A stretch of DNA of 64,000 nt from Prauserella flavalba (GTDB lineage Bacteria > Actinomycetota > Actinomycetes > Mycobacteriales > Pseudonocardiaceae), in assembly GCF_003202235.1 (NCBI RefSeq), contig NZ_MASU01000013.1:186001-250000 (forward strand), in the 5' to 3' direction. Made by a program: the position numbers and the translations under genes. The stretch's first letter is position 1. Every line of letters starts with the position of its first letter. This document shows positions 1-64,000 of this stretch, piece by piece. Under the pieces are notes generated by a model. The model was not told the origin of the DNA and did no database searches. It saw nothing but the letters and a program-made list of their open reading frames with translations.

Positions 1-342
1 GTGTTCGGGCGGTATCTCCCGGAGCGCTACGGCGAGCCGGGTGAGGCGGGTCCCGCGTCGCTGGCAGATCCCGGGCGGGTCACCGGCGTGCTCACGGCCG
101 CGGGGTTCACCCGCGTGACGGCGACCCCGCTGAGCGTGCCGATGCGCTTCGGCGCCGACGCCGTCGACGCGGCGGAGTTCCTGCTCTCCTTCGGCCCGAT
201 GCCGCACTTCCTGCGGGCGGTCGGCGAGGCGGAGCGGGTGGGCGTGCGCGCGGCCCTGCTCATCGAGCTCGGGAGGCACGAGCGCGCCGACGGGGTGTCG
301 CTGTCCTGCTCGACACTGCTGGTGAAGGCGGTGCGGCCATGA
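1..342 (+). CDS. Methyltransferase, C-terminal part (cut by window edge)
   Basis: The reading frame is already open at base 1 and ends with TGA at 340-342, so only the last ~113 residues are seen. The segment 'SLADPGRVTGVLTAAGFTRV' followed by a beta-rich end (LSCSTLLVKAVRP) is typical of the C-terminal part of UbiE/Methyltransf_11-type SAM methyltransferases, where a helix reading 'aaGF' precedes the last strand. The SAM-binding glycine motif would lie left of the window, so substrate and exact family cannot be stated. It overlaps the next gene by 4 bases (ATGA), which suggests co-translation. Confidence 0.55.
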   Translation: MFGRYLPERYGEPGEAGPASLADPGRVTGVLTAAGFTRVTATPLSVPMRFGADAVDAAEFLLSFGPMPHFLRAVGEAERVGVRAALLIELGRHERADGVSLSCSTLLVKAVRP

Positions 343-911
343 TGTTCGTGGAGGTGTTCGCACCCGAGGGCTTGCTGACCGGCGAGCAACGCGACCGGCT
401 CGCCGACGACCTCGTGAACGAGGTGGTGAAGGCCGACTCCGCGCCGCCCGAGGTGCTGGAGGCGCAGCGCGCGATCTCGCACGTCGTCTTCCACGAGGTC
501 GGCGCCTGGTACACCGGGGGCCGCCGCGCGGAGCACCGGTTGCTCGTGCGCGTGAGCGTCCCGGAGGGCTGGCGCGAGGACATGAGCCCGTACCTCGTCG
601 AGACCTACGGCAGGCTGCTGGCCGATCCCGGGGCGATGGTGCACGTCGTCGGCGTGCCCGAGGGTGGCATCGGTCTCGGCGGCCAGGTGCTGCGTGCCAA
701 TGACATCGTGCGGCTGATCACCAGGCCGTTTCGCGAGTCGGGCGCGCCGAGGGCCGAGCCGCCGCCGGGCTCCGGGCTCGACCCGGTGTGCGGCATGTTC
801 GTCCCGTTCGAGCACGCGGCCGGGGTCGCCGAGGGCGACGGCACCAGGTACGCCTTCTGCAGCAAGGGCTGCCACGAGGTATTCGCTGAGGAGCAGACCC
901 GATCGCGGTGA
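339..911 (+). CDS. Tautomerase-like domain fused to a YHS metal-binding domain
   Basis: This is a 190-residue protein starting at the ATGA overlap with the upstream gene. Residues ~1-125 (start MMFVEVFAPEG, then FHEVGAWYTGG and RLLVRVSVPEGW) look like a tautomerase/MIF-like small-enzyme domain, here without a clear N-terminal catalytic proline. After a proline-rich linker, residues ~148-188 carry a YHS domain with DPVCGM and YAFCSKGCHEVF. YHS domains are known in copper and heavy-metal proteins and some monooxygenase subunits, where the cysteines bind metal. The fusion and its position after a methyltransferase are seen directly. A metal-sensing or metal-dependent redox role is inference, and the substrate is unknown. 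Confidence 0.6.
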   Translation: MMFVEVFAPEGLLTGEQRDRLADDLVNEVVKADSAPPEVLEAQRAISHVVFHEVGAWYTGGRRAEHRLLVRVSVPEGWREDMSPYLVETYGRLLADPGAMVHVVGVPEGGIGLGGQVLRANDIVRLITRPFRESGAPRAEPPPGSGLDPVCGMFVPFEHAAGVAEGDGTRYAFCSKGCHEVFAEEQTRSR

Positions 912-924
912 AGGCCACCCCGAC

Positions 925-979
925 CGCAGTGAAGGCCACCTTCACTGCGTTCAACGCAGTGAAGGTGGCCTTCACTGCG
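925..979. repeat. 55-bp double-palindrome intergenic element, copy 1
   Basis: Two 25-bp arms (925-949 and 955-979) are exact reverse complements separated by 5 bases. Each arm is itself a hairpin: CGCAGTGAAGG, a 3-base loop, then CCTTCACTGCG. The same element occurs at 32530-32584, 38066-38120 and 39683-39736, and as a three-arm form at 8455-8538. A degenerate half-copy sits just upstream at ~905-921. It lies between the tautomerase-YHS stop and the TetR start. When translated it gives meaningless peptides such as KATFTALNAVKVAFTA in many frames. Confidence 0.9.
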
Positions 980-996
980 GATGGGTGAGGCGCGTG

Positions 997-1037
997 CTAA
1001 CTTGGCCGAGTGACAAAGTTAGGCGATCGACCAAGTT
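997..1037. promoter_or_regulatory. Probable TetR operator over the start codon
   Basis: CTAACTT (997-1003) is mirrored by AAGTTAG (1016-1022), and AACTTGG (999-1005) by CCAAGTT (1031-1037). The GTG start (1010) of the TetR gene lies in the middle, and no Shine-Dalgarno sequence precedes it. An autoregulatory operator on a leaderless transcript is a reasonable inference. Confidence 0.5.
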
Positions 1038-1612
1038 CGCCGCGCGGGCGGCGCCGGAGGCAGCAGCTGGTCGAGGCCGGCGTCGAGCTGCTCGGCGAGG
1101 GCGGCTGGTCCGCGGTCACGACGCGCGCGGTCGCCGAGCGCGGTGGTACCAACCAAGGGCTGATCCACTACCACTTCGGCGGCCTGCCGGGGTTGCGCGC
1201 GGAGATCGCGCGGCGGGCGGGCGAGCTGGTGATCGCGCCCGTCGTCGACGGCGTGCTCGCCGCACGCGACACGCGCGAGATGCTCGACGTGCTGCGCGAG
1301 GCCGTGCCCGCGATCACCGCAGACGAGCGCATCGTCTGCCTCAGTGTCCAGCTGATCGCGGGCGCGGTCAGCGAACCCGCACTGGGCGAGCTCTTCCGCG
1401 ATGGGATGCGCGAGGCACGCGCCCGCGTCGACGAGCACCTGCGTGAGCTGCACCCGCGGCTGTCCGAACAGGACCGCGAGGGCGCCGCGGTGTTGCTGGC
1501 CGCGCTCGTCGACGGCCTCGTCCTGCACGTGCTGCTCGACCGGGAGCTGCCGGTCGAGTCCGCGCTGACAACGCTGGGGCGGCTCGCCGCCGCCGTGGAA
1601 GGGGAGGACTGA
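1010..1612 (+). CDS. TetR-family transcriptional regulator
   Basis: A 200-residue regulator. The N-terminal HTH spans ~residues 13-60 (RRRQQLVEAGVELLGEGGWSAV, then TTRAVAERGG and the recognition helix with LIHYHFGG), the usual TetR pattern. The C-terminal ligand/dimer region (~70-200) is helical and without recognisable specificity. The start is GTG at 1010, supported by the HTH position and by an inverted repeat across the start. It is followed after 4 bases by a Ddn-like oxidoreductase, so the two probably form a self-regulated unit. The effector is unknown. Confidence 0.85.
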   Translation: MTKLGDRPSSPRGRRRRQQLVEAGVELLGEGGWSAVTTRAVAERGGTNQGLIHYHFGGLPGLRAEIARRAGELVIAPVVDGVLAARDTREMLDVLREAVPAITADERIVCLSVQLIAGAVSEPALGELFRDGMREARARVDEHLRELHPRLSEQDREGAAVLLAALVDGLVLHVLLDRELPVESALTTLGRLAAAVEGED

Positions 1613-1616
1613 CCGC

Positions 1617-2087
1617 ATGGAGATCATCGCCCAGCCAGCGCCGCCCAGGGGGCTGACCAGGCTGCTGTATCGCTTGCCGAACAAGCTGTACCGGGCGGGG
1701 TTCGGCAGGCTGGTGCCCGCCCGCCTGCTCTACCTGGTCCACATCGGACGGAAGTCGGGCAGGCGGAGGACCGTGGTACTCGAGGTGGTCGGGCGCAGGG
1801 GCGGCTCCTATGTCGTGTGTTCCGGGTTCGGGCCCTCGGCCGACTGGTACCGCAATGTGCTGGCGACGCCGGAGGTGGACATCCAGGTGCGAGGCACTCG
1901 GTCGCGGGCGAAGGCCGTGGTGCTCGACGCGGAGGAGGGCGCCGAGATCATGGCGGAGTACGGCGCGCGGCACCCCCGGCTCGGCCGGAACCTGGCGCGG
2001 TACATGGGTTTCGCGGTGGACGGTAGCGAGGCCGACTTCCGCGAGGTGGGTCGTCGCCGCCCGTTCGTGCGCCTCGACCCCCGGTAA
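1617..2087 (+). CDS. Deazaflavin (F420)-dependent nitroreductase-family oxidoreductase (Ddn-like)
   Basis: A 156-residue protein of the actinobacterial Ddn/DUF385 family, whose members use coenzyme F420H2 for reductions of quinones or nitro compounds. Diagnostic stretches are LVHIGRKSGRRRTVVLEVV, GSYVVCSGFGPSADWYRNV and a C-terminal LARYMGF. Length matches the family. It follows the TetR gene by 4 bases, so it is the likely regulated target. The physiological substrate cannot be read from sequence; roles in quinone or xenobiotic reduction are known for the family. Confidence 0.85.
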   Translation: MEIIAQPAPPRGLTRLLYRLPNKLYRAGFGRLVPARLLYLVHIGRKSGRRRTVVLEVVGRRGGSYVVCSGFGPSADWYRNVLATPEVDIQVRGTRSRAKAVVLDAEEGAEIMAEYGARHPRLGRNLARYMGFAVDGSEADFREVGRRRPFVRLDPR

Positions 2088-2116
2088 CCCGTTCATGCGG
2101 AGGAGGCCACACCCCG

Positions 2117-2147
2117 GCCGCAGTGAAGGTCACCCACTCGGGTGGGT
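2117..2147. terminator. Hairpin between convergent genes (weak)
   Basis: The 66-base gap between the Ddn-like gene and the convergent regulator holds a degenerate copy of the 55-bp element (CGCAGTGAAGGTCACC) and a short stem ACCCAC (2132-2137)/GTGGGT (2142-2147). There is no T-run, so this is at best a weak bidirectional terminator. Confidence 0.3.
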
Positions 2148-2153
2148 CTGGGC

Positions 2154-3128
2154 TCAGGGGCGCTTGGCGGCGAGGGCCAGGGCGTCGCGGGCGGCGTCGG
2201 CGTCGGTGATGAGGGTCGACACCATGCCCGAGCGCAGTACCGCGTCGATCGCCTCGGCCTTCGGCCTCGTGTAGCCCAGCGCGATCACCTCGGGCACCTG
2301 GCGCAGCTCCTCGTGGCTGATCGCCAGCACGTGGTGGGCGAGCCCGGTGGAAAGCGCGTTGCCGTCGGCGTCGAACAGCCTCGCCGCGACCTCGGCCTTG
2401 GCGCCCCGCTTGCTGATCGCATCGCGCTCGGCGGGGGAGAGCGAGTCGTACACGGTCGACTCGTTCTCCTGCCACGCGCCGATGCTGACCACGGCCTTGG
2501 TGAGGTTGCGGAACTGCCCGAACGTCTCCGCGATGCCCGGCTGCCTGCGCAGCGTCTCCGTGGTCCGCCGGTCGGGCAGCACGAGCGGCGCGAAGATCGG
2601 GTAGGCCTCGCCGCCGGACACCCGCGCGAGCCTGCTCACGGTCTCCACCGACCGGTCCCGCATGTCCATGCCGGCCTGCACTCCGCACAGCTGCACGATC
2701 GGGCAGCGCGGCAGCGTGTCGATCTGCTCGGTCATCACGTTCACCGAGCGCGCCCACGACAGCCCGATCACGTCGTCCCTGGTCGCAGTCTCCGCCAGCA
2801 AGCGGGCCGCGAGCGCACCGATTCGCCTGCGCAGCTCCGGCCGCGTCTCGCGGTGTTTCGCTCGTTCGAGCACCAGAGCCTGTTCGAGGCCGTAGGCGGA
2901 GCGCAGCTCGTCGCACAGCCCGGGGTCGAGTGGCGCCGGGAGGTCGAACTCCACCCTTACCAGGCCCGTCTCCCTTGCGGTGTCGAGTATGCGGGCGACC
3001 TTGAACCTGCTGAGCCCGAAGGCTTCCGCGATCTCCAGCTTCGACTCGCCCCGGACGTAGAAGCGGTGGGCGATCGAGGCCGCCTGAACCGAGTCAGAGA
3101 GGCCGAGAGGCCGACGTCGTGCGCTCAT
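2154..3128 (-). CDS. SorC/DeoR-type sugar-binding transcriptional regulator
   Basis: A 324-residue regulator. Residues ~10-60 hold the HTH (AHRFYVRGESKLEIAEAFGLS, then RFKVARILDTARETGLV). The rest is the SorC sugar-phosphate-binding domain (VIGLSWARSVN, VQLCGVQAGMDM, then IGAW, and a C-terminal KAEAIDAVLRSG). I chose ATG at 3128 because the HTH follows at normal distance; an upstream extension to 3206 would cover the control region. It is divergent from the alcohol dehydrogenase/ABC operon, and matched operators lie over its own start and before that operon. By family, a phosphorylated sugar or polyol is the probable inducer. Confidence 0.85.
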   Translation of the reverse strand: MSARRRPLGLSDSVQAASIAHRFYVRGESKLEIAEAFGLSRFKVARILDTARETGLVRVEFDLPAPLDPGLCDELRSAYGLEQALVLERAKHRETRPELRRRIGALAARLLAETATRDDVIGLSWARSVNVMTEQIDTLPRCPIVQLCGVQAGMDMRDRSVETVSRLARVSGGEAYPIFAPLVLPDRRTTETLRRQPGIAETFGQFRNLTKAVVSIGAWQENESTVYDSLSPAERDAISKRGAKAEVAARLFDADGNALSTGLAHHVLAISHEELRQVPEVIALGYTRPKAEAIDAVLRSGMVSTLITDADAARDALALAAKRP

Positions 3129-3135
3129 CTGAGCA
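3122..3135. promoter_or_regulatory. Operator copy 1 for the SorC-type regulator
   Basis: The sequence CGCTCATCTGAGCA is the reverse complement of TGCTCAGATGAGCG. It shares AGTGCTCAGATGAGC (15 bases) with the copy at 3226-3240. It covers the regulator's own start codon (3126-3128), so binding would block its own expression. Confidence 0.6.
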
Positions 3136-3227
3136 CTATAGCGCGAAATTGAGCCGAAAGGTTGACGTAACACCAGGGGGAGTCTTTCAATGCCAGGCAC
3201 ATGCACTGTGGTTAATAGTTCGTAAAG

Positions 3228-3241
3228 TGCTCAGATGAGCA
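3228..3241. promoter_or_regulatory. Operator copy 2 before the polyol operon
   Basis: TGCTCAGATGAGCA is an imperfect palindrome (TGCTCA/TGAGCA) 16-29 bases before the alcohol dehydrogenase ATG, placed to control that operon. The AT-rich stretch GTTAATAGTT just upstream (3211-3220) is a candidate promoter element. Confidence 0.6.
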
Positions 3242-3256
3242 AGGAAAGTGGGTGGC

Positions 3257-4276
3257 ATGCGCGCCGCGATCGTCGACCAGCCGGGGTCCATCAGAGTCGG
3301 GGACGTGCCGGATCCGAAACCGGGTGAGCGGCAGGTCGTGGTGAAGGTGGGCGCGTGCGGGATCTGCGGGACCGACCTGCACATCGCCGACGGGCACTTC
3401 CCGCCGACGCCCTACCCGATCGTGCCCGGCCACGAGTTCGCGGGCGAGATCGTGGAACTCGGCGCCGACGTGCCAGGGGGCTGGCGGGTAGGCGACCGCG
3501 TCGCCGTCGACCCCTCGCTGTTCTGCGGCTACTGCACCCCGTGCCGCTCGGGGCACGGCAACCTGTGCGCCAACTGGGGAGCGACGGGTGACACCGTCGA
3601 CGGCGCCTTCGCCGAGTACGTCGCCGTGCCGTCCGCCAACTGCTACCGGCTGCCCGACGCGCTGACCTACCAGCAGGGCGCGCTCGTGGAGCCCGTCTCG
3701 TGCGCGGTGCACGGCGTGCGCAGGGTCGGCGTCGAGGCCGGGGAGCGCTTCCTCGTGATGGGCGCCGGCACGATGGGCCTGATCATGCAGCAGCTGCTCC
3801 AGCGTGCGGGCGCGCGCGTCACCGTCGTCGACCGCAACGCCGCCCGCCTGCCCAGGGCCACCCAGCTCGGCGCCGAGGCCGTGGTCACCGATGTCGCCGA
3901 GCTGAACGGCGAGAAGTTCGACGCCGCCGCCGACTGCACCGGTGTGGTGCTCGCCATCGAGGCCGCTTTCGACTCGCTGCGCAGGGGAGGCCGCCTGCTC
4001 GTCTTCGGCGTCGCGCCCGAGGAGGCGCGCGTGGCACTGTCGCCGTTTCGCATCTACAACGACGAGATCACCGTCGTCGGCTCGATGGCCGTGCTCAACA
4101 GCTTCGGTGCCGCACTCGACCTCGTCGCCGCCGGTGCGATCGACACCGCCGCGCTGCTCACCGACACGCTGCCGCTCGAGCGGTACCCGGACGCGCTCGC
4201 GCTCATGCGCAGCGGTTCCGGACTGAAGGTGCAGGTTGTTCCAGGAGGTATCCCAGGAGGCAGCAACGATGCGTAA
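3257..4276 (+). CDS. Zinc-dependent alcohol (polyol-type) dehydrogenase
   Basis: A 339-residue medium-chain dehydrogenase. Catalytic zinc residues appear as GACGICGTDLH and GHEFAGEI, and structural zinc cysteines as FCGYCTPCRSGHGNLC. The NAD(P) site is VMGAGTMGLIMQQL followed by an acidic VVDRN, pointing to NAD preference. ATG 3257 is preferred over GTG 3248 because AAGGAAAG (3241-3248) gives a proper ribosome site. It overlaps the binding-protein gene by 8 bases and heads an ABC sugar operon, so it probably oxidises the imported polyol or sugar alcohol (sorbitol, mannitol or similar). The exact substrate is inference. Confidence 0.85.
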   Translation: MRAAIVDQPGSIRVGDVPDPKPGERQVVVKVGACGICGTDLHIADGHFPPTPYPIVPGHEFAGEIVELGADVPGGWRVGDRVAVDPSLFCGYCTPCRSGHGNLCANWGATGDTVDGAFAEYVAVPSANCYRLPDALTYQQGALVEPVSCAVHGVRRVGVEAGERFLVMGAGTMGLIMQQLLQRAGARVTVVDRNAARLPRATQLGAEAVVTDVAELNGEKFDAAADCTGVVLAIEAAFDSLRRGGRLLVFGVAPEEARVALSPFRIYNDEITVVGSMAVLNSFGAALDLVAAGAIDTAALLTDTLPLERYPDALALMRSGSGLKVQVVPGGIPGGSNDA

Positions 4277-5633
4277 CGCCTTCGGCAGGCGGCGGCGTGG
4301 CCGGCTGTCAGCGGTCCTGTTGTCCGCACTACTGCTGGTCACCGGTTGCGCCGGGGCGGGAGCCATCGGCGCGGGCACGCAGACACTGGTGATCGCGATC
4401 GTCGCCAACCCGCAGATGAACGACGCCATCGCGCTCTCCGACCGGTTCGAGCGCGAGCACCCCGGCATCGAGCTGAAGTTCGTGTCCCTGCCGGAGAACC
4501 AGGCCCGCGCGAAGATCACAGCCTCCACGGCGACGCAGGGCGGCGAGTTCGACGTGGTGATGATCAGCAACTACGAGACGCCGCAGTGGGCTGCCAACGG
4601 CTGGCTGGAGAACCTGCAGCCCTACATCGACGCCAGCGAGGGCTACGACGCCGGCGACTTCATCCCGAGCATCCGCCAGTCGCTGTCCCACGAGGGCTCG
4701 ATGTACGCGGTGCCGTTCTACGGCGAGTCGTCGTTCCTGGCCTACCGCAAGGACCTCTTCGAGCAGGCGGGCATCACGATGCCGAAGAACCCCACGTGGC
4801 AGCAGATCGCCGACTTCGCGGCGAGGCTGCACGACCCGGCGAACGGCGTCGCCGGGATCTGCCTGCGCGGCAAGCCGGGCTGGGGCGAGAGCCTCGCGCC
4901 GTTCACCACCGTGGTGAACACGTTCGGCGGCCGCTGGTTCGACCGCGACTGGAACGCCCAGCTCACGTCGCCGGAGTTCAAGGCGGCGGCGAACTTCTAC
5001 GTGAACCTCGTGCGCGAGCACGGCGAGACGGGTGCCTCCAGCGCCGGGTTCTCCGAATGCGGCACGCGCTACGGCCAGGGCCAGGCCGCGATGTGGTACG
5101 ACGCGACGGTGATGGCCGGTACCAACGAGGACCCGGCCAGCAGCACGGTCGCGGGCAAGTCCGGCTACGTCGCCGCACCGGTGGAGAAGACCGACGCGAG
5201 CGGCTGGCTCTACACGTGGTCGCTGGCGATGCCGAAGGTCACCGAGAACAAGCAGGCCGCATGGGACTTCATGCGGTGGATGACCGACAAGCGGTTCGTG
5301 CAGACGGTGGGCGAGGAGTTCGGCTGGAACCGCGTGCCGCCGGGCTGCCGCCAGTCCACCTACGACATTCCCGAGTACCGGGAGGCCGCGAAGGCCTACG
5401 CACAGCCGACCCTGGACGGCATCCGTGATGCCAGCCAGGACAAGACGATGACCGAACCGGTGCCCTACCCGGGAATCCAGTTCGTCGGCATCCCCGAGTT
5501 CCAGGACCTGGGCACCCGGGTGAGCCAGCAGCTCTCCGCGGCGATCGCGGGACAGAAGTCGGTCGACGAGGCGCTGGAGCAGGCACAGGAGTACGCCGAG
5601 ACGGTCGGCCAGGCCTACCGGGAGACCCAATGA
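4269..5633 (+). CDS. Sugar/polyol ABC transporter substrate-binding lipoprotein
   Basis: A 454-residue family 1 solute-binding protein. A signal peptide with lipobox LLLVTGC (~residues 20-27) predicts a lipid-anchored extracellular receptor. The body follows the pattern of sorbitol/mannitol and sugar binding proteins (FEREHPGIELKFVSLPENQ, DVVMISNYETPQWAANGWL, YAVPFYGESSFLAYRKDLFEQAG). A strong AGGAGG (4255-4260) lies 8 bases before the ATG, inside the end of the dehydrogenase gene. It is followed by two permeases with ATGA overlaps. No ATPase gene is present; such actinobacterial systems usually share an MsiK-type ATPase encoded elsewhere. Confidence 0.9.
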   Translation: MRNAFGRRRRGRLSAVLLSALLLVTGCAGAGAIGAGTQTLVIAIVANPQMNDAIALSDRFEREHPGIELKFVSLPENQARAKITASTATQGGEFDVVMISNYETPQWAANGWLENLQPYIDASEGYDAGDFIPSIRQSLSHEGSMYAVPFYGESSFLAYRKDLFEQAGITMPKNPTWQQIADFAARLHDPANGVAGICLRGKPGWGESLAPFTTVVNTFGGRWFDRDWNAQLTSPEFKAAANFYVNLVREHGETGASSAGFSECGTRYGQGQAAMWYDATVMAGTNEDPASSTVAGKSGYVAAPVEKTDASGWLYTWSLAMPKVTENKQAAWDFMRWMTDKRFVQTVGEEFGWNRVPPGCRQSTYDIPEYREAAKAYAQPTLDGIRDASQDKTMTEPVPYPGIQFVGIPEFQDLGTRVSQQLSAAIAGQKSVDEALEQAQEYAETVGQAYRETQ

Positions 5634-6562
5634 CGACGACCGAGGTCGCTCCTGCCCGGGCCGGTGAGAGCACCGGGCAGCCGAAACCACGCAGGCACGC
5701 AAACCCGTGGAAGCGCAGGGCCCCGCTGCTGCCCGCCCTGCTCTTCACGATCGCGGTGACGCAGATTCCCTTCCTGGTCACGGTGTTCTACTCGTTCCAG
5801 TCGTGGAACCTCGTGCGCCCCGGCTCGCAGCACTTCGTCGGCTTCCAGAACTACGTCGACGTGTTCGCCGACAGCACGTTCCGCGGCGCGATGCTCAACA
5901 CCGTCGTGCTCACGGTGGTGTGCGTGTTCGTCTCGATGGCGTTAGGGCTGGGGCTCGCGCTGCTGCTCGACCGCAAGTTCACGGGACGGGGTGTGGTGCG
6001 CACGCTCATCATCACGCCGTTCCTCATCCTTCCGGCGGCCGGTGCGCTGCTGTGGAAGACGACGATGTTCGACCCGGTGTACGGGCTGCTCAACTTCGTG
6101 CTCGGCACCGACATCGACTGGCTCTCGGAGTTCCCGCTCGGGTCGGTGATGGCCCAGGTGGTGTGGCAGTGGACGCCGTTCATGACGCTGCTGATCCTCG
6201 CCGGGCTGCAGGCGCAGTCGAAGGAGGTGCTGGAGGCCGCGCAGGTCGACGGCGCCGGGCGGTGGCGCACGTTCGCCTCGATCACGTTGCCGCAGCTGAG
6301 CCGCTACCTCCAGCTGGCGGCGCTGCTGGGCGCGATCTACATCGTCAACTCGTTCGACGCGATCTACCTGATGACACAGGGCGGTCCCGGCACGGCGAGC
6401 ACCAACCTGCCCTTCTACATCTACCAGCGGGCGTTCGAGGGCTTCGACGTCGGCCAGTCCTCGGCGATGGGCGTGATCGTGGTGATCCTGACGCTGATCG
6501 TGGCCACGTTCACCCTGCGCCTGATGTTCCGGACCTTCGACGTGAGCGGGGGTGTGAAATGA
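5630..6562 (+). CDS. Sugar ABC transporter permease (MalF/UgpA type)
   Basis: A 310-residue integral membrane protein with about six membrane spans. The first, LLPALLFTIAVTQIPFLVTV, follows a short positively charged N-terminus. The cytoplasmic EAA loop that contacts the ATPase is EVLEAAQVDGAGRWRTF followed by ITLPQ. The start ATG overlaps the stop of the binding-protein gene (ATGA). It is the first of two different permeases that pair to form the channel for the sugar or polyol. Confidence 0.92.
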   Translation: MTTTEVAPARAGESTGQPKPRRHANPWKRRAPLLPALLFTIAVTQIPFLVTVFYSFQSWNLVRPGSQHFVGFQNYVDVFADSTFRGAMLNTVVLTVVCVFVSMALGLGLALLLDRKFTGRGVVRTLIITPFLILPAAGALLWKTTMFDPVYGLLNFVLGTDIDWLSEFPLGSVMAQVVWQWTPFMTLLILAGLQAQSKEVLEAAQVDGAGRWRTFASITLPQLSRYLQLAALLGAIYIVNSFDAIYLMTQGGPGTASTNLPFYIYQRAFEGFDVGQSSAMGVIVVILTLIVATFTLRLMFRTFDVSGGVK

Positions 6563-7368
6563 GGCTCGGCCGCATCTCGCTGACCGCGTTCACCTGGCTG
6601 ATCGCGATCCTGTTCGTCTTTCCCGTCATCTGGATGGTGCTGACGTCGTTCAAGACGGAGGCCGACGCCTACACCGATCCGCCGAGGCTGTTCTTCTCTC
6701 CGACGCTGGAGCAGTTCGCGGGCGTGTTCGAGCGCGGGTTCCTGCCCTATCTCGCCAACTCGGCGTTCGTGACGGTGGTGTCGACGCTCGCCGTGCTGGT
6801 GCTGGCGATCCCGGCGGCCTACGCGTTGTCGATCGCGCCGGTGAAGGGCACGAGCAACGTGCTCGGCTTCTTCCTGTCCACGAAGATGCTGCCGATCGTG
6901 GCGGCGATCATCCCGCTCTACGTGATCTCGCAGAACGTGCAGCTGCTGGACAACGTGTGGGCGCTGAACATCCTCTACACGGCGATGAACCTGCCGCTGG
7001 CGGTGTGGATGATGCGCTCGTTCTTCCTCGAGGTGCCGAAGGAGATGATCGAGGCCGCGCGCGTCGACGGCGCGAAGCTGCCCATGCTGCTCTACAAGGT
7101 GGTGCTGCCCGTCGTGGCGCCCGGCATCGCGGCGACCGCGCTGATCTGCGTGATCTTCTCGTGGACGGAGTTCTTCTACGCCGTCAACCTCACCGCCGCG
7201 CGGGCGGGCACCGTGCCGGTGTTCCTGTCCGGCTTCATCACCAGCGAGGGCCTGTACTGGGCGCAGCTGTCGGCCGCGGCGCTGCTCGCCTCGCTGCCCG
7301 TGATGATCATCGGCTGGATCGCGCAGAACCACCTCGTCCGCGGCCTCTCGATGGGCGCGGTCAAGTAA
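6559..7368 (+). CDS. Sugar ABC transporter permease (MalG/UgpE type)
   Basis: A 269-residue permease partner with six predicted spans (ITLTAF-region helix TWLIAILFVFPVIWMVLTSF near the N-terminus). The EAA loop reads MIEAARVDGAKLPMLLYKVV followed by LP. It starts at an ATGA overlap with the upstream permease and is the last clear gene of the operon. The order dehydrogenase, receptor, permease, permease matches polyol uptake operons of the smoEFG/mtl type without the ATPase. Confidence 0.92.
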   Translation: MRLGRISLTAFTWLIAILFVFPVIWMVLTSFKTEADAYTDPPRLFFSPTLEQFAGVFERGFLPYLANSAFVTVVSTLAVLVLAIPAAYALSIAPVKGTSNVLGFFLSTKMLPIVAAIIPLYVISQNVQLLDNVWALNILYTAMNLPLAVWMMRSFFLEVPKEMIEAARVDGAKLPMLLYKVVLPVVAPGIAATALICVIFSWTEFFYAVNLTAARAGTVPVFLSGFITSEGLYWAQLSAAALLASLPVMIIGWIAQNHLVRGLSMGAVK

Positions 7369-7377
7369 AGGATTCTT

Positions 7378-7533
7378 GTGTTGCTCACAGCCACCACCCG
7401 GAGTGATAAGGGTGTCACTCTGGGTGTGCTGGCCCTGTCGCGACTCGGCGCCAAGGTGCGTGAGCGGGGTGAGATCCACGTCGTCGATCCCGAGACGACG
7501 TTGTCGATCACCCGAAGCTCGCAACCGCAGTGA
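7378..7533 (+). CDS. Short open frame of unknown function (doubtful)
   Basis: A 51-codon frame starting GTG at 7378 (MLLTATTRSDKGVTLGVLAL and so on), 9 bases after the permease stop. The composition looks protein-like and codon positions have the high third-position GC of the region, but there is no Shine-Dalgarno sequence and I recognise no family. It could be a remnant of a sugar-metabolism gene at the operon end, or chance. The rest of 7369-7597 is the promoter and leader region of the next gene. Confidence 0.25.
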   Translation: MLLTATTRSDKGVTLGVLALSRLGAKVRERGEIHVVDPETTLSITRSSQPQ

Positions 7534-7597
7534 CGCCGTGTGGCGGAACGGCTACGATGTCCAGCGTCCCGCACATGGTGAGGAGAGCGAGTCTTCA

Positions 7598-8419
7598 ATG
7601 TCCTCCGACAGCGCAGCAGTCGACTCCGAGATCGTCGTTCTGGACAACGGGGTGCCGACAGCCGCCCGTGTCTACGACGTCATGCTCAACGGCAAGGACA
7701 ACTACGCCATCGACCGGCAGGTCGCCGAGGCGAGTCTGTCGGTGATGCCGGAGCTCAAGGAGATCGCACTGCACAACAGGGCGATCCTGCACCGCGTGGT
7801 GCGCCACCTTGCCGCCGAGCAGGGCATCACGCAGTTCCTGGACCTCGGTTCCGGGCTGCCCACGGTGCGCAACACGCACGAGGTCGCCCAGGAGGCGAAC
7901 CCCGACGCGAAGGTCGTCTACGTCGACATCGACCCGATCGTGCTCGCGCACGGCAGGGCGTTGCTGCAGGACAACGAGAACACACGCGTCGTCACCGCCG
8001 ACCTCCGCAAGCCGAAGGAGGTGCTCGCGCATCCCGACGTGCAGGAGCTGATCGACTTCAGCAAGCCGGTGTGCGTGATGCTCGTGGGCATCCTGCACCA
8101 CCTCGCCGACGACGAGGACCCGAAGGGCATCGTGCAGGCCCTGCGGGACGCCGTGGTGCCCGGTTCGTACTTCTTCATCACGAACTTCACGCGCCTGTCC
8201 GACTCGCCGGAGAGCGAGGAGCTGGAGAAGGTCCTGCTCTCGCAGCTGGGCACCGGCCGCGTCCGGACCCCGGCCGAGCTGGAGGAGTTCTTCGAGGGCC
8301 TGGAGATCCTGCCGCCCGGCATCGTGCCGCTGCCGCTGTGGCGCCCGGACGAGATCGTCACCGACGCGACGACGATCGGCGTCCGCTTCATGACCGGCGG
8401 GGTCGCGAAGAAGAACTGA
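7598..8419 (+). CDS. S-adenosyl methyltransferase, Methyltransf_19 (DUF574) family, paralog 1
   Basis: A 273-residue protein of the family expanded in actinomycetes. Features are the N-terminal TAARVYDVMLNGKDNYAIDR, the SAM motif FLDLGSGLPTVRNTHEVAQ, the acidic strand end VVYVDIDPIVLAHGRALL, and the C-terminal LPLWRPDE. AGGAGAG (7581-7587) precedes the ATG by 10 bases. Family members are predicted SAM-dependent methyltransferases with no settled substrate. It stands alone between the polyol operon and a repeat element. Two more paralogs occur in this window. Confidence 0.88.
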   Translation: MSSDSAAVDSEIVVLDNGVPTAARVYDVMLNGKDNYAIDRQVAEASLSVMPELKEIALHNRAILHRVVRHLAAEQGITQFLDLGSGLPTVRNTHEVAQEANPDAKVVYVDIDPIVLAHGRALLQDNENTRVVTADLRKPKEVLAHPDVQELIDFSKPVCVMLVGILHHLADDEDPKGIVQALRDAVVPGSYFFITNFTRLSDSPESEELEKVLLSQLGTGRVRTPAELEEFFEGLEILPPGIVPLPLWRPDEIVTDATTIGVRFMTGGVAKKN

Positions 8420-8454
8420 CCCGATGCCTGCGGGGTCAACCGTGGTGGGGCCAA

Positions 8455-8538
8455 CGCAGTGAAGGCCACCATGACTGCGCTCAACGCAGTGAAGGTGGCC
8501 TTCACTGCGTTCAACGCAGGCAAGGTGGCCTTCACTGC
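8455..8538. repeat. Three-arm version of the double-palindrome element
   Basis: Three successive 25-bp arms related to the 55-bp element (8455-8479, 8485-8509, 8515-8538), separated by TCAA-type spacers. The first arm carries ATGACTGCG in place of TTCACTGCG. It sits between the 3' ends of the Methyltransf_19 gene and the convergent GntR gene, where it could act as a bidirectional terminator. Confidence 0.85.
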
Positions 8539-8550
8539 CTGACGGCGGGC

Positions 8551-9180
8551 TCACGGGATCCGCACGGCCGGGGCGGGTCCGAGGTGGCGGCGCAGGAGCG
8601 TCGAGGCGGCCCGCAGCTCGCCCGCCAGCACCAGCTCGGCGATCTCGATGTGCTCGGTGACGGCGTGCTCCACCCGGTGGTCGAGCAGGCCGTAGTGCAG
8701 CCGCGCGTGCCGCGCCCTGCCCTGCACGGTGACCAGCGTGGCCACCAGCTCGGCGTTGCCGGCCGAGCCGAGCAGGGTGGCGTGGAAGCGGTCGTCGTGC
8801 ACCACGAACTCCGCGGGCGTGGGCGCAGGCCCCGCCCGCAGCGCGTACCAGCGTTCCAGCTCTGCGGTCAGCACGGCCGGATCGTGGCGCAGCGACGGCT
8901 CCTCCAGGCAGCGCTCGAGCCCGCGCAGCTCCACCGCGACGGTCACCTCGTGCAGCTCCCTCACCGTCGCGAGGCTGGGCACGACCAGGCTGTAGCCGTA
9001 CTCGTCGCGCCGCACGAGCCCGTCGGCGACGAGCCGGGTCAGCGCTTCGCGCACCGGGGTCCGGGACACCCCGAGGCGCTTGGCGAGCCTCGCCTCGCTG
9101 AGCCTGCCCGCGTCGCCACCGAGCACCTCCTCGCGCAGCCGCACGTACACCTGTTCCCCCAGCGGGGTTCCCCTGGACAT
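8551..9180 (-). CDS. GntR-family regulator with FCD ligand domain
   Basis: A 209-residue regulator. The winged HTH is at ~5-70 (EQVYVRLREEVLGG, then EARLAKRLGVSRTPVREALT) and the all-helical FCD effector domain at ~80-205 (EVTVAVELRGLERCLEEP, then FHATLLGSAGNAELV). It is the last gene of the urtABCDE transcription unit, 2 bases after urtE, so it probably controls that transporter or downstream nitrogen metabolism. The effector is unknown. Confidence 0.88.
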   Translation of the reverse strand: MSRGTPLGEQVYVRLREEVLGGDAGRLSEARLAKRLGVSRTPVREALTRLVADGLVRRDEYGYSLVVPSLATVRELHEVTVAVELRGLERCLEEPSLRHDPAVLTAELERWYALRAGPAPTPAEFVVHDDRFHATLLGSAGNAELVATLVTVQGRARHARLHYGLLDHRVEHAVTEHIEIAELVLAGELRAASTLLRRHLGPAPAVRIP

Positions 9181-9182
9181 CG

Positions 9183-9875
9183 TCAGATGGCCATCGCGGC
9201 CCGGACCTTCTCGCGGGCACCGGTGCCGCCGTCGCCGGACGACGTGACCCGCCCCGCCTCCAGCACGTAGTACCGGCCGGCCGCGGCGAGCGCGAAGCCC
9301 ACGTGCTGCTCCACCAGCAGCACCGACAGCCCGCCCTTCGAGGTCAGGGTCAGGATCGTCTCCTCGATCTCGGCCACCACCGACGGCTGGATGCCCTCGG
9401 TGGGCTCGTCCAGGATCAGCACCCTCGGCTCGGTGATCAGGGCCCGCGCGATCGCGAGCTGCTGGCGCTGCCCGCCCGAGAGCAGGCCAGCCCTCCGCGA
9501 CAGCAGCCCCGACAACGCGGGGAACAGGTCGAGCGCCTCGGCGACGAGCCGCTTGCCCTCCCGCCGCGTGTCGGCCACGAGCTGCAGGTTCTCGGCCGTG
9601 GTCAGCTGCGGGAAGCACTGCTGGCCCTGCGGCACGTAGCCGAGGCCGCGCCTGACCCGCTCGCTGGGGCGCAGCCGGGTGACGTCCTCGCCGTCGAGCA
9701 GGATCCGCCCCGACCGCACCCTGAGCAGCCCGGCGGCCGCGCGCAGCAGGGTCGTCTTCCCGGCCCCGTTGTGGCCCAGCACGGCGGCTACCCCGTCGCG
9801 GGGCACCTCGACGGTCGCCCCGTGCACGACCGTGGCCCGGCCGTAGCCGACGTGGACGTCGATCAGTTCCAGCAT
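9183..9875 (-). CDS. urtE: Urea ABC transporter ATP-binding subunit UrtE
   Basis: A 230-residue ATPase. Walker A is GHNGAGKTTLLRAAAGLL, the signature LLSGGQRQQLAIARALI, and Walker B VLILDEPTEGIQPSVVAEIE. The stretch RGLGYVPQGQQCFPQLTTAE resembles UrtE/LivF-type subunits of branched-chain-amino-acid/urea transporters. The start ATG overlaps the urtD stop. With UrtD it forms the nucleotide-binding pair energising UrtBC. Confidence 0.9.
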   Translation of the reverse strand: MLELIDVHVGYGRATVVHGATVEVPRDGVAAVLGHNGAGKTTLLRAAAGLLRVRSGRILLDGEDVTRLRPSERVRRGLGYVPQGQQCFPQLTTAENLQLVADTRREGKRLVAEALDLFPALSGLLSRRAGLLSGGQRQQLAIARALITEPRVLILDEPTEGIQPSVVAEIEETILTLTSKGGLSVLLVEQHVGFALAAAGRYYVLEAGRVTSSGDGGTGAREKVRAAMAI

Positions 9876-10651
9876 CACTCGCCCTCCTGCTCGGCCACCG
9901 CGGCCAGCGCCTTCCTGGTGGCCGCCTCGCCGAGGTAGACCTCCTGCACCCCCTCGTCGGCCTGCACCTGCGCGACGGTGCCCTCGGACAGCACCTTGCC
10001 CGCGTGCAGCACCGTCACGGAGTCGGCGAACGTGCGCATGAAGTCCATGTCGTGCTCGACGACCACCACGGTGCGCTCGGCACCCACCCGGCGCAGCAGC
10101 TCGCCGGTCTGCTCCCGTTCCTCGCCGCTCATCCCGGCCACCGGCTCGTCGAGCAGCAGCACCCGCGAGTTCTGCACCAGCAGCATGCCGATCTCCAGCC
10201 ACTGCTTCTGGCCGTGCGCGAGCACGCCCGCCTTCTCGTCGCGCCGCGCGCTGAGCCCGACGGTCTCCAGCGCCTCGGCGACCGCGTCCGGTACCGCCGA
10301 GCGCGCCCGCAGGAGCGTGAGCGGGCCGCGCCCGGCGCCGGCGGCGATGTCGAGGTTCTGCAGCACGGTCAGCTCCTCGAACACGCTCGCCGTCTGGAAC
10401 GTGCGGCCGATGCCGAGCCGGGCGATCCGGTGCACCTTCCTGCCCAGCAGCTCCGTGCGGCCGAAGCGGACCGACCCGGTCGCGGGCGCCAGACCCGTGA
10501 TCGCGTCGACGAGCGTGGTCTTGCCCGCGCCGTTGGGTCCGATGAGGAACCGCAGGTCGCCCTGCAGCACCGTCATGGACACCCCGTCGACGGCGAGGAA
10601 GCCGTCGAAGCTCACGCGGACGTCGGACAGTTCGAGGTAGTCGGCGTTCAT
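9875..10651 (-). CDS. urtD: Urea ABC transporter ATP-binding subunit UrtD
   Basis: A 258-residue LivG-type ATPase. Walker A is GPNGAGKTTLVDAITGL, the signature-like region LAHGQKQWLEIGMLLVQ, and Walker B RVLLLDEPVAGMSGEE. The HGQKQWLEIGMLL sequence is characteristic of UrtD rather than of amino-acid transporters. It overlaps urtC at the start and urtE at the stop, showing tight operon structure. Confidence 0.9.
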   Translation of the reverse strand: MNADYLELSDVRVSFDGFLAVDGVSMTVLQGDLRFLIGPNGAGKTTLVDAITGLAPATGSVRFGRTELLGRKVHRIARLGIGRTFQTASVFEELTVLQNLDIAAGAGRGPLTLLRARSAVPDAVAEALETVGLSARRDEKAGVLAHGQKQWLEIGMLLVQNSRVLLLDEPVAGMSGEEREQTGELLRRVGAERTVVVVEHDMDFMRTFADSVTVLHAGKVLSEGTVAQVQADEGVQEVYLGEAATRKALAAVAEQEGE

Positions 10652-11739
10652 GCCGGTGCCCCTTCCTTGGCCACCACGGGAGCGGGTTCGATGGCTTTCC
10701 GCCTGCGCAGCAGCCCGCCCACCGAGGCGAGGCCGCCGGGCAGGAACGCCACCACGAACACGAACAGCGCGCCCTGGAAGTAGGTCCAGAACGACGGGAA
10801 ACTCTCCGAGAACGTCGTCTGCGCCCACGCCACGGCGATCGCCCCGAGCGCGGGCCCGAACAGCGTGGTGCGGCCACCGATCGCCACCCCGATGAGGAAC
10901 GCGATCGAGGGCACCACGCCGACGTTCGCGGGCGAGATGATGCCGACGATCGGCACGAACAGCGCACCCGCGACCCCGGCCATCGCGGCCGCGAGCACAT
11001 AGGCGACGGTCTTGACGGTCGCCGGGTCGTAGCCGAGGAAGCGCACGCGTTCCTCCTGGTCGCGCACGGCCACCAGCAGCTCGCCGTAGCGGGACCGGTA
11101 GAGCTGCCACACGATGAGCAGCACCACGAGCAGGGTCACCGCGGCGAGGTAGAACAGCATCCGCTTGTTCACCGGGTCGAACAGGTTGAAGCCGAAGAAC
11201 GAGCGGAACCCGTTGAGCCCGTTGGTGCCGCCGATCGTGGCCTGCTGGCCGATGAGCAGGATCGCGAACGCCGCCGCGAGCGCCTGCGACAGGATCGCGA
11301 AGTACGCGCCGCGCACGCGGCGCCGGAAGATCGCGGTGCCCAGCACCAACGCCACCAGAGCGGGGATCGCGATGACTGACACCAGCGTCACGACCGGCGA
11401 GCGGAACGGCTCCCACCAGCCCGGCACCTCGCCGGAGCCGTACAGCTGCATGAAGTCGGGGACACCGCCGGGCCCGGCGTCGTCGAGCTTCATGTGCATC
11501 GCCATCACGTAGGCGCCGAGTCCGAAGAACACGCCCTGGCCGAGCGTGAGCATGCCGCCGCGGCCCCACGCGAGCCCGATGCCGACGGCGACGATCGCGT
11601 AGCACACGAACCGGCCGAGCAGCGAGAGCCGGAAGTCCGACAGCACGGCGGGCGCGAGCACGAGCAGGGCGAGCGCACCGACGACGAAGCCGAGCAGCAC
11701 GCCGGTGTTGCCCTTGAGACGGGCAGGTATCGCGCTCAT
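10648..11739 (-). CDS. urtC: Urea ABC transporter permease UrtC
   Basis: A 363-residue LivM-type permease with about 8-10 membrane segments (LLGFVVGALALLVLAPAVL near the N-terminus, FVCYAIVAVGIGLAWGRGGM next). The family stretch GLAWGRGGMLTLGQGVFFGL and the extracellular loop FMQLYGSGEVPGWWEPF are typical of UrtC. Start ATG 11739 overlaps the urtB stop. The C-terminus (PGGLASVGGLL) ends just before urtD. Confidence 0.92.
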   Translation of the reverse strand: MSAIPARLKGNTGVLLGFVVGALALLVLAPAVLSDFRLSLLGRFVCYAIVAVGIGLAWGRGGMLTLGQGVFFGLGAYVMAMHMKLDDAGPGGVPDFMQLYGSGEVPGWWEPFRSPVVTLVSVIAIPALVALVLGTAIFRRRVRGAYFAILSQALAAAFAILLIGQQATIGGTNGLNGFRSFFGFNLFDPVNKRMLFYLAAVTLLVVLLIVWQLYRSRYGELLVAVRDQEERVRFLGYDPATVKTVAYVLAAAMAGVAGALFVPIVGIISPANVGVVPSIAFLIGVAIGGRTTLFGPALGAIAVAWAQTTFSESFPSFWTYFQGALFVFVVAFLPGGLASVGGLLRRRKAIEPAPVVAKEGAPA

Positions 11740-12620
11740 ACGAGGCTCCTCGTCCGGACACTGAAGATGCCCTGGGGCCGGATCTGCAGGAAGACGACGA
11801 TCACCACGAACACGAGCACCTTCGCGATGCTCGCCGTGGTGGAGTACTCGAACGCGGCCTGCAGCACGCCGAGGGCGAACGCGGCGATCACGCTGCCCTT
11901 GATCTGCCCGATGCCGCCCGCGACCACCACGAGGAACGCGTCGACGATGTAGTTGGTGCCGAGCGTCGGGCCGGTGGAGCCGAGCAGGGTCAGCGCGACG
12001 CCCGCGACGCCGGCGAGGCCGGAGCCGATGAAGAACGTGAGCCGGTCGGTGGACCTGGTGGAGATGCCGACCGTTTCGGCGAGGTCCCGGTTCTGCACGA
12101 CGCCCCGGATGCGCCTGCCGAGCGGGGTCGTCCTGAGCACCACGCCGAGCCCGACCACGGCCGCGATCGATAGGGCGAGGATGAACAGGCGCGCCGAGGG
12201 CACCTGCGTCACGCCGAGGTCGACGCTGCCCGACAGCCAGCCGGGTGCGCGGACCTCGACGTTCGGGGCGCCGAAGATGTCGCGCGCTAGCTGTTGCAGG
12301 ATCAGCGCGACGCCCCACGTCACGAGCAGTGTGTCGAGTGGACGGTGGTACATGCGGCGCAGCAGCGTGGCCTCGAGCGCCACACCCATCAGCCCGCCGA
12401 CGAGGAAACCGAGCGGGATGGAGACGAACAGCGAGACACCGGCGTCGGAGATGGCGCCCTGCACGACGTAGGCGGTGTAGGCGCCGGCCATGATGAACTC
12501 ACCGTGCGCCATGTTGATCACGCCCATCTGCCCGAACGTGAGCGCGAGCCCGAGCGCGGCCAGCAGCAGCACGGAACCGAGTGAGAGGCCGGCGAAGAGC
12601 TGGTTGACCAAAGCTTCCAC
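11736..12620 (-). CDS. urtB: Urea ABC transporter permease UrtB
   Basis: A 294-residue LivH-type permease with about eight spans. The N-terminal LVNQLFAGLSLGSVLLLAAL and FGQMGVINMAHGEFIMAGAY are hallmarks of UrtB. GTG 12620 is chosen as start because it yields the usual UrtB N-terminus and AAGGGA lies upstream; the longer frame to 12668 runs through the urtA-urtB hairpin. It forms the membrane channel with UrtC. Confidence 0.92.
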   Translation of the reverse strand: MEALVNQLFAGLSLGSVLLLAALGLALTFGQMGVINMAHGEFIMAGAYTAYVVQGAISDAGVSLFVSIPLGFLVGGLMGVALEATLLRRMYHRPLDTLLVTWGVALILQQLARDIFGAPNVEVRAPGWLSGSVDLGVTQVPSARLFILALSIAAVVGLGVVLRTTPLGRRIRGVVQNRDLAETVGISTRSTDRLTFFIGSGLAGVAGVALTLLGSTGPTLGTNYIVDAFLVVVAGGIGQIKGSVIAAFALGVLQAAFEYSTTASIAKVLVFVVIVVFLQIRPQGIFSVRTRSLV

Positions 12621-12642
12621 GACAAGGGATCCCTTCGACGGT

Positions 12643-12673
12643 GGGGCGTGGGCGACACGAGCGCCCACGCCCC
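12643..12673 (-). terminator. Strong intercistronic hairpin between urtA and urtB
   Basis: GGGGCGTGGGCG (12643-12654) pairs perfectly with CGCCCACGCCCC (12662-12673) over a 7-base loop, 14 bases after the urtA stop. There is no T-run, so it may be an attenuating or mRNA-stabilising element that keeps binding-protein mRNA in excess over permease mRNA. Confidence 0.65.
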
Positions 12674-12687
12674 GGCCGGAACACCGG

Positions 12688-13950
12688 TCAGCTCGCGGAA
12701 AGGCCCTCGGCCCAGGCGTAGCCCTCCAGGTAGGGGTCCGGCTCGATCGGCTTGCCCGAGCTCCACACGGTGTGGATCAGCCCGTCCCGCTCGATGCGGC
12801 CGATCAGCGCAGTCTTGGCGATGTGGTGGTTCTCGCCGTTGACGGTGACCGTGCCCTCGGGAGCGTCGAAGGTGATGCCGCCCGCCGCCTTCGTGACGTC
12901 GTCGGTGGCGAAGGACTCGGCCTTCTCCACCATCGCCTTCCACAGGAACAGCGACGTGTACGCGGCCTCCATCGGGTCGGACGTCACGCGGTTGTCGCCG
13001 TACTTCGCCTTGAACGCGTCGACGAACGCGGCGTTCGCCGGGGTGTCCACGGTCTGGTAGTAGTTCCACGACGTCAGCTGGCCCGCGAGGTTGTCGAGCC
13101 CGATGCCGCTGATCTCCTCCTCGGCGATCGACACCGACACCACCGGCATCGCCTCCGCGGTGAGCCCCGCGTTGCGGTACTCCTTGAAGAACGCGACGTT
13201 CGAGTCGCCGTTGAGGGTGTTGAACACGGCGTCGGCGCCCGCGGCCTTGACCTTGTTGGTGATCGTGGAGAAGTCGGTGTGGCCGAGCGGGGCGTACTCC
13301 TCGCCCTTGATCTCGATGCCGTTCGCCTTCGCGTAGGCCTTGATGATCTTGTTGGCGGTGCGCGGGAAGACGTAGTCGGAGCCGACCAGGAACACTGACT
13401 TCGTGCCCTGCTCCTTGAGGTAGTCGAGCGCGGGCACGATCTGCTGGTTGGTGGTGGCGCCGGTGTAGAAGATGTTCGGCGACGACTCGAGGCCCTCGTA
13501 CTGCACGGGGTAGAACAGCAGCGAGTTCGCGCCCTCGAAGACCGGCAGCATCGCCTTGCGCGACGACGACGTCCAGCCGCCGAACACGGCCGCCACGCAG
13601 TCGGAGCTGATGAGCTTGCCCGCCTTCTCGGCGAAGACGGTGGGCTCGGACGCGCCGTCCTCGCTCACCACGTCGAGCTGCTTGCCGAGCACGCCGCCGT
13701 CGGCGTTGATCTGCTCGGCGGCCAGTTGCAGCGCGTCGTGGACGGTCTTCTCGCTGATCGCCATCGTGCCGGACAGCGAGTTGAGGAAGCCGACCTTGAC
13801 CGAGTCGCCCGACGTGTCGACGCACGACGCGGCGGCCTGGCCGCCCGACTCGTCGTCGACGCGGCTGCCGCAGGCCGTCAGCACCATCGCCGCCGTCACC
13901 GCGAGGGAGGCCGCCCGCAGCAGGCGGCCCCTCGTCCGTTGTGTGCTCAA
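12688..13950 (-). CDS. urtA: Urea ABC transporter substrate-binding lipoprotein UrtA
   Basis: A 420-residue periplasmic-binding-type receptor with a signal peptide ending in the lipobox VLTAC (~residue 25). Diagnostic UrtA motifs are [40 protein letters not shown] and [20 protein letters not shown]. The start is probably TTG 13950, with GGAAAGGC just upstream; the longer frame from 14019 adds a proline/arginine-rich segment that does not look like a signal peptide. It is the first gene of urtABCDE-gntR. No urease genes are in the window, so the ligand (urea or a short amide) rests on family resemblance. Confidence 0.9.
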
Positions 13951-14126
13951 AGCGTTGCCTTTCCGGGTGGGGGACCGGGCCGGACCCGGGATACGACCGG
14001 GATCCCGCCCGGTATCCACGCGTCCGGCGGCACACGCTAGGGAGCGACTGTTTCGCGAAAACGCGGGCGACGTAACCGGTTGATCACCGGACGCCGCCCG
14101 CGTGTCGCGATTGCTTGACGCGCCTT

Positions 14127-14678
14127 TTACCTCGCGCGGCCGCTGAGCTTGTCGCGGATCCGGTCGATCAGGCCCGCGCCCGGGTCGAGGATGCGGTTGG
14201 CAGGCGGCTTCTGGGGCGACTGCGGGTGCGGCCTCGTCGGCGCCTTCGCCTTGGCCCGCAACACCTTCTCGCCCAGTTCCCGCAGTTCTTCCTCACTGCA
14301 CGCGGCGCGCAGCCTGGGCAGCAGGTCGTTCTCCTCGTCCTCGACGTGGTGGCGGATCGAGTCCATGAGGTTGCTGAGCAACCGGTCGAACTTCGGGTCG
14401 GTGGCGTCCATGTCCTCCAGCTGCTTCATCAGCAGCTCGGCCTCGGAGTGCTCCTCGATCTCGTGGTCGGCCAGCTCGTCGCCGTTCTCCAGGTGCTTGC
14501 GCGCGGCCGGGTACATGTACTGCTCCTCCGCGACCGAGTGCCGGACCAGCTCGGCGATGACGTGGTCGGTGAGCTCCCTGCGCCGCTTCGGATCGGCCGT
14601 CCCGTCCTCCAGCTCGGCGAACACCTGCTCGACCTCGCGGTGGTCGTTGGTGATCACGCTGATCAGGTCGTCGGTCAT
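14127..14678 (-). CDS. Hemerythrin (HHE) domain protein
   Basis: A 183-residue protein whose first ~140 residues form a hemerythrin-like four-helix domain. Candidate di-iron ligands are H13 ([10 protein letters not shown]), H47 and E51 ([13 protein letters not shown]), a histidine in [11 protein letters not shown], and the pair in [12 protein letters not shown]. The C-terminal ~45 residues are basic and proline-rich. Such proteins are known to bind oxygen, NO or iron, or to respond to oxidative stress. It lies upstream of and in the same direction as urtA but is separated from it by 175 bases, so it is likely independent. Confidence 0.85.
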
Positions 14679-14745
14679 GGCTGGCTCCTCTTCGCTGTGT
14701 GTCCGGCAGGCGGCGGAATACCCTCGCCGGCGCAGGGGAAACGGC

Positions 14746-15789
14746 TCACGTGCGGTGCTCGGCGATCGTGACCAGCACGGCCCGCACGGCGGCCACCACC
14801 GGCACGGCGAACAGCACGCCCGCGATACCGCCCTCGGTGCCGCCGATCACCAGCGCCACGAGCACCACGGCCGGGTGCAGCTTCGAGAGGTTGCCCTGCA
14901 GCACGGGCTGGAGGACGTGCCCCTCCAGCTGCTGCACCGCGAGCACGACGCCGAGGATGATGAGCGCGGCCACGCCACCGTTGCTGACCAGCGTCACGGC
15001 GACCGCGAGGATCCCGGACACGACGGCACCCACGTAGGGGATGAACCCGCCGAGGAACACCAGTGCCGCCAGCGGCACCGTGAGCGGGACGCCCACCACG
15101 GCGAGACCGATCCCGATGCCGATCGCGTCGATGAGCGCGACGAGCGCCGTCACCCACACGTAGGTCACGACACTGCGGTAGGCCTTGCGCCCCGCGTCGT
15201 CGATGATCGCGCGCGTCGGGGTGCGGAACGGCCGCAGCAGGAACTCCCACATCCTGGGGCCGTCGTACAGGAACATCACGAGCAGCACGGTGGACAGCAG
15301 CAGGCCGATGGCGATCGCGCTGACCGTGTTGAACGCGCCCAGCGCCTGCGCGATCACGGCCTGCTCGTTGCCCCCGAGCCACTCCTGCACCCGATCGGTC
15401 AGCCCACCCTCGAACTTGAGCGGCCCCCGGCGCAGCCAGTCCTCGACCTGGGAGACGCTCTCGGTGACCTGCCGGCGCAGCTCGTCGAGGTTGTTGAGGA
15501 TGGAGATGACGACGAAGGCCACGATGCCGCCCGCCACGGCCAGCCCGGCGATCAGCGAGGTCACCACGGCGAGGCCCCGCGGCCAGCCGTGCCTGCTCAG
15601 GAACGCGACGAGCGGCTGGAGGAACGCCGACAGCAGCAATGCGACCGAGACGGGGATGAGCACGTAGCTGAGGTGCAGGACGACGTTGCGCAGCGCCCAC
15701 AGCGCGAGGAAGAGCAGCAGCAGTTCGGCCGACACGATGGCCGCGCGGCGCAGCATGCCCGCGTTCAGCCGGACGCGGGGGTTCGACAT
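14746..15789 (-). CDS. AI-2E family (DUF20) membrane transporter
   Basis: A 347-residue membrane protein with about eight spans in the arrangement of the AI-2 exporter-like family: N-terminal helices (AELLLLFLALWALRNVVLHL), a central soluble segment (LDELRRQVTESVSQVEDWLR), then GFIPYVGAVVSGILAVAVTL and QQLEGHVLQPVLQG, a family signature. ATG 15789 gives the normal N-terminus; longer upstream frames lack coding character. It is divergent from the DUF3040 gene. The cargo is unknown; some relatives are cation/proton antiporters. Confidence 0.88.
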   Translation of the reverse strand: MSNPRVRLNAGMLRRAAIVSAELLLLFLALWALRNVVLHLSYVLIPVSVALLLSAFLQPLVAFLSRHGWPRGLAVVTSLIAGLAVAGGIVAFVVISILNNLDELRRQVTESVSQVEDWLRRGPLKFEGGLTDRVQEWLGGNEQAVIAQALGAFNTVSAIAIGLLLSTVLLVMFLYDGPRMWEFLLRPFRTPTRAIIDDAGRKAYRSVVTYVWVTALVALIDAIGIGIGLAVVGVPLTVPLAALVFLGGFIPYVGAVVSGILAVAVTLVSNGGVAALIILGVVLAVQQLEGHVLQPVLQGNLSKLHPAVVLVALVIGGTEGGIAGVLFAVPVVAAVRAVLVTIAEHRT

Positions 15790-15918
15790 GCGCTGCGGGT
15801 ATCCATTCGCGTGCACCCGGAAACGGAGGTCGTTTTGCGGCCCGTGCCGTGGGGTAGCCAATGAGCCCGAACGCGCTGAGCGACGGCCCGTGTCCGTGAG
15901 TGAGCCCAGGAGCCGACC

Positions 15919-16218
15919 ATGTTGAGCCATTACGAACGGCAGGAGCTGGAACGGATCGAGCAGAGGTTCGAGCACGACGATCCCGAGCTGGCGAGCGCGC
16001 TCGGTTCCTGTGCGCGGCCCCACGGCATGCTCAGCCTGCCGAAGCTCGCCCGCCTGGGTCTGGACCTGTTCGCCGGCTTCCTCGTGCTGCTGGGCGCGTT
16101 GACGCTGAACTTCGGGCTCGTGTTCGTGGGCGCGCTGCTGCTGGTGTGCGCCGCGTGCGCCCACCTCAAGGGCTGGAACCCGGCAGACCCGCCTGCCTCT
16201 TATCGCCGCGTGGAGTGA
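15919..16218 (+). CDS. DUF3040 small membrane protein
   Basis: A 99-residue protein. The N-terminus MLSHYERQELERIEQRFEHD followed by DPELASAL is the usual beginning of the actinobacterial DUF3040 family. Two hydrophobic helices follow (LDLFAGFLVLLGALTL and LVFVGALLLVCAACAHL). AGGAG at 15908-15912 precedes the ATG. No biochemical role is known for the family. It is divergent from the AI-2E-type transporter with a 129-base shared control region. Confidence 0.85.
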   Translation: MLSHYERQELERIEQRFEHDDPELASALGSCARPHGMLSLPKLARLGLDLFAGFLVLLGALTLNFGLVFVGALLLVCAACAHLKGWNPADPPASYRRVE

Positions 16219-16251
16219 TGCTCAGCCGCAGTGAAGGCGGTCGCCCTGGGG

Positions 16252-17097
16252 CTAGTCCGTCCAGGTGTTGCCGGTGATGCGCTCGTAGGCCTCGGTGTAG
16301 CGCGCGCGGGTGGCCTCGACGATCTCGGGCGGCACCTCGGGCCCCGGTGGCGTGCGGTCCCAGCCGGAGCTGGTGGCCCAGTCGCGCACGAACTGCTTGT
16401 CGAACGCGTGCTGCGGCCTGCCCGGCTCCCACTCGTCCGCCGGCCAGAACCGGGACGAGTCGGACGTGAGCACCTCGTCGGCCAGGGTCAGCATGCCGTC
16501 GGCGTCCCGGCCGAACTCCAGCTTCGTGTCGGCCACCAGGATGCCCCGCGTCTCGGCGTGCTCGGCGCCCCTGCGGTAGATCTCCAGCGTCAGCTCACGC
16601 AGCCGCTCGGCGGTCTCCCTGCCCTCCTGGTTCACCACGTCGTCGAAGGTGATGAACTCGTCGTGGCCGACGTCGGCCTTCGTGGTGGGCGTGAAGATCG
16701 GTTCCGGGAGCTTGCTGCCCTCCTCGAGGCCCGGCGGCAGCTCGACACCGGAGACCGTGCCGTACTTCTGGTACTCCTTGAGCCCCAGCCCGGCGAGGTA
16801 GCCGCGCGCGATGCACTCGACCTTCACCATCTGCAGCGGCTTGCACCGGATGGCCCTGCGGGCGAACTCGGGCGGCACGTCGGTGCCCGAGAGCACGTGG
16901 TTGGGCACGACGTCGCCGAAGCGCTCGAACCACCACAGCGACAGCTGGGTGAGCAGCGCGCCCTTGCCGGGGATCGGCGTGGGAAGCGTCACGTCGTACA
17001 CCGAGACCCGGTCGGAGGCGACCAGGAGGATGTCCCCGCCGTCCTCGTAGAGATCCCTGACCTTGCCCGCATGGATGTGCTTCACGCGGCTCAGCAT
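16252..17097 (-). CDS. purC: Phosphoribosylaminoimidazole-succinocarboxamide synthase (SAICAR synthase)
   Basis: A 281-residue enzyme of de novo purine synthesis, joining CAIR and aspartate with ATP. Family motifs are HIHAGKVRDLYEDGGDILLV, SDRVSVYDVTLPTPIPGKG, CIARGYLAGLGLKEY, FTPTTKADVGHDEFITFDD and DTKLEFGRDADG. ATG 17097 gives the usual N-terminus; an in-frame extension to 17133 is possible but unlike family members. It stands alone between DUF3040 and the ThDP enzyme. Confidence 0.95.
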   Translation of the reverse strand: MLSRVKHIHAGKVRDLYEDGGDILLVASDRVSVYDVTLPTPIPGKGALLTQLSLWWFERFGDVVPNHVLSGTDVPPEFARRAIRCKPLQMVKVECIARGYLAGLGLKEYQKYGTVSGVELPPGLEEGSKLPEPIFTPTTKADVGHDEFITFDDVVNQEGRETAERLRELTLEIYRRGAEHAETRGILVADTKLEFGRDADGMLTLADEVLTSDSSRFWPADEWEPGRPQHAFDKQFVRDWATSSGWDRTPPGPEVPPEIVEATRARYTEAYERITGNTWTD

Positions 17098-17165
17098 ACG
17101 TACGGGTTGGACCGGCCCTGTTCGGGTAGCCACTGGCGGACGGTGACGCGGAGCGAGGAGGCGAC

Positions 17166-18956
17166 ATGCCCGAGACGGTCGGTGACCAGGTGGTGCGGCG
17201 CTTGCGGGAGTGGGGTGTCGAGCATGTGTTCGGCTACCCGGGCGACGGCATCAACGGGATCGTCACCGCCTTCGGCAAGGCGGACAACCAGCCCCGGTTC
17301 GTGCAGTCGAGGCACGAGGAGATGTCGGCGTTCCAGGCCGTCGGCTACGCCAAGTTCAGCGGCGAGGTCGGCGTGTGCCTCGCGACCTCGGGGCCGGGCG
17401 CGATCCACCTGCTCAACGGGCTCTACGACGCCAAGTGCGACCACGTGCCCGTGGTCGCGCTCGTCGGGCAGACGGCGCGCACCGCGATGGGCGGCAGCTA
17501 CCAGCAGGAGGTGGACCTGCAGGCGCTGTACAAGGACGTCGCCGCGGCCTACCTCGTGGAGGTCAACGTCGCCGAGCAGCTGCCGAACGCGCTCGACCGG
17601 GCCTTCCGCACCGCGCGGGCGCGGCAGGCACCCACCGCCGTGATCATCCCGGCCGACCTGCAGGAGCAGGACTACAGCCCGCCGCAGCACGCGTTCAAGC
17701 AGGTGCCCTCCAGCCCGCCCAGTTCGCCGCACGCGGTGCTCGTGCCGCCCGAGGACGAGCTGGCGAGCGCCGCCGAGGTACTCAACGCGGGGGAGAAGGT
17801 GGCGATCCTCGTCGGCCAGGGCGCGCGCAACGCCGCCGACGAGGTCAAGCACGTCGCGGAGCTGACCGGTGCGGGCGTGGCGAAGGCGTTGCTGGGCAAG
17901 GACGTCCTGCCCGACGACCTCCCGTACGTCACCGGCTCGATCGGCCTGCTCGGCACGCGGCCGACGTACGAGCTGATGCAGGAGTGCGACACGCTGCTGA
18001 TCGTCGGTTCGAACATGCCGTACAGCCAGTTCCTGCCCGAGTTCGGCCAGGCGAGGGCGGTGCAGATCGACGTCGACGCCAGCGTGATCGGCATGCGCTA
18101 CCCGACCGAGGCGAACCTCCTCGGCGAGGCGAAGGGCACGCTGCGCGCGCTGATTCCGTTGCTGCGGGCCAAGGAGGACCGGTCGTGGCGGCGGGACATC
18201 GAGCGGAACGTGGCCGCGTGGTGGGACACGATGGAGCAGCAGGCGATGCTCGAGGCCAAGCCCGTGAACCCGCAGCGCGTCGTGCACGAGCTGTCGGCGC
18301 GGATCCCGGAGGACGCGATCGTGACGGCCGACTCCGGCTCTTCGACCAACTGGTATGCCCGCAACCTGCGCATCCGCGGCCGCATGCGCGCCTCGCTCTC
18401 CGGAACGCTCGCCACGATGGGGCCCGGTGTGCCGTACGCGATCGGCGCGAAGTTCGCCTGCCCGGAGCGTCCCGTGGTCGCGCTCGTCGGTGACGGCGCG
18501 ATGCAGATGAACGGCATGGCGGAGCTCATCACCATCGCCAGGTACCGGAACCTGTGGGCGGACCCGAGGCTCGTGGTGTGCGTGTTCCACAACGACGACC
18601 TCAACCAGGTCACGTGGGAGCTGCGGGCGATGGGCGGCGCGCCGAAGTTCGAGGAGTCCCAGTCGCTGCCCGACGTGTCGTACGCGGGTTTCGCCCGCAG
18701 CCTCGGTTTCGAGGGCATCGCGGTGGACGATCCGGGCGAGCTGGGCCCTGCCTGGGACCGGGCGCTCGCGGCGGACGGCCCGGTGGTGCTGGATGTACGT
18801 TGCGACCCCGAGGTGCCGCCGATCCCGCCGCACGCGACGTTCGAGCAGATGAAGTCGACGGCGGAGGCGCTGCTGAAGGGCGACCCCAACGCCTGGCACG
18901 TACTGGTGCAGGGAGCCAAGACGAAGATGCAGGAGTTCGTCCCGGGCAAGCGCTGA
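17166..18956 (+). CDS. Thiamine-diphosphate enzyme, pyruvate oxidase/acetolactate synthase-like
   Basis: A 596-residue ThDP enzyme with the three-domain POX architecture. The N-terminal Pyr domain has the activating glutamate in RHEEMSAFQAVGYAKF, the central domain ~195-330 follows, and the C-terminal PP domain has the ThDP-Mg motif GDGAMQMNGMAELITI ending at the asparagines of HNDDLNQ. The N-terminus (VFGYPGDGINGIVTAF) closely follows the 'thiamine pyrophosphate-requiring protein' group near PoxB. Pyruvate oxidation to acetate or acetyl-phosphate with a quinone acceptor is possible, but the membrane-binding C-terminus of PoxB is not obvious. The substrate is therefore uncertain. Confidence 0.8.
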   Translation: MPETVGDQVVRRLREWGVEHVFGYPGDGINGIVTAFGKADNQPRFVQSRHEEMSAFQAVGYAKFSGEVGVCLATSGPGAIHLLNGLYDAKCDHVPVVALVGQTARTAMGGSYQQEVDLQALYKDVAAAYLVEVNVAEQLPNALDRAFRTARARQAPTAVIIPADLQEQDYSPPQHAFKQVPSSPPSSPHAVLVPPEDELASAAEVLNAGEKVAILVGQGARNAADEVKHVAELTGAGVAKALLGKDVLPDDLPYVTGSIGLLGTRPTYELMQECDTLLIVGSNMPYSQFLPEFGQARAVQIDVDASVIGMRYPTEANLLGEAKGTLRALIPLLRAKEDRSWRRDIERNVAAWWDTMEQQAMLEAKPVNPQRVVHELSARIPEDAIVTADSGSSTNWYARNLRIRGRMRASLSGTLATMGPGVPYAIGAKFACPERPVVALVGDGAMQMNGMAELITIARYRNLWADPRLVVCVFHNDDLNQVTWELRAMGGAPKFEESQSLPDVSYAGFARSLGFEGIAVDDPGELGPAWDRALAADGPVVLDVRCDPEVPPIPPHATFEQMKSTAEALLKGDPNAWHVLVQGAKTKMQEFVPGKR

Positions 18957-19149
18957 CCGACGCACGGTGCCGCGCTGTAGCGCGCTACCAGTTTCCCTTG
19001 TCCAGCAAGCGAAAAGTGACGCCTTGGGGCAGAATGTCGCCGCCAGCCCGGCCACCATCGAGCGGCCGTTCGCAGTAGAATCTGGTGCCCTGTGCGGCGG
19101 AAGATCACGAGGTTCGGACCGTGCCTTGCCCCGAGGAGGCGTACTGAGA

Positions 19150-19959
19150 GTGGTTACTCCTGTCGAAACCACAGGCCAGAACGGGTCGGTGCGGCCGAAC
19201 ATCGCGCGCATCAGGGATTTCTGGCTGGAGGGCTCGCACAACACCCCGGACGACCGCAAGCTCGCGCAGGCCATCGAACTGTGCGCGCCGCACATCCCGT
19301 ACCTCGTGCGTGCCCAGCGTTCGCTGATCCGCCGTCTCGTCGCCTACCTGGTGGAGCAGGGCATCACGCAGTTCCTCGACCTCGGCTCCGGTCTGCCAAC
19401 GAACGGTCATGTGCACCACGTGGCGCAGGCCCTGAACTCTGCCACTCGGGTGTTGTACGTCGACGCAGACCCCACCCTGGCGGACGACAGCCGAATGTTG
19501 ATCGACGGCAACGACAACGCGGCCTTCCTCGTCGCCGATGTGCGCGAGCCGCGGCAGATCTTCGATGCACCGGAGTTCACCCGACTCATCGACCTCCGTG
19601 AGCCGGTCGCCGTCCTCATGATCGAACTGCTTCTCCACCTGCCCGATGAGGACGACCCGGCCGGCGTCGTCGCCCACTACGCCGACGTCATGGCTCCCGG
19701 AAGCCACCTCGCGCTGTCTCACTTCTGCGAGGACGAGCAGTTGCTGGAAGGCTTCCAGATGTTCGATCGCATGATGCTCGGCGACCGGCCGGTGGTGAAC
19801 CTTCGTTCGCCCCAGGCGCTCACCGGCTTCTTCGGCGACCTCGAACTCGTCGACCCGGGGGTCGTGCCGGTGCCGATGTGGCGTCCGGAATCCGAGGAGG
19901 ACGCGGACCGCAATCCCGAGCAGGTCCAGATGTACGTTGGCGTCGCCCGCAAGCGCTGA
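19150..19959 (+). CDS. S-adenosyl methyltransferase, Methyltransf_19 (DUF574) family, paralog 2
   Basis: A 269-residue protein. Motifs are PNIARIRDFWLEGSHNTPDD, the SAM site QFLDLGSGLPTNGHVHHVAQ, VLYVDADPTLADDSRMLI and a C-terminal VPMWRPE. GTG 19150 follows GAGGAGG (19133-19139) by 10 bases, which decides the start. The 192-base leader (18957-19149) holds a 12-bp palindrome GTAGCGCGCTAC (18977-18988) and nothing else recognised. It faces the diterpenoid cassette, with a 4-base gap to the UbiA gene stop. Its substrate is unknown, and a tie to the terpenoid pathway is only positional. Confidence 0.86.
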   Translation: MVTPVETTGQNGSVRPNIARIRDFWLEGSHNTPDDRKLAQAIELCAPHIPYLVRAQRSLIRRLVAYLVEQGITQFLDLGSGLPTNGHVHHVAQALNSATRVLYVDADPTLADDSRMLIDGNDNAAFLVADVREPRQIFDAPEFTRLIDLREPVAVLMIELLLHLPDEDDPAGVVAHYADVMAPGSHLALSHFCEDEQLLEGFQMFDRMMLGDRPVVNLRSPQALTGFFGDLELVDPGVVPVPMWRPESEEDADRNPEQVQMYVGVARKR

Positions 19960-19963
19960 CCGG

Positions 19964-20869
19964 TCACGCCAGTAGCGGGAGAGCCGCGACCACCAGATCG
20001 CCGACCATGACCAGCGGCATCGAGCGCTTGCGCATCCGTACCGAACTCGCTGTAAGACCGCGGTGAACGCGGCGTAGCAGTCCTAATGCGGCCACGAGAA
20101 AGACGACGTGTGCCGCGGCGGCGAGCATGCTCGCCGCCGCACCGTAGCCGAGGAACATTCCCCAGGCCAGGAGGATCGCCCCCGCGGCCATGATCGCGCA
20201 GGCGAACGCGAGCGCGCGGACGGCCCCGTACCGCACGCCCGGAGTCGCCATGCCGGTTGCCGCATCCGCGCCGATGTCGGGGACCGACCACCAGGTCATC
20301 CGTCCGATCGCGAGCACGGTGAGCCCTGCGAAGACCAGAGCCACCGGGGCGCTCATCTCCGCGCCCACGGCGCCGTAGGACAGTACGCAGGGCAGGCCGA
20401 CGACGGCAGTACAGAAGGCAATCACCCCGAGAAAACCGCGGCGCTTCCAGCGAAGCGGTTCCACGTTGTAGGCGACCTGCAATCCGATCATCGCGACCGC
20501 CATCGCGGTGGGGATACATCGGCCGGTCCACACCGACACCACGGCGCAGAGCGCGAGCGCCACGGCGAACTCGAAGCTCACCCACCGGGTTCCCCGTACC
20601 TTGCCGAGCCGGCGTGCGGCGTGCGCCAGACTGCCTCGCTCGGGATGTCGTTCGTCGGTGCTGATGTCGGCTGTCGAGTTCAGTGCGAGGCCACCGGCGA
20701 TGAGCAGGAAGTTCGCGGCGATCGCGAGCAGTACCGGCGCCTGGAACAGCTGGCTCGCCGCGGTCACCGCGAAGCAGGCGCCCCAGCTCGACTGGCAGAC
20801 ATCATTGACCCAGAACGGAAACTCCAGCCGGTGTACGGCCACGACGTCCCGCGCGGTCAGTTCCGACAT
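19964..20869 (-). CDS. UbiA-superfamily membrane prenyltransferase or terpene cyclase
   Basis: A 301-residue multi-span protein with both UbiA aspartate motifs: N64-x3-D68-x3-D72 (LALNSTADISTD) and D198-x3-D202 (VPDIGADAATG), plus YNVEPLRWKRRG (134-145), the pyrophosphate-binding region. The family transfers prenyl groups to aromatic acceptors, but some members act as terpene cyclases on prenyl diphosphates (Fma-TC of fumagillin, EriG). Its start overlaps the P450 stop by 13 bases, in a cassette with a class II diterpene cyclase. A role as the partner that removes diphosphate from the bicyclic intermediate is therefore attractive, but inferred. Confidence 0.82.
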   Translation of the reverse strand: MSELTARDVVAVHRLEFPFWVNDVCQSSWGACFAVTAASQLFQAPVLLAIAANFLLIAGGLALNSTADISTDERHPERGSLAHAARRLGKVRGTRWVSFEFAVALALCAVVSVWTGRCIPTAMAVAMIGLQVAYNVEPLRWKRRGFLGVIAFCTAVVGLPCVLSYGAVGAEMSAPVALVFAGLTVLAIGRMTWWSVPDIGADAATGMATPGVRYGAVRALAFACAIMAAGAILLAWGMFLGYGAAASMLAAAAHVVFLVAALGLLRRVHRGLTASSVRMRKRSMPLVMVGDLVVAALPLLA

Positions 20870-22101
20870 GCGGTCACCTTCATGCGCAGCTTCGTCGCTG
20901 GCGCCATAGCGTGTCCGCGGAGCTGGAGGACCGCGGCCTCCGGGTTGACACAGTGCCACTCGCGCCTGCGAAGCAGCGCCGCGGTGATCATCCTGGTCTC
21001 GAGCTGCCCGAGCTGGTTGCCGAGACAGTGCCTGCTGCCCCCACCGAACGGAAGGTAGTGCTGTGGCGGGACACGTCTGCTGAGGAACCGGCCCGGGTCG
21101 AAGCGCAGCGGATCGGGGAAGTAGTCCGGTCGTCGGTGAGCCAGGTAGATGCTCGTGGTGACGACGCTTCCCGGTGGGAGCGACCGCCCGAGTATCTCGC
21201 CACCTTCGGGTAGCTTCCGGTTCTCGGCCACCGTCACGGGAGGAGCCAGTCGCAACGCTTCTTGAATCACCGCCTGCAGCAGCGGAACCTGGGCCGGCTC
21301 GGGTGCGTCGTCGGAAACCGCGGCCAGTTCGGTGCGGAGATCGTGGCGCAGGTTCTCGTCGCGATCGATCCAGTAGAGCGTCCAGGCGGTCGCCGCCGCG
21401 GTGGTCTCGTGCCCGGCGAAGAGAAGCGAGACGATCTGGTCCCGCAGCTCGTGATCGTCGACCTGACCGAGGAGCCCTTCCTGTGAGAGCAGCAAGGCCG
21501 CAAGCGTTCGCGGCTCCGTTTCAGCGTTGGCCTTCGCCTTGTCGACGAGCTGCCGGTCCAGTTCGGCGCTCGACCGCGGTAGTCCACCGAGAAGAAAGCG
21601 GTAGGCGAGGGTACGTCCGCGCGCTCCGAGCGCGCGCTCGATCCAGTCGGCGAACTGCTTCAGCAGGCCCTCGGCTCCGTCGCCGAGGACGAGCCTTCCC
21701 ATGACACGCAGTGCGACCTGCCGGGTCCACTCCGGAATGGATACCACCTGGCCGGGTCTCAAAGCGTCGACGGCCTCGTGCACGGTGTGTGCGATCAGGT
21801 CTCGATAGGAGTGAAGGCGGCGTCCGCGCAACGGCGGGCCGAGCAGGCGCCGGTAGGAGGAGTGCCGGGGTCCGTCGACCCACAGCAGGGAGTCCTTTCC
21901 GAACAACGGCATGAGACTACGGCTGCCGGGGTGCTCGAGCCCGGGGTCCGAGTGGAAGATCCAGTCGATCGCCTCGGGGTGCCACACCAGGAGCTTCGGG
22001 CGCGGTTCGCCGGCCAGTTCGAGGAAGCCTTCCTCGCGGTGTGCCTGGGAGTCGAGAAAGGACAGCGTGCGCAGTGCCATGCGCAGCTCGGTACGGTTCA
22101 T
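20857..22101 (-). CDS. Cytochrome P450
   Basis: A 414-residue bacterial P450. The I-helix oxygen-binding motif is LLFAGHETTAAA, the K-helix ExxR is in QEALRLAPP, and the heme loop FGGGSRHCLGNQLGQLE contains the cysteine ligand. Start ATG 22101 overlaps the cyclase stop (TGATG-type coupling), and its end overlaps the UbiA start. It probably oxidises the diterpene skeleton made by its neighbours; redox partners are not encoded nearby. The N-terminus lacks a membrane anchor, as usual for bacterial P450s. Confidence 0.92.
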   Translation of the reverse strand: MNRTELRMALRTLSFLDSQAHREEGFLELAGEPRPKLLVWHPEAIDWIFHSDPGLEHPGSRSLMPLFGKDSLLWVDGPRHSSYRRLLGPPLRGRRLHSYRDLIAHTVHEAVDALRPGQVVSIPEWTRQVALRVMGRLVLGDGAEGLLKQFADWIERALGARGRTLAYRFLLGGLPRSSAELDRQLVDKAKANAETEPRTLAALLLSQEGLLGQVDDHELRDQIVSLLFAGHETTAAATAWTLYWIDRDENLRHDLRTELAAVSDDAPEPAQVPLLQAVIQEALRLAPPVTVAENRKLPEGGEILGRSLPPGSVVTTSIYLAHRRPDYFPDPLRFDPGRFLSRRVPPQHYLPFGGGSRHCLGNQLGQLETRMITAALLRRREWHCVNPEAAVLQLRGHAMAPATKLRMKVTACRN

Positions 22102-23660
22102 CACACGCCGACTCGGTCCTCGGCGAGCTGCGCCGCGACGGCCGGGACGGTGTGTGCCAGGTGCAGCGCCGCGATGATCTCCACCTCCACGATCCGCAGC
22201 GGCGTGTAGAGGTCCTTGTCGTGCCACAGTGGGAGATGGGCGGTGTCGCCGTCGGTGGTGAGCAGGTGCGCCGCGCCCCTCGCCGCGGCGCGGGCCGTGG
22301 CCTCGGTGGTGGGAACTCCTTGGTGCAGCAGGGTTTTCACCGCGTAGGCGGTCTCCTCACGAGTACCCCTCCAGCGGCCCCACGAGCCGTCCTTTCGCTG
22401 CGTCGCCAGCAGCCAGTCGACGGCGCGGCGCACGGCCTTGCTCCCGTCCGCACCCCCGTACTCGGCGAGCGCCGTCGCGCAGCACGCCGTGGCGTAGAAC
22501 GGCGACGCGTGCCATTTGTCGTGCCAGCTGCCGTCGGTGTTCTGCTGCTCGCTCAGCCAGCGCGTGAGCGTCCTCGCCGCCGCGACGTAGCGTTCGCGGC
22601 CGGGCAGGTCCGGGGTGAGCGAGGCACCGATCGCCTGCAGCGCATGGGCGTTCGCGCTCGTCGACGGCGTGCGCTCCTCGGGGAAGCACCGGAAGTGGTC
22701 GTCGGCTTCGTAGTGCCACAGGCATTCCGGCGACCGGGGGCTGCCCAGCAGGGCCAGCGCGTAGAGCGCGGTGGCGGTGTCGTCGACGTCGGGAGGGAGC
22801 CCGGCACCGCCGGCCGCTCCCTCGGGCGAGAAGGCGGCGTGCAGGTCGTCCACGAGTTCACGGGGAACCCGGACGTCGAGGCCCGCGGAGACGAGTGTGG
22901 ACAGCACCCAGGAGCGTTCGAACAGGGCGAGCGGCGCGGCCACGGGAACACCGCCGCCCGCGTCCTGCACCGCGCGCAGGTACCGCACGCCCGGATGGGC
23001 ACCGGCGCCCGCGGCCTCGTCGCCGAGCCAGGTCGCGGTGGCCGAGGGGGAGCAGCCCACGATGGCGCCCCTCACGAGTTCCACCGAGTCTGCCCCGCGC
23101 GCGACCGGTCCGATGATCTCCAGCGAGTGCAGCAGCTTCTCCGGCAGCGCGTGTCCCTGTGCGACAGCGGCGCGTAGCTGTTCCAGCAGCTGGGGACGGG
23201 TGCCCTCCGGCAGCGGCAGCGGTGCGTCACCCCGCCGCGTGAGGTGAGCGTTCACCTCGGCCACGAGGCCGGGCACCATCAGCTCGACCGCGACCGTGTC
23301 GGGCAGAACGGTGTTGGGGCGCAACCGATCGGCGAGCGCGCGCACCCCGCGGTCGGCGGCCCGCGCGACCTCGGGGTGCGCGCCGGGCCTGTGCGCCTCC
23401 GTCAGCAACGCGTGGGTCGCGCTCAGCGTGGGCACGATGTCGTAGTCACCCGGCCCGCCCCAGCGGCCGTCGCCGTGCTGTTCCCGCAGCAGGAACCGGA
23501 CCCGTTCCGGGTGCCCGGGAAGGGAAGGGGTGAGCGCCACGAGTCTGCCTGTCTCGTAGACCGACGGTGAGAACCGGCCCCACGGGTCGGCGGCCATGTC
23601 GGCCACCAGCGCTGTCACCGTCTCGTTCGCGTTCGCCAGCCAGGAACCGCGTGAGCTCAT
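22101..23660 (-). CDS. Class II diterpene cyclase (copalyl/halimadienyl-diphosphate-synthase-like)
   Basis: A 519-residue alpha-barrel terpene cyclase. The protonating class II motif DVDD occurs at residues 291-294 (PPDVDDTATALYALALLG), and there is no class I DDxxD metal motif. QW-like repeats are visible (REQHGDGRWGG, QQNTDGSWHD, QRKDGSWGRW). The closest known arrangement is that of bacterial ent-CPP synthases and Rv3377c of Mycobacterium tuberculosis, which cyclise geranylgeranyl diphosphate while keeping the diphosphate. ATG 23660 has GAGGAG just upstream. It is the first gene of the cyclase-P450-UbiA unit. No GGPP synthase lies in the window. The stereochemistry and product are unknown. 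Confidence 0.85.
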   Translation of the reverse strand: MSSRGSWLANANETVTALVADMAADPWGRFSPSVYETGRLVALTPSLPGHPERVRFLLREQHGDGRWGGPGDYDIVPTLSATHALLTEAHRPGAHPEVARAADRGVRALADRLRPNTVLPDTVAVELMVPGLVAEVNAHLTRRGDAPLPLPEGTRPQLLEQLRAAVAQGHALPEKLLHSLEIIGPVARGADSVELVRGAIVGCSPSATATWLGDEAAGAGAHPGVRYLRAVQDAGGGVPVAAPLALFERSWVLSTLVSAGLDVRVPRELVDDLHAAFSPEGAAGGAGLPPDVDDTATALYALALLGSPRSPECLWHYEADDHFRCFPEERTPSTSANAHALQAIGASLTPDLPGRERYVAAARTLTRWLSEQQNTDGSWHDKWHASPFYATACCATALAEYGGADGSKAVRRAVDWLLATQRKDGSWGRWRGTREETAYAVKTLLHQGVPTTEATARAAARGAAHLLTTDGDTAHLPLWHDKDLYTPLRIVEVEIIAALHLAHTVPAVAAQLAEDRVGV

Positions 23661-23721
23661 GGGCACTCCTCGACGGTCAGCGCGGTTGAGTTGTCGGGCC
23701 ACTCGGTAACCGGTTGAAAAC

Positions 23722-23738
23722 TCAAAGTAGCACTTTGA
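23722..23738. promoter_or_regulatory. Palindromic operator candidate upstream of the diterpene cassette
   Basis: TCAAAGT (23722-23728), a 3-base spacer, then ACTTTGA (23732-23738) form a perfect 7-bp inverted repeat in an AT-richer stretch 62 bases before the cyclase start. An AACCGGTT palindrome lies next to it (23708-23715). This looks like a repressor site or promoter region for the leftward cassette; no cognate regulator is adjacent. Confidence 0.4.
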
Positions 23739-23786
23739 AACGAGGTGTCACACCGCTGTGCTCCGAACGGAGCAGTGTGGTGCTGG

Positions 23787-41052: not shown

Positions 41053-42351
41053 GTGACCACCAGGATCGGCAGCGGAGCGGGCTTCGCGGGCGACCGGATC
41101 GAGCCCGCCGAGGACCTGCTGCGCCGGGGCGGGCTCGACGACCTCGTGCTGGAGTGCCTCGCGGAGCGCACGATCGCGCTCGGCCAGCAGCGCCGCCTCG
41201 CCGACCCGCGCGCCGGCTACGACCGGCGCCTGCCCGCCCGTTTCACGCGGCTGCTGCCGCTCGCCGTCGAGCACGGTGTGCGCGTGGTGACCAACATGGG
41301 GGCCGCCAACCCGCTGGAGGCCGGCCGCGTCACGCGGGAGCTGCTCGACGGCCTCGGCGCGACGGCGACGGTCGCCGTGATCACCGGCGACGACGTGCTC
41401 GCCGAACTGGACCTCGACGCGCCCGCGTGGGAGACGGGCCGCCCGCTGCGCGAGCACGGCGAGCTGGTCTCGGCCAACGCCTACCTCGGCGCCGACGCGA
41501 TCCTGCCCGCGCTCGAGGCGGGAGCACAGGTGGTGCTCACCGGCCGGGTCGCCGACCCGTCGCTGTTCCTGGCGCCGCTCGCGGACCGCCTCGGCTGGGA
41601 CCTCGCGGACCCCTCGGCCGCGGCAGCGGGCACGCTCGTCGGGCACCTGCTCGAATGCGCTGGTCAGCTCACCGGCGGCTACTTCGCCGACCCCGGCCAC
41701 AAGGACGTGCCCGGCCTGGCCGAACTGGGCTTCCCGTTCGCCGACGTCGCCGCCGACGGCACGGCCGTCCTTGGCAAGCTGCCCGGCACCGGCGGTGTGC
41801 TCAACCGGGCGACGGTGTGTGAGCAGCTGCTGTACGAGATCACCGATCCCGGCGGCTACCTCACCCCGGACGTGACGCTCGACCTGTACGGCGTGCGCGT
41901 CGACGAGCAGGGCGCCGACCGGGTGCGGGTGCGCGGTGCGGCGGGCGGGCCGAGGCCAGGGGAGCTGAAGGTGAGCGTCGGCTACCGCGCGGGCTCCAAG
42001 GTCGAGGCGGAGATCTCCTACGCCGGGCCAGGGGCCGGCGCGCGGGCGGCGCTGGCGGGGGAGATCGTGACCGCCCGGCTCGCCGGCACGGCGTTGCGGC
42101 CCCGCGTCGAGGTGCGCGGCGCCGACGACGACTGCCGCCTTCGCGTCGCCGCCGCGAGCCACGACATCGCGTTGCTGGAGGCCGTCGGCGACGAGGTGGA
42201 AGCCTTGTACACCAACGGTCCCGCGGGCGGAGGCGGAGTCCGCGTGCACCTGTCCGAGGTGATCGGCATCGTCTCGACCCTCATCCCACGGGCCCGCGTG
42301 CGCGCGGGCGTGACCCTTCTGGAGGCAGGCCGTGCCGGTACCGCTTCGTGA
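41053..42351 (+). CDS. Acyclic terpene utilization AtuA family protein (DUF1446)
   Basis: A 432-residue protein of the AtuA/DUF1446 family. Recognisable segments are RIGSGAGFAGDRIEPAEDLL, LPLAVEHGVRVVTNMGAANP, LVSANAYLGADAILPALEAG, VLTGRVADPSLFLAPLADRL and AAGTLVGHLLECAGQLTGGY followed by FADPGHKDVPG. AtuA is needed for citronellol/geraniol breakdown in Pseudomonas, but its reaction is not established. It starts at GTG 41053, 13 bases after the transporter, and overlaps the next gene by 20 bases. No other atu genes are present. Confidence 0.85.
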   Translation: MTTRIGSGAGFAGDRIEPAEDLLRRGGLDDLVLECLAERTIALGQQRRLADPRAGYDRRLPARFTRLLPLAVEHGVRVVTNMGAANPLEAGRVTRELLDGLGATATVAVITGDDVLAELDLDAPAWETGRPLREHGELVSANAYLGADAILPALEAGAQVVLTGRVADPSLFLAPLADRLGWDLADPSAAAAGTLVGHLLECAGQLTGGYFADPGHKDVPGLAELGFPFADVAADGTAVLGKLPGTGGVLNRATVCEQLLYEITDPGGYLTPDVTLDLYGVRVDEQGADRVRVRGAAGGPRPGELKVSVGYRAGSKVEAEISYAGPGAGARAALAGEIVTARLAGTALRPRVEVRGADDDCRLRVAAASHDIALLEAVGDEVEALYTNGPAGGGGVRVHLSEVIGIVSTLIPRARVRAGVTLLEAGRAGTAS

Positions 42352-42652
42352 GCTCGCCCATTGCCGTGCCGGGGACAAGGGCAACCTGGCCACGCTCTCG
42401 GTGTTCCCTTACGACGACGCGCTGTTCGGCGTGCTGCTGCGGGAGGTGACGGCGGAGCGCGTGCGCGGGCACCTCGCGGAGTGGCTCGACGGCGAGGTGC
42501 GACGCTACGAACTGCCGCACCTGCCCGCGTTGCAGTTCGTGTACGAACGGACGTCGGGAGCGGGAGTCACCACCTCGCTGGAGCTGGACACGCACGGTAA
42601 GACGCTGGGCACCCTGCTGCTGTCGTTTCCTGTCCACCTTGGACACGGGTGA
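42332..42652 (+). CDS. AtuA-associated small domain protein
   Basis: A 106-residue protein matching the C-terminal domain that is fused to AtuA in many relatives. Motifs are ELAHCRAGDKGNLATLSVFP, VRRYELPHLPALQFVYERTS and DTHGKTLGTLLLSFPV. The GTG start lies within the end of the AtuA gene (20-base overlap), so both are made together and probably form one complex. It ends the transporter-AtuA unit. Confidence 0.85.
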   Translation: MPVPLRELAHCRAGDKGNLATLSVFPYDDALFGVLLREVTAERVRGHLAEWLDGEVRRYELPHLPALQFVYERTSGAGVTTSLELDTHGKTLGTLLLSFPVHLGHG

Positions 42653-42752
42653 CGTTTTTCAGCCTTTCAGGTTGGGATCGCCCTGTGGTTTTTCCGCCGT
42701 CTCGTCGGGTATATCAAGATCATCGGTTTTTCTGGTGTGAAAGGAGCCCGTG

Positions 42753-42911
42753 ATGCGGAGCCCCGATACCGAGCGACAGGCCGAGAGCGTCGAGACCGTC
42801 ACGGCCGGCGCTCACGGCGGGGCGGGAGATTCCTCGGGCAACCTGCGTGTTCCCCTGCCCCGTGAGGACGAAGACGAACTGGAGCCCACCATCGTCCTCG
42901 GTCGCGAATAG
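42753..42911 (+). CDS. Small acidic protein of unknown function
   Basis: A 52-codon gene with AAGGAG (42740-42745) 7 bases before the ATG. The product begins MRSPDTERQAESVETV and ends in an acidic tail EDEDELEPTIVLGRE. The 100-base leader (42653-42752) is notably AT-richer than its surroundings (GGGTATATCAAGATCATCGG), a likely promoter. No family recognised; no modification enzyme is nearby that would make it a RiPP precursor. Confidence 0.5.
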   Translation: MRSPDTERQAESVETVTAGAHGGAGDSSGNLRVPLPREDEDELEPTIVLGRE

Positions 42912-42983
42912 TCCGGTTTCCCCTTCGCGCCCGATTGGTGTAGCGTGCTACGCAGTCACTGTGGGGTTCGAAGGGGTACCGAC

Positions 42984-43208
42984 ATGATCCGCCGAGACCG
43001 CGAGCTGCTCGCCCGGCTCTCCGCTGTGAACACCCATCTCGGCGAGGCCGTGGTGGAGCTGCTGCACCGCCAGGACGGCGGCCAGTTGCCCGCGGACGGC
43101 CTTCGCCTGCTCGGCAAGCATCTGCAGGAGCTGACCACGGACCTGATCGCCCGCGCCGACGAACTCGACGCGATCGAGAGCGAACCGCGCGTCCCCAGGC
43201 TCCACTGA
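42984..43208 (+). CDS. Small helical protein of unknown function
   Basis: A 74-residue protein from ATG 42984 (MIRRDRELLARLSAVNTHLG onward). It is strongly helical and charged, with a heptad-like pattern (LRLLGKHLQELTTDLIARAD) suggesting a short coiled coil. The CTACGC/GCGTAG-like sequence around 42945-42955 (GTAGCGTGCTAC) is a near-palindrome in its promoter region. I do not recognise the family. Confidence 0.5.
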   Translation: MIRRDRELLARLSAVNTHLGEAVVELLHRQDGGQLPADGLRLLGKHLQELTTDLIARADELDAIESEPRVPRLH

Positions 43209-43242
43209 GCCGGCCCACCCATCCGCGCCGGCGCCACCCATC

Positions 43243-43351
43243 CGCAGTGAAGGCCACCATGCCTGCGCCCACCCGTCTCCCGCCACCACCCAAACGGAGG
43301 CGCTCCGCGCCGCTGTGCCCGATTCCACGTAGTGAAGGTGGCCTTCACTGC
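43243..43351. repeat. 109-bp long form of the repeat (MITE-like), copy A
   Basis: The two 25-bp-type arms (43243-43267, and a right arm ending at 43351) flank about 60 bp of internal sequence (CCCGTCTCCCGCCACCACCC and AACGGAGGCGCT are landmarks). The whole unit recurs at 55802-55910 with equal length and only scattered differences. Terminal inverted repeats around a conserved non-coding core resemble a miniature mobile element. It lies between a small gene and the DUF6480 gene. Confidence 0.8.
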
Positions 43352-43397
43352 AGTTGGCGCACGGGTTTGCCTCGGCGGGCGTGGGTACCCGGAGGCC

Positions 43398-43634
43398 ATG
43401 ACCACGCCACCACCTGATCCGGACCCGGCCTGGACGCCCGGACTCGAGGAGGGCGGCGGCGTCCGGCCTGGCGACACCCCGCCCGAATCCGGCCAGACGT
43501 CCGGCCTTTCCCATCGCGAGCCCCGGCAGTCGAAGGGGATGTCGATCGGATGGCTCGTGGTCGTCTTGGCGAGCATCGTGCTCGTCGCCGGATTCTTCAT
43601 CGCCTACTTGGTGATTTACGTCAACGGTGGGTAG
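43398..43634 (+). CDS. DUF6480-like small membrane protein
   Basis: A 78-residue protein. The proline/glycine-rich N-terminus (MTTPPPDPDPAWTPGLEEGG) and the ending helix IGWLVVVLASIVLVAGFFIA match the actinobacterial DUF6480 pattern of 'Pro-rich head plus one C-terminal span'. GGAGG (43391-43395) precedes the ATG. It is 12 bases before the NDH-2 gene and in the same direction, so the two may be co-transcribed. Function unknown. Confidence 0.75.
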   Translation: MTTPPPDPDPAWTPGLEEGGGVRPGDTPPESGQTSGLSHREPRQSKGMSIGWLVVVLASIVLVAGFFIAYLVIYVNGG

Positions 43635-43646
43635 GAGGCTTCTCGC

Positions 43647-44945
43647 GTGTCGAAACGGATCGTGATCGTCGGCGGCGGCTACGTCGGGCTCTACGCCGCG
43701 TTGCGCCTGCAGCAGCGGCTGCGCAGCGGCGAGGCGCAGGTGACCGTGGTCAACCCGGAGAACTTCATGGTCTACCGGCCGCTCCTGCCCGAGGTCGCCT
43801 CAGGCACGCTCGAACCCCGGCACGCCGTCGTCCCGCTGCGTGCGGTGCTGAGCGGGACGCGCTTCGTCGCGGGCAGGCTCACGGGCGTGGACACCCAGCG
43901 CAGGGTCGCGTCGGTGGCGCCTGAGGCGGGCCCCGAACTGGAGCTGGAGTACGACGAGCTGGTGCTCGGCGTGGGGGCCATGTCGAAGCTGCTGCCCATT
44001 CCGGGGCTCGCCGACTGCGGGATCGGGTTCAACTCGCTGGCCGAGGCGGTGCACCTGCGTGACCACGTGCTGCGCCAGCTGGAGATCGCCTCCGCCACCA
44101 ACGATCCCGAGCTGCGCCGCTGCGCGCTGACGTTCGTGTTCGTCGGCGGCGGCTACACCGGCGTCGAGGCGCTCGCCGAGCTGCAGGACATGGCCGTCGA
44201 CGTGCTGGAGGGCTACCCCGAGCTCGACGTGTCGGAGATGCGCTGGGTGCTCGTGGAGGCGATGGACCGCATCCTGACCACCGTGAGCGAGGATCTCGCC
44301 GAGCGTGCGGTGTCCGAGCTGCGTGCCCGGGGTATCGACGTGCGCCTGAGCACGCAGCTGGAGTCGGCCGAGGGCGGACTGGTGCGCCTCAACGATGGAG
44401 ACAGCTTCCGCGCGAGCACCCTCGTGTGGGTCGCCGGAACCAAGCCGCCGCCACTGGTCAAGGAGCTGGGGCTGCCCACCGACCAGCGTGGCCGGATCAT
44501 CGTCGACGAGACGATGCGGGTCGAGGGACACCCCGACATCTGGGCGGCGGGCGACTGCGCCGCGGTACCCGACCTGGAAAACGGCGGCGTGTGCCCGCCG
44601 ACCGCGCAGTACGCGGTGCGGCAGGCGCGCAGGCTCGGTGACAACCTCGCGGAGCGGCTGCGGGGTGGAGAACTGAGGCCGTTCCACTACAAGAGCAAGG
44701 GCGAGTTCGTGACGCTCGGCATGAACAAGGCCGTCGGTGAGATGCTGGGCCGGAAGGTGCACGGCAGGCTGGCGTGGGCCGCTCGCCGCGCGTACTACGC
44801 CACGCAGATTCCCACGTGGAACCGCACGATCCGGGTGCTCGGCGACTGGCTCGTCGGCATGCCGTTCGGGCACGATGTGGTCAATCTGGATTCCCGCGAG
44901 GAGCCGCGTGGCGCCTTCCAGGAGGCGGCAGGGCGGCGTGGGTAG
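43647..44945 (+). CDS. Type II NADH:quinone dehydrogenase (NDH-2)
   Basis: A 432-residue flavoprotein. The FAD site is IVIVGGGYVGLYAALRLQQR, the NAD site FVFVGGGYTGVEALAELQDM, the middle motif VAGTKPPPLVKELGLP, and the second FAD motif HPDIWAAGDCAAVPDL. The C-terminal ~60 residues (GRLAWAARRAYYATQIPTW) form the amphipathic membrane-attaching part. It passes electrons from NADH to menaquinone without proton pumping. GTG 43647 is the start. It lies just upstream of the box genes, separated by 60 bases, and could serve general respiration. Confidence 0.9.
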   Translation: MSKRIVIVGGGYVGLYAALRLQQRLRSGEAQVTVVNPENFMVYRPLLPEVASGTLEPRHAVVPLRAVLSGTRFVAGRLTGVDTQRRVASVAPEAGPELELEYDELVLGVGAMSKLLPIPGLADCGIGFNSLAEAVHLRDHVLRQLEIASATNDPELRRCALTFVFVGGGYTGVEALAELQDMAVDVLEGYPELDVSEMRWVLVEAMDRILTTVSEDLAERAVSELRARGIDVRLSTQLESAEGGLVRLNDGDSFRASTLVWVAGTKPPPLVKELGLPTDQRGRIIVDETMRVEGHPDIWAAGDCAAVPDLENGGVCPPTAQYAVRQARRLGDNLAERLRGGELRPFHYKSKGEFVTLGMNKAVGEMLGRKVHGRLAWAARRAYYATQIPTWNRTIRVLGDWLVGMPFGHDVVNLDSREEPRGAFQEAAGRRG

Positions 44946-45005
44946 CCCATGCTTGGTTCTACACAACCTTGACGCGGATGCGGTCAGGCGTAGAAACTTG
45001 GCAGG

Positions 45006-46730
45006 GTGACCGCCAACGATGTCGAGGACACCGCAGAGCCCACCACCGTGTCGTTCGACCGGCACCCGGACTCCTACCGCCATTGGAGACTCCGGGTGGA
45101 CGGCCCGCTCGCGTGGCTGATGCTCGACGTCGACGAGCAGGGCGGGCTCGTCCCCGGTTACGAGCTGAAGCTCAACTCCTACGACCTCGGCGTGGACATC
45201 GAGCTGTACGACGCCGTGCAGCGGCTGCGCTTCGAGCACCCCGGTGTGCGGACGGTCGTGGTCACCAGCGGCAAGGACAACGTCTTCTGCGCGGGCGCCA
45301 ACATCCGGATGCTCGCGGGCTCACCGCACGAGTGGAAGGTGAACTTCTGCAAGTTCACCAACGAGACCCGCAACGGCATGGAGGATGCCACCGAGTTCTC
45401 CGGGCAGACCTACCTTGCCGCCGTGAACGGAGCCTGCGCGGGCGGCGGTTACGAGCTGGCGCTCGCGTGTGAGCACATCGTGCTGGTGGACGACAATTCC
45501 TCCACCGTCGCGCTGCCGGAGGTACCACTGCTGGGCGTGCTGCCCGGCACGGGCGGGCTCACGCGCGTCGTCGACAAACGGCGCGTGCGCAAGGACAGGG
45601 CCGACGTGTTCGCCACGCGCAGCGACGGCGTCAAGGGCAGGACCGCCGTCGACTGGGGCCTTGTCGACGAGCTGGCGCCGCGCCGGGAGTTCACCGAGAC
45701 GGTCACCCGCCGTGCCGGGGAACTGGCCGAGCGCAGCACCCGGCCCTCGGACGCCACCGGCGTCGAGCTGACCCCGTTGCGTCGCGAGGAGACCCCGGAA
45801 GGGCTGGAGTACGATCACGTCTCGGCCCGCTACGACCGCGGCGCCGGCACGGTGGAGCTGACCGTGCGCGGACCGTCGGCGGAACCGGGCGACCCGCACG
45901 AGCAGGGCGCCGGGTTCTGGCTGCTGGCCCTCACGCGGGAGCTGGACGACGCGATCCTGCGGCTGCGCACCAACGAGCCCGAGCTGGGCACGTGGGTGCT
46001 GCGTACCCAGGGTGACCAGGAGCTCGTGCTGAGGCACGAGGCCGTGGTGCTCGCGGGCGCCGGCGACGACTGGCTGTGCAACGAGATCCTCCACTACTAC
46101 AAGCGGACCCTGAAGCGGCTCGACGTCACCAGCCGGAGCCTGATCGCCCTGATCGAACCGGGCTCGTGCTTCGCGGGTGTGCTCATGGAGCTGGCGCTCG
46201 CGTGCGACCGGCAGTACATGTTGGACGGTCCTCCCCCGCCGGCTACGCCCTCATTGGCGGGGGCACCCCCACAGATCGAGGACGAGGACAGCGGCGAACG
46301 CGCCTCGATCACGCTGTCCGACGCGAACTTCGGGCCGCTGCCGATGGGCAACGGGCTGACCCGGCTCGAGTCCCGGTTCTACCGCGAGGACGACCACCTC
46401 GCCTGGCTCGCCAAGGAACGCGGCCGCGCGCTGGCCCCCTCCGACGCCGTGGAGCTCGGGCTCGTCACCGACGCACCCGACGACATCGACTGGGAGGACG
46501 AGATCCGCCTGGTGATCGAGGGGCGCAGGAGCCTCTCGCCGGACGCGCTGACCGGCATGGAGGCCAATCACCGCTTCGTGGGGCCCGAGACCATCGAGAC
46601 CAAGGTGTTCGGACGTCTCTCGGCCTGGCAGAACTGGATCTTCAACCGTCCCAACGCGGCGGGGGAGCAGGGCGCGTTGCGCCGCTACGGCACGGGACAG
46701 AAAGCCGTCTTCGACCGGAAACGGGTGTAG
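45006..46730 (+). CDS. boxC: Benzoyl-CoA-dihydrodiol lyase (ring-opening enzyme) BoxC
   Basis: A 574-residue enzyme of aerobic benzoyl-CoA degradation that hydrolytically opens the ring of the 2,3-epoxide/dihydrodiol intermediate. It contains two crotonase-like halves; VVTSGKDNVFCAGANIRMLA and NGACAGGGYELALACEHIVL are in the first. The second has SLIALIEPGSCFAGVLMELA and LACDRQYMLDG. A small in-frame insertion, GPPPPATPSLAGAPPQ, interrupts the second half just after DRQYMLDG and derives from a palindromic DNA element. It is followed after 3 bases by boxB. Confidence 0.9.
   Translation: MTANDVEDTAEPTTVSFDRHPDSYRHWRLRVDGPLAWLMLDVDEQGGLVPGYELKLNSYDLGVDIELYDAVQRLRFEHPGVRTVVVTSGKDNVFCAGANIRMLAGSPHEWKVNFCKFTNETRNGMEDATEFSGQTYLAAVNGACAGGGYELALACEHIVLVDDNSSTVALPEVPLLGVLPGTGGLTRVVDKRRVRKDRADVFATRSDGVKGRTAVDWGLVDELAPRREFTETVTRRAGELAERSTRPSDATGVELTPLRREETPEGLEYDHVSARYDRGAGTVELTVRGPSAEPGDPHEQGAGFWLLALTRELDDAILRLRTNEPELGTWVLRTQGDQELVLRHEAVVLAGAGDDWLCNEILHYYKRTLKRLDVTSRSLIALIEPGSCFAGVLMELALACDRQYMLDGPPPPATPSLAGAPPQIEDEDSGERASITLSDANFGPLPMGNGLTRLESRFYREDDHLAWLAKERGRALAPSDAVELGLVTDAPDDIDWEDEIRLVIEGRRSLSPDALTGMEANHRFVGPETIETKVFGRLSAWQNWIFNRPNAAGEQGALRRYGTGQKAVFDRKRV
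46233..46263. repeat. Palindromic insertion inside boxC
   Basis: CCCCCGCC (46233-46240) and GGCGGGGG (46256-46263) form a perfect 8-bp stem with a 15-base loop, followed by GCACCCCCA. The unit keeps the reading frame but encodes a low-complexity Pro/Ala segment unlike the flanking sequence. Similar GGGGGCACCCCCA-type hairpins are common dispersed repeats in actinomycetes, normally between genes. Confidence 0.6.
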
Positions 46731-46733
46731 AGC

Positions 46734-48155
46734 ATGCCGGAAAAGATCGACTACGACGCCAAGATCCCGAACAACGTCGACCTCTCGTCCAACCGGCGCC
46801 TGCAGCGGGCGCTGGAGGGCTGGCAGCCGAGGTTCATGAACTGGTGGGCCGAGATGGGACCCACCCTGGAGACCCACGGCGTGTACCTGCGCACGGCGGT
46901 CAGCGTCGGCCGCGAAGGCTGGGCGCACTTCGACCACGTGGTGCCCGAGGAGTACCGGTGGGGCATCTTCCTCGCCGAGCGCGACGCCGACCGCACCATC
47001 GGCTTCGGCGAGCACAAGGGCGAGCCGGTGTGGCAGCAGGTGCCCGGCGAGTACCGCGCCGACCTGCAACGGCTGATCGTGATCCAGGGCGACACCGAAC
47101 CCGCGAGCGTCGAACAGCAGCGGCTGCTCGGCCTCACCGCGCCGTCACTGTACGACCTGCGCAACCTCTTCCAGGTCAACGTGGAGGAGGGCAGGCACCT
47201 GTGGGCGATGGTGTACCTGCTGCACGCCTACTTCGGCCGCGAGGGCCGCGAGGAGGCCGAGGCGCTGCTGTACCGCAACTCCGGCAGCCCCGACTCCCCG
47301 CGCATCCTCGGCGCGTTCAACGAGGAGACCGCCGACTGGCTGGCCTTCTACATGTTCACGTACTTCACCGACCGCGACGGCAAGTACCAGCTCGGCACGC
47401 TCAAGGAGTCGGCGTTCGACCCGCTGTCGCGCACGTGCGAGTTCATGCTCAAGGAAGAGGCCCACCACATGTTCGTGGGCACCACCGGAGTCGACCGAGT
47501 GGTCACCCGCAGCGCCGAGCTGATCCGTGAGCACGACACCCTCGACATCGCCTCGCACGGCGGCATCCCGCTCGACATCATCCAGAAGTACATCAACTTC
47601 CACTACAGCGTCTCGCTGGACCTGTTCGGCAGCGAGACGTCCACCAACGCCGCCAACTACTACACGTCCGGGCTCAAGGGCCGCTGGCTGGAGAACCGCC
47701 GCAAGGACGACCACAAGCTCACCGACGACAGCGCGCTGCTGGAGAAACCGCGCGACGACGGCACGTGGACCCAGGAGGAGCTGCAGGCGATCCTGCTGCT
47801 CAACCTCGACCTGCGCACCGAGTACATCTCCGACTGCCGCAGCGGGCTCAAGCGCTGGAACAAGATCCTCGCCGACAACGACATCGACCACCGCCTGTAC
47901 CTGCCGCACCCCGGGTTCAACCGGCAGGTGGGCATCAACGCGGGCTACCACGTGACCCCCGACGGCACTATCGTCGACGAGCAGACGTGGCAGGCAGGCA
48001 GGGACAAGTGGTTGCCCACCAGCGAGGACCTCACCTTCGTCCGTTCGTTGATGAAACCGGTCTACGAACGTGGCAAGATCGCGAGCTGGGTAGCACCTCC
48101 GACCAACGGCATCAACGGCAAGCCCTTCGACTACGAATACGTCTACCTGACCTAA
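46734..48155 (+). CDS. boxB: Benzoyl-CoA 2,3-epoxidase component B
   Basis: A 473-residue di-iron oxygenase subunit that epoxidises benzoyl-CoA. It begins KIDYDAKIPNNVDLSSNRRL and carries candidate iron-ligand helices NVEEGRHLWAMVYLLHAYFG and EFMLKEEAHHMFVG. The C-terminal half contains YISDCRSGLKRWNKILADND, conserved in BoxB. Length is standard. The ATG is 3 bases after the boxC stop. The reductase BoxA, which supplies electrons, is not in the window, so a general ferredoxin/reductase must replace it or boxA lies elsewhere. Confidence 0.95.
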   Translation: MPEKIDYDAKIPNNVDLSSNRRLQRALEGWQPRFMNWWAEMGPTLETHGVYLRTAVSVGREGWAHFDHVVPEEYRWGIFLAERDADRTIGFGEHKGEPVWQQVPGEYRADLQRLIVIQGDTEPASVEQQRLLGLTAPSLYDLRNLFQVNVEEGRHLWAMVYLLHAYFGREGREEAEALLYRNSGSPDSPRILGAFNEETADWLAFYMFTYFTDRDGKYQLGTLKESAFDPLSRTCEFMLKEEAHHMFVGTTGVDRVVTRSAELIREHDTLDIASHGGIPLDIIQKYINFHYSVSLDLFGSETSTNAANYYTSGLKGRWLENRRKDDHKLTDDSALLEKPRDDGTWTQEELQAILLLNLDLRTEYISDCRSGLKRWNKILADNDIDHRLYLPHPGFNRQVGINAGYHVTPDGTIVDEQTWQAGRDKWLPTSEDLTFVRSLMKPVYERGKIASWVAPPTNGINGKPFDYEYVYLT

Positions 48156-48165
48156 GGCGGGGCCC

Positions 48166-49737
48166 ATGTCAGCGCTGACCGCTCCTCCCACCACCTTCAA
48201 CGCCACCGAGTACCTCGTCGGCAGGCATGTCGCCGCCGGTGACGGGGCACGCACCGCCGTCGTGTCCAACACGCGCACGCTCAGCTACGCCGAGCTGGAC
48301 GAGGAGGTCCGCAGGGTCGCGGGCGGGCTGCACGCGCTGGGCGTGCGGCCGGAGGAACGTGTGCTGATGTGCATGGCCGACGAGGTCGAGCTGTTCACCG
48401 CCATCCTCGCGGCGATGTACCTCGGCGCCGTCGCCGTCCCGTGCTCGACCATGCTCACCGCCGGCGAGCTGGGCAAGCTCGTCGCCGACTCGCGCACCCG
48501 GATCGTGCTCGGCTCCAGCGCGTTCGGCGACGTCGTGCTGGCCGCGGTCGAGAAGGCGGGAGAAGTGCAGACCGTCGTCCTCACCGACGACTGGCACCGC
48601 ATGCGCGACGCGGGGGAGCGGGAGCGGCCGTACGCGACGTGGGCCGACTCGCCCGCGCTGTGGCTCTACACCTCGGGCACCACGGGCACGCCGAAGGCGG
48701 CGATGCACCGGCACGACGACATCCGGTTCGTGGCCGAGACCTACGGCCGTCAGGTACTCGGCATCACCCGTGACGACCGGTGCCTCTCGGTCGCGAAGCT
48801 GTTCTTCGCCTACGGCATCGGCAACTCGATGTTCTTCCCGCTGTCGGTCGGGGCGACGGCGCTGCTGGAGTCGGCGCGGCCGACGCCGCAGCTCGTCGCC
48901 GCGCGCGCGATGACCGACCGGGCGTCGCTGCTGTTCGGCACCCCGAGCTTCTGGGGACCGCTGCTGGCGAGCGACGTGCCGCGCGACGCGTTCTCCTCGG
49001 TGCGCCAAGGGGTTTCGGCCGGGGAAGCGCTGCCGGCGCGGATGTTCCACGGCATGCGCGACGAGTTCGGCGTCGAGGTGCTCGACGGCATCGGCTCCAC
49101 CGAGATGCTGCACATCTTCATGTCCAACCGGCCAGGCGAAGTCCACCCGGCGTCGTCGGGTGTTCCGGTTCCCGGCTACGACGTGGAGATCCGCGACGAG
49201 CACGGTGCCGTGATCTCGGAGGCAGGCAAGCCGGGCGAGCTGTACGTGCGCGGTGCCAGCGCGGCCATCGGTTACTGGTGCCGGGCGGAGACGACGCGCA
49301 AGGTGTTCCTCGGCGAGTGGATGCGCACCGGCGACACGTACGTGCGCAACGAGGACGGGACGTACTCGTGCCTCGGCCGGTTCAACGACATGATCAAGGC
49401 GGGCGGAATCTGGGTCACGCCCAGCGAGGTGGAGGAGCGACTGCTGGAGCACCCGGACGTCGCCGAGGCCGCGGTGGTCGCGGTGCCCGACTCCGACGAG
49501 CTCGACAAGCCCGTCGCCTGCGTGGTGCCGAAGCCGGGCAGGCACGTGGACGGCGACGCGCTGATCGCGTGGTGCCGGGCGGGGCTCGCGTCGTTCAAGC
49601 GCCCGCGCGCGGTCGTGGAACTCACCGAGCTGCCCAAGACGGCGACCGGCAAGATCCGGCGCAACGTGCTGCGTGACCTCGTGCGGACCGACGCCGTGCC
49701 GGTCGCGGAGGCTCCGCCGGTCGAGGCGGTCACGTGA
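48166..49737 (+). CDS. bclA: Benzoate-CoA ligase
   Basis: A 523-residue AMP-forming acyl-CoA synthetase. The P-loop is LWLYTSGTTGTPKAAMHRHD. The benzoate-ligase-type segment KLFFAYGIGNSMFFPLSVGA sits in the acceptor-pocket region. The C-terminal catalytic lysine is in PKTATGKIRRNVLR. It activates benzoate (or a close analogue) to the CoA thioester used by BoxB/BoxC. It starts 10 bases after boxB and overlaps the next gene (GTGA), so it belongs to the same operon. Confidence 0.92.
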   Translation: MSALTAPPTTFNATEYLVGRHVAAGDGARTAVVSNTRTLSYAELDEEVRRVAGGLHALGVRPEERVLMCMADEVELFTAILAAMYLGAVAVPCSTMLTAGELGKLVADSRTRIVLGSSAFGDVVLAAVEKAGEVQTVVLTDDWHRMRDAGERERPYATWADSPALWLYTSGTTGTPKAAMHRHDDIRFVAETYGRQVLGITRDDRCLSVAKLFFAYGIGNSMFFPLSVGATALLESARPTPQLVAARAMTDRASLLFGTPSFWGPLLASDVPRDAFSSVRQGVSAGEALPARMFHGMRDEFGVEVLDGIGSTEMLHIFMSNRPGEVHPASSGVPVPGYDVEIRDEHGAVISEAGKPGELYVRGASAAIGYWCRAETTRKVFLGEWMRTGDTYVRNEDGTYSCLGRFNDMIKAGGIWVTPSEVEERLLEHPDVAEAAVVAVPDSDELDKPVACVVPKPGRHVDGDALIAWCRAGLASFKRPRAVVELTELPKTATGKIRRNVLRDLVRTDAVPVAEAPPVEAVT

Positions 49738-50591
49738 TCGACGGCTACCCCGTGGTCGACGCGCACGTGCACGTGCCGCGGCTGTCGACCCTCAAACCGG
49801 CGTGGCTGGAGTGGGCGCGGCGGTTCTCGGGGCCGCACCCGTGGCGTTCCGTCTACGACTCCGACGGCGATCCCGTGCCCGAGCGGCTCGACGCGCTGTT
49901 CGAGGAGGAGGGCGTCGACCGGGCGCTGCTGTTCTGCGAGTACAGCCCGAGGGCCACTGGGATCCAGCCGATCGAGGACAACCTGCCGTTCGTGGAGTGC
50001 AACCCGCAGCGGTTCCGGCTCGTCGCCAACGTGAACCCGCACCTGCACCATCCGCTGGGGTCCGAAGTGGAGCGGCAACTGGACCTGGGCGCGGTGGCGC
50101 TCAAGCTGCATCCGGTGCACGGTGGGTTCTCCCCGGCCGACAAGGAGCTGTACCGCGCGTACCACGTGTGCGAGGAACGCGGCATCCCGGTGATCCTCCA
50201 CTCGGGCACGAGCAGCTTCCCCGGCGCGAGAACGATCTTCGGCGATCCCCAGCTGCTCACCGACGTGGTGGAGGACTTCCCGGACGTGCGGTTCGTTTTC
50301 GCGCACGGTGGCCGTGGGTGGTGGTATGACGCGGCGGCGTTTCTGGCGCTGGCCAAGGACAACGTGTGGCTCGATCTGGCGGGCTTGCCGCCGAAGAAGC
50401 TCCCCGAGTACTACGCGCGGTTCGATTTCGAAAGGCTGGCGACCCGTTTCGTCTTCGGTACCGATTGGCCTGGGGTGCCGGGCACGGCCCGCAACGTCCG
50501 CGCCCTCGCGGCACTCGGGCTCCCCGAGGAGGTACTGCGTGACGTCCTGGCCGGTAACGCGGCGAAGCTGTACCCGGGGCTGGCGATCTGA
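49734..50591 (+). CDS. Amidohydrolase-family metal-dependent hydrolase
   Basis: A 285-residue TIM-barrel hydrolase of the ACMSD-like amidohydrolase_2 family. Metal-site features are VVDAHVHVPRLST, LKLHPVHGGFSP, VILHSGTSSFPGA, FAHGGRGWWYDA and the catalytic aspartate in FVFGTDWPGVPG. The GTG start overlaps the bclA stop, making it the last gene of the box operon. It may feed the pathway by releasing benzoate from a precursor, or act on a ring-cleavage product; neither is established. Confidence 0.85.
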   Translation: MIDGYPVVDAHVHVPRLSTLKPAWLEWARRFSGPHPWRSVYDSDGDPVPERLDALFEEEGVDRALLFCEYSPRATGIQPIEDNLPFVECNPQRFRLVANVNPHLHHPLGSEVERQLDLGAVALKLHPVHGGFSPADKELYRAYHVCEERGIPVILHSGTSSFPGARTIFGDPQLLTDVVEDFPDVRFVFAHGGRGWWYDAAAFLALAKDNVWLDLAGLPPKKLPEYYARFDFERLATRFVFGTDWPGVPGTARNVRALAALGLPEEVLRDVLAGNAAKLYPGLAI

Positions 50592-50604
50592 CGCAGGCTG
50601 ACGC

Positions 50605-50833
50605 GCGAGTCGTGCGTTCCGGTTCGCGAGTCGTGCGTTCGGGTTCGCGAGTTGTGCGTTCCGGTTCGCGAGTCGCTCGCTCAGGCACGGCGTTTTCTGT
50701 TCGGGCACGCGAGGGCCCCGTACCGGCGCTCGAGTCGCGGCGAGGCTCGGGCCGAACGCACAACTCGCGATCGGGAGCGCACGACTCGCGGTCGGGAGTG
50801 CACGACTCGCGGTCGGGAGTGCACGACTCGCGA
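50605..50833. repeat. Inverted pair of 21-bp tandem arrays
   Basis: About 3.7 contiguous 21-bp units with core GCGAGTCGTGCGTTC run from 50605 to 50682. Four units of the reverse complement (core GCACGACTCGC) run from 50750 to 50833. The two arrays face each other across 67 bp, filling the whole 250-base gap between the convergent amidohydrolase and PaaX-like genes. The same unit is repeated at 53757-53853. There are no unique spacers, so it is not a CRISPR. A large stem-loop acting as a two-way terminator is plausible. Confidence 0.88.
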
Positions 50834-50841
50834 GTGAGGGG

Positions 50842-51705
50842 TCAGGCGGCTTCTCCGGCGGCCAGGCGTTCGTCCCAGCGGAGCTGGGCGGAGGGGCGCC
50901 ATTCGGCATGCCTGCGATGGAAGAGCTCGGCCGCCTTGGCTCCGCTCCAGCCCGTCGGCAGGAGGGCAGTCGGAAGCTGGGGGTCCAGGAAGGGGAATCG
51001 GCGCCATTCGTGCACGAGACGGGTCTGCGCGTCGAGCACGGCATCCCCGTCGGCAGGCTCCAGCGCCGCGAAGGCGCCCACGAACTCCTCGTACCGCGTC
51101 TCCAGGTTCCGCAGGTCCCACGCACGGGAGACCATCGTGGCCTCCTCGCCGATGCGGCCGTACGGACCGGTGAACGACAGCGCGTCGCCGAGGCCCAGAC
51201 CGGTGAGGATGTCGAGCGCCTCCGCCTCGCGCGAGGTATGGGGCGTGACCCACACGCCCGGGTCGGGCGAGCCGAAGCCCGCCCACGTCAGCTTGGTGCG
51301 CAGCTGGTGCCGAAGGTCCCGTTTGGCCTCGGGCACGGACACGAGCACCACGAGCCATTCGCCGTCCCACGTGCGCTCGGTGCTGCCGAAGTCGTAGATC
51401 CGCCGCGCGCCCTCGGTGAGTAGCTTGCGCCCCGGCTGCGTCAGCGACCACCGCACGCGCCTGCCGACGCGCTCCGACTCCAGCCAGCCCTCGGCGGCGG
51501 TGCGGGCCAGCGCCTGGCGCGCCGACTTCTCCTCCACGTCGAACATCGCCAGCGCGTCCACCAGCATGGACGTCCACACCGGACGATCACGGGGAAGCAC
51601 GAACTCGCCGAGCAACGTCATGAGCAACGACCGCGCGCTCATGTGGCTGACCTCGCGCCGTCTGCTCAGCACCGGTCTGCCGCGCCGCCCCTCCGCCGCC
51701 GGCAT
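50842..51705 (-). CDS. PaaX-like transcriptional repressor
   Basis: A 287-residue protein with the PaaX order. The N-terminal winged helix is MSARSLLMTLLGEFVLPRDR, then EEKSARQALARTAAEGWLES. The central domain has WDGEWLVVLVSVPEAKRDLR and the C-terminal domain GPYGRIGEEATMVSRAWDLR. PaaX represses phenylacetyl-CoA pathways in response to aryl-CoA. Next to a box cluster, benzoyl-CoA would be the logical effector. The start is ATG 51705 or MSARS at about residue 22. It is convergent with the box operon. Confidence 0.85.
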   Translation of the reverse strand: MPAAEGRRGRPVLSRRREVSHMSARSLLMTLLGEFVLPRDRPVWTSMLVDALAMFDVEEKSARQALARTAAEGWLESERVGRRVRWSLTQPGRKLLTEGARRIYDFGSTERTWDGEWLVVLVSVPEAKRDLRHQLRTKLTWAGFGSPDPGVWVTPHTSREAEALDILTGLGLGDALSFTGPYGRIGEEATMVSRAWDLRNLETRYEEFVGAFAALEPADGDAVLDAQTRLVHEWRRFPFLDPQLPTALLPTGWSGAKAAELFHRRHAEWRPSAQLRWDERLAAGEAA

Positions 51706-51755
51706 CGCGTCACCACCCTCATCGCTGATCCTGCGTGCCACTGGGCAGGGTAGCG

Positions 51756-52418
51756 TTACCCGCCCTGCCAGTCGCGCACGGCGGTGACCAGCGCGTCCGT
51801 CCACGCCCCGAGCCGTGCCTCGCCCTCGGCCGCGGACGCTCCCGTGGGGTCGCCGAGAACGCCGTTTTCGCTGACGCTGCGCACACCACCGCTGACCAGC
51901 CGGTCCATCAGCGCGGGCAACGGTGACGTGTTGCCGGGGACGCCGGGCAGCACGTCGCCGGGCCGCAGGTGGAGCAGCACCGACGTTTCCGTTCGCCCGG
52001 CGTGCGTGTCGTCGGGCGGCCCGCCGGGTGCCCACGCGAGCACGCGCCTGCCCTCCGAGCGCAGCAGGCGCACGGCCCTGCGCAGGGGTTCGAGGTTGCC
52101 GCCGTGCCCGTTGACGAACACGACACCGGCGAAGTGGTCGGCGGAGCGCGCCAGCTCGACGAGCACCAGCTCCAGCGCCTCCTGCCCGATCGACAGCGTC
52201 CCCGGGAAGCCCGCGTGTTCACCACTCGACCCGTACGGCAGCGCGGGCGCCACGACCACGCCAGGAACCTGGGAGGCGAGCCTGCGCGCCAACTCCTCGG
52301 CGACGGTGGTGTCGGTGTCGAGCGGCAGGTGCGGACCGTGCTGCTCGGTCGCTCCCAGCGGCACGGCCAGCAGCGCGCGCGGCACCTCGGGCCAGCGCAG
52401 GCCCGACAGGGCCGTCAC
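51756..52418 (-). CDS. mftE: Mycofactocin peptidase MftE (creatininase family)
   Basis: A 220-residue metal-dependent peptidase. Family metal ligands are seen in LGATEQHGPHLPLDTDTTVA, SSGEHAGFPGT, FVNGHGGNLEPLRRAV and DTHAGRTETS. In the known pathway MftE cuts the MftC-modified precursor MftA to release the C-terminal Val-Tyr-derived dipeptide (AHDP). GTG 52418 overlaps the mftF stop. It is the last gene of the mycofactocin operon here, so the order F-E is reversed relative to the mycobacterial A-B-C-D-E-F cluster. Confidence 0.9.
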   Translation of the reverse strand: MTALSGLRWPEVPRALLAVPLGATEQHGPHLPLDTDTTVAEELARRLASQVPGVVVAPALPYGSSGEHAGFPGTLSIGQEALELVLVELARSADHFAGVVFVNGHGGNLEPLRRAVRLLRSEGRRVLAWAPGGPPDDTHAGRTETSVLLHLRPGDVLPGVPGNTSPLPALMDRLVSGGVRSVSENGVLGDPTGASAAEGEARLGAWTDALVTAVRDWQGG

Positions 52419-53734
52419 CGCAGTGCACCCTCGGTGAACGCGGGCAGCAGCGGTGCGGGCGTGCGCTCGCGGAGGCTGCCCGTCCACACGCCGGCGCCGT
52501 AGGCGAGGTCGTCGGCGATCCGCAGTGCGAGCCAGGCCGGTGAGTGCCCGAGCGCTTCGGCGGCACACGGGACCAGCGCCGCGAGCAGCACGCGACGGCC
52601 CCGGCGGGTGAGCAGCGCGGCGGGCCACCACGCGCGGCGGGTGGCCTCCGCGAGCAGCCTGCCCGCGCCGAGATGCCCGAGCGCGGCGAGCCGCAGCGAC
52701 TCCGGCACCGGCACGCCCCGGCCCCGCAGCTTGCGCGGCAGCAGCGCCGTCGACCCTGCGGCGAGCGCGAGGGCGAGCCACGGCCTGCCGAGCGCCAGCA
52801 GCGCCCACGCCGCCGCGCTCCACGCCGACAGCCGCGCGGGGCTCAGCTTGCCGGGATGCCGCCGCGACAGCGGCGCCGCCGACGTGCCGTACTCGAACCG
52901 CTGCCGTAGCCACGGGCGCAGCGCGGCCCTCGGCTCGTGCGTCACCACGGCGGCGGGCTCGTAGCGCACGGCGCCGAATTCGAGCAGCCGCCACACCAGG
53001 TCGACGTCCTCGCCGAAGCGCAGGCCCGTGTCGAAACCGTCCACAGCGGACAGCGCGGAGCGGCGGACGACGAGCGCCGCGCTCGGCACGTAGCTCACGC
53101 GGCTCATCGGGCGCACCGGTGCGGGGCGGGAGCCGAGGTCGAGGCTCGACCGGTCCGCCTCGTACTGTGCGAGTGCGCCGTCGCCAGGAATGCTGCGGAT
53201 CCGGGGCGCCACCGCAAGCACGGTCGGGTCGGAGAACTGCGGCAGCAGCGCGTCCAGCCAGCCCGGCTCGGGTTCGGTGTCGGAGTCGAGGAACGCCACC
53301 AGCTCGGTGCCCGCGAGCCGCCATCCCGCGTTGCGGGCGGCGGCGGGTCCGCCGGGCCGTTCGTGCCGGACGCGGGCGCCGGGCAGCGGCTCGCGGGAGC
53401 CGTCGTCGACCACGATCCGCTCGGCCACCCCGTCCGTCGCGTCGAGCACCCGCTTGACACCGCCGGGGTTGTCCCTGACGGGCACCACCACGGTCACGTC
53501 CGCCGTGGTCAGCAGCGGCGGCGGACTCGGGTGCACGAGCCCGGCGTCGAGCAGCCTGCGCGCGAGCCGTTCCTCCGACGGACCGTCACCCAGCGGCTCG
53601 CCCGCGAGCCACCGGTCGAGCAGCCCGGTGCCCGCCTTGCCGAGCCGCACCAGGCGCAGCGGCGAGCCGCCGATGAGCAGGGGGCCGCGCCGGCGCACGG
53701 AGTCGTCGAGCGTGAGCCGCGTACCGGGCTTCAC
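52415..53734 (-). CDS. mftF: Mycofactocin glycosyltransferase MftF
   Basis: A 439-residue protein. A ~70-residue N-terminal MftF-type domain (RLTLDDSVRRRGPLLIGGSP) precedes a GT2 glycosyltransferase fold (VTVVVPVRDNPGGVKRVLDA, VVDDGSREPLPGARV, the metal-binding DSDTEPEPGWLD, FDTGLRFGEDVDLVWRLLEF). C-terminal hydrophobic helices (AWALLALGRPWLALALAAG) suggest membrane contact. The known role is oligoglucosylation of (pre)mycofactocin. GTG 53734 is chosen because AGGGAGG lies about 10 bases upstream; the longer frame runs through a 21-bp tandem array and gives a spurious ASRALPT repeat. Confidence 0.9.
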   Translation of the reverse strand: MKPGTRLTLDDSVRRRGPLLIGGSPLRLVRLGKAGTGLLDRWLAGEPLGDGPSEERLARRLLDAGLVHPSPPPLLTTADVTVVVPVRDNPGGVKRVLDATDGVAERIVVDDGSREPLPGARVRHERPGGPAAARNAGWRLAGTELVAFLDSDTEPEPGWLDALLPQFSDPTVLAVAPRIRSIPGDGALAQYEADRSSLDLGSRPAPVRPMSRVSYVPSAALVVRRSALSAVDGFDTGLRFGEDVDLVWRLLEFGAVRYEPAAVVTHEPRAALRPWLRQRFEYGTSAAPLSRRHPGKLSPARLSAWSAAAWALLALGRPWLALALAAGSTALLPRKLRGRGVPVPESLRLAALGHLGAGRLLAEATRRAWWPAALLTRRGRRVLLAALVPCAAEALGHSPAWLALRIADDLAYGAGVWTGSLRERTPAPLLPAFTEGALR

Positions 53735-53756
53735 GACGTGGGACCTCCCTCCGGAC

Positions 53757-53853
53757 GTACGACTCGCGGCCGGGAGCGCACGACTCGCGGTCGGGAGTGC
53801 ACGACTCGCGGTCGGGAGTGCACGACTCGCGGTCGGGAGTGCACGACTCGCGG
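53757..53853. repeat. 21-bp tandem array inside the mycofactocin operon
   Basis: Four complete 21-bp units (53770-53790, 53791-53811, 53812-53832, 53833-53853; core GCACGACTCGCGG), plus part of a fifth from 53757, fill the 127 bases between the SDR stop and mftF. The units are nearly identical to the right array at 50750-50833. The length per unit equals 7 codons, so it stays open in several frames and could mislead gene callers. Confidence 0.9.
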
Positions 53854-53861
53854 GGCGGGCT

Positions 53862-54641
53862 TCATGGTGCGAAGCCTCCGTCCGCGTGCACGACGGTGCC
53901 CGTGATGGCTGAGGACTCCGGCGAGCACAGGAAGCACACCGCCGCCGCGATCTCGTCGGGTTCCAGCAGCCGCTCCACCAGCTGGTGTGAGGCGAACTCC
54001 TCGACGTCACCGAGGTCGTAGAGGCGTGCCGTGGCCGTGAGCATCTCGGTGCGGGTCGACCCCGGCGACACCGCGGTCGCGCAGATGCCGGTGCCGCGCA
54101 GGTCGGTGGCGAGCCCTTTGACCAGGCCCACCACCGCGTGCTTGGCCGCGTTGTATCCGGCGAGGTGCCACAGGCCGTGGTGCGCGGCGGCCGACGCGAG
54201 CGCCACGAACCGGCCCTGCCGCGGCTCGGGGCGGCGCAGCAGGGCGGGGATCGCGGCGCGCGCGAGGTTGGCGACCCCCGTGACGCCGACGGAGAACAGC
54301 GCGTCCCATTCGGTGTCGTCGCTCTCCCACAGCGGCCGCCCGCCCGCGATGAGCGCGGCGGCGGCCACCGCGGCGTCGAGCCCGCCGAAGCGGTCCTCGG
54401 CGAGCGCGACCGCCGAGCGCAGCGCGGCCGGGTCCTGCACGTCGGCTACGACGTCGAGCACGGCGTCCGGGTACGAGGCGGCCAGCGCGGCCAGCTCCTC
54501 CCTGGTGCCGAGCGGGTACGGCACGCGGGGGTCGTCGGCGCAGCGGTCGACGGCCACCACCTGCCAGCCCGTGGTGGCCAGGCGCCGGACCACCGCCGCG
54601 CCGATTCCGCGGGCGGCACCGGTGACCAGCGCGACGCTCAC
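53862..54641 (-). CDS. Mycofactocin-coupled SDR family oxidoreductase
   Basis: A 259-residue short-chain dehydrogenase. The nucleotide site is VALVTGAARGIGAAVVRRLA, the catalytic motif AGYNAAKHAV (Tyr-x3-Lys), and later VSPGSTRTEMLTATARLYDL. Long insertions relative to typical SDRs (e.g. RVPYPLGTREELAALAASYP) match the type that keeps NAD tightly bound and depends on mycofactocin as external acceptor. It is embedded in the operon, with its GTG start overlapping the ETF beta stop. The alcohol substrate is unknown. Confidence 0.83.
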   Translation of the reverse strand: MSVALVTGAARGIGAAVVRRLATTGWQVVAVDRCADDPRVPYPLGTREELAALAASYPDAVLDVVADVQDPAALRSAVALAEDRFGGLDAAVAAAALIAGGRPLWESDDTEWDALFSVGVTGVANLARAAIPALLRRPEPRQGRFVALASAAAHHGLWHLAGYNAAKHAVVGLVKGLATDLRGTGICATAVSPGSTRTEMLTATARLYDLGDVEEFASHQLVERLLEPDEIAAAVCFLCSPESSAITGTVVHADGGFAP

Positions 54642-55498
54642 AGGTAGCCCTTGCCCCGCAGGTACTCCAGCAGCTCGTCGGCCGCCTCGGCCGGGTCGTC
54701 GGTGACGACGACGCGGGGCGGTTCGCGATGCTCATGCGCACCGGTGAGGCGCAGCAGCCGCAGCCGGGGGTCGGCCTCGGGTGGCGGGGGAAGCTCCTTG
54801 GCCCTCGGCCGGAACGGGCGCGCGGCGTGCGCGGTCACCGGTTCGGCGGCCACGGCGCCCGCGACCACCGGGATCTCGGCCCTGCGGGCGGCGAGCGTGG
54901 ACGGCAGCGCGGCCCTGCGCAGTCGCACCCCGGCGGGTTCGACCGAGCACACGGCCGGCAGCGGCACGGCGAGCCGTTCCCTGCGGCCCCGGTCGAGCCT
55001 GCGCAGAGCCAGCAGCTCACCGTCGGCATAGGACAGTTCCACGAGACCGAGTGCCTGCGCGCAGCCCAGCTCGGCGGCGAGGAACGCGGGGGTGCTGCCG
55101 GTGCCCCGGTCGGCCGAGTGGTCGCCGGTGAGCACGAGCGACGGCTCGCCGAGTTCCGTCCTGATCGCGTGTGCGAGCGCCCGCGCCGTGGTGGCACCGG
55201 AGTCGGGGACGCGGGAGTCCCACGACGGCACGTCCACGCGCAGCACGGCGTCCGCACCGCAGGCGAGCGCGTCGCGCAGCATCTCCTCGGCCGGTTCCGG
55301 GGCGAGCGTCACGGCGGCACAGCGGCCACCCGCGGCCTCGGCGATGCGCAGCGCGTGCTCCAGCGCGCACCGGTCCGCCTCGCTCGGGCCCGCCCCGCGC
55401 GGGTCGGTCTCGACCTCGCCCGAGAGCGGGTCGATCCTGGCGCGCGCGTCGGTCCAGCGCAGGAGGGCGACGATCAGCGGCATGAGCGATTCAGCCAT
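54638..55498 (-). CDS. Electron transfer flavoprotein beta-type subunit (mycofactocin-associated)
   Basis: A 286-residue ETF/FixA-like protein. It begins LIVALLRWTDARARIDPLSG and contains SEADRCALEHALRIAEAAGG, ALACGADAVLRVD, the ETF signature region LVLTGDHSADRGTGSTPAFL, and AAELGCAQALGLVELSYADG. It is divergent from housekeeping ETF beta but keeps the fold order. It overlaps the ferredoxin gene at the start and the SDR gene at the stop. With the ETF alpha-type subunit (57278-58210) it should form a heterodimer carrying electrons to the FixC-like protein. Confidence 0.83.
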   Translation of the reverse strand: MAESLMPLIVALLRWTDARARIDPLSGEVETDPRGAGPSEADRCALEHALRIAEAAGGRCAAVTLAPEPAEEMLRDALACGADAVLRVDVPSWDSRVPDSGATTARALAHAIRTELGEPSLVLTGDHSADRGTGSTPAFLAAELGCAQALGLVELSYADGELLALRRLDRGRRERLAVPLPAVCSVEPAGVRLRRAALPSTLAARRAEIPVVAGAVAAEPVTAHAARPFRPRAKELPPPPEADPRLRLLRLTGAHEHREPPRVVVTDDPAEAADELLEYLRGKGYL

Positions 55499-55787
55499 GA
55501 CGGAACACCACGCCCTGGCCGCCGTCGGGGTAGCTCCAGCTGATCGCGTCGCCGCCGTCGCACATCAGGTAGCACGTGCCGCACTCGAAGCACTGCTCGT
55601 AGTTGAACAGGATCCCGCCCTCGGCGGTGGGCACGAACAGGTTCGCCGGGCACGCGTGCACGCACGTCTTGGTGGTGCACGACCGGCACACGTCGGTGTC
55701 GACGACGATGTGCGGCTGCTCGGCCACCCGGAAGTCCACATGCGACATCCGGTCCTCGAACGAGACGTCGCTGTAACGCTGGTTCAC
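55491..55787 (-). CDS. FixX-like 4Fe-4S ferredoxin
   Basis: A 98-residue protein with two cysteine groups (CRSCTTKTCVHACP and CFECGTCYLMCD), as in the ferredoxin domain of ETF-quinone oxidoreductase. GTG 55787 is preferred: AGGAGG (55793-55798 on this strand) precedes it by 5 bases, while the other GTG at 55793 overlaps that site. It overlaps the ETF beta-type gene by 8 bases. A 109-bp repeat separates it from the FixC-like gene with which it must function. Confidence 0.88.
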   Translation of the reverse strand: MNQRYSDVSFEDRMSHVDFRVAEQPHIVVDTDVCRSCTTKTCVHACPANLFVPTAEGGILFNYEQCFECGTCYLMCDGGDAISWSYPDGGQGVVFRHG

Positions 55788-55801
55788 GGGCACCTCCTAG
55801 C

Positions 55802-55910
55802 TGCAGTGAAGGCCACCATGCCTGCGCCCATCCGTCTCCCGCCACCACCCAAACGGAGACGCTGCGCGCCACTGTGCTTGATCCATGCAGTGATGGTGGC
55901 CTTCACTGCG
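55802..55910. repeat. 109-bp long form of the repeat (MITE-like), copy B, inside the mycofactocin operon
   Basis: Equal in length and closely similar to 43243-43351, with the same landmarks (CCCGCCACCACCC core, terminal GCAGTGAAGG/CCTTCACTGC arms). It lies between the FixC-like stop (55936) and the ribosome site of the FixX-like gene, just 3 bases from AGGAGG. Neighbouring gene junctions in this stretch (mftB to mftC and on to the SDR) are all overlaps, which suggests a later insertion. Confidence 0.85.
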
Positions 55911-55935
55911 GATGGTTGGCTCATGGGGACACTCC

Positions 55936-57285
55936 TCACCCGAACGACCGCAGGCCGGTGAGCGCGTCCCTGGCCAGCTCGCGCATCTTCACGCCGTTGC
56001 GCTTCGCCGACGCGCGCAGCAGCTTCCGCACCCCGGGCTTGGGCCGGGGGTTCTCGACGGTGAACATCCCCTCGACCAGGTCGCACACCAGGCCCGGGTA
56101 GCGCTGCTGGACGCGTTCGGAGAGCACCAGCTCCGGCGCCTTGCGCAGCTTCTTGTGGTCGGCGAGCACGAACGACGACTCCAGCAGGGTCCGGTACGCG
56201 CGCAGGTCACCGAGGTCGCCTGAGGTCAGCGCCTTCGACGCCGCCCTGCCCGCGTACATCCCGGAGCCCATCGCGAAGTTCACGCCCTCCAGCCAGATCC
56301 CGGCCGCGAGGCACATCGCCGCCGCGTCGCCCGCGACGAGCAGGCCGTCGCCGACGAGCTGCGGCATGGTGTCGTAGCCGCCCTCGGGGATGAGGTGCGC
56401 CGAGTACTCCACCAGCTCGGCGCCGCGCACGAGCGGCTGGATCGACGGGTGCCGCTTCAGCTCGGCGAGCACCTCCTCGGGCCGCTTTCCGGCCTTCGCC
56501 AGCCCCTTCAGCCCCAGCACGAGCCCGACGCTGAGGGTGTCGTAGTTCGTGTAGAGGAACCCGCCACCGGGGATGCCCTGCGTGCAGCCGAGCATCTCGA
56601 TGTCGACGCCCTCGTGCCCGCTGACGCCGAACCGCTCGTCGATGGTCCGCGCGGGCAGCGCGAGCGTCTCCTTGACGCCGAGCGTGGTGTGCTCGGCCTG
56701 GTCTCCGGGGAAGAGCCCGGCCTGCTTGGCGAGGAACGAGTTCACACCGTCGCACGCGATCACGACCTTCGCGGTGAGGTCGCCGTCGGGGCGGTCGGTG
56801 CGCACGCCCACGACCCGGCCCCGTTCCGTGCACAGCAGCCGCGTGGCCACGGTGGACGGGACGAGCACCGCGCCCGCCTTCTGCGCGTGCCCCGCGAGCC
56901 AGTCGTCGAACTCGGCGCGGTAGGTCGTGGCGCCGTTGTACGGCGCGCGACCCCAGTTCTGGCTGCGGAAGTCCACGGTCATCGAGCGCTCGCCGTCGAG
57001 CAGCATGGTCTGCCGCCGTGTGATCCAGCGCTGCACCGGCATCTCGTCGTACCAGCCGGGGATCAGCTCGTCGAGGATCCGGCCGTACACCACACCGCCG
57101 TAGACGTTCTTCGCGCCGGGGAACGGTCCGCGTTCCAGCAGCGCCACCGAATTCCCCGCGCGGGCCAGCTCCAGTGCCGCAGCCGAGCCCGCGGGGCCCG
57201 CGCCGACCACGATCGCGTCGAACTGCGGGCGCTCCGGTTCCGCCACGGTCACCGCGGAGCTCGCGGGTCCTGCCCTGTCACGCAT
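55936..57285 (-). CDS. ETF-quinone oxidoreductase-like flavoprotein (FixC-like)
   Basis: A 449-residue FAD protein. The nucleotide motif is AIVVGAGPAGSAAALELARA. Further motifs are GAKNVYGGVVYGRILDELIP, VIACDGVNSFLAKQAGLF, and VGDGLLVAGDAAAMCLAAGI with LEGVNFAMGSGMYAG. These follow FixC/ETF dehydrogenases that reduce quinone with electrons from ETF. The iron-sulphur part is a separate gene (FixX-like). The start overlaps the ETF alpha-type stop region by 8 bases. Its place in the mycofactocin operon suggests re-oxidation of mycofactocinol through the quinone pool. Confidence 0.88.
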   Translation of the reverse strand: MRDRAGPASSAVTVAEPERPQFDAIVVGAGPAGSAAALELARAGNSVALLERGPFPGAKNVYGGVVYGRILDELIPGWYDEMPVQRWITRRQTMLLDGERSMTVDFRSQNWGRAPYNGATTYRAEFDDWLAGHAQKAGAVLVPSTVATRLLCTERGRVVGVRTDRPDGDLTAKVVIACDGVNSFLAKQAGLFPGDQAEHTTLGVKETLALPARTIDERFGVSGHEGVDIEMLGCTQGIPGGGFLYTNYDTLSVGLVLGLKGLAKAGKRPEEVLAELKRHPSIQPLVRGAELVEYSAHLIPEGGYDTMPQLVGDGLLVAGDAAAMCLAAGIWLEGVNFAMGSGMYAGRAASKALTSGDLGDLRAYRTLLESSFVLADHKKLRKAPELVLSERVQQRYPGLVCDLVEGMFTVENPRPKPGVRKLLRASAKRNGVKMRELARDALTGLRSFG

Positions 57286-58210
57286 CCTTGCTCCCGGGAG
57301 TGTCCAAGCGGCGAGCCAGTTCCCGCAGCAGCTCCTGCGCGTCGGTGACCAGCCCGAGGTCGGCCATCGCCGTCATGGGCGAGCTGCCGTCGGTGTTCAC
57401 GGACACGACGTGGCGCGGGTTGCCGAGACCGCCGGTGTGCTGGGTGGCGCCGGAGACCCCGAACGCCACGTACAGATCCGGATCGACGACCACGCCGGTG
57501 GTGCCGATCTGCCGTTCGTAGGGCGCCCAGCCCGCGTCGGTGACCACGCGCGTCGCGCCGACGGACGCGCCCAGCGCCGAGGCGACCTCGCCGAGCAGCG
57601 CGAGCGACTCCGGCCCGGTGAGGGCACCCCTCGCCAGGCCGGCGCCCGCACCGAGGATGCGCGGGGCCTCCGCGAGGTCCGCGGTCGCCGGGTCGGGGTC
57701 GAGCACCTCGAGCACACGCGCGTCGGGAGAGTCCGGGACGTCCAGGTCGACGTGGGTGACCTCGGGCGTTCCCTCCGCGGGGGCGCTGCCGCGCACGCCG
57801 GGCACGAGCGTCGCGACGAACGGCCCCGACGTCTCCACGGTCACCGAGAGCCTGCCGTCCCAGCGGGCGAGGTCCGCGCAGCTTTCGCCGATCCGCACCG
57901 CACCGGCCAGCAGCGGCCGGTCGAGCTCGGCGGCGAGGCGGGGCGCGAAATCCCTGCCGTCGGCGGAAGCGGGCAGTACGACACGGCGCACGTCCCGCAG
58001 CAGCGGCGCGAGCGCGCTCGCCCACGCCCCCGCGGCGAAGTCACCGGCCTCGACGCACCACGCGCGCCGCAGCGGCAGTTGGCCGACAGCCTCGGCACAT
58101 CCGGAGCCGACGAGCAGCGCGTGCCCGTCCGCCTCGGCCACGGCCTCGTCCCCGCCGAGCGGGGGCACACCACGGCGGATCACCAGCAGCGCAAGGGAGT
58201 TCACGTTCAC
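57278..58210 (-). CDS. Electron transfer flavoprotein alpha-type subunit (mycofactocin-associated)
   Basis: A 310-residue protein with an ETF alpha C-terminal FAD domain: APRILGAGAGLARGALTGPE, RVVTDAGWAPYERQIGTTGV, DPDLYVAFGVSGATQHTGGL and VVSVNTDGSSPMTAMADLGL. The N-terminal half is reduced and diverged. The SGATQHTGG loop and the arginine in YERQIGTTG are the expected FAD contacts. GTG 58210 overlaps the preceding flavoprotein stop; GTG 58204 is an alternative. It pairs with the beta-type subunit encoded three genes downstream. Confidence 0.85.
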   Translation of the reverse strand: MNVNSLALLVIRRGVPPLGGDEAVAEADGHALLVGSGCAEAVGQLPLRRAWCVEAGDFAAGAWASALAPLLRDVRRVVLPASADGRDFAPRLAAELDRPLLAGAVRIGESCADLARWDGRLSVTVETSGPFVATLVPGVRGSAPAEGTPEVTHVDLDVPDSPDARVLEVLDPDPATADLAEAPRILGAGAGLARGALTGPESLALLGEVASALGASVGATRVVTDAGWAPYERQIGTTGVVVDPDLYVAFGVSGATQHTGGLGNPRHVVSVNTDGSSPMTAMADLGLVTDAQELLRELARRLDTPGSKDA

Positions 58211-60171
58211 AATGCCACCGCCACCCGGTGTCCCTCGACCACGGCGGCGTGGGCGCGGCGCGGGGCCACGCAGTCACCGGCGCGGTACACCTCGAACTCG
58301 GCCGAGCCCGAGAGCTCGTGCCACAGCCCGTCCTCCGGCGCCTGGTGCGTCGCGCACACCACCCAGTCACAGCGCACGTCGGTGGTTGATCCGGTGGTGT
58401 GCGTCAGCACCTGCAGCCGCACACCACCGGCGTCCTCCTCGGCACCCAGCACGACCTCGTCGGTGGTCTGGGTGATCCCTTTCGCGGCGGCCCGCACGTT
58501 GAAGGTCTCCATGTCCAGCGTCACGCCGAGGTCCTGGCCCACGACCATGCCCGACGTCGAGATCCGCACGGTGCAGCCACGGTCGGCGAGCAGCTCGGCC
58601 ACCGACGTCGCCTGGTGGAAGCCGAGGTCGTCGATCACCACGACCTCGCCCTCGGGGGTGACCCGGCCCTCCAGCACGTCCCGCACGTCGACGATCCGCT
58701 CGATGCCGCCCGCCCACCACGGCGCCTGCGGTTTCGCGCCGGTCGCCAGCACCACGACCTCCGGCTTCAGCGCGCGGATCTCGTCGGCGGTCGCCGTGAC
58801 ACCCGTGCGCACGTCCACGCCGTAGCGGTGGCACTCCGAGAGCGAGTTGCGCACCACGTCGAGGAACTCGGCTCGGCTCGGCACGCTCGCGGCCTCACTC
58901 ACCTGCCCGCCCGTGGTCTGGTTGCGCTCCAGCAACGTCACCTCGTGCCCGCGTTCCGCGGCCGTCGCCGCGGCCTGCAGCCCGGCGGGCCCACCGCCCA
59001 CCACCACGACCCGGCGGCCCCGCCGCGTCGGCATCGGCAGCGCGACGCTCTCCTTGCCCGTGCGCGGGTTCTCGATGCAGCCCAGCCAGCGGTTGAGACC
59101 CATGCGGCCAACGCATTCCTGGTTGCACGACAGGCACGTGCGGATCTCCGTGGCGTGGCCCGCGCGGGCCTTGGCGACGAAGTCGGCGTCGGCGATCTGC
59201 CCGCGCACCACGCCGATCAGGTCCGCGTGGCCCTCGGCGAGCGCGCGGTCGGCCTGCAACGGGTCCTTGAACCGGCCGACGCCCACCACCGGCAGGTCCA
59301 CCGCCTTGCGCAGCGCGCTCGGGATGAACATCGCGTAGCCGGGCGGGATGCTCATCGACGCCTCGATCATGTACAGCGTCGACGTGGCGACCCCGATCGA
59401 GGTGTTGATGTAGTCGACGTGCCCGCTCGCCTCGACCCACCTGGCGACCTCGACGGCCTCGTCGATCGTGGTGCCGCCCTCGATCAGCTCGTCGCCGCAG
59501 AGCCGCACGCCCAGCGCGAGGCCGGGCCCGATCGCCTCACGCACCGCGGCCACGAGCCGCAGCAGGATCCGCGCGCGGTTCTCCAGCGAACCGCCGTAGT
59601 CGTCGGTGCGGACGTTGGTGGCGGGGGAGAGGAAGCCGCGCACGATCGAGGAGTGCGAGCACTGCAGCTCCACGCCGTTGAACCCGCCCGCCCGGCAGTG
59701 CTCGGCGACCTTCGCGTACCCGGCCACGATCTCGTCGATCTCGGCGACCGTGACGGCCTTCGGCACCTCGCGGAACAGCGGGTCGGGCACGGGCGAGGGT
59801 GCCCACACCGGCAGCCGCGAGTACATGCTCGACGCCTGCCCGCCGTTGTGGTTGAGCTGGGCGAAGATCGGCACGCCGTGCGCGTGCACCGCCTCGGTGA
59901 TCCGCCGGTAGCCCGGAATCACCTCGGGGTGGAAGCCGTGGATGAGCTTCTCGTACGGCCAGTCCGTCGGATGGGTCGAGTGCTCCTCGGTGATGATGAG
60001 CCCCGCGCCGCCCTTGGCGCGCGCCGCGTAGTAGGCCGCGTGCTGCTCGCTCGGCAGCCCTTCCTTCGCGTAGTTCGTCAGGTGTGCGGAGAACACCACG
60101 CGGTTGGCCAGCGTCACCGGGCCCAGCCGCAGCGGCGAGAACAGGTAACGGTAACGGCTCGTTGCGCTCAT
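58207..60171 (-). CDS. Mycofactocin-system FadH/OYE family oxidoreductase 2
   Basis: A 654-residue flavoprotein built like 2,4-dienoyl-CoA reductase. The N-terminal old-yellow-enzyme barrel (~1-350) has LRLGPVTLANRVVFSAHLTN, GGAGLIITEEHSTHPTDW and GGSLENRARILLRLVAAVRE. The 4Fe-4S site CLSCNQECVGRMGLNRWLGC has all four cysteines. The C-terminal FAD/NAD part begins RRVVVVGGGPAGLQAAATAA. Its ATG overlaps the stop of the first OYE gene. Such genes mark mycofactocin loci, but their substrates are not established. Confidence 0.88.
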   Translation of the reverse strand: MSATSRYRYLFSPLRLGPVTLANRVVFSAHLTNYAKEGLPSEQHAAYYAARAKGGAGLIITEEHSTHPTDWPYEKLIHGFHPEVIPGYRRITEAVHAHGVPIFAQLNHNGGQASSMYSRLPVWAPSPVPDPLFREVPKAVTVAEIDEIVAGYAKVAEHCRAGGFNGVELQCSHSSIVRGFLSPATNVRTDDYGGSLENRARILLRLVAAVREAIGPGLALGVRLCGDELIEGGTTIDEAVEVARWVEASGHVDYINTSIGVATSTLYMIEASMSIPPGYAMFIPSALRKAVDLPVVGVGRFKDPLQADRALAEGHADLIGVVRGQIADADFVAKARAGHATEIRTCLSCNQECVGRMGLNRWLGCIENPRTGKESVALPMPTRRGRRVVVVGGGPAGLQAAATAAERGHEVTLLERNQTTGGQVSEAASVPSRAEFLDVVRNSLSECHRYGVDVRTGVTATADEIRALKPEVVVLATGAKPQAPWWAGGIERIVDVRDVLEGRVTPEGEVVVIDDLGFHQATSVAELLADRGCTVRISTSGMVVGQDLGVTLDMETFNVRAAAKGITQTTDEVVLGAEEDAGGVRLQVLTHTTGSTTDVRCDWVVCATHQAPEDGLWHELSGSAEFEVYRAGDCVAPRRAHAAVVEGHRVAVAL

Positions 60172-62090
60172 CGGTGCACCGCCAGTGGTTTCGCGGCGAA
60201 CGCCAGCGCGGCCCTGCGGCCCTCCAGTACGGCCTCGTGCACCGATCGCGGGGCCACGCGGTCGCCCGCCTCCACCATCCCGGCCGGAACCGGGGTGGGA
60301 TCGGGCAGCCGGTGTCCACAGTGGATCAGGGTGGCGCACTCGAGCTCGGTGGCCGTGCCGGTGTAGGCGTCGGTGACCACCACGTGACCCGCGTGCACCT
60401 CGCGCAGCAGGCTCCGCTTCGCGAGCCGCACCCCCGCGCGCTGCAGGCGCGCGTTGGCGTCGGCGAGGTCGCCGGTGAGCGCGAGCTGCGTGCCCACCAC
60501 CTGGTCCTGCGTGATGATCGTGGTCGGCCTGCCCGCGGCAGCGGCCAGCTCGGCGATGCCGACGCCCACGGCGTCGCCCACCGGGTCGTAGACCGCGACC
60601 GGCCCCTCCGGCAGGCGGTCGGGCGCGGTGAGCAGGTCGACGACGTCGAGCACGAACCCGCCGTCGCGCACGGTGTACCTGCGCGGTCCGGCGACCGATC
60701 CGGTCGCGACCACGACGTCGCCGGACAGCTCCGCCAGGTCGGCCTCGGTGTTCACCGCGACCTCCACGCCGAGCCGGTGCACCTCGGCCACGAGCCAGCG
60801 CGCGAGGTTGCCAAGACGGTCGCGGCCCGGCACGCGGGCGGCCAGGGTAAGCATCCCGCCCAGCGCGGCCTCCCGCTCGACCAGGCGCACCCGGTGCCCG
60901 CGCAGGGCGAGCACGCGCGCGGCCTCCAGCCCGGCAGGGCCGCCGCCGACGACGAGCACCGACCGCGCGGGATCGGTGCCGGCAGTGCCGTCGACGGGCG
61001 CGTCGCCGGTCTCGTGCCCGCTGCGGGGGTCGCCGATGCAGCTGACGATCGGGTTACGGTTGTCGCGGACCCTGCACTTCTGGTTGGTGAGCGTGCACGG
61101 CCGCACGGGCTCCGCCGTGCCGAGCTTGCGCACCAGCTCCGCGTCCGCGATCTGCGCGCGCGTCATCTCCACCAGGTCGGCCACGCCGTCGGCGAGCGCC
61201 TGCTCGGCCTGCCCGGGCTCCACCACCGAGCCCTGGAGGATCACCGGCGCCGCACCGGCCACCGCCTCGCGGATGCCGCGGCACAGCTCGGTGTTGAAGC
61301 CCGGCTCGGTGTGCGAGTCGGGGCGCGTGGCCGAGGTGCCCATCGCGGAACCGCGCACCACGACGAGGTAGTCGACCCCGCGGGCGAGGTCCTTCGCGAC
61401 CTCCCGCGCCTGTTCGGGCGTGATCCCCGCCCACGGCGCCAGCTCGTCACAGGAGAGGCGCAGGCCGAGCACCCGGCCGTCGCCGATGCGGGCCCGCACC
61501 GCGGCGAGCACCTCACGCAGCAGCAGGGCCTTGTCGGTGCCGTAGGCGTCGCCGCGCTGGTTGGTCAGCCCCGAGAGGAACTGCCGCAGCAGCGCGTGCT
61601 GGCCCGCGTCCACCTCCACCCCGTCGAGGTCCGCTTCCACGGCCAGCTCGGCGGCGCGCGTGAACCCGGCCACCACCGCGCGGATCTCGGCGGCCTCCAT
61701 CTCCATCGGCATCTCGCGGCTCGCCACGTCCGGCACCCGCGAGGGCGCCCACAGCGCCTGCTGCGAGAACGCCGACGAGCCCTGCGAGCCCGCGTGGCCG
61801 AGTCCCGCGAGCACGAGCGTCCCGTGTGGACGGCAGGCCTGCACGACGGACGCCCAGCCTTCACCGCAGTCGGCGGCGAGCGGGGCCCGCTCGTAGGGCC
61901 AGTCCGAGTCGTGGACGCTGGCCGTCTCGGTGACGATCAGCCCCGCACCGCCGGCGGCGCGGCGTTCGTAGTAGGCCACGTGGGCCGCCGAGATCGCCCT
62001 GCCGCGGGCGAGGTTCGTCTCGTGTGGTCCGAAGAGCACGCGCGACGGTGCGCGGCGACCGGCCAGCGTGACCGGTTCGGTGAGTTTCAC
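60168..62090 (-). CDS. Mycofactocin-system FadH/OYE family oxidoreductase 1
   Basis: A 640-residue paralog of the next gene with the same barrel plus FAD/NAD layout (SRVLFGPHETNLARGRAISA, GGAGLIVTETASVHDSDW, SVLVVGGGPAGLEAARVLAL). In the iron-sulphur region it reads CTLTNQKCRVRDNRNPIVSC: threonine replaces the second of the four cysteines seen in the paralog, so the cluster may be lost or changed. GTG 62090 overlaps the mftC stop (GTGA). The two OYE proteins share roughly the same length and may have arisen by duplication. Confidence 0.87.
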   Translation of the reverse strand: MKLTEPVTLAGRRAPSRVLFGPHETNLARGRAISAAHVAYYERRAAGGAGLIVTETASVHDSDWPYERAPLAADCGEGWASVVQACRPHGTLVLAGLGHAGSQGSSAFSQQALWAPSRVPDVASREMPMEMEAAEIRAVVAGFTRAAELAVEADLDGVEVDAGQHALLRQFLSGLTNQRGDAYGTDKALLLREVLAAVRARIGDGRVLGLRLSCDELAPWAGITPEQAREVAKDLARGVDYLVVVRGSAMGTSATRPDSHTEPGFNTELCRGIREAVAGAAPVILQGSVVEPGQAEQALADGVADLVEMTRAQIADAELVRKLGTAEPVRPCTLTNQKCRVRDNRNPIVSCIGDPRSGHETGDAPVDGTAGTDPARSVLVVGGGPAGLEAARVLALRGHRVRLVEREAALGGMLTLAARVPGRDRLGNLARWLVAEVHRLGVEVAVNTEADLAELSGDVVVATGSVAGPRRYTVRDGGFVLDVVDLLTAPDRLPEGPVAVYDPVGDAVGVGIAELAAAAGRPTTIITQDQVVGTQLALTGDLADANARLQRAGVRLAKRSLLREVHAGHVVVTDAYTGTATELECATLIHCGHRLPDPTPVPAGMVEAGDRVAPRSVHEAVLEGRRAALAFAAKPLAVHR

Positions 62091-63283
62091 GGCCGGAAAC
62101 CTGCCAGCGGGCTCGTGTCGCACGCGCGGTCAGGCAGGCGGTCGGGCTCCGGTGGGCCCCAGCCGATGCTGACGCCGACGCGCTTGGTCCGGTTGGGCTT
62201 GGAGTGGTCCTTGTCCGGCTTCGGCTTCTCCGAGCCGCCGCCGACGAGGGCGAGCGCGCGCTCCCCGTTGCCCTTGACGCATTCGGGATCGGGGCCGTCG
62301 AGCGGAAGGCCCGTGAAGAACTTGGCGGCCATGCAGCCGCCCTGGCACGAGTCGTAGGCGGAGCAAGACGTGCACGCGCCACCGGTCTGCGGGGCGCGCA
62401 GCCGCTCGAACAGCTCGGATGTGCGCCAGACGGACGTGAACCCGCCCTCGTCACGCACGTTGCCCGCGAGGAACTCGTCGTGGATCGCGAACGGGCACGC
62501 GTACACGTCGCCGATCGGGTCGATGAGGCACACCACGCGCCCCGCACCACACAGGTTCAGGCCCGGCAGCGGGGTGGAGCCGAGCGCGTTGAGGTGGAAG
62601 AACGAGTCGCCGGTGAGCACGTTCTCGCCGTGGTCGATCAGCCACTCGTACAGCTTGAGCTGCTGGTCGGCCGTGGGGTGCAGCTCGTCCCACGTGTCGG
62701 CGCCCCGGCCCGACGGCCGCAGTCGCGTGATGCGCAGCTGCGCCCCGTATTCGTCGGCGATGCGCTTGAACTCGTCGAGCTGGCCGACGTTGTGGCGCGT
62801 CATCACGACGCTGATCTTGAAGTCCTTGAAGCCCGCGTCGCGCAGGTTCTCCATCGCCCGCATGGTGGTGTTGAACGAGCCCGGCCCGCGCACGTAGTCG
62901 TTGACCTCGGCGGTGGCGCCGTCGAGCGACAGCTGCACGTCGACGTAGTCGGTGCCGGCGAGCCAGCGGGCCCGCTCCGGGGTGATGCGCACGCCGTTGG
63001 TGGAGAACTTCACGCCCACGTTGTGCGCGACGGCGTAGTCGACCAGCTCCCAGAAGTCGGGCCGGATCGTGGGCTCGCCGCCGCCGATGTTGACGTAGAA
63101 CACCTGCAGGCGCTGCAGTTCGTCGATGACGGCCTTGCATTCCTCAGTGGACAGTTCGCGCGGGTCGCGGCGGCCCGACGAGGAAAGGCAGTGCACGCAG
63201 GAGAGGTTGCAGGCGTAGGTCAGTTCCCACGTGAGGCAGATGGGGGCGTCCAGCCCGTGCTGGAAGTGCTCGACGAGTTTCAT
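62087..63283 (-). CDS. mftC: Mycofactocin radical SAM maturase MftC
   Basis: A 398-residue radical SAM/SPASM enzyme. The radical SAM cluster is CNLSCVHC in LTWELTYACNLSCVHCLSSS. Glycine-rich and SAM motifs are VNIGGGEPTIRP and VQLSLDGATAEVNDYVRG. The SPASM cysteines include NLCGAGRVVCLIDPIGDVYA and CTSCSAYDSCQGGCMAAKFF. It decarboxylates and cyclises the C-terminal Val-Tyr of MftA with MftB as carrier. A basic ~50-residue C-terminal tail (EKPKPDKDHSKPNRTKRVGV) follows. Its ATG overlaps the mftB stop. Confidence 0.97.
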   Translation of the reverse strand: MKLVEHFQHGLDAPICLTWELTYACNLSCVHCLSSSGRRDPRELSTEECKAVIDELQRLQVFYVNIGGGEPTIRPDFWELVDYAVAHNVGVKFSTNGVRITPERARWLAGTDYVDVQLSLDGATAEVNDYVRGPGSFNTTMRAMENLRDAGFKDFKISVVMTRHNVGQLDEFKRIADEYGAQLRITRLRPSGRGADTWDELHPTADQQLKLYEWLIDHGENVLTGDSFFHLNALGSTPLPGLNLCGAGRVVCLIDPIGDVYACPFAIHDEFLAGNVRDEGGFTSVWRTSELFERLRAPQTGGACTSCSAYDSCQGGCMAAKFFTGLPLDGPDPECVKGNGERALALVGGGSEKPKPDKDHSKPNRTKRVGVSIGWGPPEPDRLPDRACDTSPLAGFRP

Positions 63284-63564
63284 GAGGTCCCTCTTGCTTC
63301 GATCGTGCCCGCGGACAGCAGCCCGGCGAGCGCGTCGAGATAGCGCTGCTGCTCCGCCTCGGGTACCTCGGCGGAGAGGAGCGCGGAACGAGCGTCGGGC
63401 TGGTTCTCGAGTTCCCGGACGACGTTCACCAGCAGCTGCGTCTTGAGAAACGAGAGCTTGCGCGTGGTGAAGTCGTAGACGAGAGCGCCGAACGGTTCCG
63501 GCCGTAACGCGACTGAGGAGCTCAGCCGGTACGGCCGGTCCGGGGCGAACTGATCAGTAGACAC
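63280..63564 (-). CDS. mftB: Mycofactocin precursor-binding chaperone MftB
   Basis: A 94-residue PqqD-like peptide-binding protein (RRE). It contains PYRLSSSVALRPEPFGALVY and DFTTRKLSFLKTQLLVNVVR, the usual MftB core. It binds MftA and presents it to MftC. GTG 63564 lies within the end of mftA (overlap of 11 bases), a strong sign of co-translation. Confidence 0.95.
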   Translation of the reverse strand: MSTDQFAPDRPYRLSSSVALRPEPFGALVYDFTTRKLSFLKTQLLVNVVRELENQPDARSALLSAEVPEAEQQRYLDALAGLLSAGTIEARGTS

Positions 63565-63643
63565 CGCACATGCCGTCGATCGACACCTCTTCGACGAGCA
63601 GGTCTTCCTCGACGGTGACCTCGGTGGCGGCGGATTCGTTCAT
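63554..63643 (-). CDS. mftA: Mycofactocin precursor peptide MftA
   Basis: A 29-residue peptide on the minus strand. Acidic leader segments (TEVTVEEDLLVEEV) precede the invariant C-terminal core IDGMCGVY. The final Val-Tyr pair becomes the redox-active mycofactocin core. GAGGAG (63653-63658) precedes the ATG at good distance. It is short and easily missed by gene callers. It heads the leftward operon, 52 bases from the palindrome before mftR. Confidence 0.97.
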   Translation of the reverse strand: MNESAATEVTVEEDLLVEEVSIDGMCGVY

Positions 63644-63695
63644 GGCAAGCTACTCCTCACTGAGCAGGTTGTTGTGACCGACGGCACGAGCATAA

Positions 63696-63710
63696 TGGCA
63701 CCGGGTGCCA
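63696..63710. promoter_or_regulatory. Probable MftR operator
   Basis: TGGCACC, one base, GGTGCCA forms a perfect 7-bp inverted repeat in the 68-base gap between divergent mftA and mftR, directly before the likely mftR start. On the mft strand it lies next to CATTATGCT, a possible -10 region, so binding would block both directions. Confidence 0.65.
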
Positions 63711-63711
63711 A

Positions 63712-64000
63712 ATGGAAGGGATCGGGGCGAAAGCGGTGGCGGAACCATCCGTTCGGCCAGGTAGACGCCGGTCGACGAGTCAGCACGAGCTGGAGGCCGT
63801 GGCCTTCGAGCTGTTCGAGCGCGAGGGCTTCGACGCCACCACCGTCGACGCGATCGCGAAGAGCGCGGGTATCGGCAGACGCACGTTCTTCCGGTATTTC
63901 GAGTCCAAGAACGACGTGGTCTGGGGGTCGTTCACCGAGCAGCTCGACCACATGCGGGAACGGTTCGCGCAGCGGCCGGCCGACGAGCCGCTCATGGAGT
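63712..64000 (+). CDS. mftR: TetR-family mycofactocin regulator MftR (cut by window edge)
   Basis: The first ~96 codons of a TetR regulator. The HTH reads SQHELEAVAFELFEREGFDA, then TTVDAIAKSAGIGRRTFFRY and FESKNDVVWG. This is the normal MftR-type N-terminus with GIGRRTFFRYFESKNDVVWG. The start is ATG 63712 or in-frame GTG 63736. It is divergent from mftA. In mycobacteria MftR represses the mft operon and is relieved by acyl-CoA ligands. The C-terminal ligand domain is outside the window. Confidence 0.88.
   Translation, partial: MEGIGAKAVAEPSVRPGRRRSTSQHELEAVAFELFEREGFDATTVDAIAKSAGIGRRTFFRYFESKNDVVWGSFTEQLDHMRERFAQRPADEPLME

Follow-up and report, generated by a model that had tools for sequence, protein, structure and literature searches.

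An OYE2-ETF-FixC/FixX gene block in a mycofactocin operon of Prauserella flavalba as a candidate replacement for MftD

The operon and its electron-transfer genes

The 64-kb stretch of Prauserella flavalba DNA analysed here (the window) carries a mycofactocin operon on the minus strand, in which profile searches and the list of open reading frames recovered every gene of the co-directional, mostly overlapping series that an earlier note had described. The series begins with mftA (63554..63643), encoding a 29-residue precursor that ends in IDGMCGVY, mftB (63280..63564; TIGR03967, 107.8 bits against a cut-off of 33), and the gene for the radical SAM maturase, mftC (62087..63283; TIGR03962, 658.6 bits). 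Next come the two mycofactocin FadH/OYE proteins, OYE1 (60168..62090; TIGR03996, 858 bits; start inferred) and OYE2 (58207..60171; TIGR03997, 996 bits, and PDB alignments), the latter our proposed AHDP dehydrogenase. They are followed by mft_etfA for ETF alpha (57278..58210; NF038209, 455 bits), a FixC-like ETF:quinone oxidoreductase flavoprotein (55936..57285), a FixX-like ferredoxin whose eight Cys make up two [4Fe-4S] motifs (55491..55793; NF011993, 60 bits, below the cut-off of 166), and mft_etfB for ETF beta (54638..55498; TIGR04503, 366 bits). A mycofactocin-coupled SDR (53862..54641; TIGR04504, 412 bits), the glycosyltransferase gene mftF (52415..53740; TIGR03965, 459.5 bits; start inferred) and the peptidase gene mftE (51756..52418; TIGR03964, 266 bits; start inferred) complete the operon. 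Of the genes by which a mycofactocin biosynthesis cluster is recognized, mftA, mftB, mftC and mftF are here. Most junctions overlap; the exceptions are a 142-nt gap between fixC and fixX and one of about 120 nt between the SDR gene and mftF, the size of which depends on the inferred mftF start. Divergent from mftA, on the plus strand, an open reading frame that runs from 63712 to the window edge (63712..64000, truncated there) was judged by eye to be a candidate TetR-like regulator in the mftR position.

Within the family sample described below, 12 genera share the gene order OYE2-etfA-fixC-fixX-etfB; it is found in other families as well, and because of this recurrence the arrangement is not a product of chance. 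The FixC-like protein has its best solved match in FixC of 7koe_C (E 1.6e-75), also matches the ETF-QO 2gmh_A (1.4e-17), and falls below the cut-off of PF21162; these resemblances to parts of ETF:quinone oxidoreductases agree with the quinone-reductase type that had been assigned to FixC and FixX. The FixX Cys are invariant in 134/134 rows (row counts of 126-134, for FixX and for the OYE2 His and EtfB sites below, come from overlapping locus sets in which some genomes occur twice).

The window proteins mft_etfA, mft_etfB, OYE1 and OYE2 each score above their curated NCBIfam cut-offs. The ETF and both OYE proteins are already named as mycofactocin-associated there (mft_etfA, mft_etfB, mycofact_OYE_1/_2), so that the association, which the earlier note had taken to be undescribed, has models of its own.

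Distribution of the ETF module, mftD and MftG

All samples compared are from Actinomycetota. In the family sample (297 genomes of the window's family), mftC is present in 45/45 genomes with mft_etfA, and mft_etfA exceeds its cut-off in 0/158 genomes lacking mftC. The proposal that the ETF/FixC/FixX/OYE set is a module dedicated to mycofactocin is borne out by these counts, which for the ETF are far from the equal frequency with and without mft genes that would have spoken against it. Some etfA-like match occurs in 297/297 family genomes, the non-mycofactocin ones reaching at most 153 bits among the matches listed; a general fatty-acid ETF was rejected as an explanation, since etfA matches above the 240-bit cut-off are confined to mftC genomes.

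MftD is an aerobic flavoenzyme that deaminates AHDP to premycofactocin. The passages of PMC7491314 on this step report the conversion of AHDP to PMFT by MftD, and PMFT to be missing in the mutant. No match above cut-off to mftD (TIGR03966) was found in the cluster or anywhere in the 8.09-Mb host genome, nor any to MftG (TIGR03970, TIGR04542) in that genome. The earlier note had not remarked on either absence in this host, a soil bacterium.

Among the family genomes, 136 with mftC entered a two-by-two count, after the removal of G172, G195 and G215, which belong to a single genus and have a partial etfA, and with a split mftD (G248) and a partial one (G163) scored as present: 29 have the ETF only, 90 mftD only, 16 both and 1, a genome 84% complete, neither (Fisher p 5e-17). 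Put otherwise, mftD occurs in 90/91 mftC genomes without the ETF block and in 16/45 with it. Four of the 16 double-bearing genomes carry mftD beside a second mft cluster, one has a split mftD, and two have mftD scores of 526-538 bits, where most genomes reach at least 570; in the Pseudonocardia-like genus g5 the sole ETF genome also has mftD and MftG. The phylum sample has mftD in 53/65 mftC genomes, mft_etfA above cut-off in 8, and both in 0. Its 12 mftD-less genomes have OYE2, etfA and fixC in 12/12, fixX in 11 and a matched etfB in 10; in 4 of them OYE2-etfA-fixC-fixX adjoins mftC, with etfA below cut-off. In 46 ETF genomes collected by a separate route, many of them MAGs of completeness not given, mftD is present in 2; one of the 46 (G332 and G595, identical coordinates) is also counted in the phylum sample. 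On a tree of mftC (161 rows), 12 independent pairs differ in the ETF, and mftD differs in the opposite direction in 9.7 on average and in the same direction in 0. The ETF/OYE2 module tracks the absence of mftD, a near-exclusion that is observed directly.

The earlier note had the module return electrons from reduced mycofactocin. In this reading, mycofactocinol (MFTH2) produced by the SDR would be reoxidized through the ETF and FixC/FixX to quinone, and the module would stand in for MftG. It would answer a question left open in print, namely what takes over in the 25% of mft genomes that lack MftG; it fits the quinone-reductase-like FixC/FixX, and menaquinone is a thermodynamically favourable acceptor according to the relevant part of PMC11778925. 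TIGR03970 exceeds its cut-off in just 2/45 family and 0/12 phylum ETF genomes, and MftG does so in 4/72 ETF genomes against 46/144 ETF-less mftC genomes. However, MftG is also missing from 55/91 family (with five scores just below cut-off counted as MftG in this table only) and 38/53 phylum ETF-less mftC genomes, so its loss needs no ETF, and MftG exceeds its cut-off in another two ETF genomes as well, IMCC26207 and Streptomyces viridiviolaceus. The reading also leaves the source of premycofactocin in mftD-less genomes unexplained. Because MftG absence is common without the ETF, whereas mftD loss nearly always comes with it, we do not favour the ETF as a substitute for MftG and regard this role as unlikely. 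A dual role, in which the ETF branch together with OYE2 (or OYE1) carries out both AHDP deamination and mycofactocinol oxidation, one quinone outlet replacing MftD and MftG, would suit the usual presence of two OYE paralogues and the 28/45 family ETF genomes that lack both mftD and mftG; given the weak link of its mftG part (MftG absence being common without the ETF) and the lack of OYE1 from the block in three loci, it seems to us quite improbable.

The same four kinds of subunit occur in FixABCX, and radical SAM enzymes such as MftC require a reductant, so a bifurcating complex supplying low-potential electrons to MftC has also to be weighed, all the more as the best match of the FixC-like protein is the solved 7koe_C. 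The site to inspect is Gly 123 of A. fermentans EtfB, the ETF of 4kpu. Bifurcating ETFs have an invariant Gly there by the criterion set out in the pertinent text of PMC12630350, and the window EtfB has Arg131. In 53/53 mftD genomes of the phylum sample, moreover, MftC is present without mft_etfA above cut-off. We accordingly consider this supply to MftC very unlikely, chiefly on Arg131. Gly does stand at the site in 32/126 EtfB rows, 31 of which come from a single genus that forms an exception to the residue argument.

OYE2 and a proposed route to premycofactocin

OYE2, and not OYE1, covaries with the ETF block, again a direct observation. OYE2 exceeds its cut-off in 48/55 ETF handles (54 distinct genomes, G332/G595 being counted twice) against 0/25 mftD-only genomes, and clusters with and without the ETF are separated by 24 OYE2 columns and 0 OYE1 columns (two ETF rows, L071 and L073, excluded). 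OYE1 was demoted as an MftD substitute: besides having no column that tracks the ETF and being missing from three blocks, it has lost one cluster Cys in 45/109 ETF rows, and in the window its second cluster Cys is Thr. Several genera of the window's family keep OYE1 and OYE2 alongside mftD although they have no ETF, and the two OYE proteins therefore have, or have acquired, another role.

PDB alignments and alignment columns divide OYE2 into an FMN barrel, a [4Fe-4S] motif (C-x2-C-x3-C-x11-C) and a Rossmann half. Its His169 is kept in 126/127 ETF rows, with Gln in 9/12 other rows, and aligns with the His of histamine dehydrogenases (3k30, 6de6) and the Glu of FadH; the position presumably corresponds to the active-site His172 of TMADH. 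A precedent is Pno, which is related to the dehydrogenases of trimethylamine and histamine; the relevant sections of PMC7688666 describe its deamination reaction via EtfAB and EtfQO to quinone, with the genes clustered.

We consider it probable that the OYE2-EtfA-FixC-FixX-EtfB block replaces MftD, AHDP being deaminated oxidatively with electrons passing to quinone and not to O2. The FMN of OYE2 would carry out the oxidative deamination of AHDP (or glycosylated AHDP) to premycofactocin; electrons would pass from it to OYE2's own [4Fe-4S] cluster and the dedicated EtfAB, and from there, through FixC/FixX as a split ETF:quinone oxidoreductase, to menaquinone. The chemistry would be that of MftD, minus the aerobic flavoenzyme. 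We infer the substrate, the direction and each electron-transfer step of this route, which is supported by the near-exclusion with mftD, the opposite switching on the mftC tree, the covariation of OYE2, His169 and the Pno precedent. Against it stand the genomes with mftD alongside the ETF (16/45 and 2/46), the closer sequence of OYE2 to the reductases NCR and FadH (higher scores) than to amine dehydrogenases, its Gln at the site of their Tyr, and MftG being also rarer with the ETF, as mycofactocinol reoxidation predicts. For the broader proposal, a second, oxygen-independent premycofactocin synthase made of an OYE-type amine dehydrogenase, its own ETF and a split ETF:quinone oxidoreductase, through which cofactor biosynthesis would feed the quinone pool, with many switches in Actinomycetota, we see an even balance of chances.

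The proposal assigns a definite and testable function to families of proteins annotated solely as mycofactocin-associated. If it is true, a peptide-derived redox cofactor has a second biosynthetic solution in place of an aerobic flavoenzyme; this would account for many mftC genomes without MftD, the enzyme that mycobacteria need for premycofactocin, may account for mycofactocin in organisms that live with scarce oxygen or none, and would give ETF biochemistry a further client. The proposal is relevant, too, to the open question of the 2025 MftG paper, the suggested answer being that the absent MftG cannot simply be equated with the ETF.

Comparison with known systems

The window proteins are members of the NCBIfam families mft_etfA, mft_etfB and mycofact_OYE_1/_2, whose names give the association, with function only putative. 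With the MftD-type cluster (mftABCDEF) the operon has in common mftA, B, C, E and F and a mycofactocin-coupled SDR, but it lacks mftD above cut-off and contains OYE1, OYE2 and etfA-fixC-fixX-etfB instead. MftG resembles the module in being a proposed outlet for mycofactocin-linked electrons to respiration; unlike it, MftG is a GMC flavoprotein, absent here above the cut-offs of both models. The bifurcating FixABCX complex has EtfA, EtfB, FixC and FixX subunits in common with the window, as well as eight Cys in FixX, whereas the window EtfB is without the bifurcation Gly and its genes are linked to mycofactocin. Pno, histamine dehydrogenase and trimethylamine dehydrogenase have the FMN barrel, [4Fe-4S] and Rossmann architecture and the active-site His of OYE2, and in Pno an ETF and quinone outlet are clustered as in the window; OYE2 differs from them in lying nearer the reductases, in having Gln for Tyr and in that its amine substrate is a proposed one.

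The mycofactocin operon and its surroundings

The mycofactocin (mft) operon occupies the minus strand from the start of mftA at 63643 to the end of mftE at 51756 and runs mftA-mftB-mftC-OYE1-OYE2-etfA-fixC-fixX-etfB-SDR-mftF-mftE; the one-direction operon with OYE, ETF, FixC/FixX and SDR genes claimed in the earlier note is borne out, all named genes lying on that strand. In a profile search mftB, mftC, mftE, mftF, OYE1, OYE2, both ETF subunits and the SDR score above curated NCBIfam cut-offs; mftA was identified by reading the sequence, and FixC and FixX were recognised via sub-cut-off models, FixC additionally via solved structures. The window's etfA shares 95% identity with its P. endophytica counterpart, which marks the source as a Prauserella-like organism. 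Intergenic 21-nt tandem repeats of the CGGGAGYGCACGACTCGCGGT type occur at 50604-50853 and 53730-53873, 3 kb apart and flanking mftE/mftF, and fixC and fixX are separated by 142 nt (55794-55935) that contain, by eye, an inverted repeat (GCAGTGAAGGCCACCAT / ATGGTGGCCTTCACTGC) that looks like a small mobile palindrome within the operon. Adjoining the operon (45006-51750) are boxC, boxB and genes for a benzoate-CoA ligase and a PaaX-like regulator; by eye, the ETF-less congener G014 has a benzoate-CoA ligase-like gene near its operon as well.

The genome (8.09 Mb, 39 contigs, stated completeness 100) contains no match over cut-off to mftD, whose product makes premycofactocin from AHDP, and none to MftG, the mycofactocin dehydrogenase (TIGR03970, TIGR04542); the best MftG-model score, 332 bits, falls in the range of GMC proteins from mft-less genomes (for example G130 and G141). 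The link between ETF and mycofactocin, put forward in the earlier note as a candidate undescribed system, is already annotated: the NCBIfam names mft_etfA, mft_etfB and mycofact_OYE_1/2 show that annotators had already noticed the association with mycofactocin, yet no function for these genes appears in titles or abstract starts among the matches listed from open-licence PMC literature. The variant is a mycofactocin cluster without MftD that is widespread, already annotated, and unexplained.

Distribution of the ETF block and of mftD

Among 297 Pseudonocardiaceae genomes, mft_etfA is over cut-off in 45 and mftC in 139. The earlier note had asked whether the ETF genes are equally frequent without mftC; they are not, as all 45 genomes with mft_etfA (ETF genomes) also carry mftC, and mft_etfA is over cut-off in 45/139 mftC genomes versus 0/158 mftC-less ones. 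The block (OYE2-etfA-fixC-fixX-etfB) is specific to mycofactocin. Three more genomes (G215, G172 and G195; loci L095-L097), which belong to one genus with smaller genomes, have a partial etfA in a degraded mft cluster and were dropped, leaving 136 mftC genomes. None of the three has mftD over cut-off, and fixC and fixX keep their full length at two of the loci.

Over-cut-off mftD was found in 104 of the 297 genomes, every one also with mftC. The 136 mftC genomes comprise 29 with ETF and no mftD, 90 with mftD and no ETF, 16 with both and one with neither (Fisher p 5e-17), with mftD scored as present where it is split (G248) or partial (G163); the sole genome with neither, G234, is 84% complete. 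In four of the 16 (G046, G079, G128, G232) mftD lies close to mftC in a second mft cluster; in the other 12 it is far off or on a different contig. ETF and mftD alternate within genera: in the window's own genus three ETF genomes lack mftD and one genome without ETF has it, and the same alternation is seen in genera g15, g20 and mostly g26, is less clean in g25 and g46, and in g5 the only ETF genome carries mftD as well. Because G014 has the SDR gene directly after OYE2 in window-like surroundings, etfA-fixC-fixX-etfB is gained or lost as a unit. At L104 and L117 (genomes G012 and G052), where mftD now lies beside mftC, etfB fragments adjoin mftE and are possible relics of a lost block.

A quick IQ-TREE phylogeny of mftC (161 rows), in which the tool flagged some branches as long, yielded 12 pairs that differ in ETF and are joined by supported branches with no shared path. 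Across 200 pairings, mftD changed in the opposite way in a mean of 9.7 pairs, the same way in 0.0, and was unchanged in 2.3 (median sign-test p 0.002); counting weak branches raises the pairs to 25. Since independent pairs switch in opposite ways, the exclusion is not a single, widely inherited event.

At phylum scale, mftC was found in 66 of an even sample of 356 Actinomycetota genomes with a completeness of 90% or more. Setting the window's genome aside, 65 remain: mftD is over cut-off in 53 and mft_etfA in eight, with no overlap (mft_etfA in 0/53). The remaining four, without mftD and with mft_etfA sub-cut-off, served as a real test of exclusion, and in 4/4 OYE2-etfA-fixC-fixX adjoins mftC. 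In three (G518, G651, G667) these genes are followed by an ETF beta and mftF, and the block lacks OYE1; the fourth, G668, has OYE1 and an unmatched 295-aa ORF at the expected place of etfB. Upstream of mftC, mftA peptides occur in three of the four. Phylum mftC genomes without mftD thus have OYE2, etfA and fixC in 12/12, fixX in 11/12 and an etfB match in 10/12; OYE2 sits on a different contig in G430 and G520, and a contig end falls inside fixC in G611.

Two peptide patterns scanned against 84,980 species genomes gave 354 etfA-related stretches, the best 80 of which were taken as loci. These best 80 come from Pseudonocardiaceae, Frankia, Streptomyces viridiviolaceus, Kitasatospora and others, including MAGs named Acidimicrobiaceae, Microthrixaceae and Ilumatobacteraceae, and have fixC in 79/80, fixX in 75/80, etfB in 74/80 and an OYE2 match in 73/80 (in some cases incomplete at a contig end); among 46 of the genomes that hold these loci (43 outside the family), two have mftD over cut-off. 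Loci L196, L197 and L211 are in MAG records titled Bifidobacterium breve, titles that look wrong because L196 and Actinobacteria bacterium IMCC26207 (L193) have identical mftC.

The OYE protein that accompanies the block

Among 55 ETF entries, which stand for 54 distinct genomes, OYE2 (TIGR03997) passes its cut-off in 48, versus 0/25 mftD-only genomes; the seven misses are four fragments (G302, G320, G333, G338), G668, just below cut-off, and G318 and G325, with a weaker match only and etfA contigs that begin at or just before etfA. When alignment columns were compared within the family (OYE2, 45 ETF versus 12 ETF-less rows; OYE1, 45 versus 11), 24 columns of OYE2 and 0 of OYE1 were at least 95% fixed with ETF and at most 25% without. 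In g26, mftC identity to the window is 82-85% with and without ETF alike, and that of OYE2 is 79-82% with ETF versus 68-69% without. His169 is present in 126 of 127 ETF rows, which count some genomes twice, with Gln in 9/12 other rows; Cys221 and Asp299 are in 127/127 versus 3/12 each. His169 aligns with the His of histamine dehydrogenases 3k30 and 6de6 and of 6l6j, and with the Glu of FadH 1ps9, and the nearest solved relatives of OYE2 overall are NCR and FadH, which counts against an amine dehydrogenase role. The four cluster Cys are almost invariant in OYE2; the second is absent from OYE1 in 45/109 ETF rows. Seven loci (L101, L114, L119, L124, L125, L139, L140) have OYE1/OYE2 clusters without ETF and mftD elsewhere in the genome; in their OYE2, Gln replaces the active-site His, which suggests an altered function.

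Electron path and comparison with known systems

EtfA retains its FAD domain (PF00766). EtfB was aligned to 4kpu_B, which we take to be the A. fermentans EtfB, and Arg131 stands at the position of Gly123; across 126 rows this position is Arg in 82 and Gly in 32, 31 of the latter from genus g25/Saccharopolyspora. The Gly123-equivalent is described as invariant in bifurcating ETFs, with bulkier residues in canonical AMP-type ETFs (PMC12630350). FixC matches the solved FixC 7koe_C (1.6e-75) and ETF-ubiquinone oxidoreductase 2gmh_A (1.4e-17), and FixX keeps eight Cys in 134/134 rows. Judged from these sequences, a plain path from ETF to ETF:quinone oxidoreductase is likely.

The MftG paper puts mftC genomes without MftG at about 25% and leaves its replacement open (PMC11778925); the earlier note had the ETF branch carry electrons from mycofactocin back to the respiratory chain, and we consider it unlikely that the block thereby reoxidises mycofactocinol in MftG's place. 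By the TIGR03970 model alone, MftG is indeed rarer with ETF (family 2/45, phylum 0/12, others 2/15; total 4/72) than in ETF-less mftC genomes (31/91 in the family, 15/53 in the phylum), but it is often absent without ETF too, whereas mftD seldom is. The comparison points to a job for the block in making the cofactor rather than reoxidising it. One ETF genome, G241, is an outlier with three MftG-type proteins over cut-off.

For the block to replace MftD, whose step is termed aerobic (PMC8406134), OYE2 would act in the manner of ETF-linked amine dehydrogenases, its putative substrate being AHDP, both substrate and direction being inferred; it differs from such enzymes in that its overall sequence does not place it in their family. 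In the Pno system, an FMN/[4Fe-4S]/ADP enzyme is described as oxidising an amine with oxygen derived from water, and passing electrons to EtfAB and ETF:ubiquinone oxidoreductase encoded in the same gene cluster (PMC7688666). Pno is a close precedent: because the mft module has the same parts and is found mostly where MftD is absent, we propose OYE2 as a candidate AHDP-oxidising, ETF-linked enzyme.
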